64,000 nucleotides of DNA, from NCBI GenBank assembly GCA_024305745.1, contig JAHRBS010000002.1, forward strand, positions 2,294,001 to 2,358,000, read 5' to 3'. This stretch comes from Polyporus tsugae. Its lineage: Eukaryota > Basidiomycota > Agaricomycetes > Polyporales > Polyporaceae. The notes under the pieces are model-generated. The model worked only from the letters and a program-made list of their open reading frames with translations. It did not search any database and was not told the DNA's origin. How positions within the stretch are numbered: position 1 is the first letter of the stretch; each line of letters opens with the position of its first letter. Shown piece after piece: positions 1 to 64,000 of this stretch. The position numbers and the translations under genes are program-made.

Positions 1-1511
1 GGCTAGTTCGCGCACCTCATGTCGTCACGCCCGATATCCGCGTCGGAAAGTTCACCCCGATAGCGTCCACCGATGCCCTATGTCACGTCAAGTTTCACGG
101 TGACGAGCCCATCTACCAGGGTCTGGCTGGCACACACCACTTGGCGATGACGTTCGGGTCGCACTTCGGGCTCGTGTCTATGTCGTCCAGCTATCACGAC
201 CCGTGCGGCTACCGGGACCTCTCCGCTGTGCCAACGGCCACGATTTCCGATCCCGACGAGTACCGTTCCGTCTATCATGATCAACAACACCCCAATTATC
301 GGGAGCCGGCCTCTGGGCAATTGTCTCGGACTTGTTCAAAGGGTGGTCCGTCGTCTCCAATTCGCAGTTACAAAAGTAAAGCGAGGCACCGACCTTCACC
401 TTGTAAGTTTTTGCGACTGGCATTTGGGTGTGGAAATGCTAACGTCCATTGCTCAGATGACCTGTCGGTGCGTGACCGTAGTACATCCGCGCATCCATCC
501 CAAGTCCGTGGCCGCGACAAGTTCGTGGATATCACCCATGCTTGGATGCCACCGCCTTTGCCGAGCTGGGAACGTGCCATGTAGGCGGTGGATCGGTCCG
601 ACAAGGCTAGACCTGGCCGCTGGGGGTACTGGATCCCCGATCCTGTTCTACTTCTCGGGCCCAAGAATCCTGTGCGCCTCCAAACATACCTCATGAACTG
701 GCTCAGAGCTCGTCCTGTTTTGCTCTATATGCTGCAAGCGTGCTTATGAGATCAAGCAGATTTTCGGCCGGGTTTTCTCGGAGCAGCAACTGAACCTGGC
801 GTGCGCAAGCGGGAAGTAGAATGGCATCACCATCGCGTTGTCGCCGTGGATGATTAGATTGGCCCGCTCGTCATCTGGGAGACATTCGAGCTCGGTTTCC
901 GATACGAGCTTTGGGCTCTAGATCACGCCATGCGTCGCACGGTTTCCCCAGCGCAGGAGGTAGAGAGGGTAGCACTCTTGGCTCGAGTTTTTCCCTCAGA
1001 AAGTTTGTTTGCCGTGCTTCATCTTCCCTCGCCGGAGTCCCGTGGTCTGTTCGCTCCCCTCCCACACCGTAGAATCTCATCCCTCAATGCACTCTGCGAG
1101 ATATTGCGCCTATGGCCTATGAGCCCTCCGGATATCGCAAACGCCAAACCATTGCTAATTTCAGATTCCGTGGACGCTATCGAGGCGCGGGAGTTGCGGC
1201 TGGCTTGTTTTTACACGCAGACATTGCCGTGGCAGGGAGAGCGCCTATTGTTCCTCATCGTTTTCCTGTACGACCTACTACGTAGTCTCCGCCAACATAT
1301 CACGCATGTATTCTTGGCCCCTTGATTCGCGCGTACTAGTGTCTACATGCCCGGTGTTTCAAAGAGCTGGTCATTTACTACTTGAGCTAATCCGCGATAT
1401 GAATAATACATGAGCGATAGTACTGTATACCGGAGAAACACCACTCATTCAATAAATATAAGTGTGTAGTGAGAACAACATGCTTACAGCTAGTCTCCCA
1501 GTCGTCTCTCT
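1..1511. other. left-edge region, no assignable gene
   Basis: A + frame is open from base 3 to about 585 without a stop after base 60 and contains a plausible coding stretch at roughly 60-330 (His/Tyr-rich, with YQGLAGTHHLAMTFGSHFG). It could be an exon of a gene entering from the left, but I recognise no family. A second + frame (930-1325) shows no motif. The last 180 bp before 1512 are AT-richer and fit the 3' flank of the P450 on the - strand. No RNA gene or repeat was seen. Confidence 0.3.
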
Positions 1512-3931
1512 TCACAACCTCGACTTGACTATCACGGGAAGAGGAGGGCATCTCGTCACACCAAGCTCCCTGATCCCCTCCCTCCAAGCCCGAGCGTCCC
1601 ACCCCTCCTGCAACTCGAACTTGAACTGGCGCAACAGCGCACACACCACCATCCGCATCACCGTCGCGCTGAGGTCCTTGCCGATGCAGTTCATCGGCCC
1701 GTACGAGAACGGGATGTACGCCATCTTGTTGTGCGCCAGCATCGCAGCGTCGTACTCGACGCCCTGCGCGACGTCGCCAGGCAGACCGCTCCGGGGCAGT
1801 TTCGCAGACTTGAGCTTTCCGGAGGCGATGAGCCAGCGCTCGGGCCAGAAGATGTCCGGGAAGGAGAAGTTGCGCGGGTCGAGCTGCATCGAGCGCGCGT
1901 GGCACGCGAACGACGTGCCCGGGGGGAGGTACCTATGTGCGATAACGTCGGAATCATCGCAGTCAGAAGCTGTAGGAGAGCGCGCGGAGGACGAAGGCAC
2001 AACCGACGTACACGCCACCTGCATGCATCCCGCCTCCGTGCTGCGGCACTCTGCGGGGGCTGCCGTTGGGTGCAGGGTTGTACAGACGCATCGTTTCCGC
2101 TCTGTACCGAACCTGTCAGCATCTGCATCTGCGTGGTCCCCGCCAGACAAGGCATGGAATGTGGCTCTTACATGACGGCCTCGAGGTAGTGCATCTCATG
2201 GTGATACGAAGTGTCCGCGGCAGCCTGGGACCCGTGGCAGAACCTGTCCACCTCCGCTTCGAGCGCGGCGTATATCTGCGGCTGGGTGAGGATGCCGTAG
2301 AACAGACAGGTCAGCCCGATCGCCGTCGTCTCCGTCCCGGCGACGACCGCGAGGATCCCGTGGTTGACGAGCTCGTTCATGGGGAGAGGCTCCGCGTTTC
2401 CCAGGTCTTCGTCGCTCTGTGGATGTGTCAGTCACACGACTCGCGAGAACAGATCTAGACATGCGATAAGCGCGACGACAGACCAGGTGGTAGAAGAGGT
2501 CTGGGTTCTCTGACCCTCGAGCCATCCGCATCTCGATCAGCGCTTCACACTTCGCCATGAATCCAGTGACCTGCGCCACTACGGGAGGAATCAGTCGGAC
2601 GTAGAACCCTAGCCATGGAACGTGTGCCAAGAAGGCGGCGGGTCTGATACAGAGTGAGAGTGAGAAGCGACTTCCCGACGTACAGGTGGGACGAATGACG
2701 CACACTGCCCCGTCATCGATGGGTGACCAAAACGTTTTGTTCTCTGTAAGTCTCGAAGCCTCTCCGAAGCTGGAGGGGATTCCATCAGTAAGGCACCGAT
2801 GCACGGTAGACGAATGGCTGCTCACACCATGTTGGCTATAAATCCACGCCTAGATTGATAGGGTCGATGGGGGGCATTGTGAGTCCAACGACAATCTCAC
2901 GCGTCACAAAACTACCTACATAAAGGGCCCGAAAATGTGTTGCGTGACGATTATTTGACCGCACCGCGACTCGAGGGAGCGGACGAGTTCGTTCACTCGA
3001 TTCTCCATGAGGATTTCATACTCTTTCACAGCGGAAGGGGTCATGCCGCGATTCCAAGGTCTCCTGACCCTTTTATGTTCCTTGAGATCCTGGATGCCGA
3101 TAAGTGGCGGGTCGTCGTATTTGAGCGTGAATCCCAGCCAATCTGAGGGGTTCGATTTAGAAAAGCCGTGACCAGTAGTCGTTTAAAGTCGAGAACGCAT
3201 ACTTGGACCCTTCGGCGCGCCGGTGGCTCCCATGAGGGCGTCAATGAGCGACGGATCTCGGATAGAGACTTCGTTTGGTCCTGGCGTACACAGTCTCAGG
3301 GGATATGCGTTTGGCGTTCTGTAGGATGACGTACCCGTCCGGACAATGTCCCCGTATTCTTCGTGGAGGGCCGTGATTTGCTGCGACTCCATGCCCATCG
3401 CACAACGAGTTGCCATCCATATCTTCGTCACCTTGAAGCGGAGCGGTCCAGGGACCCGCGCGAGGGGATGAAAGGGAGACAGCCGATAGATGACCACCGA
3501 AGCTATGAGTGCCCCGAGGTATGTCCCATAGATCAATAGCCATGAAGGAATTATGGACCCTGCAGCACCGGACCCTAGTGCCCAAGCAGCTCCCGATATC
3601 GTAGTCGGCGGACCGAGTAAGAGGGCCAAATGGAAAGGCACGTAGTAAGTTTCGTGTAATCTGAATACCTGATGCGCGACCTGACAGTACGGGTTGAGAC
3701 GACGGAGCACGAGGCGGAAAGAAAGGAGGACGTACGAGAGCACAGCAGGCGGAAAGAGAAACCAGGAATACGGGCGGAGCCATCTCGTGGGCCGTGCAGG
3801 GCGGACAGATGGAGAAGACAACCAATCGAGTGGCTTATGGCTTTCGAGAACAGAGTCGAGCTACGTCTGTCCACCGCGAGCGGAGTGGCGGCAAGGCATA
3901 GCCCTAGGGCATCGTTATTAGGGATAACCAA
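1512..3931 (-). CDS. cytochrome P450 monooxygenase (P450-1)
   Basis: Haem-thiolate monooxygenase, expected to sit in the ER membrane through its N-terminal helices. The joined model reads in frame through exons 3821(or 3931)..3203, 3142..2920, 2849..2826, 2769..2704, 2643..2484, 2416..2172, 2101..2012 and 1932..1512. All seven introns are GT..AG and 56-79 bp. From 3821 this gives 616 codons including the stop. Seen motifs: hydrophobic N-terminus, proline hinge (LARVPGP), helix C (RPWNRGM), I-helix AGTETT, K-helix ETMR, and haem loop FSYGPMNCIG with the cysteine ligand. The N-terminus is uncertain: ATG 3821 makes the protein rather long, and a first exon from ATG 3931 spliced to about 3683 would give a more typical start. 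No lesion was found, so it looks functional. The substrate cannot be inferred. It is one of three P450s in the window. Confidence 0.88.
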
Positions 3932-6613
3932 AATAGAAATTCGGAAACGACCTCACTGCATGATATGTAGTTGGATCAGATTCTGAGCGGCATGAGACAG
4001 ATGAAACGTGGCAGCAACGATGAGGTTCTGGACCAGGGACTCCAACAAGTATGAGTATGAAAGAACCCTAGCACGTCGTGCGGTGCAGCAGATGCGCCGG
4101 GGATACCCCCACGATGTGTTGCGAGGCTTGTGAAAGGGGCGGGAAGCCGAGGAACCGTTCTTGGGCCAGTGGGAGGACGGAGCGCCTCCAGTTGGCCCCC
4201 GGAGACCCTGACAGTGGCCAACATTCCCAGGAATCTCAAACTGCCACGGGGAGATATCGATATCGTTGCACAAAGTTCGATACGAACGTCGAACGACGTT
4301 CGCACACATGCGGAATGGGGTTCAGGGGCTATGCGAGCGTTTCCTCAAGCTTTCAAGTGCCGTTCAGCGCCCGATTTCTGGTGCGTGGAGAACACGAACT
4401 TGACAACTCACCTGGTACCTGGCCTGCACTTCATTCCCAACACCAAATCTGGCGAGCTTGGAAAATGGGGCTCCGCACGTGCATCTGCGAGCACTGGTAT
4501 GAGAGAAGCGTAGAGCAGAACTGCTACCGTGTTCCGCCATCCGCTGGTGTGGTGCGTAGTACCGTACTAGTCGCGGCAGCGTGGGGAGATTGCGGGTTTA
4601 CGTCAAAGCGTCCCTTCCTTTGCCCGCGTTAGTTGAATGCATTCCTGAGCTGAGTCCTCGGGCGGTGCTGCACTTCCAGCCAATTCGCAGGAACCGTGGG
4701 TTGCCGCCGTAAGAATCATTCCTTTGACTGGGTTAAGAGGTAGAATGAACAGACGCAACGCTCTTGAACTTGGCTTCCGATATGATGCCTCCCGACCTGA
4801 TCGCTTTGGAGACATTCAGTTGCACGACCCCATGCAATGCCTGAACACCTACCGCAAGCTTACGCAAGAATTCGGATGCCTCGTACGTTGCAACCCGGGT
4901 CTCTTGATAAATCCCGTCACTCCGGGCAGGAGGAACTGCAGTCGAGTTACTACCGGAATTTTGGCCTATTCAACGGTACTCTCTCAAGAGATCCGAGTCG
5001 CCAGCAGGTCGGGAGAGAAAAGGGTATTCCGATTCATGAGCGCCCACTGGTCACAGAGGTCACAAACTTGATATGCCGTGACGTCACCGGATTGGCTCCG
5101 AGGGCTCGGCGGTGAGCCCGACGTCAACGTTAACTTGAACGTTACCGGTCAACGCTGCTCTTGCGACGTCTTGCCCTCTCTTGTCTCAAGCCCCCATCTT
5201 CGCTCTATGTACTGCAATCTCATCATCTGCTGCACAGCATAATTTTATGGGGTAGCCCGCTAGCCGATGAGAGCTGGCAGTGGCGCGGGAGCCACGGCGG
5301 CGTAGTAGCCTATGCGGCCTGCTGGCATAGTGTTGCTCCGAAAAAGGACCGTCCGAGTCGCGAAGATGGTGACTCTGTGAGTTAGTTTCGACACTATTCA
5401 AGGTTAATCGCCTGCAGCTGACAATACAGATCGTAACTTTTCTCATCTTGGCAGGTCCAGCGCTGAGTTCGCCCGCAACAGGCAGCTTTCAACCGCGAAT
5501 CGCCGTCGAGCGATGTTTCGGGTCGACAAGTTACTGTGTGTACGTGTACCGCCGGTCCGCGTTCCCTCCACCTTGATCTGGATGCTCATTATTTGACATA
5601 TTCATCTGTCTGCGTGTAGTAGTGGGAAAGGATCATCATCGCCGGACGATCCTCGCCATTGTCGCCCCGAACCTAGAGCGACAGATGCTTCCCATGCAAC
5701 TTGGCCCCCAACCCCACGCCTCTCCATCATCCACTTCGTCTTCGTCCATCTCTTCCTTGATGATGACACTTCTGGCCTGCAGAATCGTACCTTCCCCTTT
5801 GCCATCTTTTGGAATAGAACGTGTTCCCAGCGACAACTGCGCCCGAGTCCCACCGGACGGAATGTTATCCCAGATACCGCTATCATATTCTGTACGTACT
5901 GTATCCGTCTTCTCGGGCTATGCTGTCTGCCTCCTCCCCCGACCAGCATCTTCCCAGGTTGCTGCTTACCATCGTTTTAGGCATCTATGACCGCACGCCC
6001 AGTCCACTCCACCGCAACGTCGCCCGTCATCTCTCACAACGCGATCGCCGCCAGACGCATCATCAAGACGACGAACATATCCAGCGTTGCGGCGCACGAG
6101 GTGCTCCTGAGGATCAGTTTCGATCTGCAGCATGCAGTGCCTACGTTCCCCGAGGCAGATGCGCCCACAGGTCTCGGTCAATAGTCGTCGGTCGCTAGAC
6201 AATGGCAGCGGTTCGCACGGGGATCCTCGTCAGCCCTTCTCGCCGCCGATCTGTGTAGGGCCAGCTCACCCCCCCCGTGCCCCCACACCGAGCTCCCCAA
6301 TTGTGTTGAGATCGTGACCCCATGTTAATCGGCCTCGCCGTAGAGAACGAGACCATATGCACGATGTTCATACACCATAACGATTGACAATGCATCGTAT
6401 AAGTTACAATATCCCTATGTCCTAGCCCATCCCGTCGATGTGGTGTTGATGTCAACCGCGTTCCCTTCGACCCCCTCAACGGTGCTTCCTCCACTCAACA
6501 CTTGCATTGCAACACCTCAGCAAAGCACGCAAATGCGTGCACTCCACGCCCGCCGCGGGTTATACGACCGTAGAGACCTTGGAAAACGACGCGTCCTAGA
6601 GGCAAAAGCAGGG
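3932..6613. other. long intergenic region, nothing assignable
   Basis: About 2.7 kb between the P450 5' end and the DUF6534 3' end. Open frames here (for example 4078-4632 + and 5821-6198 +) have basic, low-hydrophobicity translations without family motifs or consistent splice-linked partners. I see no transposon ends. The region could hold a decayed gene or a divergent promoter. Confidence 0.4.
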
Positions 6614-8642
6614 TCAGCGAGGACTCGAACCACAGGACCCAGTCGCTAGACGTACCGCAAGGGTCTGCGGACCCGAGAGCTCGGTGGTGTGCATGTGGGC
6701 GCTGCGCACCGCGAACGTCGACAGCGAGACGCTCAACGCTTCGCTTTCGCTCATAGTGCCGTTGCCCGTGCGCACGAACGTGCGCGAGTTGAGTCTGTTG
6801 CACGTACACCCCCGTGCATGTCAGAAAACACAGTCAAATATAGCCGACGCAGTTTTGCATACGATGTGAGGAGGGCGTTGATGTAGACTGCGGGGTATAT
6901 GCGGAGTGAGATGCGCTGCCAGGGGGGTCTACGAAGCGGGCGAACTCACGCTTCCCGAGCAAGAAGTTTATAGCCAAGTTGTAGAGCAGCGTGGGCCACA
7001 GTTGGTACTGCGGTGTAACGTCAGTAGTCTACGGAGTCTGCAACCCAACGGCTGGAGTGCGCACGGTGATGAGGTTCAGGACCACGAAAGCCCTGTTTGC
7101 GGAGAACGGCTCAGAATGCGAGATGTGCGGTAAAGCATGGTGCCTTACGTTGTAAGACCACCGGTGGTAATCGTGAGGGCGATGATCCTTCCGATCATGT
7201 CGTCGGACCTGGACGGCGGTGAGCGACGTATAGGCGACGGCGCGCACGCTGGCAACAATGCTCACTTCCGGATACCGGACTTCCCCTTGTGGAGGTACCA
7301 CACCATGGCTGCGGAGATGAAGGTGTCCGCTACCACTGCAACGGCCAGACCAGAACTCCCCGTGGTCTGCGATGTGTCGGATCGTTCATAAACACGATAA
7401 TGGGGGCAAGTCGCGATCCGTGACCCACCTTGAGTCTCTTTACTCCCGCAGGGAAGTCGGGGTTGAAGAATCTGAATGGCGACGATATAATTCATGTGGA
7501 ATAGGGTGAAGTGCAAAGGTGCTCACTGTTCAATCGGATAGTCTGTCAATTGGGGTGAGATGGTCCGTTCAATGCCATATAAGGGTGATCAAGACTCACA
7601 CAAGTTCATCGCTGAAAAGTCACGACAGTTCAGTCAAGAAATCGAAAGGGGACAACAGCATGGCAGGCGGCGCACTTAAGTGAGCAACAGTAAACAACAT
7701 CTGACATCGTTTCGAGGTTAGCAACATGCCAGAGGGAGACGATAGTAACTCAACTTACAGCTGTTCCCGTCACGTAGCGGTCGCGTCCTACTACATGGCA
7801 GATGTCAGCGCATAGGCCTGGCAATTCGGGTACGACGTCCAAACCATACATTTCCAAATCCGCAACACAAAGAAGCTGGAATCAACGCGGTCAATGTGAG
7901 GACCAGACTCTAGACGCAAGACGATCACACCTTTCGACCACAAAAGCGATCACCGCCTGTGATAGCGATGAGACACCGGATGGGCATACGAGAGATGGGG
8001 AACGCACATTGATTATGACCTCGGTCTGTGTCGTTGACTGAGTCAATGAAAACCGAGGGAAAGGGGGCAGATCAGCTTACCGGGATGCTCCTGAACAAGG
8101 CGACGACAAAGTCAACCTCAATGCCCCACAACTAGAAATACGATCTCACCATGAAGATTTCAGAAGTGCGAACGGATTGGAGTAGTTGGTGATGACGTAG
8201 TAGTAGAGGGCTTGGATGATGATAGCCTGGTGGGCCGTGTCCAGCAACCTGAGGACAGGCTGTGAGATATGACCTTGAGGGCACTACGACAGGAACTTGA
8301 ATTACAGGAGGAGCGCAACCTAAACCCAGGTATCAAAGTCGGTCAGCGTGCCTGAATGGGACCACGAGGGGGCTTGATACTCACAACGTTCCTGAGGTAC
8401 CAAGCATCCGTCTTCGACTGCTGAGAGCGGAAGTAGTGGAAAGTCTGGATACATGTCACGCCATAAATCCTGACCACAGCAAAGCGCAGTATATTGTCAG
8501 TGCACGCGATGTCCTGAGGAGGAGAGGAGACGTACATGCACGATATGGCCCCTCCGATGAGTGCAATGCCCATGGTGCTATTGAGGTCAACGTTGGCGAG
8601 AATCAGTGCAGCCTCCTCGGCATGGACGCAGAAATCGGACAT
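6614..8642 (-). CDS. DUF6534 family seven-helix membrane protein (copy 1)
   Basis: Multi-exon integral membrane protein of the basidiomycete-expanded DUF6534 family; function unknown. The first exon from ATG 8642 contains the family-typical opening NVDLNSTMGIALIGGAI. It is spliced (GTACGT donor) to a stretch with IYGVTCIQTFHYF and AWYLRN. Further blocks in family order are LLDTAHQAIIIQALYYYVIT (about 8240), LWGIEVDFVVALFRS (8100), SFFVLRIWK and GRDRYVTG (7870-7760), NYIVAIQILQ (7490), ADTFISAAMVWYLHKG (7310), MIGRIIALTITTGGLTT (7170), YQLWPTLLYNLAINF (6990) and the ending LNSRTFVRTGNG (6790). The stop is TGA at 6616-6614. Expected length is about 330-360 residues. Blocks line up without an obvious lesion, but several intron edges in 7400-7750 were not resolved. 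Confidence 0.75.
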
Positions 8643-9490
8643 CGTGGGTCGACCGATGCGTAGGTGCTGTCTAGGGCCGAGTGGAAGGCTCGGAACAGCG
8701 TCGTAGAGTCACTGATACACTGATTGTGAACGATATCTGCGCCGGCCTACATATATGCGGTGTCAGTAAGTGCATGTCCGAGCCTGCGAAAGACGAATGG
8801 TGAACCTTACTCGTTGCCAATCCATCAGCCCCCCCCTCCCGGGTGACAGCTGCTCAGTTTGACGGCGTCGATGATATGCCCTACTCGGCGAAAAGCCACC
8901 GAGATAAGTCCTTGTCCCTTCCTCCCACGTCGGAGGTCCAAGCTGCCAACCATCGTGCACGTGATCCTTAGGAGGAGTTGTTAAAGCATCTCAAACACAC
9001 CAGGAGATGATCATGTGCAAATAGGACAGGCCCTATGTTTCCGAGAACGGTGTGTCGGCGACGCGCGAATGCGCGGAGATCTGTGAATGGGTGAGAAGTC
9101 AGGATTGTGTGGATGGGCGCTGCACGCACCGCCTCATAGATCCCAGGTTCGCTTCTGATCTGTCTGGTGCGCCCATTGAGTGTTTCGTACAAGGTGAAGA
9201 TGCATGAGCCGAAACCGATGGCGAATTCGGCGCTTGATAGTCCGTGGGAATAATTCTGCACTCCGCATCTTTCCGCTACCAGCGTCAACCTTAATTTTGT
9301 AGCTTCAGCTTCCAGGCCCAGGCAGGCAAACGGGCAAGGGCAAGGCACCTGTTCCGGAGGGACTTCCCTTCTGACACCAGCAGCAGCCAATAACCAAGGT
9401 CCGTTCCGTAGTATATCTCGCCAAATAGCTCCCAACCGCCCCGAACCGCCTCCGTCTCTTTTTCTTGCTGCGTCTGAGCAACTGTCCAAG
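8643..9490. other. intergenic, divergent promoter region
   Basis: About 850 bp between two divergently transcribed genes (DUF6534 copy 1 on -, hydrolase on +), so it probably carries both promoters. A - strand frame spans 8968-9507 but overlaps the hydrolase start and shows no motif. No clear TATA box or repeat was seen. Confidence 0.4.
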
Positions 9491-10764
9491 ATGTCATCCG
9501 TATCCAAGAGCTACAACGAAGCATGGCTGGACGGTCGGGATGGACACCACTTCTACACCAGGACCTACCCAGCGACATCGCCCCAGAAGGCAGTTCTCGT
9601 GTTTGTCCACGGGTTCGGGGACCACATCTCTCGCTACGAAGACGTCCACCCACGTTTCGCCGAGCGTGGCATCACCGTCTTTGCCTACGACATGCGCGGA
9701 TTCGGCCAGACAGCGTTGGACGAGGAGCGCCGGAGCGCAGGCGAGCTGTATGGCAAGACAAATCGCCCGATAGAGCTCGGAGATCTCGACTGGTGGGTGA
9801 ATCACGTCGCGCGGACGTATCCCGACGTGCCCCTCTTCGTTATGGGCCACTCAGCGGTATGCTCTTCGCGTCTTTCCTCAAGATCGGGGTCTAACATGGC
9901 GTCATAGGGTGGCGGACTGGTTCTTGCGTTTGGAGCGCTCTCCGGGCCACCTCCCTCCCCAGAGACGGTCGCGAAAGTGTCCGGAATAATCGCGCAGTGC
10001 CCACTCATCCGCTTGACACATCCCAACGGAAAGTTCACCACGGGCCTTATGAACCTGCTCAGCAAGGTCTCGCCTTCCTTCCAGGTACCCGCGCCGATGC
10101 CTGCGAACGTAAGTTTGGGCGTGTTTCCAGCTTATCGTAGTGCATCCTTTCTGACTGCCAGGGAAACAATAGAGGTTCTCGCATGACCCCGCTGTCGAGG
10201 AAGCGCTGCTCAACGACCCCCTCCGGACGTCGAAAGGCACCGTGCGCGGCCTTCACGACATGCTTTCGCAGGTCCGTCGCGGAGCTGCTATGATAGTCTT
10301 GCGTCTCACGGATTTTCTGTTGCTACGTGCAGGGCGAAGAGCTCCTCCAAACAGGGTACAAACGCTGGCCGGACAATCTTCCCGTATGTTTACCAGCCGT
10401 CCTATCGAAAGGCGCGAGTCGACCATTTCATTTTTCAGATAATCACAACTTGGGGCACCGCTGACGAGGTAAGAGTCAAGCACTATCGAGCGAGTCGGCT
10501 TTCTCATGTCCGCCTGTCCTGGATAGGTCAACTGCCCGAAGGCCGGAATCGCGTTCTTGAACAAGCTGCAGATCGAGGACAAGAAGCTAGTCGAGTACGA
10601 TGTGAGTACCGCACTCTGGCCCCTGTCGCCATACCGTCAGCTCATGGGGACCCCAGGGTGCCCTCCACGACTTGCTGCACGAAGCCGGGGACGTTCCGGA
10701 CAAGGTAATTGGGGAGTACGTCTCGTTCATCGAAGCACACCTGTCCGGACGTCCCGCTGCTTAG
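9491..10764 (+). CDS. monoglyceride-lipase-like alpha/beta hydrolase
   Basis: Serine hydrolase of the Yju3/MAGL (serine aminopeptidase S33) group, which cleaves monoacylglycerols or similar esters. Seven exons were worked out: 9491-9856, 9908-10108, 10173-10271, 10333-10383, 10439-10468, 10527-10601 and 10657-10764. They sum to 930 nt, 309 residues, the usual length for the family. Seen: oxyanion block FVHGFGDH near residue 38, FAYDMRGFGQT, and nucleophile elbow GHSAGGGL, with the serine codon just before intron 1. The acid is in TWGTADE and the catalytic histidine in GALHDLLHEAG. Start ATG 9491 fits (MSSVSKSYNEAWL). No signal peptide is visible, so it is probably cytosolic or lipid-droplet associated. 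Intact. It could act on an acylated metabolite of the locus or be a housekeeping lipase. Confidence 0.93.
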
Positions 10765-13700
10765 GTAGCTCGCTTCGTTTCATTCTGTGTACGCGGATAG
10801 GATACCAGAACGAACGGAATTCGCGTCCGGCCAAGGTCCGCTGGCCATATGTCGTTTCCCCGAGCTACAATGCTTCTCTGCGCTGTCCCTGCGGTGATAG
10901 CAAGTGTAAGCAGGCACCGAGCCACCTTCAGTCCGCGCCCGACTGCGACTCTCCCTGGATATGTAAAAGTCGAATACGAGAAGCCACCGTCCATCGCTGC
11001 AGAAGCCAGCTTAGAGGGCACAACTACCGAGGTCGTAGTATGTGCCGCGGCATTGCGTGAGGGCGACGGATGCGCGTGGTGTCAGGTACAGTATACTACA
11101 GTACTTCTTTGACAAATGAGTCCGCAGGCCGCGAATAACGGAACTTCCCTCCCCCCTCATATCAACTTCCGCCTCCCAGAAGAAGTGTCCGAAAACGGAA
11201 AGTAGACTTCAATGGCAGGTCTCATACGGGATTCGAACTTCTCTGACATCAGGCCGGCCGAGGTATGGTCTCAAAGAGGATCCGCGGTCTGCCCCCACGG
11301 AGAACCTGAGTCCTCGCCATTCGATTCATTCAGAGAAATGCCATGTCCAGGCCGGCGGAGACGGCCGCCATCTCTGACAGGTCGGAGGTACCCGAGGACT
11401 CGGAAGCAGGCGGTGCAGTAAGGTTCGCTCAACTGTTCGGACGGTGAGACGGACATTGACTTCCCTAATATTAATACTGGCCAAGGAACGTCCTTGCGGA
11501 GGCACCTCACAACTACAGCATCCGTGAAGGACTGGGAAACATGCACATGCATATGGGTTGTGTCATGTGCACATACGTGTGTCGGCGCCGAAACCGAGAT
11601 CCTGGGGTTCTAAGCAAATTTCCGTCCTTCGCGGTAACTGGTGTTAGCAATAATAGTAGTGGTTCTTCCTGTCGAGTCGAATGATGCTACCGAGCAGTGA
11701 GCGCACGCTAAATTGGGCACACTTTTGTCCCCAGATGATGTGTCTCCCTTCACCAAGTTCAACACCTTGCTGAGCATACCGCAACAAATCGAACACGCGG
11801 ACTGAGCGAGGTAATACTATACGTTAGGCATCACATTTGCCGTGCGGGTAGAGGGTTATCGGTCACCGGTCACCGCGGGCCGAGGAAGTTCCTTCGTCGG
11901 CGTCCAGGCACCAGAGTTCTGAACTTCTGCGGTGTTTGGACGTCTGTTCGGAGTCCAAACCGGTGAGCCCTAGACGCGACAGGGGAGCCACCCTGGTAGA
12001 CGACGACAAATGAAGTAGGCCAGGAGACGTATCCAACAGGTGGGACGAGACAGAATGTCAAGGGGTAGACAAGTACGCAAAACTCCGGGGGTGCTGAGAG
12101 CGGAGAGGTAGAGCGGAGGGATGTCTTTGGCATATCGCTATCACACCACCCTGAGAGTGTCCTTGATTCGAGGTGCTTCTTTGTGAGCGCGGTCTGTCGA
12201 GATTGGTGGAGTAGGACAGACTCACCTGTGACTTCCACCGTTCCGGATACGACCAGATATCTAACACAAATCTGACCGCCGGTGTCCTGTGAAAGACGGC
12301 CGTCAACATTGCCGCAGCTGTAGAGCCAGACGAGCGCGACAGAAGGCAATCTCGAGAAGCGATATACGACATCGAAACGCCGCCATATTGACACGTCGGG
12401 GATGCTAGGACGCGCCGAACTCGAAGGAGTCGAATGACGGAGGGTACGAGACTACCGAAGACCGGGCCTATCATAGGGTAAACACGACAGGCCGGCTTCA
12501 TGAGTATGCGAACCCGTTATTATTGCTTCGAATCCTTGGCTTCTCCCGCGCATGATCAGGTTGCAAGACAGCGCTCTGGTCTTCTTCGCCACACATCATG
12601 TTTTGTGGCGTCTTCTCAAAGGCCTGGGATGAATGCTCAGTCAAGTGGAGGATAGCATTCCGAAAGACGTAGCAGACCTGAGATCGCAGCAAAACAGAGA
12701 TGCCTGATTGGGATACCCCGTATCGAGGGTCATGTGGAAAACCATTCAGCTCCTAGATGGAAGGCGAGGGCGGGGTGATGATACAGATGTGAACTATCCG
12801 GATTGTTGTTATTGCATCGCCTCGTTCATAGATGTTGATGCTAGCAGCCAGCAGGTAAGGCGGTGATATAGAAGTCACTCGGACGGCACTTACAGAAGGA
12901 CCCCTGTTCGCATCCACGGCACATGCAAATTTCTCCTCGTCCTCCGAGGCTTTGCCGGTTCTCCTCGTGCTTCGTATGTGACCGCAGCGGCGTTCAGCAG
13001 TTCTAGATTCGGTCAGACCAAGCTAAGAAAGAGACTGCACAATGAAAGGTAGAAGACTATGGCGAGTGGGGGTTGCGATCAAGGCTGGTGGCACGGACTC
13101 ACGGGTGGCAACTTTCTTCTCAAATTGGTATCCCAGACGCCCGTGTGAGGAATGGGCGCTAGAGTGGGCGTTCTCAGCCCGCCGTTGGCAGCCTATGCCG
13201 ACTGGCATCATTTCTCATCCTCCTCCGCCAGGCTCCAGCTCATCTCTTCCGCTAGTCTCCGGCTCCAACTCGACTGTCATTGTTTATGCGATGATCTACG
13301 CCAAGATATGTCCCTCACTGGCTCGAGGGCGATAGCTCGGCGATGTCCTCGTCATGCTCCTCGACGGCATGACGATTCTGCGAAGGCAAGTTCTGTCTGC
13401 TATTGGAGACAGTGCGGTGTGCCAATGCTTCTCCAGGCACCTGTACTGCGGACCTCGTAATCCCGCCGGGAACACAGCGCGATGTAATCCAACAACAATC
13501 CAACAAGGTGCCGGTGTCATCGAGGCTGTGCATCGAGGGCGATTGGCCTGGGCTCTCACCGTCACATCAATCGTATACTTACAGAAAGTAACAGTCAGTA
13601 GACTGGCACCGGCGTCCGATCGGACCACGCATGGCGGTGAGTATACTTCGATTCCACAAAGCCCCCGGAACCCATTCTGTTCCGCGCCTTCTGGATTGTT

Positions 13701-13982
13701 CGGTTTCTTCAATTGTCACTTGATGATCGAGGAAGCACGATTACCGAATTTGTCTGGCTCCTGTGCCACTTTCCCGGACCAGGTCAACTTCGAGCGCGCT
13801 GCGGCCACGAGAGCTAAACGGTGGATGCTATCAGCTTCGCGACACCCTGAGGCGTCCACGAGGAAGCCCGCCCCCGTACTGTCCGGACGTCAAGGCGAGG
13901 TAGAATCCATATACCTCTACCACCCACTACCTTACCTGCATTCCGTCCACATTTGCAAGTGACCAGAGACATCCTCTTCGTC
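10765..13982. other. 3.2 kb region without a recognisable gene
   Basis: Open frames exist on both strands, the longest being - 11870-12394 (174 codons) and + 13354-13962 (202 codons). None gives family motifs, a hydrophobic pattern or consistent splice partners, and opposite-strand frames overlap. I could not find terminal inverted repeats. It may contain an eroded gene or retroelement remnant. Confidence 0.4.
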
Positions 13983-16208
13983 ATGGAAAGGTGCGTGGTC
14001 CTCTAAACACGTTCGTTCGCTGGGTCATGTTACTCACCAAACATGCATAGCGACTCCTCACCCGCGGAATTCAAGCGCGGCTTCGACTTCTGGATGGTCT
14101 ATGTCTCCAATCTGGTCGTAGACATGCTCTCCGCACTCGACCTTGTGAGTAACGTTCGCCACTTGTGCTGCGAGACCTTGTGTCTTATCCTGGACGGGCC
14201 TCGTAGACTGCCATCGCAATCGCGTTACCGACGATAGTGGACGACCTGCATGGAACCGACTTCGTGTGGGCGGGGAGCGCGTACGCCATCGCGTCCACCG
14301 CCGTCCTCCCTTTCATCGGCAACCTCGCGTCCGCATTCGGAAGAAAGCCGGTCCTCCTCGCGTTCATCGTCACCTTCGCCATTGGCTCCGCCATCTCGGG
14401 TGCCGCGCAGAACATGAATATGCTCATAGCTGGACGAAGTCAGTGATCTCTGTACGTTTTGCTATTGTGGCAGACGCTGACGCCACATTCAGCGGTACAG
14501 GGTTTTGGTGGCGGAGGGTGCATTGCAATCACAGAGATCATCTACGCCGACTTGGTTCCTCTTCCGGAGCGAGGAAAATACCAAGGGATACAGGCATCGT
14601 GAGTTCTGTGAACTGAAAGACGCTTCTTCGGCTGACGAAAGCCCATATAGGGTGTGGGCGCTTGCTTGGTACGTCTTATATTTGCGAACTCGACCGACTG
14701 CTGTCTCATTCGTTGTTCGTCAGTGCAATCGGGCCGCCTATTGGCGGGGCTCTCGCTGACAAGGGAGCCTGGCGATGGTTGTTCTTCCTCAACATTCCCC
14801 TGTGCGCCATCGCGGTCGTCCTCTCTGCTATATTCCTGCGCGTTCGTACGCCGAAATCAAGCTTGCGCGAGAAGATCGTCCAAATTGACTGGATGTACGT
14901 CTTGTGTCCGAGGTTATCTTGCGGTTGCACACTCATACTATGGCGTCTCATAGCGGTATTGGCATCATGGCCGGGAGTACGGTATCGATACTTCTTGCCA
15001 TAACTTGGGGAGGGGTCCAGTTTCCATGGTCGTCGGCCCATGTTCTCGTGCCACTCATCATTGGGGCGGTCGGTTTGCTGGTGTTCTTCGCCATAGAATT
15101 CTTCTGGTTGAAAGGCCCGACGGTATGGCAGTGCAACGTGATTTTCAACCTCAAACTCACGACATCCTGCAGGTACCACGCTTTTTCTTCACGAATCGCA
15201 CTACGTTCAGTGGGTAAGTGCAATAGCGTCCCAGAAATGTCGCGTACTGGCTGACTGCTTTCACAGGTACATCGGAACCTTCTTCCACGGTATTGTCGCG
15301 CTCGCAGCCATATGTACGCCTTTTGTCCTCAGCCTCGTACAATTGGGCTCACGAGCCATTCCCAGACTACCTCCCCGTGTACTTCCAAGCGTCGCTGGGC
15401 GCGTCGGCCATCCGGTCGAGCGTCTACGGGTTCGCGCTGTCTCTGACGATCTCGCCCTTCGGCATCCTCACCGGGCTCTCAGTGCAGATCGTCAACCGCT
15501 ACCGGCCGCAGAACTACATCGGGTGGATTTTCATTGTTGTGGGCTTTGGGGTGTTGTCTATCCTCGACGAGCATAGCTCCCGCGCGGCGTACATCGGGAG
15601 CCAGATACCCCTCGCGGTCGGCCTCGGCATGGTTTGGATCAGCACCCAGTTCCCCATCCTCGCACCGCTGCCGTTCTCCAACAGCGCGCACGCGCTCTCG
15701 TTCTTCACCTTCATACGGTGTTTCGCGCAGGTACGTCGTCAATTCGAGTCCGCCGGCTGTTTTCTGCAGATGTTGACGCCACGCAGAGCTGGGGCATCGT
15801 CCTGGGCGGGACGATCCTGCAAAACTCGCTCCTGAACAAGCTCCCCGCTGAGTTCACGTCGCAGTTCCCGCAGGGCGTGCAGATCGCGTACGCGATCATC
15901 CCCACCATCTCGGGGCTCCCCGAGCCGCTCAAGAGCCAGGTGCGCGCGGCGTTCGCGCAATCGACGCAGCTGATCTGGCGGGTGATGATTGGCATCTCGG
16001 GCGCGGGCTTGCTGTCTGTGTTTCTCATGCGCGAGCTCAAGCTCCGCCAGGACAGGGATGCGCAGTGGGGTCTGCAGGACGAGAGCGAGAACCAGAGCGA
16101 GAAGAAGTCGGTGCGTGTGACCGTCGTTTTTTTCGAGATGCACCGGAGCTGGAGCTGATTGTGCCGCAGGGTGATGGGATGGAAGTCTCTGTACCGTCGG
16201 TAGTGTGA
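13983..16208 (+). CDS. MFS exporter, DHA2 type (14 helices), MFS-1
   Basis: Proton-coupled drug or toxin exporter of the plasma membrane. An 8-base first exon (13983-13990, ATGGAAAG) is spliced to 14049, giving MESDSSPAEFKRGFDFW. Later blocks follow in frame. Motif A is in ASAFGRKPVLLAF. Motif C is GPPIGGALADKGAWRW followed by LFFLNIPL. The helix-7 region is GIMAGSTVSILLAITWGG, then FTNRTTF/YIGTFFHGIVALAAI, YYLPVYFQASLGASAI, TQFPILAPLPFSN, WGIVLGGTILQNSLLNKLP and a C-terminal helix VMIGISGAGLLSVFLMREL. The stop is TGA 16206-16208 after a last intron. No lesion seen. It is related to the MFS pair at 39-40 and 51.6-53.8 kb but clearly diverged. The ICMT-like gene follows on the opposite strand. 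Confidence 0.92.
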
Positions 16209-17359
16209 GAGCGCACTCCGCCCTTTCGGGACTCGGGTGTCGCTCCATGATAGGCCGAGGCAGGTTCCACGGGAGGGTCTTTGTGTTGCTTCATTCCTCC
16301 GATACCGTTCGTCCAGGTTTGGTAAGAGGTAGGATCTTGTTGCATACGGGACCACGCCCTGAATAGCCGAGTTTGTCTTTGCGGTCCGTCCTTGTCGTAT
16401 CTCTGACATTCTTGAATATTGTTCCCTAAATTATACACTTCGGGTGACGCAGCGCTAGAAGGACCACGATAGCAATGAGCGTTGGACAATGTGCATAATA
16501 CATCTGTGTTCGAAAGGAACACATGATTAGGTTCACCAGGTTGCGAAGTGAAGTTGGAGTAGAAAACCATATCTGACTGTTAGGCGCAAACCAAGTCGGA
16601 TATCCATGAGCCGGGATCTCAGAAGAGCGGGAGTGCGTAATGCGGCTGCGCATGCGCACGGTGCACGGAAAAGGATGAGCCGTGCAAGAACCGCGTTCAG
16701 GGCATTGTGACTAGCTGATTCCGCGCTGCCAGCTCAGTCCGTACGGAGCCTATAGACCCGTCATCGCATAGCCGTGAGTGCTGCATATCCTGAGGGATTG
16801 AAAACACAACAACTTCGCCGCTTGAGGCGCGCAGCCAGGCTCTCTTCTAAGTTCTCGAAGCGCGGATGAGCGTTTGGCATCGCGCTTTGGTGGCACTTCT
16901 GACGAACTCCGTCATGAAAATATCAATCGCCCAGACAGCCGCAGCGTCTTGAAGTGCCGGCATCCCGGGAGGAGACAAGAGACATGTTGGCCAGTTGGGA
17001 AGCTTGCCAGTGGCAGCTGCAAGCTTCGCTCACGGCAACTCGCGAAAGGCGCTGTCCGGGGTCCCAGCTGCCAGGAACATCGACTTGAGCTACCTCCGCG
17101 GCGGAAGAAGTTCGTTCTCGTTTGCCTCCGTTTCTTCGCCGCGACTTGGTCCTGAGCTGCATGATCTCTCTGCCCCTGCTTCTCTGTTGATGATATGCGC
17201 GATGGCTCTACTTCGTGGTGCACCTGTATTTTCGGAAGCTCCCGATGGTCGTCGGATGGAATAGCTCTAGGACATGTTCCTCTAAACGATTGCCAATTTT
17301 TGACAAAAAACGCTCTAAGGCTCGTCAATTCCCAAGCTCGAATCACATACATGGCAGAA
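16209..17359. other. intergenic between convergent genes
   Basis: About 1.15 kb between the 3' ends of MFS-1 (+) and the ICMT-like gene (-). Only short overlapping frames without motifs are present. No repeat ends were recognised. Confidence 0.4.
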
Positions 17360-18129
17360 TTAGTAGATGTACGGCAACAAACGATACGGTACGTCAACTC
17401 TATACTCCTCCCAGATCTTTCCGAATCGCTCCCGAAGCAGCGCATCTTCCACGCTGCACCGGCGGGCTAGCGAGAACACCGCGAATACGGTCCCCGCCCG
17501 CCACATGTATTCGAGTGCGAGGACGGGCGGGTTGCCGTTCTTGCACTGGGTCATGTATCCCGCAGCGCCGAAGTGGATGAGGTGGGTCCCGAGCAGGATA
17601 AGCACCGCCCCGGTGTACGACGGGTGCCGGACGTATCTGTACGGCCCCGTCGTGACGAGCGAGTGATCGTCGTTGATCACGATCTCGAACGTGAACAGGG
17701 AGCCCAGAGCCCAGTACGCCGCCGCGCGTAGAAGGGTTCCGAGGGCGAGCAGGGCTGTACCTGCCAAGAACCGGGCAGGAAACGCGGCGAGCGCATCGAG
17801 AGGGCCCGTCGGATGGGGGCACAGCCATGGGACGAGTGGTTTCATCCCGATGCTTGGGCTGCGTGAGAGGAGCAGCATAGTTTGGGCGAACACTACGACT
17901 GCGACCCCGAGCTGATGGTCGGTGGTCATCAGTCATATACTTCGCATGAAAGGCCGAGGAAACTCACGCATGCGAAGCGTGCCAAGTGGCGGACGACCCG
18001 TTCGAAGAGCTGTCCTTTGTACACAGGTCGTTTTCCCTCGGCGGCTGCCCGTGGTGGGGAAATGACCGTGACGAAGGCCAGCCCTGAAAACAGGAGGAGG
18101 ACGGCTTTGACGAGATGGAGTGCGCTCAT
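17360..18129 (-). CDS. ICMT-like isoprenylcysteine carboxyl methyltransferase family protein
   Basis: Membrane SAM-dependent methyltransferase of the ICMT/phospholipid-methyltransferase fold. ICMT members methylate the carboxyl group of prenylated C-terminal cysteines. Two exons, 18129..17968 and 17911..17360 (intron GTGAGT..CATCAG, 56 bp), give 237 residues. Seen: four to five hydrophobic segments, the SAM-binding signature GPYRYVRHPSYTG near residue 145, and a C-terminal acidic pair in LRERFGKIWEEYR, all typical of the family. Length is normal and no lesion is visible. Basidiomycetes often carry several ICMT-like paralogues, so a role outside Ras/mating-factor processing is possible. Nothing in the sequence fixes the substrate. 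Confidence 0.87.
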
Positions 18130-18838
18130 TTTCTGTCAGGGGAGTATGGTGCGAGGAGTGGAGGACGGCTGCTTGCGTGATAAGTAACCAAGAACTTCCC
18201 TACTATCGGGATGGGTTGTCTTACCTATGTTGGCCTGGGTGGACGTGTAACGCTGGCTCCTCGGAAGGTGGATGCTTGTCGCGTTGCGCTATCGGCTTAT
18301 TTAAAGCTTCTTGGATGATGCAGCGCGCATGGTACCCCTGCGGCAATTAGTACACGGAGATTCAAACTTCGGGGAGTTGTGTATGATCACGTATCGATAT
18401 GACAGGCTTCTCTATTGTGTGACACATGCCCTGGTTTCGGAGGCTCTCGTAAGCCCCGCGAGCTGTGCGAGACCGACTACGCTGCGCAAGAACCTTCCTA
18501 GGGTGGCTAAACTGAGGTCCTTTTCCCTGATGGCATCCGCCTTTTGGGTTCACAAGGAGGGCATCATATGTCCAGCTATCACACGAAGTGATCGGAACTC
18601 CTTCGCGCTCATCTTTGAATGTCCGCAAGGACATTGAGAAGCTGACAACGCGCACCTCCAGTGATGATCTTCTCTCAAGGGCCCATCGTGTCTGACTCGC
18701 GCACCGCATGGGCATCTGCGAGACGGTGGGTTGGGACAGACTTCATCATGTTCTTTTGGGGGTGAAACGGAAGAGCTGTTTCTAGCGCCCTCCTTGAACG
18801 CACTTTAAAACTGGTGGAACCCCGGGTGGTTCTTCAGC
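18130..18838. other. intergenic, divergent promoter region
   Basis: About 700 bp between the divergent ICMT-like (-) and P450-2 (+) start codons. No gene or repeat is seen. Promoters for both genes are expected here. Confidence 0.4.
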
Positions 18839-21114
18839 ATGGAATCCATCCCCTCCGCTTACGCTATGCCTTCCGCCCCAGCTCCCATGAGTCCGGACAC
18901 TATCACCGAATACCAAAGGTGCCTGTATGCGGCACCCTGTTTTGCCCTCGTGCGTTCCTTGGTCAAAGCTACCTGATCAATGTCTGACCATTCACTCATT
19001 AACAGGCGACTTGGGTCGTACTCCTTCATAGATACACCCTTCGTGGCGATTTCATAGTTCTCGGCCATGCAATTGGCTTCACCGCTCTCTACTTCGCTCT
19101 CGGTGCTTCTGCGCTATCGCATATCGCTCTCAAGACTGTGATGGAAATGGGCGCAGTCTATGCGCTTACCCTGTTCCTGATTACCCTCGCGCACCGACTG
19201 TCTCCGTGGCATCCTTTGGCATCGTACCCCGGGCCGCTCTTGGCCAGGACCACGAGCCTGTGGCTGACGTACATATCGTCCACGGGGAAGCGATACCTCA
19301 TCCTGGACGCGCTCCACGCCCGCTATGGGCCATTTCTTCGTGTCGGTATGCGTTTTGAGCTTCCGTGCGGACCAGCCTCGCTCATCGTCATTGTGCACAG
19401 GGCCGAACACTCTCTCCATCAACTCTTCCAGCGCAGTGCCCATCTACGTCTGCGCAGAGAAGAGCGAGATGTACCGACTACCAGGTCACTTCGATGCAGC
19501 AGGGCTCTTCTTCAAACAAGATAAACCTGACGTGCATCGCGCTCGGAGGCGTATCTGGTCTCCGATGTTTGCGCCCGGCGGGTTTGTGCTTTTCCCTCCC
19601 TTTCAACACGATGCTCTCTTACTGATGAGCGTTGTCTAGGATCGCGCCGCTTGTCCCTCAGCTCGAGCGGAGGACGGTGCAGCTGTTGAAGACCCTTGAG
19701 CAGCGGCAATCGGAGACTAAGGAGGGCTTTGTGGAAATGTCCGAACCGATGTACCACTGGGCCCATGATTTCACGGTACGTGTTGCGTACATTCACCATT
19801 TGACTCGGATCCTTAGTCGCTGACCCCCAATTCCACAGGGAGACATGGTGTTCGGAGGGTGTAATAAATTCGTACGCCGTTATAGTACGCTCGACCACCT
19901 TCTCCCTTACTCACATCACTCATAGGAGTTCATGACGAACGGGGACAAACGCAACATCGTCGGAACAGGCAAGCGAGCCATGTCCATGATGGATATGTAA
20001 GCCTGACTAAGGTCCCGTAACCCCACGAAACTCATCGTTGCCTTGTCAGCCTTGGACAGTCTCCCTGGCTCCTGGAAATCCTTTGGCACCTCCCGTTCAC
20101 AGCGAGGATGCGCCGCCATGGGGACCACGCCATAGAGATGATGCACAAGCGCGTAACAGCAGTAGACTTACCCGGATATCGAGACCTCGCTTCGTACCTT
20201 GTCAGTTTTGTTTCCCCAGTGCCGATCGAGCCTCATAATCTCCAAACAGATCGATGGTGGAGTCTCAGGGCTGGATCTCGACGCCGACGCAGTTGTCGCA
20301 ATCATTGGAGGTGAGTAGACACTTCCAACGCGTCCGCCTGCCGCCTCACCAGAACGATAGGCTCCGACAACACTTCGATCACGGTCACCTTCGCCATTTA
20401 CTTCCTTCTATCCACCCCTGAGTACTACCGTCGCCTCAAGAAGGAGCTAGACGAGGCGATCCCGGACCCGACCTCCCCTCTGTCGCTGAACACGCTGGCA
20501 GATCTCATGTTCCTAGACGGCGTGATCAACGAAACGTTGCGACTGGCGTCTCCGTACTTCAACCCTCGTATCATTCCGCGCGGCGGGTCGGTGGTCGATG
20601 GCAAGTACATACCGGAGGGCACGATCGTCGCACTGGCCGCCCACTCTCAACAAGTTAGCCCTGAGAACTTCTACCCATCTCCACAGGTCAGTAACGCTTT
20701 GGAAAACGACGTCGGAGGTGCACTGAGGCGCGCGTGTAATCTGTAGGAATTCCTTCCGGATAGATGGCTGCCTGATGGACTCGGCCCCGAAACGAGGACC
20801 AACAAGGCGATGCTCGCGTCGTTTTCATATGGTATGCGAGAGGGTGCGACTCTGCAGTAGTTGTGATATCTGACGTACTCTCCAAAGGTGCACATGCGTG
20901 CATCGGGAAGGTATTAGCGTACCACCAGATGCGACTGGCTCTGGCCCGCCTGCTCCTCGCATTCGACTTCGAGCTCCAGGAGGGCTTTGACGTCGCTGGG
21001 TTCCGTTCTGGTATTCTCAACATGCGCACGATGTTCCTGGAGAAGGAACTATATGTCAAAATTACTCGCCGTCCTGGGGTTGACTTGGATGCGTTGGTGG
21101 AGGCAGTGGCGTAG
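18839..21114 (+). CDS. cytochrome P450 monooxygenase (P450-2)
   Basis: Haem-thiolate monooxygenase with a long N-terminal membrane anchor. The first exon 18839-18949 joins at 19006 (56-bp intron) and exon 2 ends at 19345 (resuming 19401). Seen in order: hydrophobic helices, hinge LSPWHPLASYPGP, helix C HRARRRIWSPMF, GDMVFGG, I-helix GGSDNTSIT (Asn-Thr-Ser in place of the usual Glu/Asp-Thr-Thr), K-helix ETLR at about 20530, the PERF-like FLPDRWLPDG, and haem loop FSYGAHACIG at 20823-20911, split by an intron. The stop is TAG 21112-21114. No frameshift was found. The atypical I-helix proton-relay residues could alter oxygen activation. The substrate is unknown. Its 3' end faces the reductase stump at 21265, on the opposite strand. 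Confidence 0.9.
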
Positions 21115-21264
21115 CTGGAGCAGGGGAGCTTCCATGTTATTGGGTCGAATTCTTTGTTCAATGCGCGAATCCCGATACTGTAAGTCTGCGCGATAGAATA
21201 TGCGATGGGCTTTCCCTTGCGGTAGCACCCATCTCTGTGTAGGATCTGTATAATACATCACAAG

Positions 21265-22075
21265 TCACCCAACAGGCAATGCATCAATCGATCGCCAGTA
21301 TCCAAACCACCTCTGGACATCATCTCCATTCAATTGCCGCAGGGACGGATTGCTCAAGGTCGCACTGTGCGGCAAGCTAGCCTCGACGTCCATGAGGACC
21401 GACAGCCCGTTGTTCTCCATCACATGGACGCGCAACGCCTCATTGTCGGGGTAGCGGGGGCGAAGTTGGTCGACGAGTGTCAGCGCGGGACCGATGAACT
21501 TGGCCGTCCCGGCGTCGGGCTGCGTGGTAGTGAGCTTGGATATCCAGTCCACGTATGGGACCATCGTTGCGTCGAGGATCTTGGAGAGCTCTTCCATCAC
21601 CTCTGACCACGTAATCGGGCGTGGATGCCGGAGATGGAGGATGGTGTACGGTGACGTTGTGTCGACCATTTCGACAAGAGCTTGAGCGGCCACTTCTACC
21701 GGAAGCTAACTAACAACCTGAAAGGTCTCTGTCAGGATAGCTGCCATCCATGCCAGAGAGAAAGATCCACTTCGACTCGCTGTACCCCTCTCCAACGTCG
21801 CGAAAATGGCGTCCAGCGGTCGCTCGCGCGGAGGCTCCGTGCCAGTGATGTTTCGTGTGAGAAGGGTCAGAGTCATCCGAGTCGCTCGCATGCTACAATC
21901 AAGGACGTATTCTTGAAGATGCCGGAGCTACTTCCGTCACCAGTAATATTTATGACAGCGGCAGGACCAAACTCCTGAGCTGCGCCGGCATCAGCGAGGT
22001 CGATTAGTCTCCGTAACCCCACAAGCGCGTTCTTAAACAACGAGAGAGGCGACTCCCAATAGAAGTTAACAGGCT
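21265..22075 (-). pseudogene. 3' stump of an adenylate-forming (NRPS-like) reductase
   Basis: Only the distal part of the C-terminal NAD(P)-binding reductase domain survives. An open frame 21693..21265 reads like the tail of basidiomycete aminoadipate-reductase-like enzymes (VAAQALVEM, LHLRHPRPITWSEVM, a closing RWFGYWRSIDAL). Further 5', in other frames, are GEGYSESKWI (about 21800, the Tyr-x-x-x-Lys region) and NFYWESPLSLFKN with ALVGLRRLIDLA (about 22070-22000). Between the GYSESKW block and VAAQAL, about 35 expected residues (the GQL..G..W segment) are missing. The adenylation and carrier domains that should lie upstream (22.1-25 kb) are absent. I infer a large 5' deletion plus internal decay. 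Such enzymes activate and reduce aryl or alkyl acids, so the locus may once have had one. Confidence 0.82.
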
Positions 22076-24505
22076 ACCCAACATGATGGACGATGTGGGA
22101 CACAGACGAGCGAGGCTACAGACTGCAGGGCATTACCGTAATGGCAGTACAGTGTTTGAGCGCCAGATTAAATTTTACGGTCAGATGAAACGGCCGCGTT
22201 CTCCAGAGCGTGCTGCCCCGCACCTTTTGCACGATATATGCAAACAACGTAGCTGGATCCAAGTACATGGTAACAGGTAGTGCAATATTTGTCTGCTTCT
22301 ATATTCTTCCACAAAGCTGAATATATTGCATTTGGGTGGGTTGAAAGCTGCAAAGATTTTCGGCGGCCCTTCCATTCCACTAAATCATATTACCAGTAGT
22401 AATTCTCCTCCATGGCGTATACTCGATAGTATTTTCAAGAGACACGGAGTTCGCCTTCGCGATGCGCGACCCAAATCGTGGTTTACGCGCATCAAAATCG
22501 ATCACGGTTGGACAGGTCTGGCCCCCACCTCATCTCATGAGCCGCGATGTGCTTTCTCTCAACCAATGAGAGTGCAATTATTCTCAAGCTAAAGAAACAC
22601 TTATCCATCACTCACTCAATGTTTTCCGAGGTGGTCAGTATTTTTCCGTCCGGCCCAAGACTTCCTGTGACCATTAAGTGACACGTTTCATCTGGCCGTA
22701 AACGTGACAAACCCTGCACTCGAAAAACATCCTTCTCCAGCCCCACACGCGTGACAGACGACCTGGCTCTCAGTATCATATACCAGTTCATACACTATCC
22801 CATCCAACCGCTACACTTTTGTGTCACCGCCCCTCCCATCGAAGGCAGCACACCTCGCGCGAAATCACCGTTTCATCTGGCCGTTAAATACTGTACTCAA
22901 AGCGCTGGGCTGGCCTTGCTATTTTGGGACGTACGCCACAGGGCCTGCACGTGGATGCCACGACGGCCTGGGAAAATTAGTCATTCCAAGGGTGGGGCCT
23001 GGCCGCGAAGCGGCCCGAAAGGTGCCCAGGGTGCGAGCGCGAGGTCGCGCGCCGAAGGCGCGCTCTCCTCCTCCCCGCCACCAATGTGTCTCCCTCCCTT
23101 CCGACTCTTTCGCTTCCACCTGCATAATCCGCTATCTCGGTTCACCAAACCATCTGTATCTGGTCGCTTCTCGCGGCGGCGCGCGCGCCGCTGCATCTTG
23201 ATCTTTCACTGCACTTGCAAGCTGCAACTTGCTTGCTCTCCTCCCGGCTTTCCCCTCCTCCGCATCTAAGGTTTCCGCTGGTTCATCCATCGCATTCTGT
23301 CCATATCAATAGGGATTGACGTATGGAATACTTCCTGCTGGAATTAGGTAAGCCTCTGTCCTGCTCTGAGCTGGGAAACTGGTCTGCGAGCACCTCTCCT
23401 GGTGCACCACACATCTCCTTCAATTCCTACCGGTTTTTGGCACTTTCTTTTGCGCAATTGAGCGCGGGTTCTCCTCTTTCCATCAACATATTTTTCCCAA
23501 TTTTCTTTCCATCCTATGATAGGCTATTGCATTTGCAATCACAGTCCTATGGTGGGCGCTTATGGTGATTTTGTGACGTCGATCCCTCCCCCAATCCTGC
23601 GCCGTTTGTTTCGATTTTGGCCGCATTTGAAATAGGAGAACTGCGCCTTTCAGGCGTGACCAGTAGTACCCTCTGATGTGAGCAAGATGCAGGATAGTTT
23701 GGCCTCTCTTTTCCTCGGCTCTTGGGCTGCTCTGGCCCTGCATTTTTGGCCTCCTTCCCTCAAGTCCTGTACTGCTTGCTTAGAAATAGCTTAAATATAT
23801 TTTTTGCCTTCAAACGGGATCCTCCTGTGCTCTCAAACCAGCTGCATCGAGTGTTGAGCGCTTGAGCAGCCTCGCGAGCCATTTCGCGGAGCATGTGCAC
23901 CTAAATTCAAATTGGTCGATCCAAATGGGCGCTTAAAGTGGTCGCGCGGACCAATCAGGACTAAACTCGACCAATCTGGTCCCCACCCTTGGAATGGCGG
24001 GGCTGCCACGGCCTGGTTCTTTGGCTCTTGTCACTTGGCTCCGTCTTCGAGACAGGACGCGGTTTGGCATACCTGAAAGCTTTCTTCGCCCCCCGCGCAG
24101 TGAACTCAGTTCTGATCCGGCCTGACACTGCTGCCCGTGACAGTGAGGCTCAGGACAACTTGTGGGGTTCCCGACTCCATGTCTGAGCCGGGTAAGAGCT
24201 TTATGCCTACTAATTCATGCGAGTAGTAGGTCATGTGTACTGATCCCTTTCTACAGTGTACTGATTCCACAAGGAATCGGAACTTCACCGAGCGGCAGTT
24301 CAACATATTCAACATCAGCTTTGTCACAGAACCCCGTCTCGGGGCTGTCGAAGTTCAGGGAAAAGGCGACATCAAGGATTTCTGGTGCTCGTCCCGCCGG
24401 GCCTTCCTCGTCTCCCACTGAGCAACTTCCGCGCCAAGCCTGATGATCGTATCGTACGCAGTAGCAGGCCCGGGGATGTATGCGGTTGTGTCAGCTCCCG
24501 CTCGC
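22076..24505. other. intergenic, GC-rich and repeat-bearing, no gene
   Basis: About 2.4 kb where the rest of the reductase gene would be expected. It holds three copies of a 19-20 bp motif (see the repeat entry), a GC-rich patch at 22980-23200 with a perfect 7-bp hairpin (GCGCGCC-GAA-GGCGCGC, about 23045), and pyrimidine-rich sequence. Open frames here lack motifs. It ends at the MITE. Confidence 0.45.
22173..22888. repeat. dispersed inverted repeat with CAGATGAAACG core
   Basis: A motif close to TTTACGGCCAGATGAAACG occurs at 22174-22192 (forward) and inverted at 22684-22702 and 22868-22888, each differing by one or two bases. Inverted copies 510-700 bp apart resemble terminal repeats of a small DNA transposon. 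I could not define clean target duplications, so the element boundaries are uncertain. The CAGATGAAAC core also occurs in the terminal repeat of the element at 50853-51309. Confidence 0.45.
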
Positions 24506-24996
24506 TATGGTGCAAGGCGACTAGTCACCGCTACTTTTGTACAAGGGTAACTGGTCCCCCAGATTTGCCCAAATTTCACATATTTTTTGACCAATCGACT
24601 CCTTTTGAGGAGAGGAACAAATCTGTCAAGGCGTTTTTCGAAATTCGAAAAACTGACGGAGTTACAAATTTGGCAGGTCGCCAAATTGGCCAGTGATGGG
24701 AATTAACTTCCATATATAGTAACTCCTACCATATACAGCAGTGTAGACGCCGGTGTATATTGCTCGAGCACTCCTAATCTTGTCTAAAGTGACGGGAAAA
24801 GGGTTACAAGCGCATCCTCTTGAAGTATATCAAGGTATTAGTACAGTAGTATATGTATATCCTCCCTCAAAAGTTACCAGTTCTCGGCGAGATGACCGGT
24901 CGGCTGGGCGCTTTTGAAGGCGCTTAAGTTAGGTTGACCTCGAGGTCAAATTGGCCGCTGTACAAAAGTAGCGGTGACTAAGCGCCTTGCACCATA
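24506..24996. mobile_element. MITE family A, copy 1 (491 bp)
   Basis: Non-autonomous DNA transposon. Terminal inverted repeats run inward from TATGGTGCAAGGCGACTAG to TAGTCACCGCTACTTTTGTAC; the right end reads the complement, ending GCACCATA. TA at both ends would fit a TA target duplication, as for Tc1/mariner-like elements. It encodes no protein. A second copy of exactly the same length lies at 50132-50622, with long near-identical blocks such as GAGGAGAGGAACAAATCTGT. Confidence 0.87.
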
Positions 24997-25524
24997 GTAC
25001 TGCAGCGCCCTCTCATGTTTCTGTAGAATGGAAGGCCTCTCCCGAACGAAGCACCGAAGTCATCACTGCGCCGGTCTTGCACTAACACAATTGAAGTAAG
25101 TACAGACACGCCTTGAAAGTTCGACTACCACTGATCGATGGATGATGACTCCAGGCTCATGGGCTCCGGCATTGGGACGGTCAACATCAGATCACATCCC
25201 CGCTTCTAGATAGCTGCCCTCGTTTCCGGGAACTAATTTATCGCTGCTCGCCTCCTGGTTCCATCCCCCGAAGTGCGAGCTTCTGCATCATGTTTGTGGT
25301 GTGGTCTTCTCGCGCGGCGTGTTAGCGGAATTATTGAATATGGCAAAAGGCCACGCGTTGGAGCGCTGGAGTATGTGGGACTTGTACGTGGGAAGCGTTG
25401 ACACTACAGATCCTCCGGGGTCCATTTCGCCATGTGTACTAGATGACGAAAAGCATCCCAGGGTATAACCCCCCCTCACTTCAGGCCCCCCCGGGACCCA
25501 TCGCACACAGACCTCTCCCACAGC
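24997..25524. other. intergenic, promoter side of the GMC gene
   Basis: About 530 bp between the MITE and the GMC start codon. No gene seen. The MITE therefore lies in the upstream region of the GMC pseudogene. Confidence 0.4.
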
Positions 25525-28500
25525 ATGGAACAGAAACTCGCAACAGTCGACGACGTTGCCCAGAAGTCATTTGACTTTGTTGTAGTCGGTTCGTCCACCT
25601 GTTTTCTCCCTGTTCCACCGTTCCTCCACGGGCCGTTGCTAACGCTGTTATCTGGGGCATCTAGGTGGGGGTGTAAGTAGAGACTCCTTCATTGTGGTGC
25701 TTGTTCCTTGACAACTTGTTCACATGTTAGGTTTCGGGATGCACTATTGCATCAAGGCTGTCGGAGAACCCGGATGTCTCGGTCGTCCTCTTGGAGGCTG
25801 GCAACTCACACTTTGATGATCCGCTCGTCTGTGAGTCCTGTTGGTGCCGTGCACATATAGTTGCCACAAGTGACTTTTGATACCCATATCATTCTGCAGC
25901 TGTCCCCGACAGCTGGATGCAGCAGGTCTTCAATCCTGAATATGACTGGGTTTTCCGTACCACCACCCAAGAGAAAGTCATCAACAACGTGACCACTCCC
26001 AGTGGTGGCCCCGATCACAGCTTCTACTGGTCACGGTATGTCGATCATTGCCATCACTCAATCCATCTCGATGATTGACGGGCCCTACATTCGTCAGAGG
26101 TAAAGGTGTGGGCGGAAGCTCGTCCATAAACTTCCTCTTCTGGACTCGGCCTCAGCGTGAAGAGATAAACGGTACGCATGCTGGTTAGAATGGGAATTTT
26201 TCATGTGGCTCACTATTTTCTGTAGCCTTGGAGGCCCTCGGGAACCCCGGGTGGAACTGGGAACGTTTCTTCGCGGCAGCCAAGAGGGCCGAAACGCAAG
26301 TCAAATTTGTCTCTGTGCCGTTACGGAGATGGCTGATCTCGCTGACGTCCCCCCTTGTCGTTGTAGTTTCCACCCGACACCGGCAAACAACCATCCTGAA
26401 TTCTTAGAGCTGTACAGCAAGGAATCTGTTGGACACGGTGGTACGCCTGCCATCTGTGTGCTATTCAAGGATGTAGCTGACGTCTCAAATCTACTACTAG
26501 GCCCTGTCCCTATTTCGTTTTGCAAGACTGTGTCTGGAGCTGAACTGTACTTCCAAAAGGTACGCACGACATGATTCATTACAGTGCAAAGACGGTCCAA
26601 ACACCTCACCTGGTATAGGCTTTGGAAAGTCATGGCATAAAGACACTTGACGATGGGGTGAGCTTCTCCGCGAGATATTTATTATTCTGAGGTATTAACG
26701 AAACATGCTTGCATTTCAGCTTGGTGGTTCGGTATGTGCGCCCAGTCTGGTCATATTACTGACCATTGGCTCACTCGAGATGTAGCTCTCGGGCACTTTC
26801 AAGGCCACTGCGAACATAGATCCCCGCACAGGCACTCGCAGCACGGCGGCAACTGTACGGTCTACTACCCATCCGTGCGGAAGAGCCAGAGCTTAATCTT
26901 GTCCCGCAGAGTTACCTTTTCCCGGCTCTAGACCGCCCGAACCTGAAAGTCCTCACCGGCGCGTACGTGAACCGGATCGTGACCGAGAAGGATGGCGAAG
27001 AGGTCGTCGCCACAGGCATAGAGTTTGAGCATGGTGGGCAAGTCCACGTTGTCCACACCGCGAAAGAAGTGATCCTGTGTGCAAGGTGCGGTGTCTCGAG
27101 CTGCTGTTTGTCATCCTCGCTCATTGCCTTCCTTACCAGCACGGTGAAGTCGCCACACATTCTCGAGCTCGGTGGTATTGGAAATCGCAAAGTATTGGAG
27201 CCCCTCGGCATCCCTGTGCAGATTGACCTTCCGTCGGTGGGCGAGAACCTCCAAGATCACCTCATCTTCACCAGCTGCGTCTTCGGTACGTACAAGAACC
27301 GGTCATTCGAAACGCACGCTGATGGTCAAGGTGTCAGAGATGAACAACGACCACGGCTTTGTGACGAGCGAGACGATTACATTGCCCGACGTACAAGCGA
27401 AGCTTCGCGGCATCTAGTGCGTAGTACATCCCGCATTTCTTCGACGTGTTCTGAAGTATTATGACACAGCGGGGAAACTGGAGGTCCCATCTCCCTGGCT
27501 TGCACCGGAGTTACGTTCCTCCCGCTCCAAACGTTCTCCGACCGCGCGGACGAGCTGATCGAGAAGGTCGAGAAGTGAATTCAGGAGCATGCGGACAAGC
27601 TCTCTCCGGGCCTGAAGGAGCAGTATGAGCAGCAGCTGAAGATGCTCAAGGACAAGAACGTGCCCGATATCGAGATCGTCGTCTTCCCCGTCAATGTCCA
27701 CCCCCAAGGTGCGCTTCCCATATGATTCCTATATGCCCAGACTTGCAGCGTGCTCAATGCCCGTGCCATGCCAGGCCCTCCAAAGCCCCACAGGGGCTGC
27801 TCCCTTCCATCGGTCATCCGTTCTCCTGTGGCACGATCGTTCGTCGTCTGCCTCCAATTCGTCTCTAATATTCTCGGACCTGACCTACGACCTCTTAGCA
27901 CGCGAGCTCAAGCGATCCGAAGGTGCAGCCGACCATCGAGCCGAACTACCTCGCGGAAGAGATCGACCTCGAGATCCTCTTCGACTCCGCAAAGTTCGTG
28001 CGCAAGGTCACCGCGGACGGTCCTTGGAAGGGTGTCAGCAACGCGGAGCTCATTCCTGGTCCCGGCGTCACGACGGAGGAGCAGCTGCGCGGTACGGATA
28101 GCCATACCAGTTGCTGTTGAGTTGTGAAGCCGGTGTCTGACTTGAAGCCTGTGTTATGTGCAGAGTTTGTCAAGTCGAACGTGTCGACCACTTGGCGTAC
28201 GTGTCCCCCGGCGTTGTTTCAGCCCGAACCTCTGAACTTTATGTTGTTCTCATGCTGCCTTACTTCCCCTTGGCAGACGCGTCTGGTACGTGCTCATTGG
28301 CACCCAAGGACAAGGGAGGCGTCGTCGACACCCACCTCAAGGTTCGTGCTCCCTTCCCCGTGAATTCAGCAATCTGTATACAACTGTCCTCTTCAGGTGT
28401 ATGGAGCAAAGAACATCCGCGTCGCTGATCTGTCGATTCTCCCTCTCCTAACTGTTGTTCACACCCAAGGTATGATTCTGTGCTCGGTTTGAGGATGTTC

Positions 28501-28566
28501 GCAGCCTGACGGCGTCATATTACCGCCGCAGCCACTACCTATGGTATCGCCGAGCAAGGTTTGTGA
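25525..28566 (+). pseudogene. GMC oxidoreductase with three disabling lesions
   Basis: FAD-dependent alcohol/aryl-alcohol oxidase-type gene, cut by at least a dozen introns. ATG 25525 opens MEQKLATVDDVAQKSFDFVV. The dinucleotide-binding motif GGGVSGCTIASRL is assembled across an 8-base exon at about 25668. Then come VVLLEAGNSHFDDP, GKGVGGSSSINFLFWTRP, LFPALDRPNLKVLTGAYVN, a GMC signature variant (STVKSPHILELGGIG), ENLQDHL, the catalytic block TTWHASGTCSLAPKDKGG (joined across the intron at 28195) and VVDTHLK/ADLSILPLLTVVHTQ. Three breaks lie in the substrate-domain part: an in-frame TAG at 27415-27417, a one-base shift in the GGGG run near 27471 and a TGA at 27576-27578. Family-like sequence continues on both sides of each. 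Splice sites and active-site histidine are preserved, so inactivation looks recent. The tail after 28566 is unclear. Sequencing errors remain a possible alternative. Confidence 0.85.
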
Positions 28567-30391
28567 CGCTGATGGGTGTGGTACACGACTGAGCGGGAAA
28601 CCGTGCATTAGCCACCGAGAACCGGACCGCGCGACCTCCGTCCGACGACCTCCCGCGCAAGCGCGCATGCCGATCCTCACCGCGCCATACTCCCTTCCTT
28701 TCCTCATCTCTTTCTCTGCCCAGCATACCACGTACAAGTCGAGATCTAGAGCAGTTTGTAGGTAGTTTAGTCATAGTAGATACAGTGGCTCTCGAGCCCC
28801 CATCGTGTACTTGCGATTGTCCGCGCGCTCCGGTGATCGTGTCTCGGATATCTCCGCATCTGTACGGACAGTTTTCCTGGTACTTACATACACATCCACC
28901 ACATACACTCTTACCTACATCCTCTCTCGTACTGACGACTACCGCGGCCATGCTCGCACCCTAATACTCAGTCTTTCCCTTTCTCTCGACCGTAATCCGA
29001 CCGACTGCACGACTCTGACAGCGTCCCCTGCGATCAGCGACATTCCCTTTGGTTTTCGACTCTGTTCCTCGACTCTCGACTCTCGACCTCGATTTTCGTC
29101 TCAGTGTTTCGTTTCGATCGCGTCTTTCGTCTTTCATATTCTCTCTCATCGCTCCTCGACTCGTCACGCCCTCGGCCTACATACATCGGCCCTACCCGGT
29201 CCGCTACCACTACCACCACACTCATTCCACCATCTTCCACTCCCTTTTCCCTCACTCCCCTTGTGCACCTCTCCGGACCATCGCACCTTCGGACCGCGCA
29301 CTCATAGAGTGTTCAGGTCTATCAACGCTCTTATCGCTGCATGCAGTTCCTGTACTGATTAATTGTGTAGCCGTTGACATCATCAAGGCGGACCATGGAA
29401 TCTGAACGCTTCAAACGAATCCAATCTAGAAGGCCGCGGCTGAAGAACGAATGCTACATGAGTCTAGAATAACCCGCTCAATCCCTGTAGGTAGCGTGGC
29501 GTGGCGTTCAAGTAGAATCCGATTGTACGTCTCATGATGTTGATGGTGGAAAAATTCATCCCGAATGATCAGATTATCTGTACAGGCCGCGTGCAGCAAA
29601 CATGGATCACCGTTTGTCAAGTTCCGCACCATCTCAGCCGACATAGCTAGGGCCAGGCGCACTCTATGGAGGATCCCACGAGTAGTTGAGTGGGGACCGC
29701 GGGGCGGGGCTGAGAGGCTTTTGGGATACTATGCGAGGGAGGCAACTTGTAAGGTACTGCATGATAGGGACGTTCAGGTTTACGCAAATCTCCGGCAGTG
29801 CGCTGCCAGTGGTAGACGCTGCTAGCGCCGCTGGTCTAAGAGAGGACTTAGGCGGCGATGGGTGATCAACGAAGTTGTCTTCGCTCATGCGCGTGAGCGC
29901 TGGAGCCCGTTCGACCGCTGATGATGGGCCGCTATGGGCGGTGTCCGGTGCCAAGGCTGCTGTTCTCTTCGTGCGTCCGCTCGGACGGCGAAAAAAAGTG
30001 AGATCCGGAGGTGGGTACTAGGCTGGGGAGTTCAACAGTTCTAATGTCTCTGGTGCTTACAAAAAAGGTAGACAAATACCTAGAGGTGAATTTGACATAG
30101 AATAAGCACAGATAATTTGGTTCCAGTCAATCGAAACAAGCCGCGGGAGCGGATGAGCGTTTGCTACGATCTCAATCTCGGCAAGGACCTACCCGCCCGC
30201 TTCAAACTCCGCTGATATTCCGAGTAGCCCGTGCCGCAGCAGTACTCTACTCTATTAGTACGCCCACTAGTACACCCACTGTTCGCTTCGACATATAATG
30301 GACCCCAGCATTCTTCCCCATGGTCTTTCGCCTCTCCATCGCACCCATTTCACCGAGCATACACCTAAATTAACCCGACCCTTCTAGCATC
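28567..30391. other. intergenic, pyrimidine-rich low-complexity tract
   Basis: 1.8 kb between GMC and P450-3. From about 28940 to 29280 the + strand is rich in C and T, with short CTCTCGA tandem units near 29068-29092. The long open frame there (28805-29362) is a compositional artefact (Ser/Leu/Pro/His-rich). A - strand frame 29426-29662 has no recognised family. A TATA-like ATATAATG lies at 30293-30300, about 95 bp before the P450-3 start. Confidence 0.45.
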
Positions 30392-32629
30392 ATGTCTAGT
30401 AGCGTGCTCCTACTCTTCGTGGCAGCCTTACTCTTCTTCATCCTCCAGTCTTTGCATGGGCTCATTGTCCGAAGGCAGTCCCCTCTCAATCGCCTGCGAG
30501 GCCCACGGAATGAAAGCGTCATATTTGGACACTCCAAGCTGCTCGAGGCCAACTATCCTTCACTGCACACGAAATGGTTCGAGGAGTATGGCCCTACCAT
30601 GCGCACAGCTGGCATACTCAGCGTAAGCAGGCGTTCCGCATGCAAAGCTTTATTTGAGATCGTCCTGATCGGTCGATCTGCTTCAGGTCCCCCAGCTGTA
30701 CACAACGGATCTCCGGCTACTCAATCACGTTCTGTCGCACTCCGCGGATTACTTCAGGCCTCCAGAGGGTCGCAAGTTCCTTACTGAGATCCTCGGGCAA
30801 GGTTCGTGCTCCTGACTATGAGAGCGATGGCGACAATATGGCTTATGGCCTTGCTTCTTCAACTAGGTGTCATCGTCACCGAAGGTGCGTGCTCTCTTCA
30901 TGTTAGATTCAACTCGAACATCCATGCCGAACCGGGGGCGAATGACAGGGGAGCAACACAGACATCAACGCCATGTAATGGTATGTTGCTATTAGAGTAG
31001 ACTTTTTGTGATTCGGTTTACTGAACACCTGCTATAGAACCTAGCATTTGGTCCTGCTCAAATTCGCGAGTTCACTGGGATCTTCCTCGAAAAGGCGGCC
31101 CGCGTAAGTATCAGATCCAGTATTTTAGTACAAAATTGCTGATACCGTCATAAACCCCTCCCAGCTCTGCGATTATTGGAACTATCAGATTGCGTCTCAG
31201 GACGGAACATTGTGCACGGATGTCATGAACGGTATCAGTAAGATGACGCTTGATGTCATCGGCCTTGCAGGTGATTGCTGCTACACATCGCATCCTCGCG
31301 ACGGATATGCTGAATTACTTTGTGAAGGCTTCAACTATGGATTCGACGCGCTCAATACCGAGAAGCCCCTAAACGAGCTCAGCGTTGCGTTCGAGGAGAT
31401 CTTCAAGTCGCCTCCTCAGATAACCGTTGGCGAAATCGTGAAGAATTTGATACCTGTACTCGGCCGCATCGTGAGTAGCTATTCTCTCGCTCGTTGAAGG
31501 TTTTGAGTGTATGCTCATGGGAATACAGCGGGACAGCCGCGCTAAGAAGGTTGCGGCTGCACGCGCAACGATGCAACGTATTGGCATGCAGCTACTGCAA
31601 GAGAGGAAAGCGGAAATCATGCGGCAGTACGGGGAGGAGGGTACAGGTGCCGTCGAGAAGAAGGACGTACAAGGACGCGACCTCCTCGCGCTCCTCATCA
31701 AGGCGAACATGGCGACGGACGTCCCAGACAGTCAACGGCTCACTGATGAGGAGGTCATAGCTCGTGCGTACGATCTCTCTTGCTTTTACGTCTGTTGGAT
31801 GAACGGTCTTGCACAGAGGTGCCCACATTCCTCGTCGCAGGCCACGAGACGACGAGCACGTCGACAACCTGGTGCTTGTACGCACTTTGCAAGCACCCCG
31901 AGATGCAGCAGAGGCTGCGCGAGGAACTCCTGGCTGTCCCAACCGACGTGCCCACGATGGAAGATCTGAACGCCCTTCCATATCTCGACCTCATTGTCCG
32001 CGAAACGCTCCGCCTGCATTCGCCTGTCACACTCACGAGCCGCGTCGCGATGCGCGACGACGTCCTGCCCCTCTCCGCGCTGCTTACGGACGTGCACGGG
32101 AATGTGCTCAACGAGCTCCCTATCCTCGAAGGGCAGCGGATCTTCATCCCCATCCTCGCCCTGCACACTTCGAAGCAGGTATGGGGCGACGACGCATTAG
32201 AGTTTAAGTACGTTCATGTTCTCGTCCCATCTCTCATAGGCAGAGGATCTAACTGCACGCTTCCCCCAGGCCAGAGAGGTGGCAGAACCCGCCCAAGGGC
32301 ATATCGGCCATTCCGGGGGTGTGGGGCAATCTGCTGACCTTCCTCGGCGGTGCGCACGCGTGCATCGGCTACCGGTTCGCGCTCGTCGAGTACGTCTTTC
32401 CGCCAGCCTCGTCAATTCGTCCTTTTCCCATCACTCAATCATCCGATTCGATGTTTGCAGGATGAAGGCTATCATCTTCATGCTCATTCGCACTTTCGAA
32501 TTTGAGCTCACAGTTCCGGCGGAGGATATCGTGCCGATTGAAAGCTTCCTTCAACGGCCGGCATTGCGCAACGACAAAAAAGAGGGCTCACAGCTGCCTT
32601 TGATTATCCGACCGTACGGGCGCGCTTGA
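30392..32629 (+). CDS. cytochrome P450 monooxygenase (P450-3)
   Basis: Haem-thiolate monooxygenase, intact. ATG 30392 opens a classic anchor (MSSSVLLLFVAALLFFIL) followed by LNRLRGPRNESVIFGH. Introns join VPQLYTTDLRLLNHVLSHSA, EGEQHRHQRHVMNLAFGPAQ, LCDYWNYQIAS, FNYGFDALN and a long exon with I-helix FLVAGHETTSTSTTW (about 31835). K-helix ETLRLHSP and an insertion-prone PILEGQRIFIPI region follow. Then come PERWQNPPKG and haem loop FLGGAHACIG (about 32345). The stop is TGA 32627-32629. It differs from P450-1 and P450-2 in anchor length and hinge, so it belongs to another P450 family (the type with the RGP(P)xES..GH start). A TATA-like box lies about 95 bp upstream. Its neighbour upstream is the GMC pseudogene in the same orientation. 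The substrate is unknown. Confidence 0.93.
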
Positions 32630-33847
32630 ACGCAATCTGCTCCTCGAGTGTGAGGATGGTGTTTACCCGGATGGTGATTGGAACGGACTGTGCTTGTCAC
32701 CGCCGAGAAATCATCAACCGTTCAAATTGTGCACAATACTGGGAAACGATGGTTGTTGCGTAGATGGGAAGGTTGAAACATGTTCCGTGTCGAACAGAAC
32801 ACAAATATTGAAAGCACTCTTCTGGCGGATTTCACGCCGTACAGCTTGTAATCCTCCTCGGACCGCTGAACTCGACCCGTAACATACGAGCACGCCGTGC
32901 ACAATCTCAACAAGCGAGCTCGGCATCGATATGGCCACGGTTACTACCTCGTCAACGCGCTGGGGATGTTAGGAAGCATCGAAGGGCGCGCAGAGGCCTG
33001 ACGGACGCCAGTACCTTATCGAAGCGAAAACTAGGCGGACAGTAGACTGCGCCCATGAATGATGAGCCAGCCCACCCTTCCGAGTGCTTCTCCGAATAGT
33101 TGCTCTTGGCAGGGTTGCGGGATGCTCGTTTCGTAGTCCGTATCCTTCATGCGAGGCGGAGAAGAAGTCGTCGGCGCGCATCATCGAAGGGCACGCGGTA
33201 CATCGAGGAGTTCACACTCCAATCACGAACATGGTCGTACTTATGATAGTGAGCGGGCAATCGCGTTGGACAGAAGAGGCGGCGCTCGCAAGCGAACACG
33301 CGTGAAAGGCAGGGGCCATTGAACTGAAACGGGGAAAAGTGACCGTTGAACGGTTGATTGGAAGATGGAAAAGTCGGCGGCGCATTCAAGAGCATCGAGG
33401 GGAATCGCGTCCGGCTCCTGCTCCTCCGAGGAAGCCAAGTCAAACTCCGCTATCTCAAGTTGCGCAGTGGGCGCACGGGCGGCGTTGGCACGCGGTTGGT
33501 TTCCAAATCCAACATCGAGTCCGAGAGCTAGCCTACTCTGATCTTGTATCTTAATTCCAGCCGTGGCAGCGCAGTGGGACCGGCACTGAGCGTATCTATA
33601 AGCGTACGTGGTTCCATGATGGTTGAATCTGTTTCATGCCTCTGCAGTCACGGTCGCAGAAGGATCGAGAGCCTGCGTTGAGCTTATTAAGTGCATGGTG
33701 TAGTAAAGGGAAGTGTTCATAGCAAACGATGCGTAGCACAAATAATAAACATAGACGAAGTGCAAGCAGAAAGTCATCGAATTTGGAGTCCGGCTCTGAG
33801 GTCAACAGTTCGTTTTCAAACCCCGGGCCTGCTGAAGGTCTAAAGCA
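32630..33847. other. intergenic with a gene relic
   Basis: 1.2 kb between the convergent 3' ends of P450-3 (+) and DUF6534 copy 2 (-). It contains the short beta-lactamase-like relic listed separately. The remaining frames carry no motif. Confidence 0.4.
33155..33221 (+). pseudogene. relic of the beta-lactamase-like gene
   Basis: About 67 bp match the coding strand of the intact beta-lactamase-like gene at 45518-47517 (region 45960-45890 there). Both encode AEKKSSA, and the blocks GGCGGAGAAGAAGTCGTCGG and GTACATCGAGGAGTT are shared. A 6-base gap (loss of two codons) and single substitutions separate them. Flanking sequence no longer aligns by eye. It is on the opposite strand to the intact copy. 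Confidence 0.72.
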
Positions 33848-36065
33848 TCACATTACGCTCCCGAAGCTATCTCCACTCCCCGTATTGCGGTCTGCGGGCA
33901 TCTTGGTTGGTACATCATCATCCCTCTCCGTCGTAACCTTGATGTTAATGACAGGCGGCCCATCGGAGTCGGGAACCTGAGCCAGGCAATGACCGCGGTC
34001 AGAGGCGGGTCAGAGTAAATGGTAATGTCACATACCTGTGGAACGTTCCACTTTTCCTGTGCAGCGAGGCGGTTTGTGCGGGCGATCGCGTTCATGCCGA
34101 AGTTGCCGTCGAAAACCTTGACGCCATGGCTGACAGTCAACTCGCGGGAGTTCAGACTAAAAGTATGGGAACATTTAGAGCACTGTCCAGGAAAGACGTT
34201 CGTCGTGTTGTACTCACACGGCAAGCAGAATGTTCGCATAGACTATAAAGACAAATACAAGTCAGTATCAGTTCACGGGCAGGTAGGACTTGGGAGGACC
34301 CCACCTCTCGTTGTCACAATGTTGATGCTTGAATGAATGAGATCGCTTGGGAGTGCGAGGGACTATAGCAGAGGTCTCATATCAGTTCACGTACTCGGAT
34401 TGGATTAAGACACAGTTTACCATGATGAGTGCTACTATGTTGAAGACGCTACAGGGTAGTGCGAGTGAGTCCGTTATCAAGCTAAGACATCGCTGTTACG
34501 ACATACAGATGGATCAGACCTAGAACGTATGTCAGAAAAACAGGCGGATATTTGATATGGCCACAAATCTCACCGGTGTTGACCACGTAGATGATCACAA
34601 GCTCGGAGGTATTGTCAGGGCTATTGGTGAAGAAATGAAGTAGGGATAGAGAAGTGAGTATGGGGCAGGCTCACCGTTGCAGCCCTCGTCGACTTCGGTA
34701 CAGAACGAAGGCTAGTGCACAGGCCAGAAGAAAATCGCCCACGAAAGCAGTGGCGAACGCAGCAGAGACGTAGGGCTAAACACGATATGAGATATGACAA
34801 GGGATGGAAAACGTCTGTACTATGACTCACCGTGACTTTGACCAATTCCGTAATTGTTGGAATGGTCGCGCTACGACACCGTAAGCTCGAGACCATAGGG
34901 ACCCAACCAGTCGCTTGCTTACCCGATGTATATAGCCGCTGTGGATGGTCGGAGTTAATCAAAAAATCTCCCGTGACCACTCCAAGCCTACGACGCACCA
35001 ATAGATATTGCTGGTACACGATAGTTAATCAGTAAGATAGTGTATGAGCCAGTAAACACACAGATATAACATACCGATCTCTGCTACGTAGAAAAACATC
35101 TAGAGCAAGTCTCAGCGTAGCCCAATGCCATCACGGTGCAGCGAGACTTTACTCACAGAAACCGCTACCACTATGCGATAATGTGGGCCAACTATGAAAC
35201 GTTAGATGTTTACAGTATAATAGAGAAGAAATCCTACGTAGGAACACGCGACGGGCAAAGAAGCTGCGAATAGCTGATGAGTGCATGGATGAGGAACGAA
35301 TGCATGCTGCTTACAGCTGGGAGATGAACGTAATTAGGCCCTGTCGGTTCATTTGTCAATAATATTCACCGCTAGGATGTTTGAGAGACTACTGACTATG
35401 AGTATTGGTGCGTACTGGATAAGTAGCGATAACATCCAGTTAGTCTAATTTCGTTCTAGCAAGTCTAGTGACTCACAAGCAACGACCTAAAGGAACAAAA
35501 AGTAAATAAATCTACTCAACCATCGACAACCGTACACCTACCAGACACCTATGAACAGTGCCAGCGGATTGAAATAGTTCGTAACGAGGTAGAAATAACA
35601 AGCATATTCGAAGTGAGCGAAGGATACGCCACAACAATTCCGACATAAGCTCACCAGGTATGCATTGTCATTGCCGCGTGTGCAGTCTCCAGGATCCTAC
35701 ACAGTTTCAGTCTTTCCCCGACTATTGCAGTGTTGAGAGAACACCTACATTACGGACGAGACCTGGAATTAGATATGAGCCCAAGAAAGTGGGGAACCTT
35801 AATCATAGATCGTACCAAAAGTCGAATGAACACCGAATCCGAAGGGAACAGACGTGCATATCTGTACGTTTGATGCAGGCTCAAGCCATACAATCTGCGT
35901 TCATATGTCAGTAGCTAGAAACAATGCGATGCGGAAGTTGGCGTACAGGAGTCCAAAGAAGCTGGCTATCAGGTATGCTCCATATGTGCTATCGAGACTT
36001 GGAAAGTCCGAGCCTGAAGGCGAAGCGGCGAGGACAGAGCCGAGGGATTCACCAAATGGCGCCAT
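33848..36065 (-). CDS. DUF6534 family seven-helix membrane protein (copy 2)
   Basis: Likely start ATG 36065 (MAPFGESLGSVLAASPSGSD), followed by the family opening FPSLDSTYGAYLIASFFGLL. Then LSLHQTYRYARLFPSDSVFI (about 35870), ILETAHAAMTMHTW (35690), CYFYLVTNYFNPLALFIGVW (35590), SLLV and IQYAPILI (about 35480-35390), and a C-terminal region with LNSRELTVSHG and NAIARTNRLAAQEKWNVPQ (34150-34040). The tail VPDSDGPPVINIKVTTERDD ends at TGA 33850-33848. Introns are numerous and short. The 34250-35400 part (helices 4-7) is AT-rich and I could not resolve every exon, so hidden lesions are possible. The tail resembles that of copy 3 at 61492-63591. Function unknown. Confidence 0.68.
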
Positions 36066-37521
36066 TCGGAGACTGGGTATGAACGAAACGAGGGGTTCCA
36101 TAGGGCAGATATACTCCGAGTGCGCCAATAGGTGACCATACATATCGGCGGCTGAAGTGGGCGTGCGTGATAGATAAACAGATGCATCTGCTGCAGCCAC
36201 AAGTTTGGGCGCACGGCGGCGAAACCTTCTCGGGCTGAGACGGGGCAGAGCACGCACAGCCCGCGATTATCAGCCAGGGCAATTGCATCCCTAGATTCAG
36301 AATGGCTTACGTAGATTTTAATTCATGTATCCCAATGCTCACTCCCGGGGGTGCACCGCTGCGTGGGAGAGCGTTCGATAGTAAATTGAACCGGTATGAA
36401 AATAGGGACAGCGCGCGGAGTCGTGCCCATTGGTTCACATCTGCGTCGTCACCATTCTGTAAGACGATATTCAAACATTTTCTCGGGGAAGAGAATATTG
36501 ATGATGTTCACCTCCAAAAACCCTTGCCGAACGACATCCGGACTTGGGTCTAACCCGATGTCGTCAGATGGCACCAAGTGCCACCAACGCTTGTGCGCGC
36601 TTTCGCAGGCAGTAAGATGAATCTTCTGCAAAATTTCCGGACAGTTCTTGATAAACCTACGAAGTCATTGGTTAAAAGATTCATCAGTAGCTCGGACTAA
36701 GATCGCGACCGCGTCGCTCCGTCTTCGAACGACCAGACCACGCGAGCTAGTCTAGGGGAGTCATGAACGCTGAATACGCTCTTCTATTATGATTCAAATT
36801 ATTGGTTAGATGTCGAACCTGAATTGGAGTGTAACGAAGGCGGTGACAGACATCGTCGTGGAGACTCTGAGGAGGAGGAAGGATCCGATATGGCATGCAC
36901 CGTGGCACCCGAACACGTGGTCGGCAGGAAGTTGCCGCCCACGGCCTGGAATTGCGGTGCTCAGCCTGATGCCAGTGCCACGGAGATACTTACTGGTCTC
37001 CGTGAACTTTCCGCTCTGGAGGCTGGAGTGGGTTGAATCGTAAGCTACTCAGAGCGCTGATGTTGTAAAACTGATATCTGTAGACGCGGAAGAAGACCCG
37101 GCATCAGCAAGAGTACAACTTCCTGGGCGACTGCTGAGCTTCCCTGAGCTTCCTGGGCGACAGGAGCTCCCAGGGCGCTCAGGTAGCTGAGCACCTGAGG
37201 GTCCTGAGACTACCTTTTCAGTACTCAGGGTCGTTCAGAAGCGTCACAGGAGATGCAATTTCTACTGATGTGGCCTGACCATTTCATATCAGCTCGAATC
37301 CGACATCGTCATTCTCTCGACCAACCGGATCAGTGCCTTTTAGCCGGCTCCTCCAGTTCGGAACTAGTAAGTATGCCATCCTTCCATGCTGCAGCTGGTT
37401 ACCGAAGGATGGCCATGGGTGCATGTCTGGCCCCTCCCTATCCAGGGCAACAGAAATTTTCCTGTTTATAGCCCCGGAGTGGGGACTTCCCGTGAGGACC
37501 GAGTGCAAGCCTACCCACAAT
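36066..37521. other. intergenic with short repeats
   Basis: 1.45 kb between divergent genes. At 37118-37165 the sequence CTTCCTGGGCGAC occurs twice about 40 bp apart with CTGAGCTTC units, followed by a palindromic GCTCAGGTAGCTGAGC at about 37178-37193. No gene motif was recognised. Confidence 0.4.
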
Positions 37522-38543
37522 ATGCCGTCCCAAGGGACCTATATCCGTCTTCCCGCTTCATCCTCGCCTCTCGGCAGCCTTGAACCACTCGAGTACGACG
37601 AGGAGACCAGCCCCGAAGGACGAAACACTTGTTCAAGTTCCCACTCCAGCCGCTCCCTGGTTGGAGTGTCGGAAGGCACTGCCTGGAAGCTCTTTGTCTA
37701 CACGTGTATCACCGCCCTTGCATTGTCTGCAGTCAACATATCCTATTTGTCGGCGACCACTACGTTGCAGACCGCGCGAGCCGTATCGGCTGCCGAGCCG
37801 TCTCCAGACCTCAAACGCCCGACTGTGTACCTGGGGCTCGAAAACGTTGTTTTTGAGCAGTCGTACTGCCGCAGCCGCGGAACGTTCCCCAAATCGTTCT
37901 TCACGTACGATGTTCGCGACGGGCCGCATGCGGAGCCCCGCCATGTGCACGCGCCTGATGACAAGATGACATTGAAGTTCGGTGGTCCGGTACGTCGCGT
38001 GCCTACTTGTACTTTTGTCGGTAAATGTCCTTACGCGTACGCCCTCTCTTCTTTCAGGTTCGTACGGTCGTCGACTTTTACGTTCCCGACTACGGTCTCG
38101 AGAACTGCACGCTCAGCGCCAGACGCTACCCAGACCACCGGACCTCAGACGGCTCGGATAACAGTGCCCACGCACTGGACACTGCGGTAGACATTGACGT
38201 CTACCTGCTTCCGTCGCAGCATGTGGATGACCGCAAGGCCGCAACCTTCCTGGACACCTTGGCATTCGTCCCGGGCAGGGAGAGTACGTCCAAACCATTC
38301 CACTGTCCCGGCCGTTCGCATGTATTCCTGGAGTGGCGCTGCGCCACAGAAGACTGCGAGATCGTGATGTCGTTGGAAGGGGCGACAAGCCTGAGTGAGT
38401 TACTGCTCGTGTGTGGAACGTGTGCAGTGCAGCTGACATGGGACATAGCTGCGTCAGCCGAATCATTGACGAAAACGGGGTTTCGAATTACCCAGTACGA
38501 GGCGATGGGATGCATCCCCGGTGTTCCGAAGCAGGCGGCCTGA
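37522..38543 (+). CDS. single-pass membrane protein of a basidiomycete hypothetical family
   Basis: ATG 37522 starts MPSQGTYIRLPASSSPLGSL. A cytosolic Ser/Glu-rich segment is followed by one membrane helix (LFVYTCITALALSAVNI, residues about 57-75) and a large extracytosolic domain with RPTVYLGLENV. Intron 1 (GTACGT..TTTCAG, about 37990-38058) joins to VRTVVDFYVPDYGLENCTLS. Cysteine-containing blocks (FHCPGRSHVFLEW, CATEDCEIVMSLEG) follow, and a second short intron near 38400 may remove a loop before GFRITQYEAMGCIPG. The stop is TGA 38541-38543. The layout matches a common polypore family of unknown function with a But2-like C-terminal domain; that assignment is from memory of the pattern and is uncertain. 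The upstream in-frame ATG at 37333 is probably not used. Intact. Confidence 0.7.
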
Positions 38544-39028
38544 AGGCGTCCATGGGCTCATGGCCCTATGGAGGCCGGGATGCCCGCGGATACGGCGCGG
38601 GACTACGATAGTTCCAGCTCGCGGTGCATCTTTTTTCAACGTGCGAGCTCTGTGAAGCCAATACAAGGTTTGGAAGTTGATCCATCGCCCGTGAAGAGAT
38701 TATTGGGCGCGCGGGGTGGACAGTGATGTAGTGCCATGGGGAGAAGGAGAGTTTCGACCGTAGAGTCCTGTATTATCACCAATGCCCTGTAGTCGAGATT
38801 TATCTTGAACATTTTCGCATGCAACAAGAAAAAGATAATTCCGGTTCCTAGCTAGTGCGAGAGCGTCGATTGATGACGGGGAAGGGGATTCTGCTGACTG
38901 GAAATATGCGATGGACCTGACGTGAATATCCGAAAACTCTCCTGGTGTTTACATGGACCGATGGTCGATGGGAGGTGGAGAGGGGTGGATTGAACAAATA
39001 AGTATCGAGATCATATGGAAGAAGAATA
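38544..39028. other. intergenic between convergent genes
   Basis: 485 bp, AT-richer, between the 3' ends of the single-pass membrane protein (+) and the deleted MFS copy (-). Nothing recognised. Confidence 0.4.
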
Positions 39029-39981
39029 TTAGACCGTCTTCTCCCTGGATTCAGTGGTGGCAGCGGTGTCTGTCCCGCCACCAGCCTGCTCATTCAGACC
39101 CCAATTCTCGTCCTTGATCTGCTGCAAGCCGACCTCCCTCATCAACCACGCGCTCAGAAAGCCCAATCCCCCAATCCCAATCATCACCTCCCACAGTACG
39201 TCCAGCGACAACGTGAACGCAGCCCGAACCTCCCCTTTCATCGGCTCCGCCAGGCCCTTGATCTGGGGGATCGCCGCGTACGTCTCCACGAGGAGCGCAG
39301 AAAGCACGATTGCGAGCTGGGACATACCACGAGGGGACCGATGATGGACGCAATAGACCAGATGAGCCCGATCGCGCCCTGGTACGCACCGCGCTCACTC
39401 AGCGGAACGAGGTCCGCAAGGATGATCTCCGTCAGTGCCAGGATCACCCCAGACCCCAGTCCCTGCACGGCTGCATCCGCGAACATGTGTCTGTCAGCAT
39501 TCTGCCCGCTGCGCACAAAGAGACGAGTAGTAGTACTCACTCCGCCCGCCAATGAGCATGACCATGCTGGTGGCGGCACCGCACAGGGCGCTTCCGACTG
39601 CGAAGAGGGCGAGGCCGATGAGCAGAACCGGCCTGCGTCCAAATAGATTCGCAAAGTGTCCTGAGAGCGGGAGGAACGCGACACCAGCGAGGGTGTAGGC
39701 TGAGCCGATCCATACGAACTGTTGGCCTTGGAAGTGGTTGACGATCGTCGGCAGGGCCGTCGACACTGCGCTCTGCGAGGGAGTATTCAGTGAACATTCT
39801 AGACTGCGGCAGGCCTGGAAAGAGCTCAAATGGGGCTACCTACGGTATCGAGTGCGGCGAGAAAGGTGGCGATGGTGATTGCGAGCAAGGAAAGCCAGAA
39901 GGAGGCGGTTTTTGGAGGAGAGCCCGCTTCGTCTTTGGGACCTCGTTCGAGGACGGGTATTTCGCTGGTGGATTGTGCCAT
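39029..39981 (-). pseudogene. internally deleted MFS exporter (MFS-2 delta)
   Basis: Inverted near-identical copy of the MFS gene at 51605-53779, retaining its introns. From ATG 39981 it encodes MAQSTSEIPVLERGPKDEAG, helix 1 (WLSLLAITIATFLAALDT), AVSTALPTIVNHFQGQQFVW, motif A (FANLFGRRPVLLIG) and AVQGLGSGVILALTEIILAD up to SIIGPLV. It then jumps, at about 39280, straight to AAIPQIKGLAEPMKGEVRAA and the last helix. Compared with the full copy, 52305-53532 (about 1.23 kb, roughly helices 5-13) is missing. The junction lies in what is intron sequence on the 5' side, so no normal transporter can be made. Mismatches to the full copy are few, so the duplication or conversion is recent. Homology stops near the start codon and just after GLN at the C-terminus, where the tails differ. 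Confidence 0.93.
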
Positions 39982-40982
39982 GAGTGCTCAAAACGCAACC
40001 CTCAGTGGAAAGACAGGAGTGTGTATCTACGGATATTGCAAGGCGGAATGAGCGTGGGGATATGGATGCTGCAACTGAAGTCAGAATACATACCCGAAGG
40101 TACCAGCAAGGGATGATGTAACGGGCAGGGACGTTGTTGAGGTGTTGATAAGTTTTGTTTGAATGTTGAATGACGTACAACGTGGGTGATATACGGCCTC
40201 CCGCGGACGGGCCCATCTTGAGCAATCACGGTTTCGAGGGTGGACTCGGATCCAATCGAGTCCAAGAGTTAATCATGGCAGTTCGGTGAAATTCGCAGGC
40301 ATGGAGGCTACCGCAATCCTCTTCTCAGCTGGATCAGGATCCGAGGAGAAGGGATGCACAGTAGCGGACGAGAAGCATTTCAGAGCTCCATCGTGCGGCG
40401 TAGCGCTGGGCGCCACCACTTACATAAGCCATGACTGTAAAGGGTCTCTTCAGTCTCTTCTCTCACCATCATGCCACCGCCCCTACACCGTGCGGATTCA
40501 ATTCGATGGCCGCCTTCTCACCTCAGGACTTGTATCCACCGTACGAGCGGCGTCGGATGCGGTCCGACGTCTTAGCTCTTCGAAGCTTCCTAAGTGACTT
40601 GAACCAAGGCCCCCGCCACCCGTTCTCAACTGATTGCCATTCTTGGGACGTCAGCGAATGTGAGTTACATTCCCACACGAGAATTGTAGGATCACCCTGG
40701 CGTTACCACACACAAGCAGTCACCGTGGATGAAGCTACATATGATATGTAATGCACAAAGCTCCAGGCATTGAACGTTGGCATGAAATACGCTACGTTCG
40801 TGTTACAAGCATCACAAATTTATCCATTTCACCCTAACATGTCCAATCATCAGGCCAAGCCATCGAGGTCGTCGCACATCGGATGCTATTGGAGCACGAA
40901 AGCCAATGTTAGTCCTTGTAGACGAATTTTCAGGTGAGAAAGTTCTCCTACCGGTCCTGCAACGCTGGTTCAAGGTCTTGTA
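39982..40982. other. intergenic, no gene seen
   Basis: 1.0 kb between the deleted MFS and the small secreted peptide gene, both on -. Upstream sequence of the two MFS copies is not shared beyond about 2 bp before the ATG. A frame at 40286-40597 + shows no motif. Confidence 0.4.
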
Positions 40983-41286
40983 CTAATATTTCTTCTTGTC
41001 GCACGGGATGCCGGGAATAGGGACGTTGATAGTGAGGTCCACTGGGCCCGGCTTCATGAGCGCGGGGACCGCGACGAACCAGCCGACACCGTCGTCTTCG
41101 TCGCCCTGGCGCGCTTCGACTGCCTCTGCCGGGGCCGCATCTGCAGCCCTAGGTTCTGTGGATTCCGAGTGCCAATCAGTTAGGGTATGGATCTCCCGTA
41201 TAGGTTCACAGCATACCAGTGGGCGCAGAGAAGGCGGAGGAAACAAGGATGGACAGGACAGACGCGAGGATGAGGGTGCTGCGCAT
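40983..41286 (-). CDS. small secreted peptide, candidate precursor (80 aa)
   Basis: Two exons, 41286..41217 and 41155..40983, with a 61-bp intron (GTATGC..CCACAG), give 80 residues. Residues 1-21 form a textbook signal peptide (MRSTLILASVLSILVSSAFS then A), with cleavage expected after Ala21. An Ala/Glu-rich spacer (about 22-40) leads to GDEDDGVGWF (41-50). A hydrophobic Pro-rich C-terminus follows with VPALMKP, INVPIP and IPCD, closing DKKKY. There is one cysteine (Cys75) and no disulfide pair. The paralogue at 49223-49501 keeps residues 40-76 almost unchanged while its leader differs, which suggests the C-terminal part is the functional product. It lies next to UstYa-like oxidase genes. By analogy with ustiloxin-type pathways it could be the ribosomal precursor, but it lacks the tandem KR-bounded cores of those precursors. 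It could also be an unrelated small secreted protein. Confidence 0.75.
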
Positions 41287-41716
41287 GATGCTGGATGACG
41301 ATGGTGCGACCAAGGAGAGCTATGTACCCGACGGCCTCGCCATTCCGACAGTGTCTTATACTAGAGATTTGTGAGACTCCCAGGCGCGTCATGTTTGGAA
41401 CGATGGGCTCCAGGGCGAAGCGCGCCGCGAGTGCGTGGCGCTGATGTCCAACCTGGGTTTTCGCAGATGCTCACAGGCTTGAATGCTAAGGGGATGCCGG
41501 CCATGGCGCGCTGGTTCCTTGAATACGTTCAACATCTTTCAGGTATGAGGGAGTCTTCCATCTGACCCTGTAATACGCACTGAAACCTTCCGTCGGGTTC
41601 ACCTAGCTTCCTAGCCCTATCGAGGGTGTTCCATGTCCTCAACTAACTATAACCTGCTTCCGGTCCTTAGCCTCTCCGTGCCGCGCGCGCACGAACCACG
41701 CTCCCGTGCTCCACGT

Positions 41717-42290
41717 TCAAGCCGTACACCCGCAGTCCAGACACGCGTGCGGCATCTCCGCGTTCACGCTCCGGCGCCGTAGGATCGGGATCACCGCCGG
41801 CTCCAGAGTCGGGTTCGCCTCGCACACGGTCGCCTGTGGAGGTAGTTGAAGCAGTGGTAGACGTGCTCCTATGACCGGCGAGTACTCATCAGCGCTGGCG
41901 GCCGAAGAGGGGTTCTTCTGGCCCAAGCGATTGAATCCACCGTCTTCGGAGAATACGGAGGACGGCTCCGGACCACGTCCTCGGTATGGTCTGGTACTGG
42001 ACGTGTTTTTGGGGTGTGAGAGATACGGGTGGGGTGGGAGGCGGGGAAGTCGTCGCCAATGTATGCTTAGGTGAGGTTGAGGTGAGCACGTCGTGTGCGT
42101 TAGGATGTTCAATGGCGAATAACTTGTATTGGTTAACCCTTAGGTAGTTGACGCCGGGATGTGGTGGCTCATGAGATAGGGATATGTTGAAAGCGAGGGT
42201 AATGAAAACTAGGAAGAAAGCAGGCCAATAGCTACAAAGGGGAGACCGTACTGGGTTGGATTGCCTTCTCCCCATGAACGTCATCCTCAA
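41717..42290 (-). pseudogene. broken UstYa-like (DUF3328) gene, left arm
   Basis: Degenerate inverted counterpart of the intact UstYa-like gene at 48443-49158. The membrane-anchor exon is still visible (YWPAFFLVFITLAFNISLSH, about 42225). A decayed intron follows, then AYIGDDFPA (about 42060), after which about ten bases are missing and the frame shifts. Later blocks appear in other frames: TED/REW-like, SLGPEEPLFG, then ANPTLEPAVIPILRRRSVNA and HACLDCG (41830-41740). About 40 bases that encode the first HxxHC catalytic motif (HQMHC in the intact copy) are deleted near 41895-41902. At least two frame disruptions make it non-functional. Nucleotide similarity in the last 130 bp is still high. 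Confidence 0.88.
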
Positions 42291-42517
42291 TGCCCCCCAC
42301 CGCTACGATGCATGCTCCCATGGGGATTGTTGCCGTGGATATGCATACTAAGTAGTAGCCATCTCTCGAAGTCACCTCCGGAAATCTCAGCAAACAGCGA
42401 TGTCCCAATGTTACCGAGCGCCGGTCGATCGGACTTTTCATCGTGTCGTGCGTGAAGGGTTTGAAGCCTAGAACGTGTATGCTAGCCGCCCCAAGAAACG
42501 ATACATTCACGTGAATA

Positions 42518-43232
42518 TCACGGATATGCGTCCGCCGGCCATCGCTCGAAATTCTTCTCGGCCTCTCTTCGCAGCATGGTCCAATCACGGCACTGGTGCT
42601 CCAGCCCCAACCCATCCACCTTCAACGCCTCCTCCCCAAGCCCGTGCCCCTCCTTCACTGGTTCGAGGTGCACGCTCGCTGCGCACAGCAGCATCTGCCG
42701 GACGTAGTTCAAACAGTGCTGCGTGTGCCAGATCTCCCATTCCGTCGGCGGGACGCCCACGACAGCGCGTCGCATCTTATCGAGGCAATGGAGCTGGTGG
42801 AACATCGATACCCCAAACAAGCGGTTCTTGGGCCCAAGGCGCACGAATCCCCCCGAGCCGGTGGGGAAGAGCGAGGCCCACTCTTCCGAGGCGTTCGGGT
42901 GGTAGTGCACAGTGTCCTCGACCACGAGTGCCGAGTCCCATGGGTGCTTGGAGAGGGGAACGAAATATGGGGGGAAGTCCGACTCGAGGAAGGCTAGGTA
43001 AGACATGATAATACAAAGAGCGTTAGACTGACGCGTCGTGCAGAATGACAGGCGCACGGAAATGATTGAAGATGGACTAACAGAAGTCTTGTTCACGCCA
43101 TTCGTCGCCAGCAGAGGCGATGTTCAGGGACTTCGAGAGGCTTAGATTTATTGCGAGGGCGATGGCGATGACGAGAGCAGATGAGAGGTAGTACAGCCAC
43201 CCTCGTCGCGTTGAGGGGAGGGTGGAGGACAT
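42518..43232 (-). CDS. UstYa-like DUF3328 oxidase (UstY-1)
   Basis: Type II membrane enzyme of the UstYa/DUF3328 family. Ascomycete members catalyse oxidative cyclisation or related oxidations of ribosomal peptides and some other metabolites. Two exons, 43232..43082 and 42993..42518 (GTTAGT..CCTAG), give 208 residues, normal for the family. Seen: helix YYLSSALVIAIALAINLSLS (about 13-32), VHYHPNASEEWASLF, GGFVRLGPKNRLFG, first catalytic motif MFHQLHCLDKMRR, and second motif HTQHCLNYVRQMLLCAASVH followed by LEPV (HxxHC and HC). The expected C-terminal HxCRDW is present as HQCRDW. All conserved histidines and cysteines are intact. It is diverged from the 48.4-kb gene, so it is not part of the recent duplication. 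It is divergent from the 7TM gene at 43890 across about 660 bp. Confidence 0.93.
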
Positions 43233-43889
43233 CGCGCAGTGGTGGCAGGAGATGGTAGGGGCAAGCTGGACAGCGGAACACGAGATTCTCCAGCTATCAC
43301 AGTCTCCGGTCGCGACGTGTGTAAGTAGTCTGGAAACATGTTAGATCCCAGGTATAGAGCGGAGATGGTCTGCTGCAGGGCGTCGGAATCATGGTCTGGC
43401 ATCGGATTCGGAAGACTCGGGCGCATCAGATTCAGAGAGCGCCGAAAAGGCGACCCACTTGCACAAACAGCGGAGTTTCAACCTTGTTTATATGGCTTTC
43501 TCGGCGACAATTTCCATACTTACGTCTCGGATCAACCAAATTTCATTCAGCTACATCGGTCCAAAGAACCCCGCCCTTACAGTAGCTTCATGCGTCGTCG
43601 GCTCCCCAGCAGCGCTCCCGTCCAACTCAATTGCCCGCCGCTCATGCCGCGAAAGAAGATGCCATGAGGGTGACGCCAAACCTTCCCGTCTGTATGGAAA
43701 GTGGGCGTGGCAACGACCAAGGTTCAGTACCCCTTCGGTGGTAACGCCCTATGCCCCACTCTGAACCCAGGAACCGACTCACCTGAATAGCGTGCCATAT
43801 TGTTCGTTGCCGTTCCCGGCGCATATACATACGCACCTCGACGCGCTCCACTGCTCACAGGCCTTGCAGGGCAGTACGGCATATCCACC
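43233..43889. other. divergent promoter region
   Basis: About 660 bp between UstY-1 (-) and the 7TM-A gene (+). No independent gene. It probably contains both promoters. No clear operator or palindrome was recognised. Confidence 0.4.
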
Positions 43890-45138
43890 ATGTCCTCCCT
43901 CACGGCCGCCCGTATGAGCTATGCCGCTGCGCTCGTCGCATCCGTAACATTTGGTGGGTTTTTATCCCAAAGACACTCGCACGGTTGCTTATCGATTTGG
44001 CGTGGTTTCCAGGTATCTACTTCGCCATTGCGGTGTACACCGCTGCCAAGATCATCCAGAGCCCGACCCGCCATCGGTCGGGGAAGAAGGTCCTCCTGGC
44101 CTGGGTCGCCGCGACATTTGTGGTCCAAATGATCTACTACGTAGGCGGTTCCAAGTGGAGCGAAATCGAGTTCGTAGAGTCCACAGTGGACCCCGGTGTG
44201 TTCGCCAGTCAACTCTCGTCTCGGCTGGCCATCTTGAAAGACACGTCCTACACCGTCATCATCTGGCTTGCGGACGGATTCATTGTGAGACGAATCAGCT
44301 CCCATATATGATTCCTTCGCTGAATCGCCCGCTTCTCTACATAGTTGTATCGCGCTGTGGCGATTTTTGCAGACAAGCTTTATGTGGTCATCCTCCCCGC
44401 GCTTCTATACCTTGCGTCGATAGGTACCTACCTCTACATTGTACAGCGTCCTGCGTGCCTTCTCGCTGACTCTCACCTCCACAGCGACCGGCATCGGTCT
44501 TCTGGTCCAGACGGCGAAGCCCGGTGCCGCGTTCGGCCAGGCGTCCGTCATCGACTTCGGCACCCCGTTCTGGTCGCTCTCCGTCAGCATGAACGTGCTG
44601 ACGACGGTGCTCATCGCGGCGCGGCTCATCTACCGGCGCCATGCCCTTCTCGACTCGACGAGCAAGCGCAAGCCGAGCGCGTACTACAGCCCCGAGGTCG
44701 CGATCTTCCTCGAGAGTGCGGCTCTGTACGCGATCTGCTCGATCATCTACATCCCGATGTTCGCAGAGGACATCCCGCTCCAATTCCCGTTCTCGGCCCT
44801 CCTCGGGTCTGCTGCGGTGAGTCAGACTCGAACCCCTTGCACCCACTGCGCGCGGAACGCGTCCGCACGCCCATGCTGACGGAGACGGCTGGCGCAGAGC
44901 ATTGCGCCGCACTTCATCATCTTGCGGATGGTGAGCGGGGAATCGTCGAGGCTCGAAGCGAGCCTCATCCCCCTGCAGGACCGCGGCGGCGACTTGGAAG
45001 TTGCAACAAACATTGACGGTGCCCAGGCACAAGGGCCAGAGGTCAGTCCCCTTCCATCGTCTCGATAACTGCGAACCCGGTCCGACCTCTCGTTTTGTCT
45101 AGTCACCGGACGGAGACAGTTCGTTGCACAAGGCTTAG
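43890..45138 (+). CDS. 7TM integral membrane protein (7TM-A)
   Basis: Unknown-function basidiomycete polytopic protein. Exon 1 43890-43953 (MSSLTAARMSYAAALVASVT) is spliced at GTGGGT to 44013. Following blocks: GIYFAIAVYTAAKIIQSPT, VLLAWVAATFVVQMIYYVGG, VEFVEST-like EIEFVESTVDPG, VIIWLADGFI, LYRAVAIFADKLYVVILPAL, ATGIGLLVQTAKPG, FWSLSVSMNVLTTVLIAARL and FLESAALYAICSIIYIPMF, then a last helix and a hydrophilic tail. Two ends are possible: a stop at 45068, or a 62-bp intron (45041-45102) leading to SPDGDSSLHKA and TAG 45138. The second resembles the DGDSLV ending of the paralogue at 55383 and is preferred. It shares the exon-1 layout and many residues with 7TM-B. Intact. Confidence 0.8.
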
Positions 45139-45517
45139 GTTCGGCTGTGCGGTTCGTGATCGGACCGTAGTGGAACGATTTGGGTTTTATTGTCAGCTGT
45201 ATGGTGTTTCGGATTGTCAGTGTTTGTGCGTCCGGCGGATGAGCGGATGATTTGAGGCAAACGGATACCCCGCTTTCATAGGCTCATAACATGTACCGTC
45301 TTGTTATCCTTTGAACAGCATACACCGTTCAAATCCCACAGGCATGGAGTTGTCAGCACAATGTATAGGTGCTGTTGAAAGCCTGCTAGTCACTACCCTC
45401 TGGAAAAAAACTTAGCGTTAACGCCTTTTAGCCAGTCGCACATCCGATTCAGACTGGCACAAAATTGTACTAAAGCTGAGAGTAAACAATCGTAACGAGA
45501 AAGCTCTGAGGCGCATC

Positions 45518-47517
45518 TCAGGCTCTCCTCAACACAATAGACAGAGACGGTACATGAAGACGACGATCTTTCCCGGACCCCGTGAAGTAGATGGCGTTGA
45601 TGGCGGCGTTGTTGCGCACACCCCAGATGTCCTGTCCGTTCCAGTACGGGTAGCAACCCATATGCTTCTCGCCGTTGTACCCGGGCAGACCGGTGTCAAT
45701 CCTGTAGCGTCCATGTCAGAGAGAGAGACAGAAAAAGACGTAGTCAGCGTCCATGCCGCACCAAGCGCAATAGCGGAAAGGGAGGGGTGTGCGCACCTGA
45801 GCTCGTCGCGCCGCATGCTCGAGCGGAGCGCCAGGCGTCCGCGCGCACCGAACTTCTCCAGCGCGTTCGTGCCCTGGAGCGTCAACTCCTCGATGTACAG
45901 CGTGCCCTTGTTGATGATGATGTGCGCCGACGACTTCTTCTCCGCCCCGTGATCCTCGTCCGTCCACTTTCCCGCGTACAGCTCCGTGGACAGGTCGGCG
46001 AGCGCTCGGTCGATGCTGGGCTGGAAGATCTCGAATGCATCGTATGCGAGCTTCGCCGCGTCGGGGTAGTGGCCGCCCAGGAGGACGACCACGCCGTAGC
46101 CCGTGCCGGGGTGAAAGGCAACTGCACTGTGGTACCCCGCCATCGCGCCGACTGTGTACGCGATGAACGACGGATTAGAAGCAGACAGACCGAGAAGAGG
46201 GAGAAAGCGACTCACGCTTCCAGTAGATCTTGCGTGCGCGGCCGTTGGAGTCCTTCTGCTTGATGATCTCCCAGATGAACCCGATCTCCGTCCAGTCGTC
46301 CTCCTCGAACGCGTGGACGGTCTGGAGCCACTTGTCACGCGAATACTGCGAGATCTGGCTCTTGGAATGTTTGGCGTTCAACAGCGTCTGCGTGACAGTG
46401 ATCAGGTCTGCAAGCGACGAGAATTGGCCACCTGCGGGGTTCATCGCGTCCAGGAAGTCTTGGTCCTGCAGAACCGGACATGAGGGGCTTGTCAGATTGT
46501 ACAACACAGAGGTGGCTCACAGCGACTTCGGGCCCCAGAGAAGGCACGACAACGAGATGCTTGTTCTCATCCGTGGTCAGGAAGTGGCTCCCGTTGAGAC
46601 CCATCGGCCCAAAGATGTCGCGCTGCAGAAGATCCGCATACGTGATGGCGGGAGAGACACCCTTCGCCTTGCTGTCCGCCGCCGCGAGCGCGATGCCGAG
46701 CAGCCCCGTCCCAGTGTTGGAGTACGCCGGGTACGACGCAGGCGGCGACGTCAGGTGGTACTTGGCGATCGCATCGAACACGTTCTGGTGCGAGGGGAAC
46801 GGGTTGCCGTTGGTCGGCGGGGGCCCGCCTCCAACCAGGCTGTCGGGCCAGCCAGTCACCGTCCCGGGCGGCCAATCCCGACCAAGGCCCGAGGTGTGTG
46901 TGACGAGTTGGTAGAGCGTCATAGGCGTCTTCTCGCGGAGCTCGACTGGACGCTGGGGATCCAAGCCGTCCAAACGGTACTGGTAGTCTTTGAAGTACTT
47001 GTCGACAGGATCATCCCTGTACGTTCTGAGAGTTAGCCGTACTACATTTAGCACAGCAAGGACGCAGTACGCACCATGAGAGTATGCCCTTCTCTTCCAG
47101 AATCAAACCCTCGAGAGCAGTGAAGAGCTTCGAGACCGACGCGATGCGGTACTGAGAGTGACTGGTTGTAGGAGGAGAGGTCGTGGTCTCATTTCCTCTG
47201 TTCACACCCCAGTTCTTCTCGAAGAGGACGCCATTGGAGGTCACGACAGCGATGGACAGGCTGTCGATGTCGCCTTTGTCGAACCGCTTGGTGAAGAATT
47301 TATCTGCACCCTTGGCCGCAGTGCCAATGGCAGAGTGGCTAGTTGTGGGAGGGGTGTCGGTGAAGAGGTTGGGAATGAACGGCCGGCAGCTGAAGCGTTC
47401 AGATTCGTCCTCCAGTACGTTGGCTGAACCCAAACGGATCTGAAGGTGACCAGTGTAATATGCGCCCAGCACAAGGGAGACGGCCGCGACGGCTGCAGCT
47501 GGTGGCGGGGTCCACAT
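45518..47517 (-). CDS. class C beta-lactamase-like serine hydrolase
   Basis: Membrane-anchored or secreted serine hydrolase of the beta-lactamase/penicillin-binding-protein-like (S12) family. Fungal members are mostly esterases, transesterases or peptidases. ATG 47517 begins MWTPPPAAAVAAVSLVLGAY, one N-terminal hydrophobic helix. Catalytic motif 1 is SVSK (Ser-x-x-Lys) in IASVSKLFTALEGL and motif 2 is YSN in YPAYSNTGTGLLG. A later FHPGTGYGVVVLLGGH block may be the third motif region. After five or so introns the C-terminus reads IDTGLPGYNGEK, YWNGQDIWGVRNNAAINAIY, ending TGA 45520-45518. No lesion was found. In metabolite clusters such enzymes can release or transfer acyl groups, but nothing here proves that. 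A 67-bp relic of the same gene lies at 33155. Confidence 0.88.
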
Positions 47518-48442
47518 GTTGAACGCAAGGTACGATTCAGAGAGCAGGACGAAGCTCAGCAGTCGTCAATAGGCGCGACTCCGGGATGGGAAGCGGCGCG
47601 GCCAAGGCCGAAGATGGAGAACGCCTGGGTACCAACTTCCTTATGTACTTTGCGGTATTTGGGAGGCTTCGCCGGTGGCGCACGCCGCATGTAGTCAGCA
47701 CCGTGAGGAACTTGTAGCATTCGCACGAGCATGATAACTTACGCCGGGGGAAGATGACATGCAAGCCGCGAACGAGGTTCCCCCAGTGCGACTTCTGGAC
47801 GTGATCGTGCTGCGGTGTGAACTGCTACGAACAGACGACGAAACTACACGGGGAGAAGCCATATGCATCAGATAGAATTCCTGAATCAGAATGAACGCTG
47901 GACTTTCCTCTGGCACTGAACCGAAGCCGACCGGGATAGGATCCGATTGGCGGAAGGCAGGCCTGCGCTGGCACCAGTGCTCGCGAGCAGGCAGGTGGGT
48001 GTCAGTGTACGGTACGTGGGATCCGGCAGGGCTGGGGCAGGGCCGTCGTGAAGTGAGCCTCGATCGAGAGCGACCGTTTTACTCCGGAAGCACTGTCCCC
48101 AGCGAGTGCCACCGGCAAGTCCCGAGAACCCAAGGCGCTGCTTCCGAATTTGTCCGTGGGAATCTGGTAAGTAGATGATATCAATCGCGTGCGGCTGCAA
48201 CTTGGGTGCAACTGGAGTGGTCGATAATTAAATCCTTGTGGTGAAAAACACAGGCGCGATAATATTCTGCAGGCACAGGAATCAGCTCGGATGTGAGTAC
48301 TTTCGAACACTCTTTCCCTGGGGGCCGCGCGCACCAATGGGCGGTAGATCTAGACTCAGAAGGAGAGCCCGCACCGGCACCGCTAGGTCATTAACTAACT
48401 TGCAGCGTCGCTGCCAGCAGAGGTTTCACGACGCGTTACTCC
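47518..48442. other. divergent promoter region, no gene
   Basis: About 925 bp between the hydrolase (-) and UstY-2 (+) start codons. Frames present are motif-free. Promoters for both are expected. Confidence 0.4.
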
Positions 48443-49158
48443 ATGATGCGCATGCTACGACTCACAACGCCGTTACGGGGTGCCCGTCTATGGACTGCAC
48501 ATGTTCTCCTTTTCGCAGCCGTCGTCCTCTTACTCACTGCTCTCATCTCCCTCGCCATCAACATACCGCTATCCTACAAGTCACCGCTGCCCAGTGTTCG
48601 CCGCCCAGGGACACTCGACCAGTACAGTAAGCATACTCGTGGCTCCCCACCGTCCTGATGCATGCATATTCACCTCAATCTTCAGCATACATCGGCGATG
48701 ACTACCCCGCCTACTACCCCATCCAAATCCCACCTGTATCCCTCACACCAGAGAACACCATCCACTACCAAATCTACACCGAGGACGCCGCACGTGAGTG
48801 GTCCTCCATATTCCCCAAGGGTGGCGGATTCCTCCGCCTGGGGCCAGACGGACGCCTCTTTGGCCTCGCCCTCTTCCACCAGATGCACTGTCTCACCCGC
48901 ATCCGGCGCGCGATGAGCACCCGCCAGTCGTCGGATCATGTCCACCACTGCTTCAACTACCTGCGACAGGCGATCCTGTGCGAGGCGAATCCGACGCTGG
49001 AGCCGGTGATCCCGATCCTAGGGCGCCGGAGCGTGAACGCGGAGATCCCGCACATGTGTCTGGACTGGGCGCGAGTGTACGACTTGGTGGAGGAGCAGTT
49101 CGAGAACGGGGATGCGAGGCGCGATGGGGACGAAGGTCCAGAGGCGGTGTATGTGTAA
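48443..49158 (+). CDS. UstYa-like DUF3328 oxidase (UstY-2), right arm
   Basis: Intact partner of the broken gene at 41717-42290. Exons 48443-48626 and 48686-49158 (GTAAGC..TTCAG, 59 bp) give 218 residues. Seen: an N-terminal cytosolic basic stretch, membrane helix VLLFAAVVLLLTALISLAIN (about 21-40), YIGDDYPAYYPIQIPPVSLT, REWSSIFPKGGGFLRLGPDG, first catalytic motif LFHQMHCLTRIRRAM, second motif HHCFNYLRQAILCEANPTLE, and C-terminal MCLDW in the position of the family HxCxDW (the His is replaced: IPHMCLDW has His two before Cys). Start: three nearby ATGs (48443, 48446, 48452); the first is used here. The expected role is copper-type oxidative modification of a peptide in the secretory pathway, as for UstYa proteins. 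The peptide paralogue begins 65 bp downstream in the same direction. Confidence 0.93.
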
Positions 49159-49222
49159 TATATTTGGGACATGTCTTGTCTTTCCTTCGGTTCTATCCAA
49201 CAAGCCACCCCTGGAAATAGCC

Positions 49223-49501
49223 ATGCGTAACTTTTTCATTGTCACCTCCCGCCCACTTCGTGCACTCTTGGGGCACCTGTCGGTGAGTTCCAGCAAAAAC
49301 GATCGCGGACGAGGAAGATGCGCGAAAATGAACGCGCTTACGCAGAGGCGGAGGTCACGAATAGGAGCCCCGAGGTCGATTGCATGTCAGGGCGATGAGG
49401 ACGATGGCGTCGGCTGGTTCATCGTGGTGCCCGCATTGATGAAGCCTGCGCCTGTGGACATCAACATCAACGTGCCAATTCCTGCCATCCCGTGCGATTA
49501 G
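49223..49501 (+). CDS. paralogue of the small secreted peptide (71 aa), leader diverged
   Basis: Two predicted exons, 49223-49282 and 49346-49501, have a 63-bp intron (GTGAGT..CGCAG), close to the 61-bp intron of the other copy, and total 216 nt in frame. Residues 1-20 (MRNFFIVTSRPLRALLGHLS) are a poor signal peptide because of internal arginines. Exon 2 starts basic (RRRSRIGAPRSIAC) and then enters the conserved block GDEDDGVGWF, VVPALMKPAPVD, INVPIPAIPCD and stops at once (TAG 49499-49501), lacking the KKKY tail. Either this is a decaying copy with a damaged leader, or a variant precursor. It lies 65 bp behind UstY-2 in the same orientation, whereas on the left arm the intact peptide follows the broken UstYa. 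Confidence 0.6.
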   Translation: MRNFFIVTSRPLRALLGHLSVSSSKNDRGRGRCAKMNALTQRRRSRIGAPRSIACQGDEDDGVGWFIVVPALMKPAPVDININVPIPAIPCD

Positions 49502-50131
49502 CTCACGAAGACCCGCCAGAGAGATCAGCTTGTTCGAAAGGTATCATTACCTTCTGTGTCTTCCCAGATCCATCGACGATTGTTGACGGTGACAAGGCTG
49601 GTGTCATAGGGAATTCTTCGTCATGTCGGATGGGCGCCAGCGTGGGACAGTGTCCATGATGAGATACGTTTGAATTGTACACACGGATATGTAGTGTCTG
49701 CGATGTGACGCGGAAACGAGGGCCCGGGGCCCGCGGTATCTTGTGGCGTTGGATACTAACTGCCCATCTGACCTCGGAACAGTGCTTGCGTACAGGCACT
49801 GAAGCACACTAAGAAAGTAGAAATAAAATGCACGTCAGAAGCCGAGCACCCGCGGCCGAACAACGCCATGTCACCAGAGATCGTAAAGGCGGAAGGCACG
49901 ATAGACGGGTCCATGGCAGACTCACGGCTGCCGAGGTCAGCGGAAGATCGTCGGATGAAGATATCGGTGATTGTACAGCTTGAACATACCACAGAATTAA
50001 AACCTGCGTCCGAGCCAGCGGTTGCAAAGATGCATCTAGAGGATCCGGCTCATTTGACGTCGGAGGTAAGGCAACTGCCAAGACCATGCGGGCGGCCTAT
50101 GTGGTCGGCGTAGACCTTAAGTTATGCTTGG
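49502..50131. other. intergenic, no gene seen
   Basis: 630 bp between the peptide paralogue and the MITE. Frames on both strands lack motifs. Confidence 0.4.
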
Positions 50132-50622
50132 TATGGTGCGAGCCACTTAGTCACCGCTACTTTTGTACAAGGGCAACCCCTCCTCCAGATTTGCCGAAAT
50201 TTCCCAGATTTTTTGACCAATCGACTCCGTTTGAGGAGAGGAACAAATCTGTCAAGGCGTTTTTCGAAATTCGAAAACCTGATGGAGTTACAAATTTGGT
50301 CGGTCACCAAATTGGCCAGTGATGGGAATTACCTTCTATATATAGTGATGATTACTATATCCGGTACTGTAGACGCTGATCTATGGTGCCCGAGCGCCGC
50401 TCATGTTGTCTGCAGTGACACGAAGTGGGCTACAAACACACTCTCTGCGACCTCCACCAGTTTCAACAACCTCATTTTACATACATTCTCACTAGAAAGT
50501 GCCTGGTCGTCACCCAACAAGCACTCCCGAACGGGCGCCCCAAGGGCGCCTAAGTTAGGATGACCTCTAGGGCAAATTGGCCGCTGTACAAAAGTGGCGG
50601 CGTCTAAGTGGCTCGCACCATA
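50132..50622. mobile_element. MITE family A, copy 2 (491 bp)
   Basis: Same element as 24506-24996 and the same length. Ends are TATGGTGCGAGCCACTTAG and its inverted complement; the inner repeat reaches TCACCGCTACTTTTGTACA on the left, TGTACAAAAGTGGCGGCG on the right. The 5' two-fifths is nearly identical to copy 1; the middle is more diverged. No coding capacity. Confidence 0.87.
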
Positions 50623-50852
50623 GGAGATGCTTCGAAGAGGGTCGTGATGGACGGAAGTAAGTATGCAGAGCTTCGCATTCGGCGAGGGTTCGGCGCCGAG
50701 GCGCCCAAGAGGGATCGCGAGGCTCGAGCGCTAGTGCTGATGAATCGGAGATGACCTCGGCGACGATGCGGCTGCGAAGGTTACTAACGCTCGCATTCAT
50801 TCCTTCCATTCCAGCTCTTCGAAGTCATGCACACGGCTACAGTTCAACCACA

Positions 50853-51309
50853 TACAGATGAAACCCTCTTAACCCATACCCCTCGGTATAGCCCATAATG
50901 TATGGGTTTTCGGGGGTTATGGGCTACCTAAGTATTGACGCCCTATTGACGCGCAGGAAAACTGCGGGCCGCCGGCGCCAGTCGGGCGCTGTACATGGGC
51001 AGTGCCGCAGTGGGCAGCATGCCGGGCATACTCGACTCCCTTGACCGTCGGTAACACATTCATAAAAACACCTACGGTATCCATGGTGGAATTTGTATCG
51101 AAAAGTACCAGCTGATGGCTCTTCAACTGGGCGCCTCCCCATACATTATGGGGTTTGCAGGCCCCACGGAGGTATGGCTTATAGGGTATGGGGGGATTAT
51201 GGCTTATGTGGGCGCTTCCCCCCTATACCAACTCGGTGAACTCGAAATCCTATGGGATATCGGAGTTTATGGGTTATAAGGGGTATGGGTTAAGAGGGTT
51301 TCATCTGTA
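50853..51309. mobile_element. MITE family B (457 bp, long perfect TIR)
   Basis: Terminal inverted repeats of about 30 bp match perfectly: left starts ACAGATGAAACCCTCTTAAC and continues CCATACCCC, right is its exact complement. TA on both sides fits a TA target duplication. The interior is full of short ATGGGTT/ATGGCTTAT-type units in both orientations and codes for nothing. It lies upstream of MFS-3. Confidence 0.85.
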
Positions 51310-51604
51310 TCATGATGAGAAGAAGCTCACGTCCGCCTCTTCTCTGACCGGGCTATGGAGCGCTCATCCTGTGTCCAGTGCGGCACCTCGCGCCCATGGT
51401 GCTTCGAAAGAACCATGATATGTGACGGACGATGCAACGTGTTTCCTCGCAGGAAGTCATCCGGGGAATAGTTAGTATCCCGACACATGCTATCCTCGGT
51501 CTTCCTGCGGGGACAGAGACGTAGGTTCCCAGTTCTCGTGTTCAGCTACCTTTCCGCCCGCTTTCCCACCCACTCACTGTCTTTCTCCGTCTCTCGTCTC
51601 AGTC

Positions 51605-53779
51605 ATGGCACAATCCACCAGCGAAATACCCGTCCTCGAACGAGGTCCCAAGGACGAAGCGGGCTCTCCTCCAAAAACCGCCTCCTTCTGGCTTTCCTTG
51701 CTCGCAATCACCATCGCCACCTTTCTCGCCGCACTCGATACCGTAGGTAGCCCCATTTGAGCTCTTTCCAGGCCTGCCGCAGTCTAGAATGTTCACTGAA
51801 TACTCCCTCGCAGAGCGCAGTGTCGACGGCCCTGCCGACGATCGTCAACCACTTCCAAGGCCAACAGTTCGTATGGATCGGCTCAGCCTACACCCTCGCT
51901 GGTGTCGCGTTCCTCCCGCTCTCAGGACACTTTGCGAATCTATTTGGACGCAGGCCGGTTCTGCTCATCGGCCTCGCCCTCTTCGCAGTCGGAAGCGCCC
52001 TGTGCGGTGCGGCCACCAGCATGGCCATGCTCATTGGCGGGCGGAGTGAGTACTACTACTCGTCTCTTTGTGCGCAGCGGGCAGAATGCTGACAGACACA
52101 TGTTCGCGGATGCAGCCGTGCAGGGACTGGGGTCTGGGGTGATCCTGGCACTGACGGAGATCATCCTTGCGGACCTCGTTCCGCTGAGTGAGCGCGGTGC
52201 GTACCAGGGAGCGATCGGGCTCATCTGGTCTATTGCGTCCATCATCGGTCCCCTCGTGGTATGTCCCAGCTCGCAATCGTGCTTTCTGCGCTCCTCGTGG
52301 AGACTGACTGAGTGGATGCTAGGGCGGTGCGTTCGCGGCGCGGCAGGACTGGACATGGCGCGGACTGTTCTGTGAGTACCGCTACCGCGCTGAGAGCCTG
52401 AGACGAAGGGGGCACTGAATGCAAGCGATGGACAGACTTGAACCTGCCTCTGACCGGCATCTCGATGGTGCTCTGCGTGCTCTTCCTCAACCTGAAGACA
52501 CCGCACGCGCCCCTCTCGGAACGTCTGTCGCGGATCGACTGGATGTAAGCCCTACGCGTCCGTCATTCTTCCTGCCAGTGCGCAGTTCTGATTTACTCTG
52601 ATTGTCAGCGGGAACGTTCTCGTGATGGGCAGCACCACGTCTGCACTGCTGGGGCTGACGTGGGGTGGCATCCAGTTCCCGTGGACCTCGGCACAGGTCC
52701 TCGCGCCGCTCATCATCGGTTTCGTCGGGCTGTTTGCGTGGGTGGTGTACGAGATATACGTCCCCGTTGAGCCGACGATCCCGTTCCGCCTGCTCACGAA
52801 CCGGACGTCGCTGAGCGGGTACATCGGGACAGGCCTGCACGGCTTCATCATCTCGGCTGCGCTGTGTAAGTGATGCCGGTTGTCAGTGTGTGCATTCCAG
52901 ATCACGTACTATGCTGACGAGATGGGCTGCAGTCTACCTGCCGGTGTACTTCCAGGCGTGCAAGGACTCGTCGCCGGTCGGGAGCGGGGTGAACATCCTG
53001 GCGTACAGCCTGTCGATCGCGCCGTTTGCGATGGTGGCCGGGGGCACGGCGACGGCGATGAACAAGTACAAGCCGCAGAACGTGATTGCGTGGGCGTGCA
53101 TCACGATCGGGATGGGTCTGCAGAGCACGCTTGGTGCGGACAGCGCGACGCGGAACTGGATTGGGTTCCAGATTGTTGCTGGGATCGGGTTCGGAATGCT
53201 GGTATGTGTCTGGCGGCCGGCTTTGTCGTGGTCTGGGTGCTGACCTGTGGCCGCGTTTGCGTTTGTGTGCTCAGTTCACGGCGACGACATTCCCGATCCT
53301 GGCTCCTCTGCCTGTGGAGCTGAATGCGAGCGCGCTGGCGTTCTTCATCTTCATCCGGACATTCTTCCAGGTTCGTCTCCCTTCTGTCCATCTACAGTCT
53401 GCATGTGAGCCCTCTGACGCGGTCTTTCCAGGCGTGGGGCATCACGGTCGGTGCGACGGTGTTGCAGAACCAGCTGCGGTCTCGTCTTCCAGAGGCATTC
53501 CTGACCAGTCTACCGCAGGGAGTGGAGATTTCGTACGCGGCGATCCCCCAGATCAAGGGCCTGGCGAAGCCGATGAAAGGGGAGGTTCGGGCTGCATTCG
53601 CGTTGTCGCTGGACGTGCTGTGGGAGGTGATGATTGGGATTGGTGGATTGGGCTTTCTGAGCGCGTGGTTGATGAGGGAGGTCGGTCTGCAGCAGATCAA
53701 GGATGAGAACTGGGGCCTGAATGACAAGGAGGCGTTACCACCCCGAGATGTTGGTGCGTCTGTCGAGAAGGCGGCTTAG
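51605..53779 (+). CDS. MFS exporter, DHA2 type (MFS-3), full-length right arm copy
   Basis: Plasma-membrane exporter with 14 expected helices. ATG 51605 (MAQSTSEIPVLERGPKDEAG). Blocks in order: helix 1 WLSLLAITIATFLAALDT, STALPTIVNHFQGQQFVWIG, motif A FANLFGRRPVLLIG, AVQGLGSGVILALTEIILAD, LSERGAYQGAIGLIWS, SIIGPLVGGAFAARQDW, NLPLTGISMVLCVLFLNL, GSTTSALLGLTWGGIQFPWT, TNRTSLSGYIGTGLHGF, YYLPVYFQACKDSSPVGSG, FTATTFPILAPLPVELNASA, WGITVGATVLQNQLRSRLP, final helix VMIGIGGLGFLSAWLMREVG. TAG 53777-53779. About nine short introns, no lesion. Its 5' and 3' parts are nearly identical to the deleted inverted copy at 39029-39981, and a decayed third piece lies at 56990-57275. Likely exports the product of the locus. 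Confidence 0.94.
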
Positions 53780-55382
53780 TCGCCTCTTGGTCTCCGTTCC
53801 GTTACCTCACAGAACTCTTGGGCTGTTCTGTACCCGCACGTCTTGAGTAACTCCATTCCCTAGTCTTCATATTCTGTACGCGTTTGCGGCCTTGATTTCC
53901 ATCCTAGCTGTGAATGTGAATCACGTATCGCTATCACAACCATTGAAGACAACCATTCAATACGTCACCCTAGGAAGAAGAAGGGGGTCTCATCGTGCTA
54001 CCACTGCTACCGTAGTCTTCCCGATGTCAAGTACCCCCTTTCCATGCATTACTTCGTCCCCTTGTCGGCACCTACGCTTGCTCCTTTTCTGCGGCGTTCC
54101 CACCGCCTTCCAATATTCCAATGATTTCCAACTCAAACGGGCAGTACGCATCTGCAGGCTGTTTGTCAAACTTCGCAATACTACATCCTCCTCCCGGTCC
54201 GTTGGCCGAGAGGGAAATTCACGCCCCCCTTCCTACGAGTACCCGACTTCTCTCGATCGGTATCCGAAATGTAGGCTGCCAATGTGTGCCTCTCCGGAGT
54301 GTTTCCAACTTGTCATAGATGTGCGCTGCCAAATCCAGTCAATTCAAATCAGCGGGGATTATAAATGAAAGGAGTCTAACGTCGCGTTGCGGGATAGAAC
54401 AGGCGCCGCCATTGGGCGCGCCATCCGTATACTAGGGACACACCTGCGACAAAACCACATTTATGTTCGAGTTTAGTAGAGCCCCTTCCAGGGGAGATCA
54501 ACCGAAGACTCTTGCAGCATATGGTGGCGAGTCAGTCTGTACACCGTACCCCGATTCCGGATCCATGATGGACAGGGCCGGATGGGAGCTCTGGTCAAAG
54601 AAGCCCTAATGTTCAAGTCCAGTCGATACGGCACATTCAAGGCATGGGCGTAACCACGCATGGGTAAGTAGCCATGGAGCCGCAGCGCAGCCGCCACACA
54701 CGTGAGAGAAAGCTACTGATTTTGGACAGATTCTCCCATACCACGATGATGGGCCAGCCGCCGGCGGGAACTTCAACACGGTCACCTCTGCGCATGCTCC
54801 ATAGCACGGCAGTCGGTTCAATATTCTCCGTTCTCCGTTCTCTGCTCCCACGCAATCGAAACCTCCCACTGGCCAACCACTGGCACAACTGGCCTAGTAT
54901 ACTTCATACGGGACGGCCCGTCATCTGTCGCGCTGCTCGGTTCAGAGTGAGTATCCGATTTCCTGCCCCAATCTGTACACGCCAATTCAACCCAGGCCGG
55001 CACCAGTCTCCGCCGGTGGAGATCATCTTGCCGCATCTTTCCAGTTCCCGGCGTTCAGGATTCAGGGCCACACCGCCCACACGATGGGATTCCGATCGCA
55101 ACTCGGAAAGCATCTTCACAGCCGGGCCAAGGTCGAACTAGAAGGGAACCGGACCTATGTCCGTTATCCTGTGATGAGGCTGTGACATCGACGCTCAAGA
55201 AGACAGGTACGCCAAACCTCAGCGTCATTTAGCGTGACTTCTCCGACGTAAGGGGGACACACAGATGCAACCGTCCCAGGACCCTCGCTGGACACGGGAT
55301 ACTTATCGAAAGTTAGGAGTAGCTATAAATCTTCCACCGCTCCGTACAATTCCCTGCACTGCCAGCTGCTCCCCTCGCCGGT
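53780..55382. other. 1.6 kb intergenic, no gene seen
   Basis: Between MFS-3 and 7TM-B. Frames at 53892-54368 and 54674-55141 (+) have no motif or splice partners. No repeat ends seen. Confidence 0.4.
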
Positions 55383-56620
55383 ATGTCGCAATCTGCAGCC
55401 CTCACAAACGCGCGATTCAGCTATGCTGCCTCGGTGGTCGCTGGAGTTACGTATGGTGAGCCTTTGCTTGGTCACTTCTCGTGACAAAATGCAACTTCTC
55501 TGACATCGGAAACAGGTGCATACGCCGTCCTCGCGGCCATCTGCATACACTTCCTCCTCAAGCGTCGGTCAAGCACCCTGTCTCACCGCATTATCCTCGC
55601 GTACACCGTAGTTATGTTCGTAATCACGACCATCTACTATACTGCAGGATGCGTTTGGGCCGAGGTGGAGTTTGTCGAGAGCACCATGAACATCGGGCAG
55701 TATGATATACAGACCGACTCCAGGATCTCCGTCCTCAAAAACACGGCATATGTGATCAACATCTTCCTCGCTGACAGTCTCCTTGTGAGTCACCAGTCCA
55801 TATTTCGGTGCCCATTTACCAACTCGAAGTATAGATTTATCGCGTGTTAATTGTGTGGGGAGGACTCATCCCCATCATTGTGCTCCCCGGCATCATGTGG
55901 TGTGGTACAATTGGTATGGCATATGCGTTGCGTATGAGGATTGTGCTGATGGTTCATCATACAGCGACCGGCATCGGTTTACTATGGAGCTCTTCACGAC
56001 CGGCCGCCAGTCTGGTACAAAGCGAGATCATCAACTGGCAAACCTCCTTCTATTCCTGCACAGTATCGCACAACATCATGTGCACTATCTTGATTGCTAG
56101 TCGACTATTGTACTACCACCACAGGGCCCGCAAGATCAGAGCCTCCGAGACCTCCCCGTATTCCTCCATGATCGCGATTGTCGTGGAGTCAGCCGCGTTG
56201 TACTCCGTGTGCGGGATAATCTACATTCCTTTGGTCGTGAAGTTGCTCCCCGCACAATTTCCAGTCACTGCTCTTATCGCTTCGCTCACGGTGCGTGTCC
56301 CACCCAGTATCGGGTGTCCTGATATGTGTCTGATGTTTAATACGCAGCCCATCACGCCGAGCCTCATTATCCTGCGAATTGCCCTCGGTACTGCGGCGAC
56401 ATCGAAGTCGGAAGATAGGACCACTATTGCCTTCAACCTTTCAGCTGTTCGCGTGCAGAAAGCCCAGGATCACTCGCAGTTCTCGGGCACCACGGCCGCG
56501 AATCAGTCTTTCGGTACATCGCGGACTTCCATTCCGCTGTCTGGTGGCGACGGTGTTTGGCCAACCGAGGTCAAGTCTCCACAGCTTCGCTCTGTGACGG
56601 ATGGGGATTCTCTTGTGTAG
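55383..56620 (+). CDS. 7TM integral membrane protein (7TM-B)
   Basis: Paralogue of 7TM-A. ATG 55383 opens MSQSAALTNARFSYAASVVA, spliced (GTGAGC..AACAG) to GAYAVLAAICIHFLLKRRSS. Then VVMFVITTIYYTAGCVWAEV, FVESTMNIGQYDIQTDSRIS, VINIFLADSLL, IYRVLIVWGGLIPIIVLPGI, HTATGIGLLWSSSRPAASL, HNIMCTILIASRLLYYHHRA and VVESAALYSVCGIIYIPLVV, and after one more intron PITPSLIILRIALGTAATS with a Ser/Thr-rich tail ending DGDSLV and TAG 56618-56620. Shared landmarks with 7TM-A are the exon 1 length, FVEST, ATGIGLL and ESAALY. Function unknown. Intact. Confidence 0.83.
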
Positions 56621-56989
56621 TTGTTGTCTGTGCAGGGACTTTCGTAGTATTTAAGCACCCAGTGTATGTATTGGTTGATATTTGGACACCGAGGCTCTCG
56701 CAGCAGAAATGTAACAGATACCCAGTTAACTTTGCCGCAATCTCCGCCTGTGTCGCACACGTGTGGCTACAAGATGAGAGCAGGGACTGAACGTTGAAAC
56801 TTAAAGCACCACAACAAGTTAGCGTAGCAGACGTGGGGGTGACTCTGGTGGATGCTTCGCGAAGCGAAGGAACTTGGGCCCTTTGGGCGGGATGGATGGT
56901 GACGACATGCTGTCCGAGACGTTATAAGTGTGGGTTTATCGGATGCGAGACCAGGGTCCACGGTCACCATCCTTCATGTAGTGCTACAC

Positions 56990-57275
56990 GCGTACACGGG
57001 GTCTGCAATGCTGCGCAGGTCCGCATGAGTATACCCACTGGAACTGGCTACCAAATACGAGTGCTCTGGCACTCTCTCTCGTTATCCGGACCACGTTCGT
57101 CTTTCTCTGTCTGCAGTCTATATACATATATGCGTGCAAATCGTCTGGTGTGGTCCTTTCAGGCGGGGAGCATCCCCGTTGGTGCGACAGTTTTACAGAC
57201 CCATCTCTGGTCCCGTCCCCTCGACACGTCCCTCGCGTATCTACTGCAGGGTATGTACACTTCGTATTACGCCCA
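56990..57275 (+). pseudogene. decayed exon relic of an MFS-3-like gene
   Basis: The frame with FQAGSIPVGATVLQTHLWSR and LAYLLQGMYTSYYA (57157-57275) aligns with the MFS-3 segment encoding FFQAWGITVGATVLQNQLRS onward. The preceding 57058-57118 follows the MFS-3 exon end and intron (ATCCGGAC, CTGTCTGCAG). I estimate two-thirds identity by eye, far below the two main copies, so it is older. No other part of the gene was found nearby. Confidence 0.65.
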
Positions 57276-57603
57276 TGGACACCCAGTACTCAGTACTCGA
57301 GGAGGAACCTTGGGTAATCATTCGTCGAGTTGTCAGCGTATATGTTGTGCAATGCATAGCGTGTAGTGTGCATAGTCAAGCAATCGATCGAACGGCACAA
57401 CCACAGTGCAAACACGAGGGCACGCCATACATATATACATACAGAACATGTCAAAGCGTTCAGAGAAAAGCGAAAAGGACAGTAATCGGGAGAGACAGCC
57501 GACATACGGAATAACGAACAGCCCAAGACAATTCCGCTGGTCCCATGCTCCGTCTCACGAAGCCGTTTCGCAGTCCGCCGCCAAGAGTGACGGCCGCGCC
57601 AGC

Positions 57604-60255
57604 CTAGACCGGGTTATTCATAACAGAGACGATGTTCAGCTTGGACAAGGTCGCGGTATCGCTGCCCTCCGAGTCTGTCTTCTCCTTCTCGGCAGCAGCA
57701 GCAGCAGCAGCAGCTTCCTGGGCCTTCTTCGCGGCAGCGGCAGCCTGCACCCGCATCTTGGCCACAATCGCGCCTGCTTCCTTGGCCATCGCCGATCGGG
57801 CACGGAGAGTGGGCCCCCACCGCAGGAACGCGACGGGGATGGGGATAAGGAGGAGAGAAATGAAGCCAAAGACGGACACTGGAGGTACGTCAGTCAGTCG
57901 GTCGTACAGAACGAAAGAATCGGGCCCGGGAAACCACCCACCGCCCCAGTCGGTGCCCAAGTTGTCGGTGATGGAGTGGGCGACAATCGGGAAGAACGAT
58001 CCAATCATGCAGCGCGCGAAGGTGTTACATGCGCCGGAGCTAGATGCGTAGATGGTGTACGTCTGGGAAGTGCTGAGGTGAGGCATTAGTAGGGGGACTG
58101 CGGCAGCGCAGCGAAGGAGACTTACTAAGTCAGGAAGGTGAAGAACTGCGGACGGGTCAGTAGGTGCTGGCGGGGATGAGATATAGATATATGCTCACGA
58201 TCGTGATAGTCGAAAACCCGAAGGGAAAGCCAGCAAGGACGGGGGCGATCCAGTGCACGTTGCTAGTGCTCGTCCTAACAAAAGTTTCAGCACGATTCGA
58301 TGACGAGCGCATCAAGGGACACTGACCATGCGAACCAGAAGAGTGATACCGGCATTAACAGGCTGCAGTACAGCAGTTAGATTACGCACGCTGACACGGA
58401 GAACATGTACATTACCAGGCAAAGAGCGCAAGCTTCAGACGCATCTCCGGCGCATCCTTGGGTGTCTCACGAGGGACGATGAAGTTTGGCACGGGAAACG
58501 CCTGGAAGAACCGCACGAGTGGAACATAGAACGCGGCCGCGGGCACGGTTCCGAGGGCGACGGCAATGAATGGAAGACCTGTGAGCTCGAAACGGAACCG
58601 ATGCTGCGGAAAACATTAGATGACGAATACAGCGACAGCGACGAGGGGTGCACAAGTACCTGCTGAAAGAAAACTATGGGGTATATTTCAAAGAAGAAGC
58701 TAGTCATATAATCTCAGCCTTATCGGGGGAGGCAAGGGGACTTAATCACTCACTAAACAATGCCATATGCCAATGAGGTCCAGATCGCTGCGCCCTGAAT
58801 GATGGGTTCGGTGAAAAACATCTCTGTAGCATACGGCAGAGTGTCAGTTACTTGTTGCATTGGCGGATAAAACGTTCACATACTTGCCGGGCGGCCAAAA
58901 TGAATGCGCATCAACTCCGCGTTACTCTGATGCTTGAGTTCGTGTGCCGCGCATGCATTGGGTCGACCTTGGCTTCGCAGCTTCTTCGAACGCGCAGCGA
59001 GGATGGTAGGCCCGTGAGTCTCGGGAAGGAGGAACACCAGGGGCCAGACGGCAATCGTGAAAAAGAAGAAGACCCGAAGAGCCCACAATCTATCCAGCAC
59101 ACCGTGGTAAGTAGGCGAAGAGGGTTGTTCTCATAGACTTACTGTGGTCCGGCGTTGGCAGCGATGAAAAAACCAATGACCAGTGCAATGCACGGGCCGG
59201 ATAGGATGCATACCGCGCTGGGAGCGTCGGGGTCAGTTTGGGAGTCAGGAAAGGCGAATATCTCCCGATGACGTACTACCACGAGATAGCTGTGGACGAC
59301 AACGTGGTCAGCGGATGTGGGGACGAGATCACTAATAGCACGGAATGTACCTATTGCTTGTGCCTGCATATCAACTATGTTGTACATACTGTCGTAGCCG
59401 ATATGAGAGAGTGCCAGACAAAGAGAAATACTCAGACTTACTCAGACATAATACCGCCTCCACTGAAACGAACATGAGCCGCAGAACAGATGGTTTCAAC
59501 TGGAGATGGCTTACTTGTTCAAGGCACACGCCGCCGCAGCTCCTGTAAGAAAGCGGACTACGAAAGGCTGAGCAATTGGAAATACCTCGAAAAGACTTGC
59601 ACGTACATACGATAATGACGGCCAGGTTGTCGACGAAAGAGTCAATGGCACTCATGGCTGCCAGAGATGTGTTAAGAACTTGTCAAATGGACAAAAGACG
59701 AGGACTTACCGATGAGCAATGGCCAGGACACCATGTAAGGCAATTTCCGGCCATATACTTCACTCATCGGTCCTACAAAGAGACCTCAGATGACGGGGAT
59801 GAGAAGTAAAAAAGGACCACTGACCCCCTACATGCAGACACAGCGATTAGAATTAGCTCGACGGGACCGTGCGCGAAATAACTCACAGAGAAGAGGCCCG
59901 AATGAGAACCCTAGAACGTACACAGTCAGTCCAGTACTTGACAAATCTGGACTGGCGTTATATCTTGCTCGGATCTGCAGCTCTGTCGTCGCCTTCAGGA
60001 AGACAGTGGACCGTCAGCGAGCTGGGCGCAGAATGCTGGATGAGATGCTGACATATATTGACGATCCAAAGCAGCTGAGAAAGATACGGTCATTTCTGGA
60101 CGGAATGCAAGATATCGTGGCGTGACTCACGAGCAGAATGCCAGAGCGCAAACGTAGGCCACTACAATCCGCTTTCGCCACCGAGACCAGTTCTTGGGAT
60201 CGTCTGGATCAGTCTTGGAGAAGACGACGAGGTCTGGGGCATTGCTTTGAGACAT
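57604..60255 (-). CDS. MFS exporter, DHA1 drug:H+ antiporter type (MFS-4)
   Basis: Twelve-helix multidrug transporter. ATG 60255 gives the hallmark N-terminus MSQSNAPDLVVFSKTDPDDP then KNWS. Following exons on the - strand: PMSEVYGRKLPYMVSWPLLI (59770), FLTGAAAACALN (59540), GP-rich motif C region SGPCIALVIGFFIAANAGP (about 59170), VFFFFTIAVWPLVFLLPETH and GPTILAARSKKLRSQG (59060-58990), HFGRP (58890), ELTGLPFIAVALGTVPAAAF (58570), WIAPVLAGFPFGFSTITI (58230), and the last helices with IVAHSITDNLG and FGFISLLLIPIPVAFLRWGP. The C-terminal tail is unusual: an Ala/Lys/Glu run encoded by AGC/GCA repeats (57700-57720), probably coiled coil, ending SVMNNPV at TAG 57604. Intact as far as seen. Substrate unknown. 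Confidence 0.87.
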
Positions 60256-61491
60256 GGTCCCCCAGATGTGAGCGGAGCGCAAGGAAAGGGATTTACAAGC
60301 GGACGAAATACGCGGCCTCGAGAGGAGGAGGGCTGAGGGGGAAGAAGCAGGGATGGAGGGCGGGGAAATGGGAGCGGAAACGACGCTGACATATGTTTAA
60401 CTGCCCTTTGGCTCGAGTCCCAGCATGTCCGAAGCTTCTCTCCTCATAGCGCCGTGCAGATCTGGAAAATGTGGTGATCGAAGCCGGTGGTCTGGGGGCA
60501 TGGAGGTCGGATGGGGTGAGATAATCATACTGGTGAGACGGTGTCTGTCATTTCGGTCTTGCGCGCTAAAAATGTCGTCTGTTCTCACAGCCACCCACAA
60601 TCCCATCACGAAGCTCGTCAGCTCCGAGCCACTAGCGTCGCCATGGTCGTCCTCGCCAGGCGTTTCTGCCCTGGGAGGAAGGCTCAGACTCACTGTAAGA
60701 TGGCAGGTGCGTTGCGCGCGGATGTGGTCAGGACGGCGCCGACGCCCAACTCGGCTCAATTTGGGCGCAATAGCGTCCACAATTCTTTTGCAGATGCATG
60801 TGAGCAGACCCTCCACACAGGGTGGCTCCTACGGTTGTTTCCCAGTCGGCGGAGTTTTTGAAACGCACCGGTGGCATGATACCCTGATTCAACTTCCGTA
60901 TCAGTGGTGAATCACCATGCCTTGGCCCGTCGAAGACCTTCACAACCTGGAAACCACTAGATAGTATTGCTGGCTCGGCCACGTCAAACCGCTCAATCTT
61001 TCGGGTTCAATTGCAGCGTCTGTCCATGGAGGCATGTAGAGCCCGGTGTACTTAGTAATCGATTTCTCGACCGCTACACGCTTCAAGGTGTGCTGTTCAG
61101 GTTTAGTTGTCAAAACGATCATTTTGCGATTCACTTCTGACACAGTTGACGTTGATATAGTTCAAGGTGCTCCGTTGTCATCGAGGAGGCCGAGACGCCT
61201 CTCCGCGAAATGAGACGTGGCAGTAGTCCGGCCCCCATCCGACCTGTGCGCGAACTCACGGGTAAGCACCAATCATGTCTTTTCCCCCTCGTGAAAACAT
61301 CTACACCTGCGGATATTCGCTGACGCGAAGTGCGCGGAAAAGAAGACCTGTGTGCCCACATTTCTTTCTTTTCGGAAATGGCGGGTCAGCGCCCATCATG
61401 ATCTCAATCTTGTCGTCGCACCTCATATACCCTTCCTTCTTGTCAGCACGTACTCGACTAAGCCACCTCCGTCTCGCCGACTTCGTCAGAG
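60256..61491. other. intergenic, divergent region
   Basis: 1.2 kb between the divergent MFS-4 (-) and DUF6534 copy 3 (+). A - strand frame at 60940-61143 (MPPWTDAA, SGLTWPSQQYYLVV) followed by VVKVFDGPRHGDSPLI (about 60920) looks somewhat protein-like, but I recognise no family and no complete gene. Confidence 0.35.
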
Positions 61492-63591
61492 ATGTCCCTG
61501 CTACTGCCAAAGGCCCCTTCACTCGAAAACACGTTTGGAGCGGTCCTTCTGGGCACTGTCTTTGGTGCAATGTAAGTCATTTGCGACTCCCTCTCCTGTT
61601 TTTACTGATACGCCGTCACAGTCTGTATGGCTTGACCAGCCACCAGACATACCGTTATTACCGCCTGTATCCCACAGACCCGCTCTATTTCAAGCTTATG
61701 GTGAGCCCTTCCATATGCTGAGCTTTCGTTCGGTCGTTGAGTGCTTGCCTAGGTGTTCCTCGTATGGTACGATATCTCGAACGATCATTGACGTCGCGCG
61801 TGAATTGACCTGACATCTATCTAGGGGTTTGGACACAGTCCATACGGTCTTGTCTATACACGTATGGTAAGCCGCCAAATCGATGCACCTTAAAAGCCTT
61901 GTAACTGGCGTGTCGTACTCCCACAGCTATTACTACCTGGTCTCTCATTACTTCGATCCGGAGAGACTGTTAAGTGGCGTATGGTATGACTTCGCTCTCC
62001 GTACATTTCGGTTGTGTCGCTCACATTGTGTATAGGTCTATGAGGGTAAGTGATCGTAGCACGCGAGAATGAAACTCGCTTATACATTTTCCGCCCCACA
62101 GCTCACCGTCATCGTCACCGTCAGTCGTTTTGTTACTCGCAGTCCGTCATTGACCTCAAACGTCGTCATGACTTTAGGGTTGTGTCATCGCAATCACACA
62201 CGTGTACGTCTGATGAACTTCTGGATATCGGGACAGGCTTAAAGACGTTTACGACAGTTTCTTCGCGCGTCGCATCTTCTTGAGTGAGTCTTCACATCCC
62301 GTTCTCGGTGTCTTTCCTTGACCAAACACGGTGGCGGCAGTTGGGAGCCGGAATGTCTACCTGATGATTGTGATCGTGAGTTCCTTACCTCAGTCAATGA
62401 CCGAACCCATCTCTAACTGCTGCTACCTCGGTAGGCGCTTCTCCTTATCGCCGAGACGTGCTTCTGCCTTGGTGAGGGTCCCCTCCAGGCTTCCTCTTCC
62501 AGCATGACCTGACCCTTACCTTCACCATCAAGCCGCAACTGTCGAGACGTAAGACCTAGGACTGGTGCCATCGCACCGACACTAACACACCAAACTTGTA
62601 GTTTCCTAGCGGTGACGTTCGACAAATACGCTAGCGAGTTCAAGTGGATCATACCCTGTTCCTTGGGGACAGCAGTGATCATCGACGCCGTCACGACTAG
62701 CACGTTAAGTTATTACTTGCACAAATGCCGGACTGGTTTCAAGAGGTAGTATTTTTCCTGGATGTTTGCGCCGAAGGTTGACTGTTCTTTTCAGGACGGA
62801 TTCGCTCATCGACGTTTTGATGGTGTACACAATCAATACTGGTGCGCGATGTTCCACGTATCTCGTTGTGGACCATTGGATCTAATATGGCCGCACAGGT
62901 CTTCTGACTGGGTATGTTGTCTCCACATGGGGGTTAATTGTTGCTTCTCACCCCAATCCAGTCTGTTAAACCTCGCAGCGATGCTGGCGGTGCGTCCTTT
63001 GCACGATGTTTCCCTCAACCCATGTAATTCACAGCCCTGTAGGCAACCTTTTCGCCAAGAACCTTGATCTACTACGGCATCTCCATTGCGTCTTCCAAGA
63101 GTGAGCACCAGATGCATCAGTCCTTATCCCTCGTGCTTATGCATCTCTACGAAACCAGTGTATGCGAATTCGCTGTTGGCGGTGTAAGTCTCTGTCTCTT
63201 GCCGCACACTACCTGACCGACTAACGTTGCATCTGGAATCTCAGTCTCAACGCTCGACGATCGCTTCTAGACAGAGGGGTCGAGGGCTTCGAAACTGGGT
63301 CTTTTGGTCTCAAGGTCTTCGATCCCGACGAGAAGGGCGACAAGTTCCCCGCCATAGTGAAGGTCCCTGTGAGTAGGAGCGCGAGTCTCGAGTTCGCTCC
63401 ACCGCCTACTCAATCCGGTTCGACAGTTACCCCAAACGCATCGTCTTCCAACTGTCATCGACGTGCGAGTCACCACGGAGATGTGCTGTGACCGGGACAC
63501 GGACATGGAGCAAGATACTACCTCAGACAAATCTGACCTCGCGGTAGACTTGGCAGATTCGGTAATCCCACAGCATGGCTCCCGCATATGA
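61492..63591 (+). CDS. DUF6534 family seven-helix membrane protein (copy 3)
   Basis: ATG 61492 (MSLLLPKAPSLENTFGAVLL) with family opening GTVFGAI, spliced (GTAAGT) to LYGLTSHQTYRYYRLYPTDP. Small exons follow: VFLVW.. (61753), GLDTVHTVLSIHV (61824), CYYYLVSHYFDPERLLSGVW (61927), SMR and LTVIVTV (62040-62120), FFARRIF (62260), ALLLIAETCFCLG (62440), SEFKWIIPCSLGTAVIIDAV and LSYYLHKCRTGFKR (62640-62747), TDSLIDVLMVYTINTG (62798), NLIYYGISIASSK (63060), VYANSLLAV (63160) and LNARRSLLDRGVEGFETGSF (63247). A last intron (GTGAGT at 63370 to CGACAG at 63426) leads to LPQTHRLPTVIDVRVTTEMC and TGA 63589-63591. Exon order matches the family, but not every edge is certain between 62120 and 62600. The tail pattern P..VI.(I/V).VTTE is shared with copy 2. 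Function unknown. Confidence 0.75.
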
Positions 63592-64000
63592 CCGCCGATC
63601 CCCGCTCCCAATAGTGAACTGGGACGGCTACGAGTGCGTCGCTCTGTTGTTTTCATCCTCCTGTTCTGCAAACTGACCGCCCAGGCTCTCGCTGACGTGT
63701 CCGCGTCGACCTGCGCCTCGTCCTGACCACTGTCTCTCGTTTAGGTTTCACTTCCTTTTCACGACAACCTTCCTTCGGACTTACGCCAGCCCCGCTGCCA
63801 AACGTCGGGCGCTCAGTGTATGACACGTTATGTATATTGACGCGATGTATCGCACCCTACCGTCGTTCCCGCATGGCAATTTGCCAAAACTATATGTATT
63901 TAGGGTCCGCAGTCTCGCCCGAGTTTGACCAGTGGGAGACGCACATATGCGTACGTCGGCTGTACTGATCACCATCCGTGTCAGCTCAATTGCCGACTCG
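63592..64000. other. right-edge region, nothing assignable
   Basis: About 400 bp after DUF6534 copy 3. Frames are short and without motifs. No start of a further gene could be supported. Confidence 0.4.

Follow-up and report, generated by a model that had tools for sequence, protein, structure and literature searches.

The window (the whole 64-kb stretch of Polyporus tsugae DNA that was analyzed) contains a real mirror duplication, in which the order UstYa-like gene, small secreted peptide gene and MFS transporter gene is found inverted at approximately 42.1-39.0 kb and again at approximately 48.7-53.7 kb. The original prediction of two working trios does not hold, as the decay of one arm complements that of the other. 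The explanation that we consider fairly probable is that two UstYa genes (UstYa-A and UstYa-B), the peptide gene and a gene here called X form a cluster, adjoined by the MFS gene, which makes one modified secreted peptide, and that part of it exists as an inverted copy with complementary decay. Judged from its sequence, the locus is best read as a RiPP-like cluster of a basidiomycete in which each precursor has a single core, with a putative oxidation by paired copper-dependent UstYa proteins.

Structure of the inverted duplication

When the window was compared with itself, there were four inverted matches, and their order is strictly mirrored. The first part of the MFS gene (51600-52304 vs. 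39986-39282) matched over 705 nt with an identity of 99.3%, and its 3' part (53522-53724 vs. 39289-39090) over 203 columns with an identity of 93.6%. Regarding the genes outside MFS, where the original prediction had placed its test, inverted similarity was present for UstYa (48670-49097 vs. 42085-41707; gapped, 70% identity, E 1.8e-54) and for the peptide (49388-49497 vs. 41108-40999; 81% identity, E 1.9e-22). These matches confirm the predicted inverted cassette, and the mirroring of all three genes together is backed by order and spacing: the peptide-to-MFS distance is about 1.0 kb in the left arm and about 2.1 kb in the right arm, where two TIR elements (no strand assigned) account for about 0.96 kb. 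One, inserted between peptide and MFS at 50126-50623, has a 76.6% identical copy at 24500-24997; the other, at 50852-51310, has perfect terminal inverted repeats of 32 nt.

Genes of the two arms

UstYa-A (42518-43232, minus strand; exons 43232-43082 and 42993-42518) and the right copy of UstYa-B (48443-49158, plus strand; exons 48443-48626 and 48686-49158) are intact and match PF11807 (UstYa / DUF3328) with E-values of 1.2e-17 and 5.7e-16, corresponding to 64.9 and 59.5 bits, both above the cut-off of 25 bits. The motif HxxHC(x)nHxxHC occurs as HQLHC/HTQHC in UstYa-A and HQMHC/HVHHC in UstYa-B; in 53 sequences its cysteines are invariant and its histidines at least 90% conserved, and in the structural model both motifs lie on neighboring helices. 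The left copy of UstYa-B (41707-42085, minus strand) is present as predicted, but it is degenerate, with frameshifts and a deletion of about 37 nt encoding the first HxxHC, and it is not among the 20 UstYa places found by a genome-wide Pfam scan. The UstYa-A/UstYa-B pair was found in several orders of mushroom-forming fungi among the matches listed. A search of solved structures for UstYa relatives yielded three chance matches only (E 0.26 or worse), and a search of prokaryote genomes a single weak match, to a bacterial MAG contig.

The left peptide gene (40983-41286, minus strand; exons 41286-41217 and 41155-40983) is probably the working copy. It encodes an 80-aa precursor consisting of a putative signal, a short pro-region, a conserved core and a KKKY tail; inspected by eye, the N-terminus is hydrophobic and ends in AFSA/P. 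The predicted right paralogue (49223-49501, plus strand) exists, but is not intact and is probably decaying: its leader is poor and lacks 10 nt by deletion, the pro-region is shifted, no basic residue precedes the core, and the product ends at PCD. Most of the core is kept, while leader and cleavage features are lost; the hand-spliced frame is still open, and the copy may be expressed. Across Ganoderma, Trametes and Polyporus the core, GDEDDGVGWFVAVPALMKP...INVPIPGIPC, hardly changes, whereas the leader varies (intergeneric identity of 78-89% for cores and 30-42% for leaders). Between left and right cores, dN is 0.087 and dS 1.12. Being almost constant among related fungi, the peptide is a candidate founder of a group of fungal peptide products that would be new. 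A putative third copy at C8:357735 (contig C8; E 0.07) was rejected as an apparent chance match; a Neurokinin_B match below the cut-off (E 0.015) extended over the signal region only and was likewise discarded. The peptide was absent from the plasmids and viral contigs searched, and five peptide-like patterns sought in 18 stretches beside other UstYa genes matched once, at an irrelevant site that is not in the window.

The right MFS gene (51605-53779, plus strand) is intact, with nine exons encoding 546 aa of drug-efflux type (MFS_1, E 4.6e-38; TRI12, E 6.3e-16). The left MFS gene (39029-39986, minus strand) was correctly predicted as present but is degenerate: the near-identical stretch of about 705 nt is its first part, and about 1.2 kb of the middle, corresponding to about 52305-53521 of the right copy and including the acceptor of intron 3, is gone.

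Related clusters in the same genome and in other fungi

Two paralogous clusters on contig C8 contain UstYa-A, UstYa-B and a peptide gene, with gene X facing them; C8:1117k has the four genes in the same order and on the same strands as the window locus, and C8:1182k is its mirror. Since both share this order, the left arm is the ancestral location. The C8 clusters carry unrelated mature peptides, and UstYa-A of C8:1182k contains a stop and has lost a motif cysteine. Gene X (37522-38543, plus strand; two main coding pieces with approximate intron edges) is predicted to be membrane-anchored, shows identities of 45-51% to C8:1114612-1115434 and C8:1185451-1184630, and has no Pfam family at E ≤ 0.1. 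Both gene X (37.5-38.5 kb) and the intact third UstYa gene, UstYa-A (43232-42518, minus strand), had been overlooked in the original prediction.

The association of UstYa and peptide recurs in two more clusters of this genome and, judged by locus tags and by contigs of equal length, in other polypores: g45 (UstYa-B) adjoins g46 (peptide) in Trametes cinnabarina, and the two tags are close (001591 and 001587) in G. adspersum. Among the 120 matches listed there was no UstYa-A of G. adspersum, and no UstYa with the same prefix for three of the five named peptide-bearing genomes. No MFS gene was found in the C8 clusters by tblastn of the other UstYa regions fetched; the conserved unit is therefore UstYa-A, UstYa-B, peptide and X. 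Of the predicted cooperation of three genes, the part concerning UstYa and peptide stands; MFS as a defining partner is not supported, given this negative search and the much younger sequence history of the MFS pair.

Comparison with known systems

The locus would work like the dikaritin clusters of Ascomycota (ustiloxin, phomopsin, asperipin-2a, victorin), with which it shares a secreted precursor with a putative signal, DUF3328/UstYa oxidases (at least one in dikaritins; two here, cf. UstYa and UstYb in ustiloxin) and a nearby transporter gene (in dikaritins a transporter or a peptidase), here the intact MFS, although none was found in the C8 clusters. Dikaritin products are peptides cyclized by oxidation, and a product of this kind is putative for the present locus. 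Dikaritin precursors, however, contain repeated short cores between dibasic sites (KR, RR or KK), whereas the 80-aa precursor and its relatives have one non-repeated core of about 36 aa; and in place of the ascomycete accessory set this basidiomycete has gene X. According to PMC12048977, Ding et al. count a tyrosinase and a methyltransferase among the defining genes; neither occurred among the 22 window sequences scanned with Pfam, a minority compared with the 81 open frames of at least 150 aa listed.

Among basidiomycete KEX2-processed repeat proteins (KEPs), 103 of 1680 have DUF3328 neighbors according to PMC7329392, likewise secreted precursors beside DUF3328 genes. KEPs are repeat-bearing, while the precursor here is without tandem repeats between KEX2 sites and would be missed by a repeat-based search. 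CctR, a copper-dependent DUF3328 hydroxylase of cyclochlorotine synthesis, shares family and motif pair; both motifs, which lie on neighboring helices in the model, are required in CctR (PMC12435403). The substrate of CctR is a cyclic peptide and its pathway belongs to an ascomycete (PMC12435403); the UstYa-A/UstYa-B reaction is putative. The lichen RiPP clans R1 and R2 also have UstYa homologues without a repeated precursor; for them, no precursor of any kind was identified (PMC12048977), whereas a conserved candidate is present here. Judged by titles and the beginnings of abstracts, no UstYa/peptide cluster of Ganoderma or Trametes is described in the open-licence papers listed.

Proposed pathway and alternative explanations

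An inverted copy of the cluster end with UstYa-B, peptide and MFS would have arisen at a distance of a few kb, and complementary decay would have left working UstYa-B and MFS genes in the right arm and a working peptide gene in the left arm. The signal would take the precursor into the ER, where UstYa-A and UstYa-B, as putative membrane-bound binuclear copper oxidases, may oxidize or cross-link side chains of the core. Two cleavages, one after the basic residue that precedes the core and one at the C-terminal lysines, would yield a product of about 36 aa, which MFS may export; gene X may have a role as well. The decay of UstYa and MFS on the left, set against that of the peptide leader on the right, and a core identity between genera that exceeds leader identity argue for this reading, as do the mirrored similarity with its agreeing spacing, the low dN relative to dS between the two cores, the recurrence of the gene order on C8, the adjoining genes of T. 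cinnabarina and the retention of both HxxHC motifs. Points against it are the open frame of the right peptide copy, the damaged UstYa-A of C8:1182k and the UstYa genes missing from the list for some peptide-bearing genomes.

A misassembly, such as two haplotypes joined head to head, is a very improbable source of the mirror image. The near-identical MFS stretch might mislead an assembler, and the locus is known from the assembly; but the arms are 6-30% apart outside MFS and carry separate deletions and insertions, the contig is 3.16 Mb long, and the gene numbers of G. adspersum agree with the present order. The same MFS stretch raises another question, since 99.3% identity vs. a dS of about 1.1 in the peptide cores suggests that MFS was either homogenized later or copied separately. 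A separate, recent MFS duplication, with an old inverted duplication of UstYa-B and peptide only, is rather unlikely: 5 differences in 705 nt compared with 22 in 111 nt of the peptide core, a similarity beginning abruptly 4 nt upstream of the MFS start codon and the C8 clusters devoid of MFS speak for it, whereas, once the two inserted elements are removed, a single segment accounts for both the spacing and the mirror order, and the 3' ends drop from 94% to weak similarity like the end of a gene-conversion tract.

Regarding function, the peptide could also be a secreted signal, a defense peptide or another small secreted protein that works unmodified, with the UstYa pair acting on another substrate and neighboring it by history. 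The core is long and repeat-free, and RiPP cores are not usually conserved so strictly; DUF3328 proteins act in polyketide and non-ribosomal pathways too (PMC12048977), and characterized KEP-derived peptides of Agaricomycetes are, according to PMC9769878, mostly linear or little modified. We nevertheless regard this as unlikely, because the order UstYa-A, UstYa-B, peptide is kept in both paralogous clusters, although their mature peptides are unrelated, and UstYa-B adjoins the peptide gene in T. cinnabarina. Building on the modified-peptide reading, we tentatively suggest, at somewhat less than even confidence, a separate basidiomycete RiPP class in which an ancient UstYa-A/UstYa-B pair and X modify single-core, non-repeated secreted precursors, with a polypore product kept nearly letter for letter and paralogous precursors of the same genome combining a conserved signal with a fast-changing core exon. 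Such near-invariance across polypore genera would suit a product that serves as a signal or acts on a single conserved target.

Implications for surveys and neighboring genes

Dikaritins are placed under ascomycete RiPPs in a review (PMC9233826), and the surveys in PMC7329392 and PMC9769878 detect precursors by repeats. Such surveys would overlook any precursor that lacks repeats and lies next to a conserved UstYa pair; because the repeat rule misses them and the A/B pair spans several orders, modified peptides that have so far stayed hidden may be reachable. The strict core conservation points to a defined target or a signaling role, and the locus shows how, in nature, an inverted duplication has split a cluster into complementary halves.

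Two further window neighbors have at most putative membership in the pathway. A multi-pass membrane protein (43890-45070, plus strand, approximate borders) has a relative in the C8:1182k cluster and a paralogue near 55.6-56.6 kb, which at about 55.8 kb matches DUF6534 below the cut-off. A serine hydrolase of the beta-lactamase family (45529-47517, minus strand; PF00144, E 6e-13 and 2.1e-9 on two exons) has a relative that adjoins UstYa-A in the C8:1117k cluster.

Inverted duplication and state of the copies

Self-BLAST of the window returned four inverted matches, all in mirror order: 51600-52304 against 39986-39282 in the MFS genes (705 nt, 99.3% identity), 53522-53724 against 39289-39090 at the MFS 3' end (93.6%), 48670-49097 against 42085-41707 in the UstYa genes (70%, gapped) and 49388-49497 against 41108-40999 in the peptide genes (81%). 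The inverted similarity of the two arms postulated in the original prediction was thus recovered for UstYa, peptide and MFS, and is most simply explained by a single segmental duplication in inverted orientation. A third, intact UstYa gene, UstYa-A (43232-42518, - strand), had been overlooked. The spacing between peptide and MFS is about 1.0 kb in the left arm versus about 2.1 kb in the right arm. About 0.96 kb of this difference is accounted for by two elements that lie between the genes of the right arm, at 50126-50623 and 50852-51310, each bounded by terminal inverted repeats. A second copy (76.6%) of the element at 50126-50623 is located at 24500-24997.

The right UstYa gene (UstYa-B, 48443-49158, + strand; 218 aa) and the right MFS gene (51605-53779, + strand; 9 exons, 546 aa) are intact. 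The left UstYa copy has frameshifts and a deletion of about 37 nt by which the first HxxHC motif was lost; the left MFS has no counterpart of right positions ~52305-53521, and its intron 3 acceptor is gone with that stretch. A genome-wide Pfam search yielded 20 UstYa places, which include UstYa-A and UstYa-B and do not include the left copy. Decay of the peptide genes runs in the opposite direction. The left gene (40983-41286, - strand) encodes an 80-aa precursor, equal in length to that of Ganoderma adspersum and 89% identical to it, whereas the right gene (49223-49501, + strand) has a 10-nt deletion in the leader and a shifted pro-region, lacks the basic residue ahead of the core and the KKKY tail, and deviates in the core at V51, A52 and G72, three positions that are invariant in all 13 rows of alignment A1. 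Because its frame is open when spliced by hand, the right copy may be expressed.

An alignment of 37 codons of the left and right peptide cores shows 22 differences, of which 15 fall in third positions; dN (0.087) and dS (1.12; NG86, both rough for so short a stretch) point to a core that was under purifying selection for a large part of its history after the duplication. In the MFS copies, 705 sites, introns counted, contain 5 differences. Set against the 22 in the peptide core, this low figure suggests later homogenisation of the MFS, for which gene conversion between the two arms is the simplest explanation; a separate, recent duplication of the MFS gene is the rival one. Within the genome, the MFS sequence was found nowhere but at the two window copies. 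MFS-like genes or pieces with about 50% protein identity to the right MFS were seen at 14207-16083 and 57054-57266, and a GMC oxidoreductase exon (PF00732, E 2.9e-13) at 26820-27461.

Paralogous clusters in the same genome

The search of the genome (43.2 Mb, 18 contigs) revealed two clusters on contig C8 (C8:1117k and C8:1182k), each with an A-type and a B-type UstYa gene (identity to the window genes 45-56% and 53-54%, respectively), a small peptide gene right after UstYa-B, and, facing it, gene X, which encodes a predicted membrane-anchored protein without a Pfam match (37522-38543, + strand, in the window). A serine hydrolase relative is also present in C8:1117k, and a relative of the multi-pass membrane gene in C8:1182k. 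The three C8 peptide genes (C8:1116659, - strand; C8:1123297, - strand; C8:1183345, + strand) share the signal MRG[LI]LA.IFTIPLF.LAAYGA and have three exons, the middle one variable (hand-spliced, provisional models); one of the three genes is situated about 5 kb upstream from the UstYa pair in C8:1117k. No similarity was found between their mature parts and the window peptide. No MFS gene was found in the C8 clusters or in the other UstYa regions fetched. The proposed trio is better described as a set of UstYa-A, UstYa-B, peptide and gene X, to which the MFS was added locally.

Order and strands in the left arm are those of C8:1117k; judged by this gene order, the right arm is the derived copy and the left arm the ancestral location. 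The A-type UstYa of C8:1182k (C8:1181645-1182115) contains an internal stop, and HLQHY replaces the second HxxHC with loss of the motif cysteine; the gene is probably degenerate, and the cluster may for this reason be decaying.

Mirrored UstYa regions occur three times in the genome: in the window, in a long palindrome that contains four UstYa matches and has arms of about 17 kb (C11:1673212-1710470; identity 97% over 4.3 kb near the centre, and 86%, 81% and 74% further out), and in an inverted pair of UstYa-bearing segments (C15:698409-712371; 70-84% identical).

Predicted maturation and comparison with known systems

According to PMC12435403, CctR (DUF3328) is membrane-bound, requires O2 and binds two coppers, and its activity is abolished by mutating the HxxHC histidines and cysteines. 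Both motifs are present in UstYa-A and UstYa-B; over 53 sequences their cysteines are invariant and their histidines at least 90% conserved. When the product of UstYa-B exon 2 was modelled as a single chain (mean pLDDT 73.5), the two motifs lay on neighbouring helices (71-87 and 93-107). The window peptide is a predicted secreted precursor with basic residues flanking the core at both ends. Taken together, the motifs, the predicted secretion and the flanking residues would be consistent with RiPP maturation along the secretory pathway.

The window cluster is expected to work similarly to a dikaritin cluster, but its precursor has no repeated core. The 22 window sequences that were scanned, covering part of the window, included no tyrosinase or methyltransferase. 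UstYa genes in mushrooms are not new, since two sources already record DUF3328 neighbours of basidiomycete repeat precursors (103/1680; PMC7329392) and 16 UstYa-like genes in Pleurotus (PMC8893723); what is new is a precursor with one core and the conservation of its setting.

Distribution in other fungi

A search of about 5.8 billion proteins gave 12 relatives of the left peptide among 15 candidates; one further, distant family member came from a profile search. Named carriers are G. adspersum, Trametes coccinea, T. cinnabarina, T. sanguinea and Polyporus arcularius. Identity across genera was 78-89% in the core and 30-42% in the leader (8 pairs, from the five of 13 sequences with a plain full leader; the other eight, seemingly mis-spliced or cut, were left out).

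A profile built from UstYa-A and UstYa-B matched 209 proteins at E <= 1e-10, 120 of which were listed. The B-type UstYa of T. cinnabarina (BN946_scf184943.g45) adjoins the peptide (g46), and that of G. adspersum (V8D89_001591) is four numbers away from the peptide (001587), the distance predicted from the present gene order of the window. Among the 120 of 209 matches listed there was no UstYa-A from G. adspersum, and no UstYa with the peptide's tag prefix from T. coccinea, T. sanguinea or P. arcularius. At least 12 equal length values, rather than contig names, tie an A-group to a B-group protein, with pairs in Mycena, Hysterangium, Exidia and Obba; two of these longest-contig values (19899 and 22731) tie the peptide to both UstYa types. 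The paired rows entered the tree because their lengths are equal. This tree, of 46 rows, places A and B in separate groups with moderate support (UFboot/SH-aLRT 93/61 and 89/94, neither starred); each group contains one window gene, two genes from C8 and members from other genera. A weak UstYa-like match on a bacterial MAG contig (L033:2722-2901; 32%, E 8e-6) is possibly fungal contamination.
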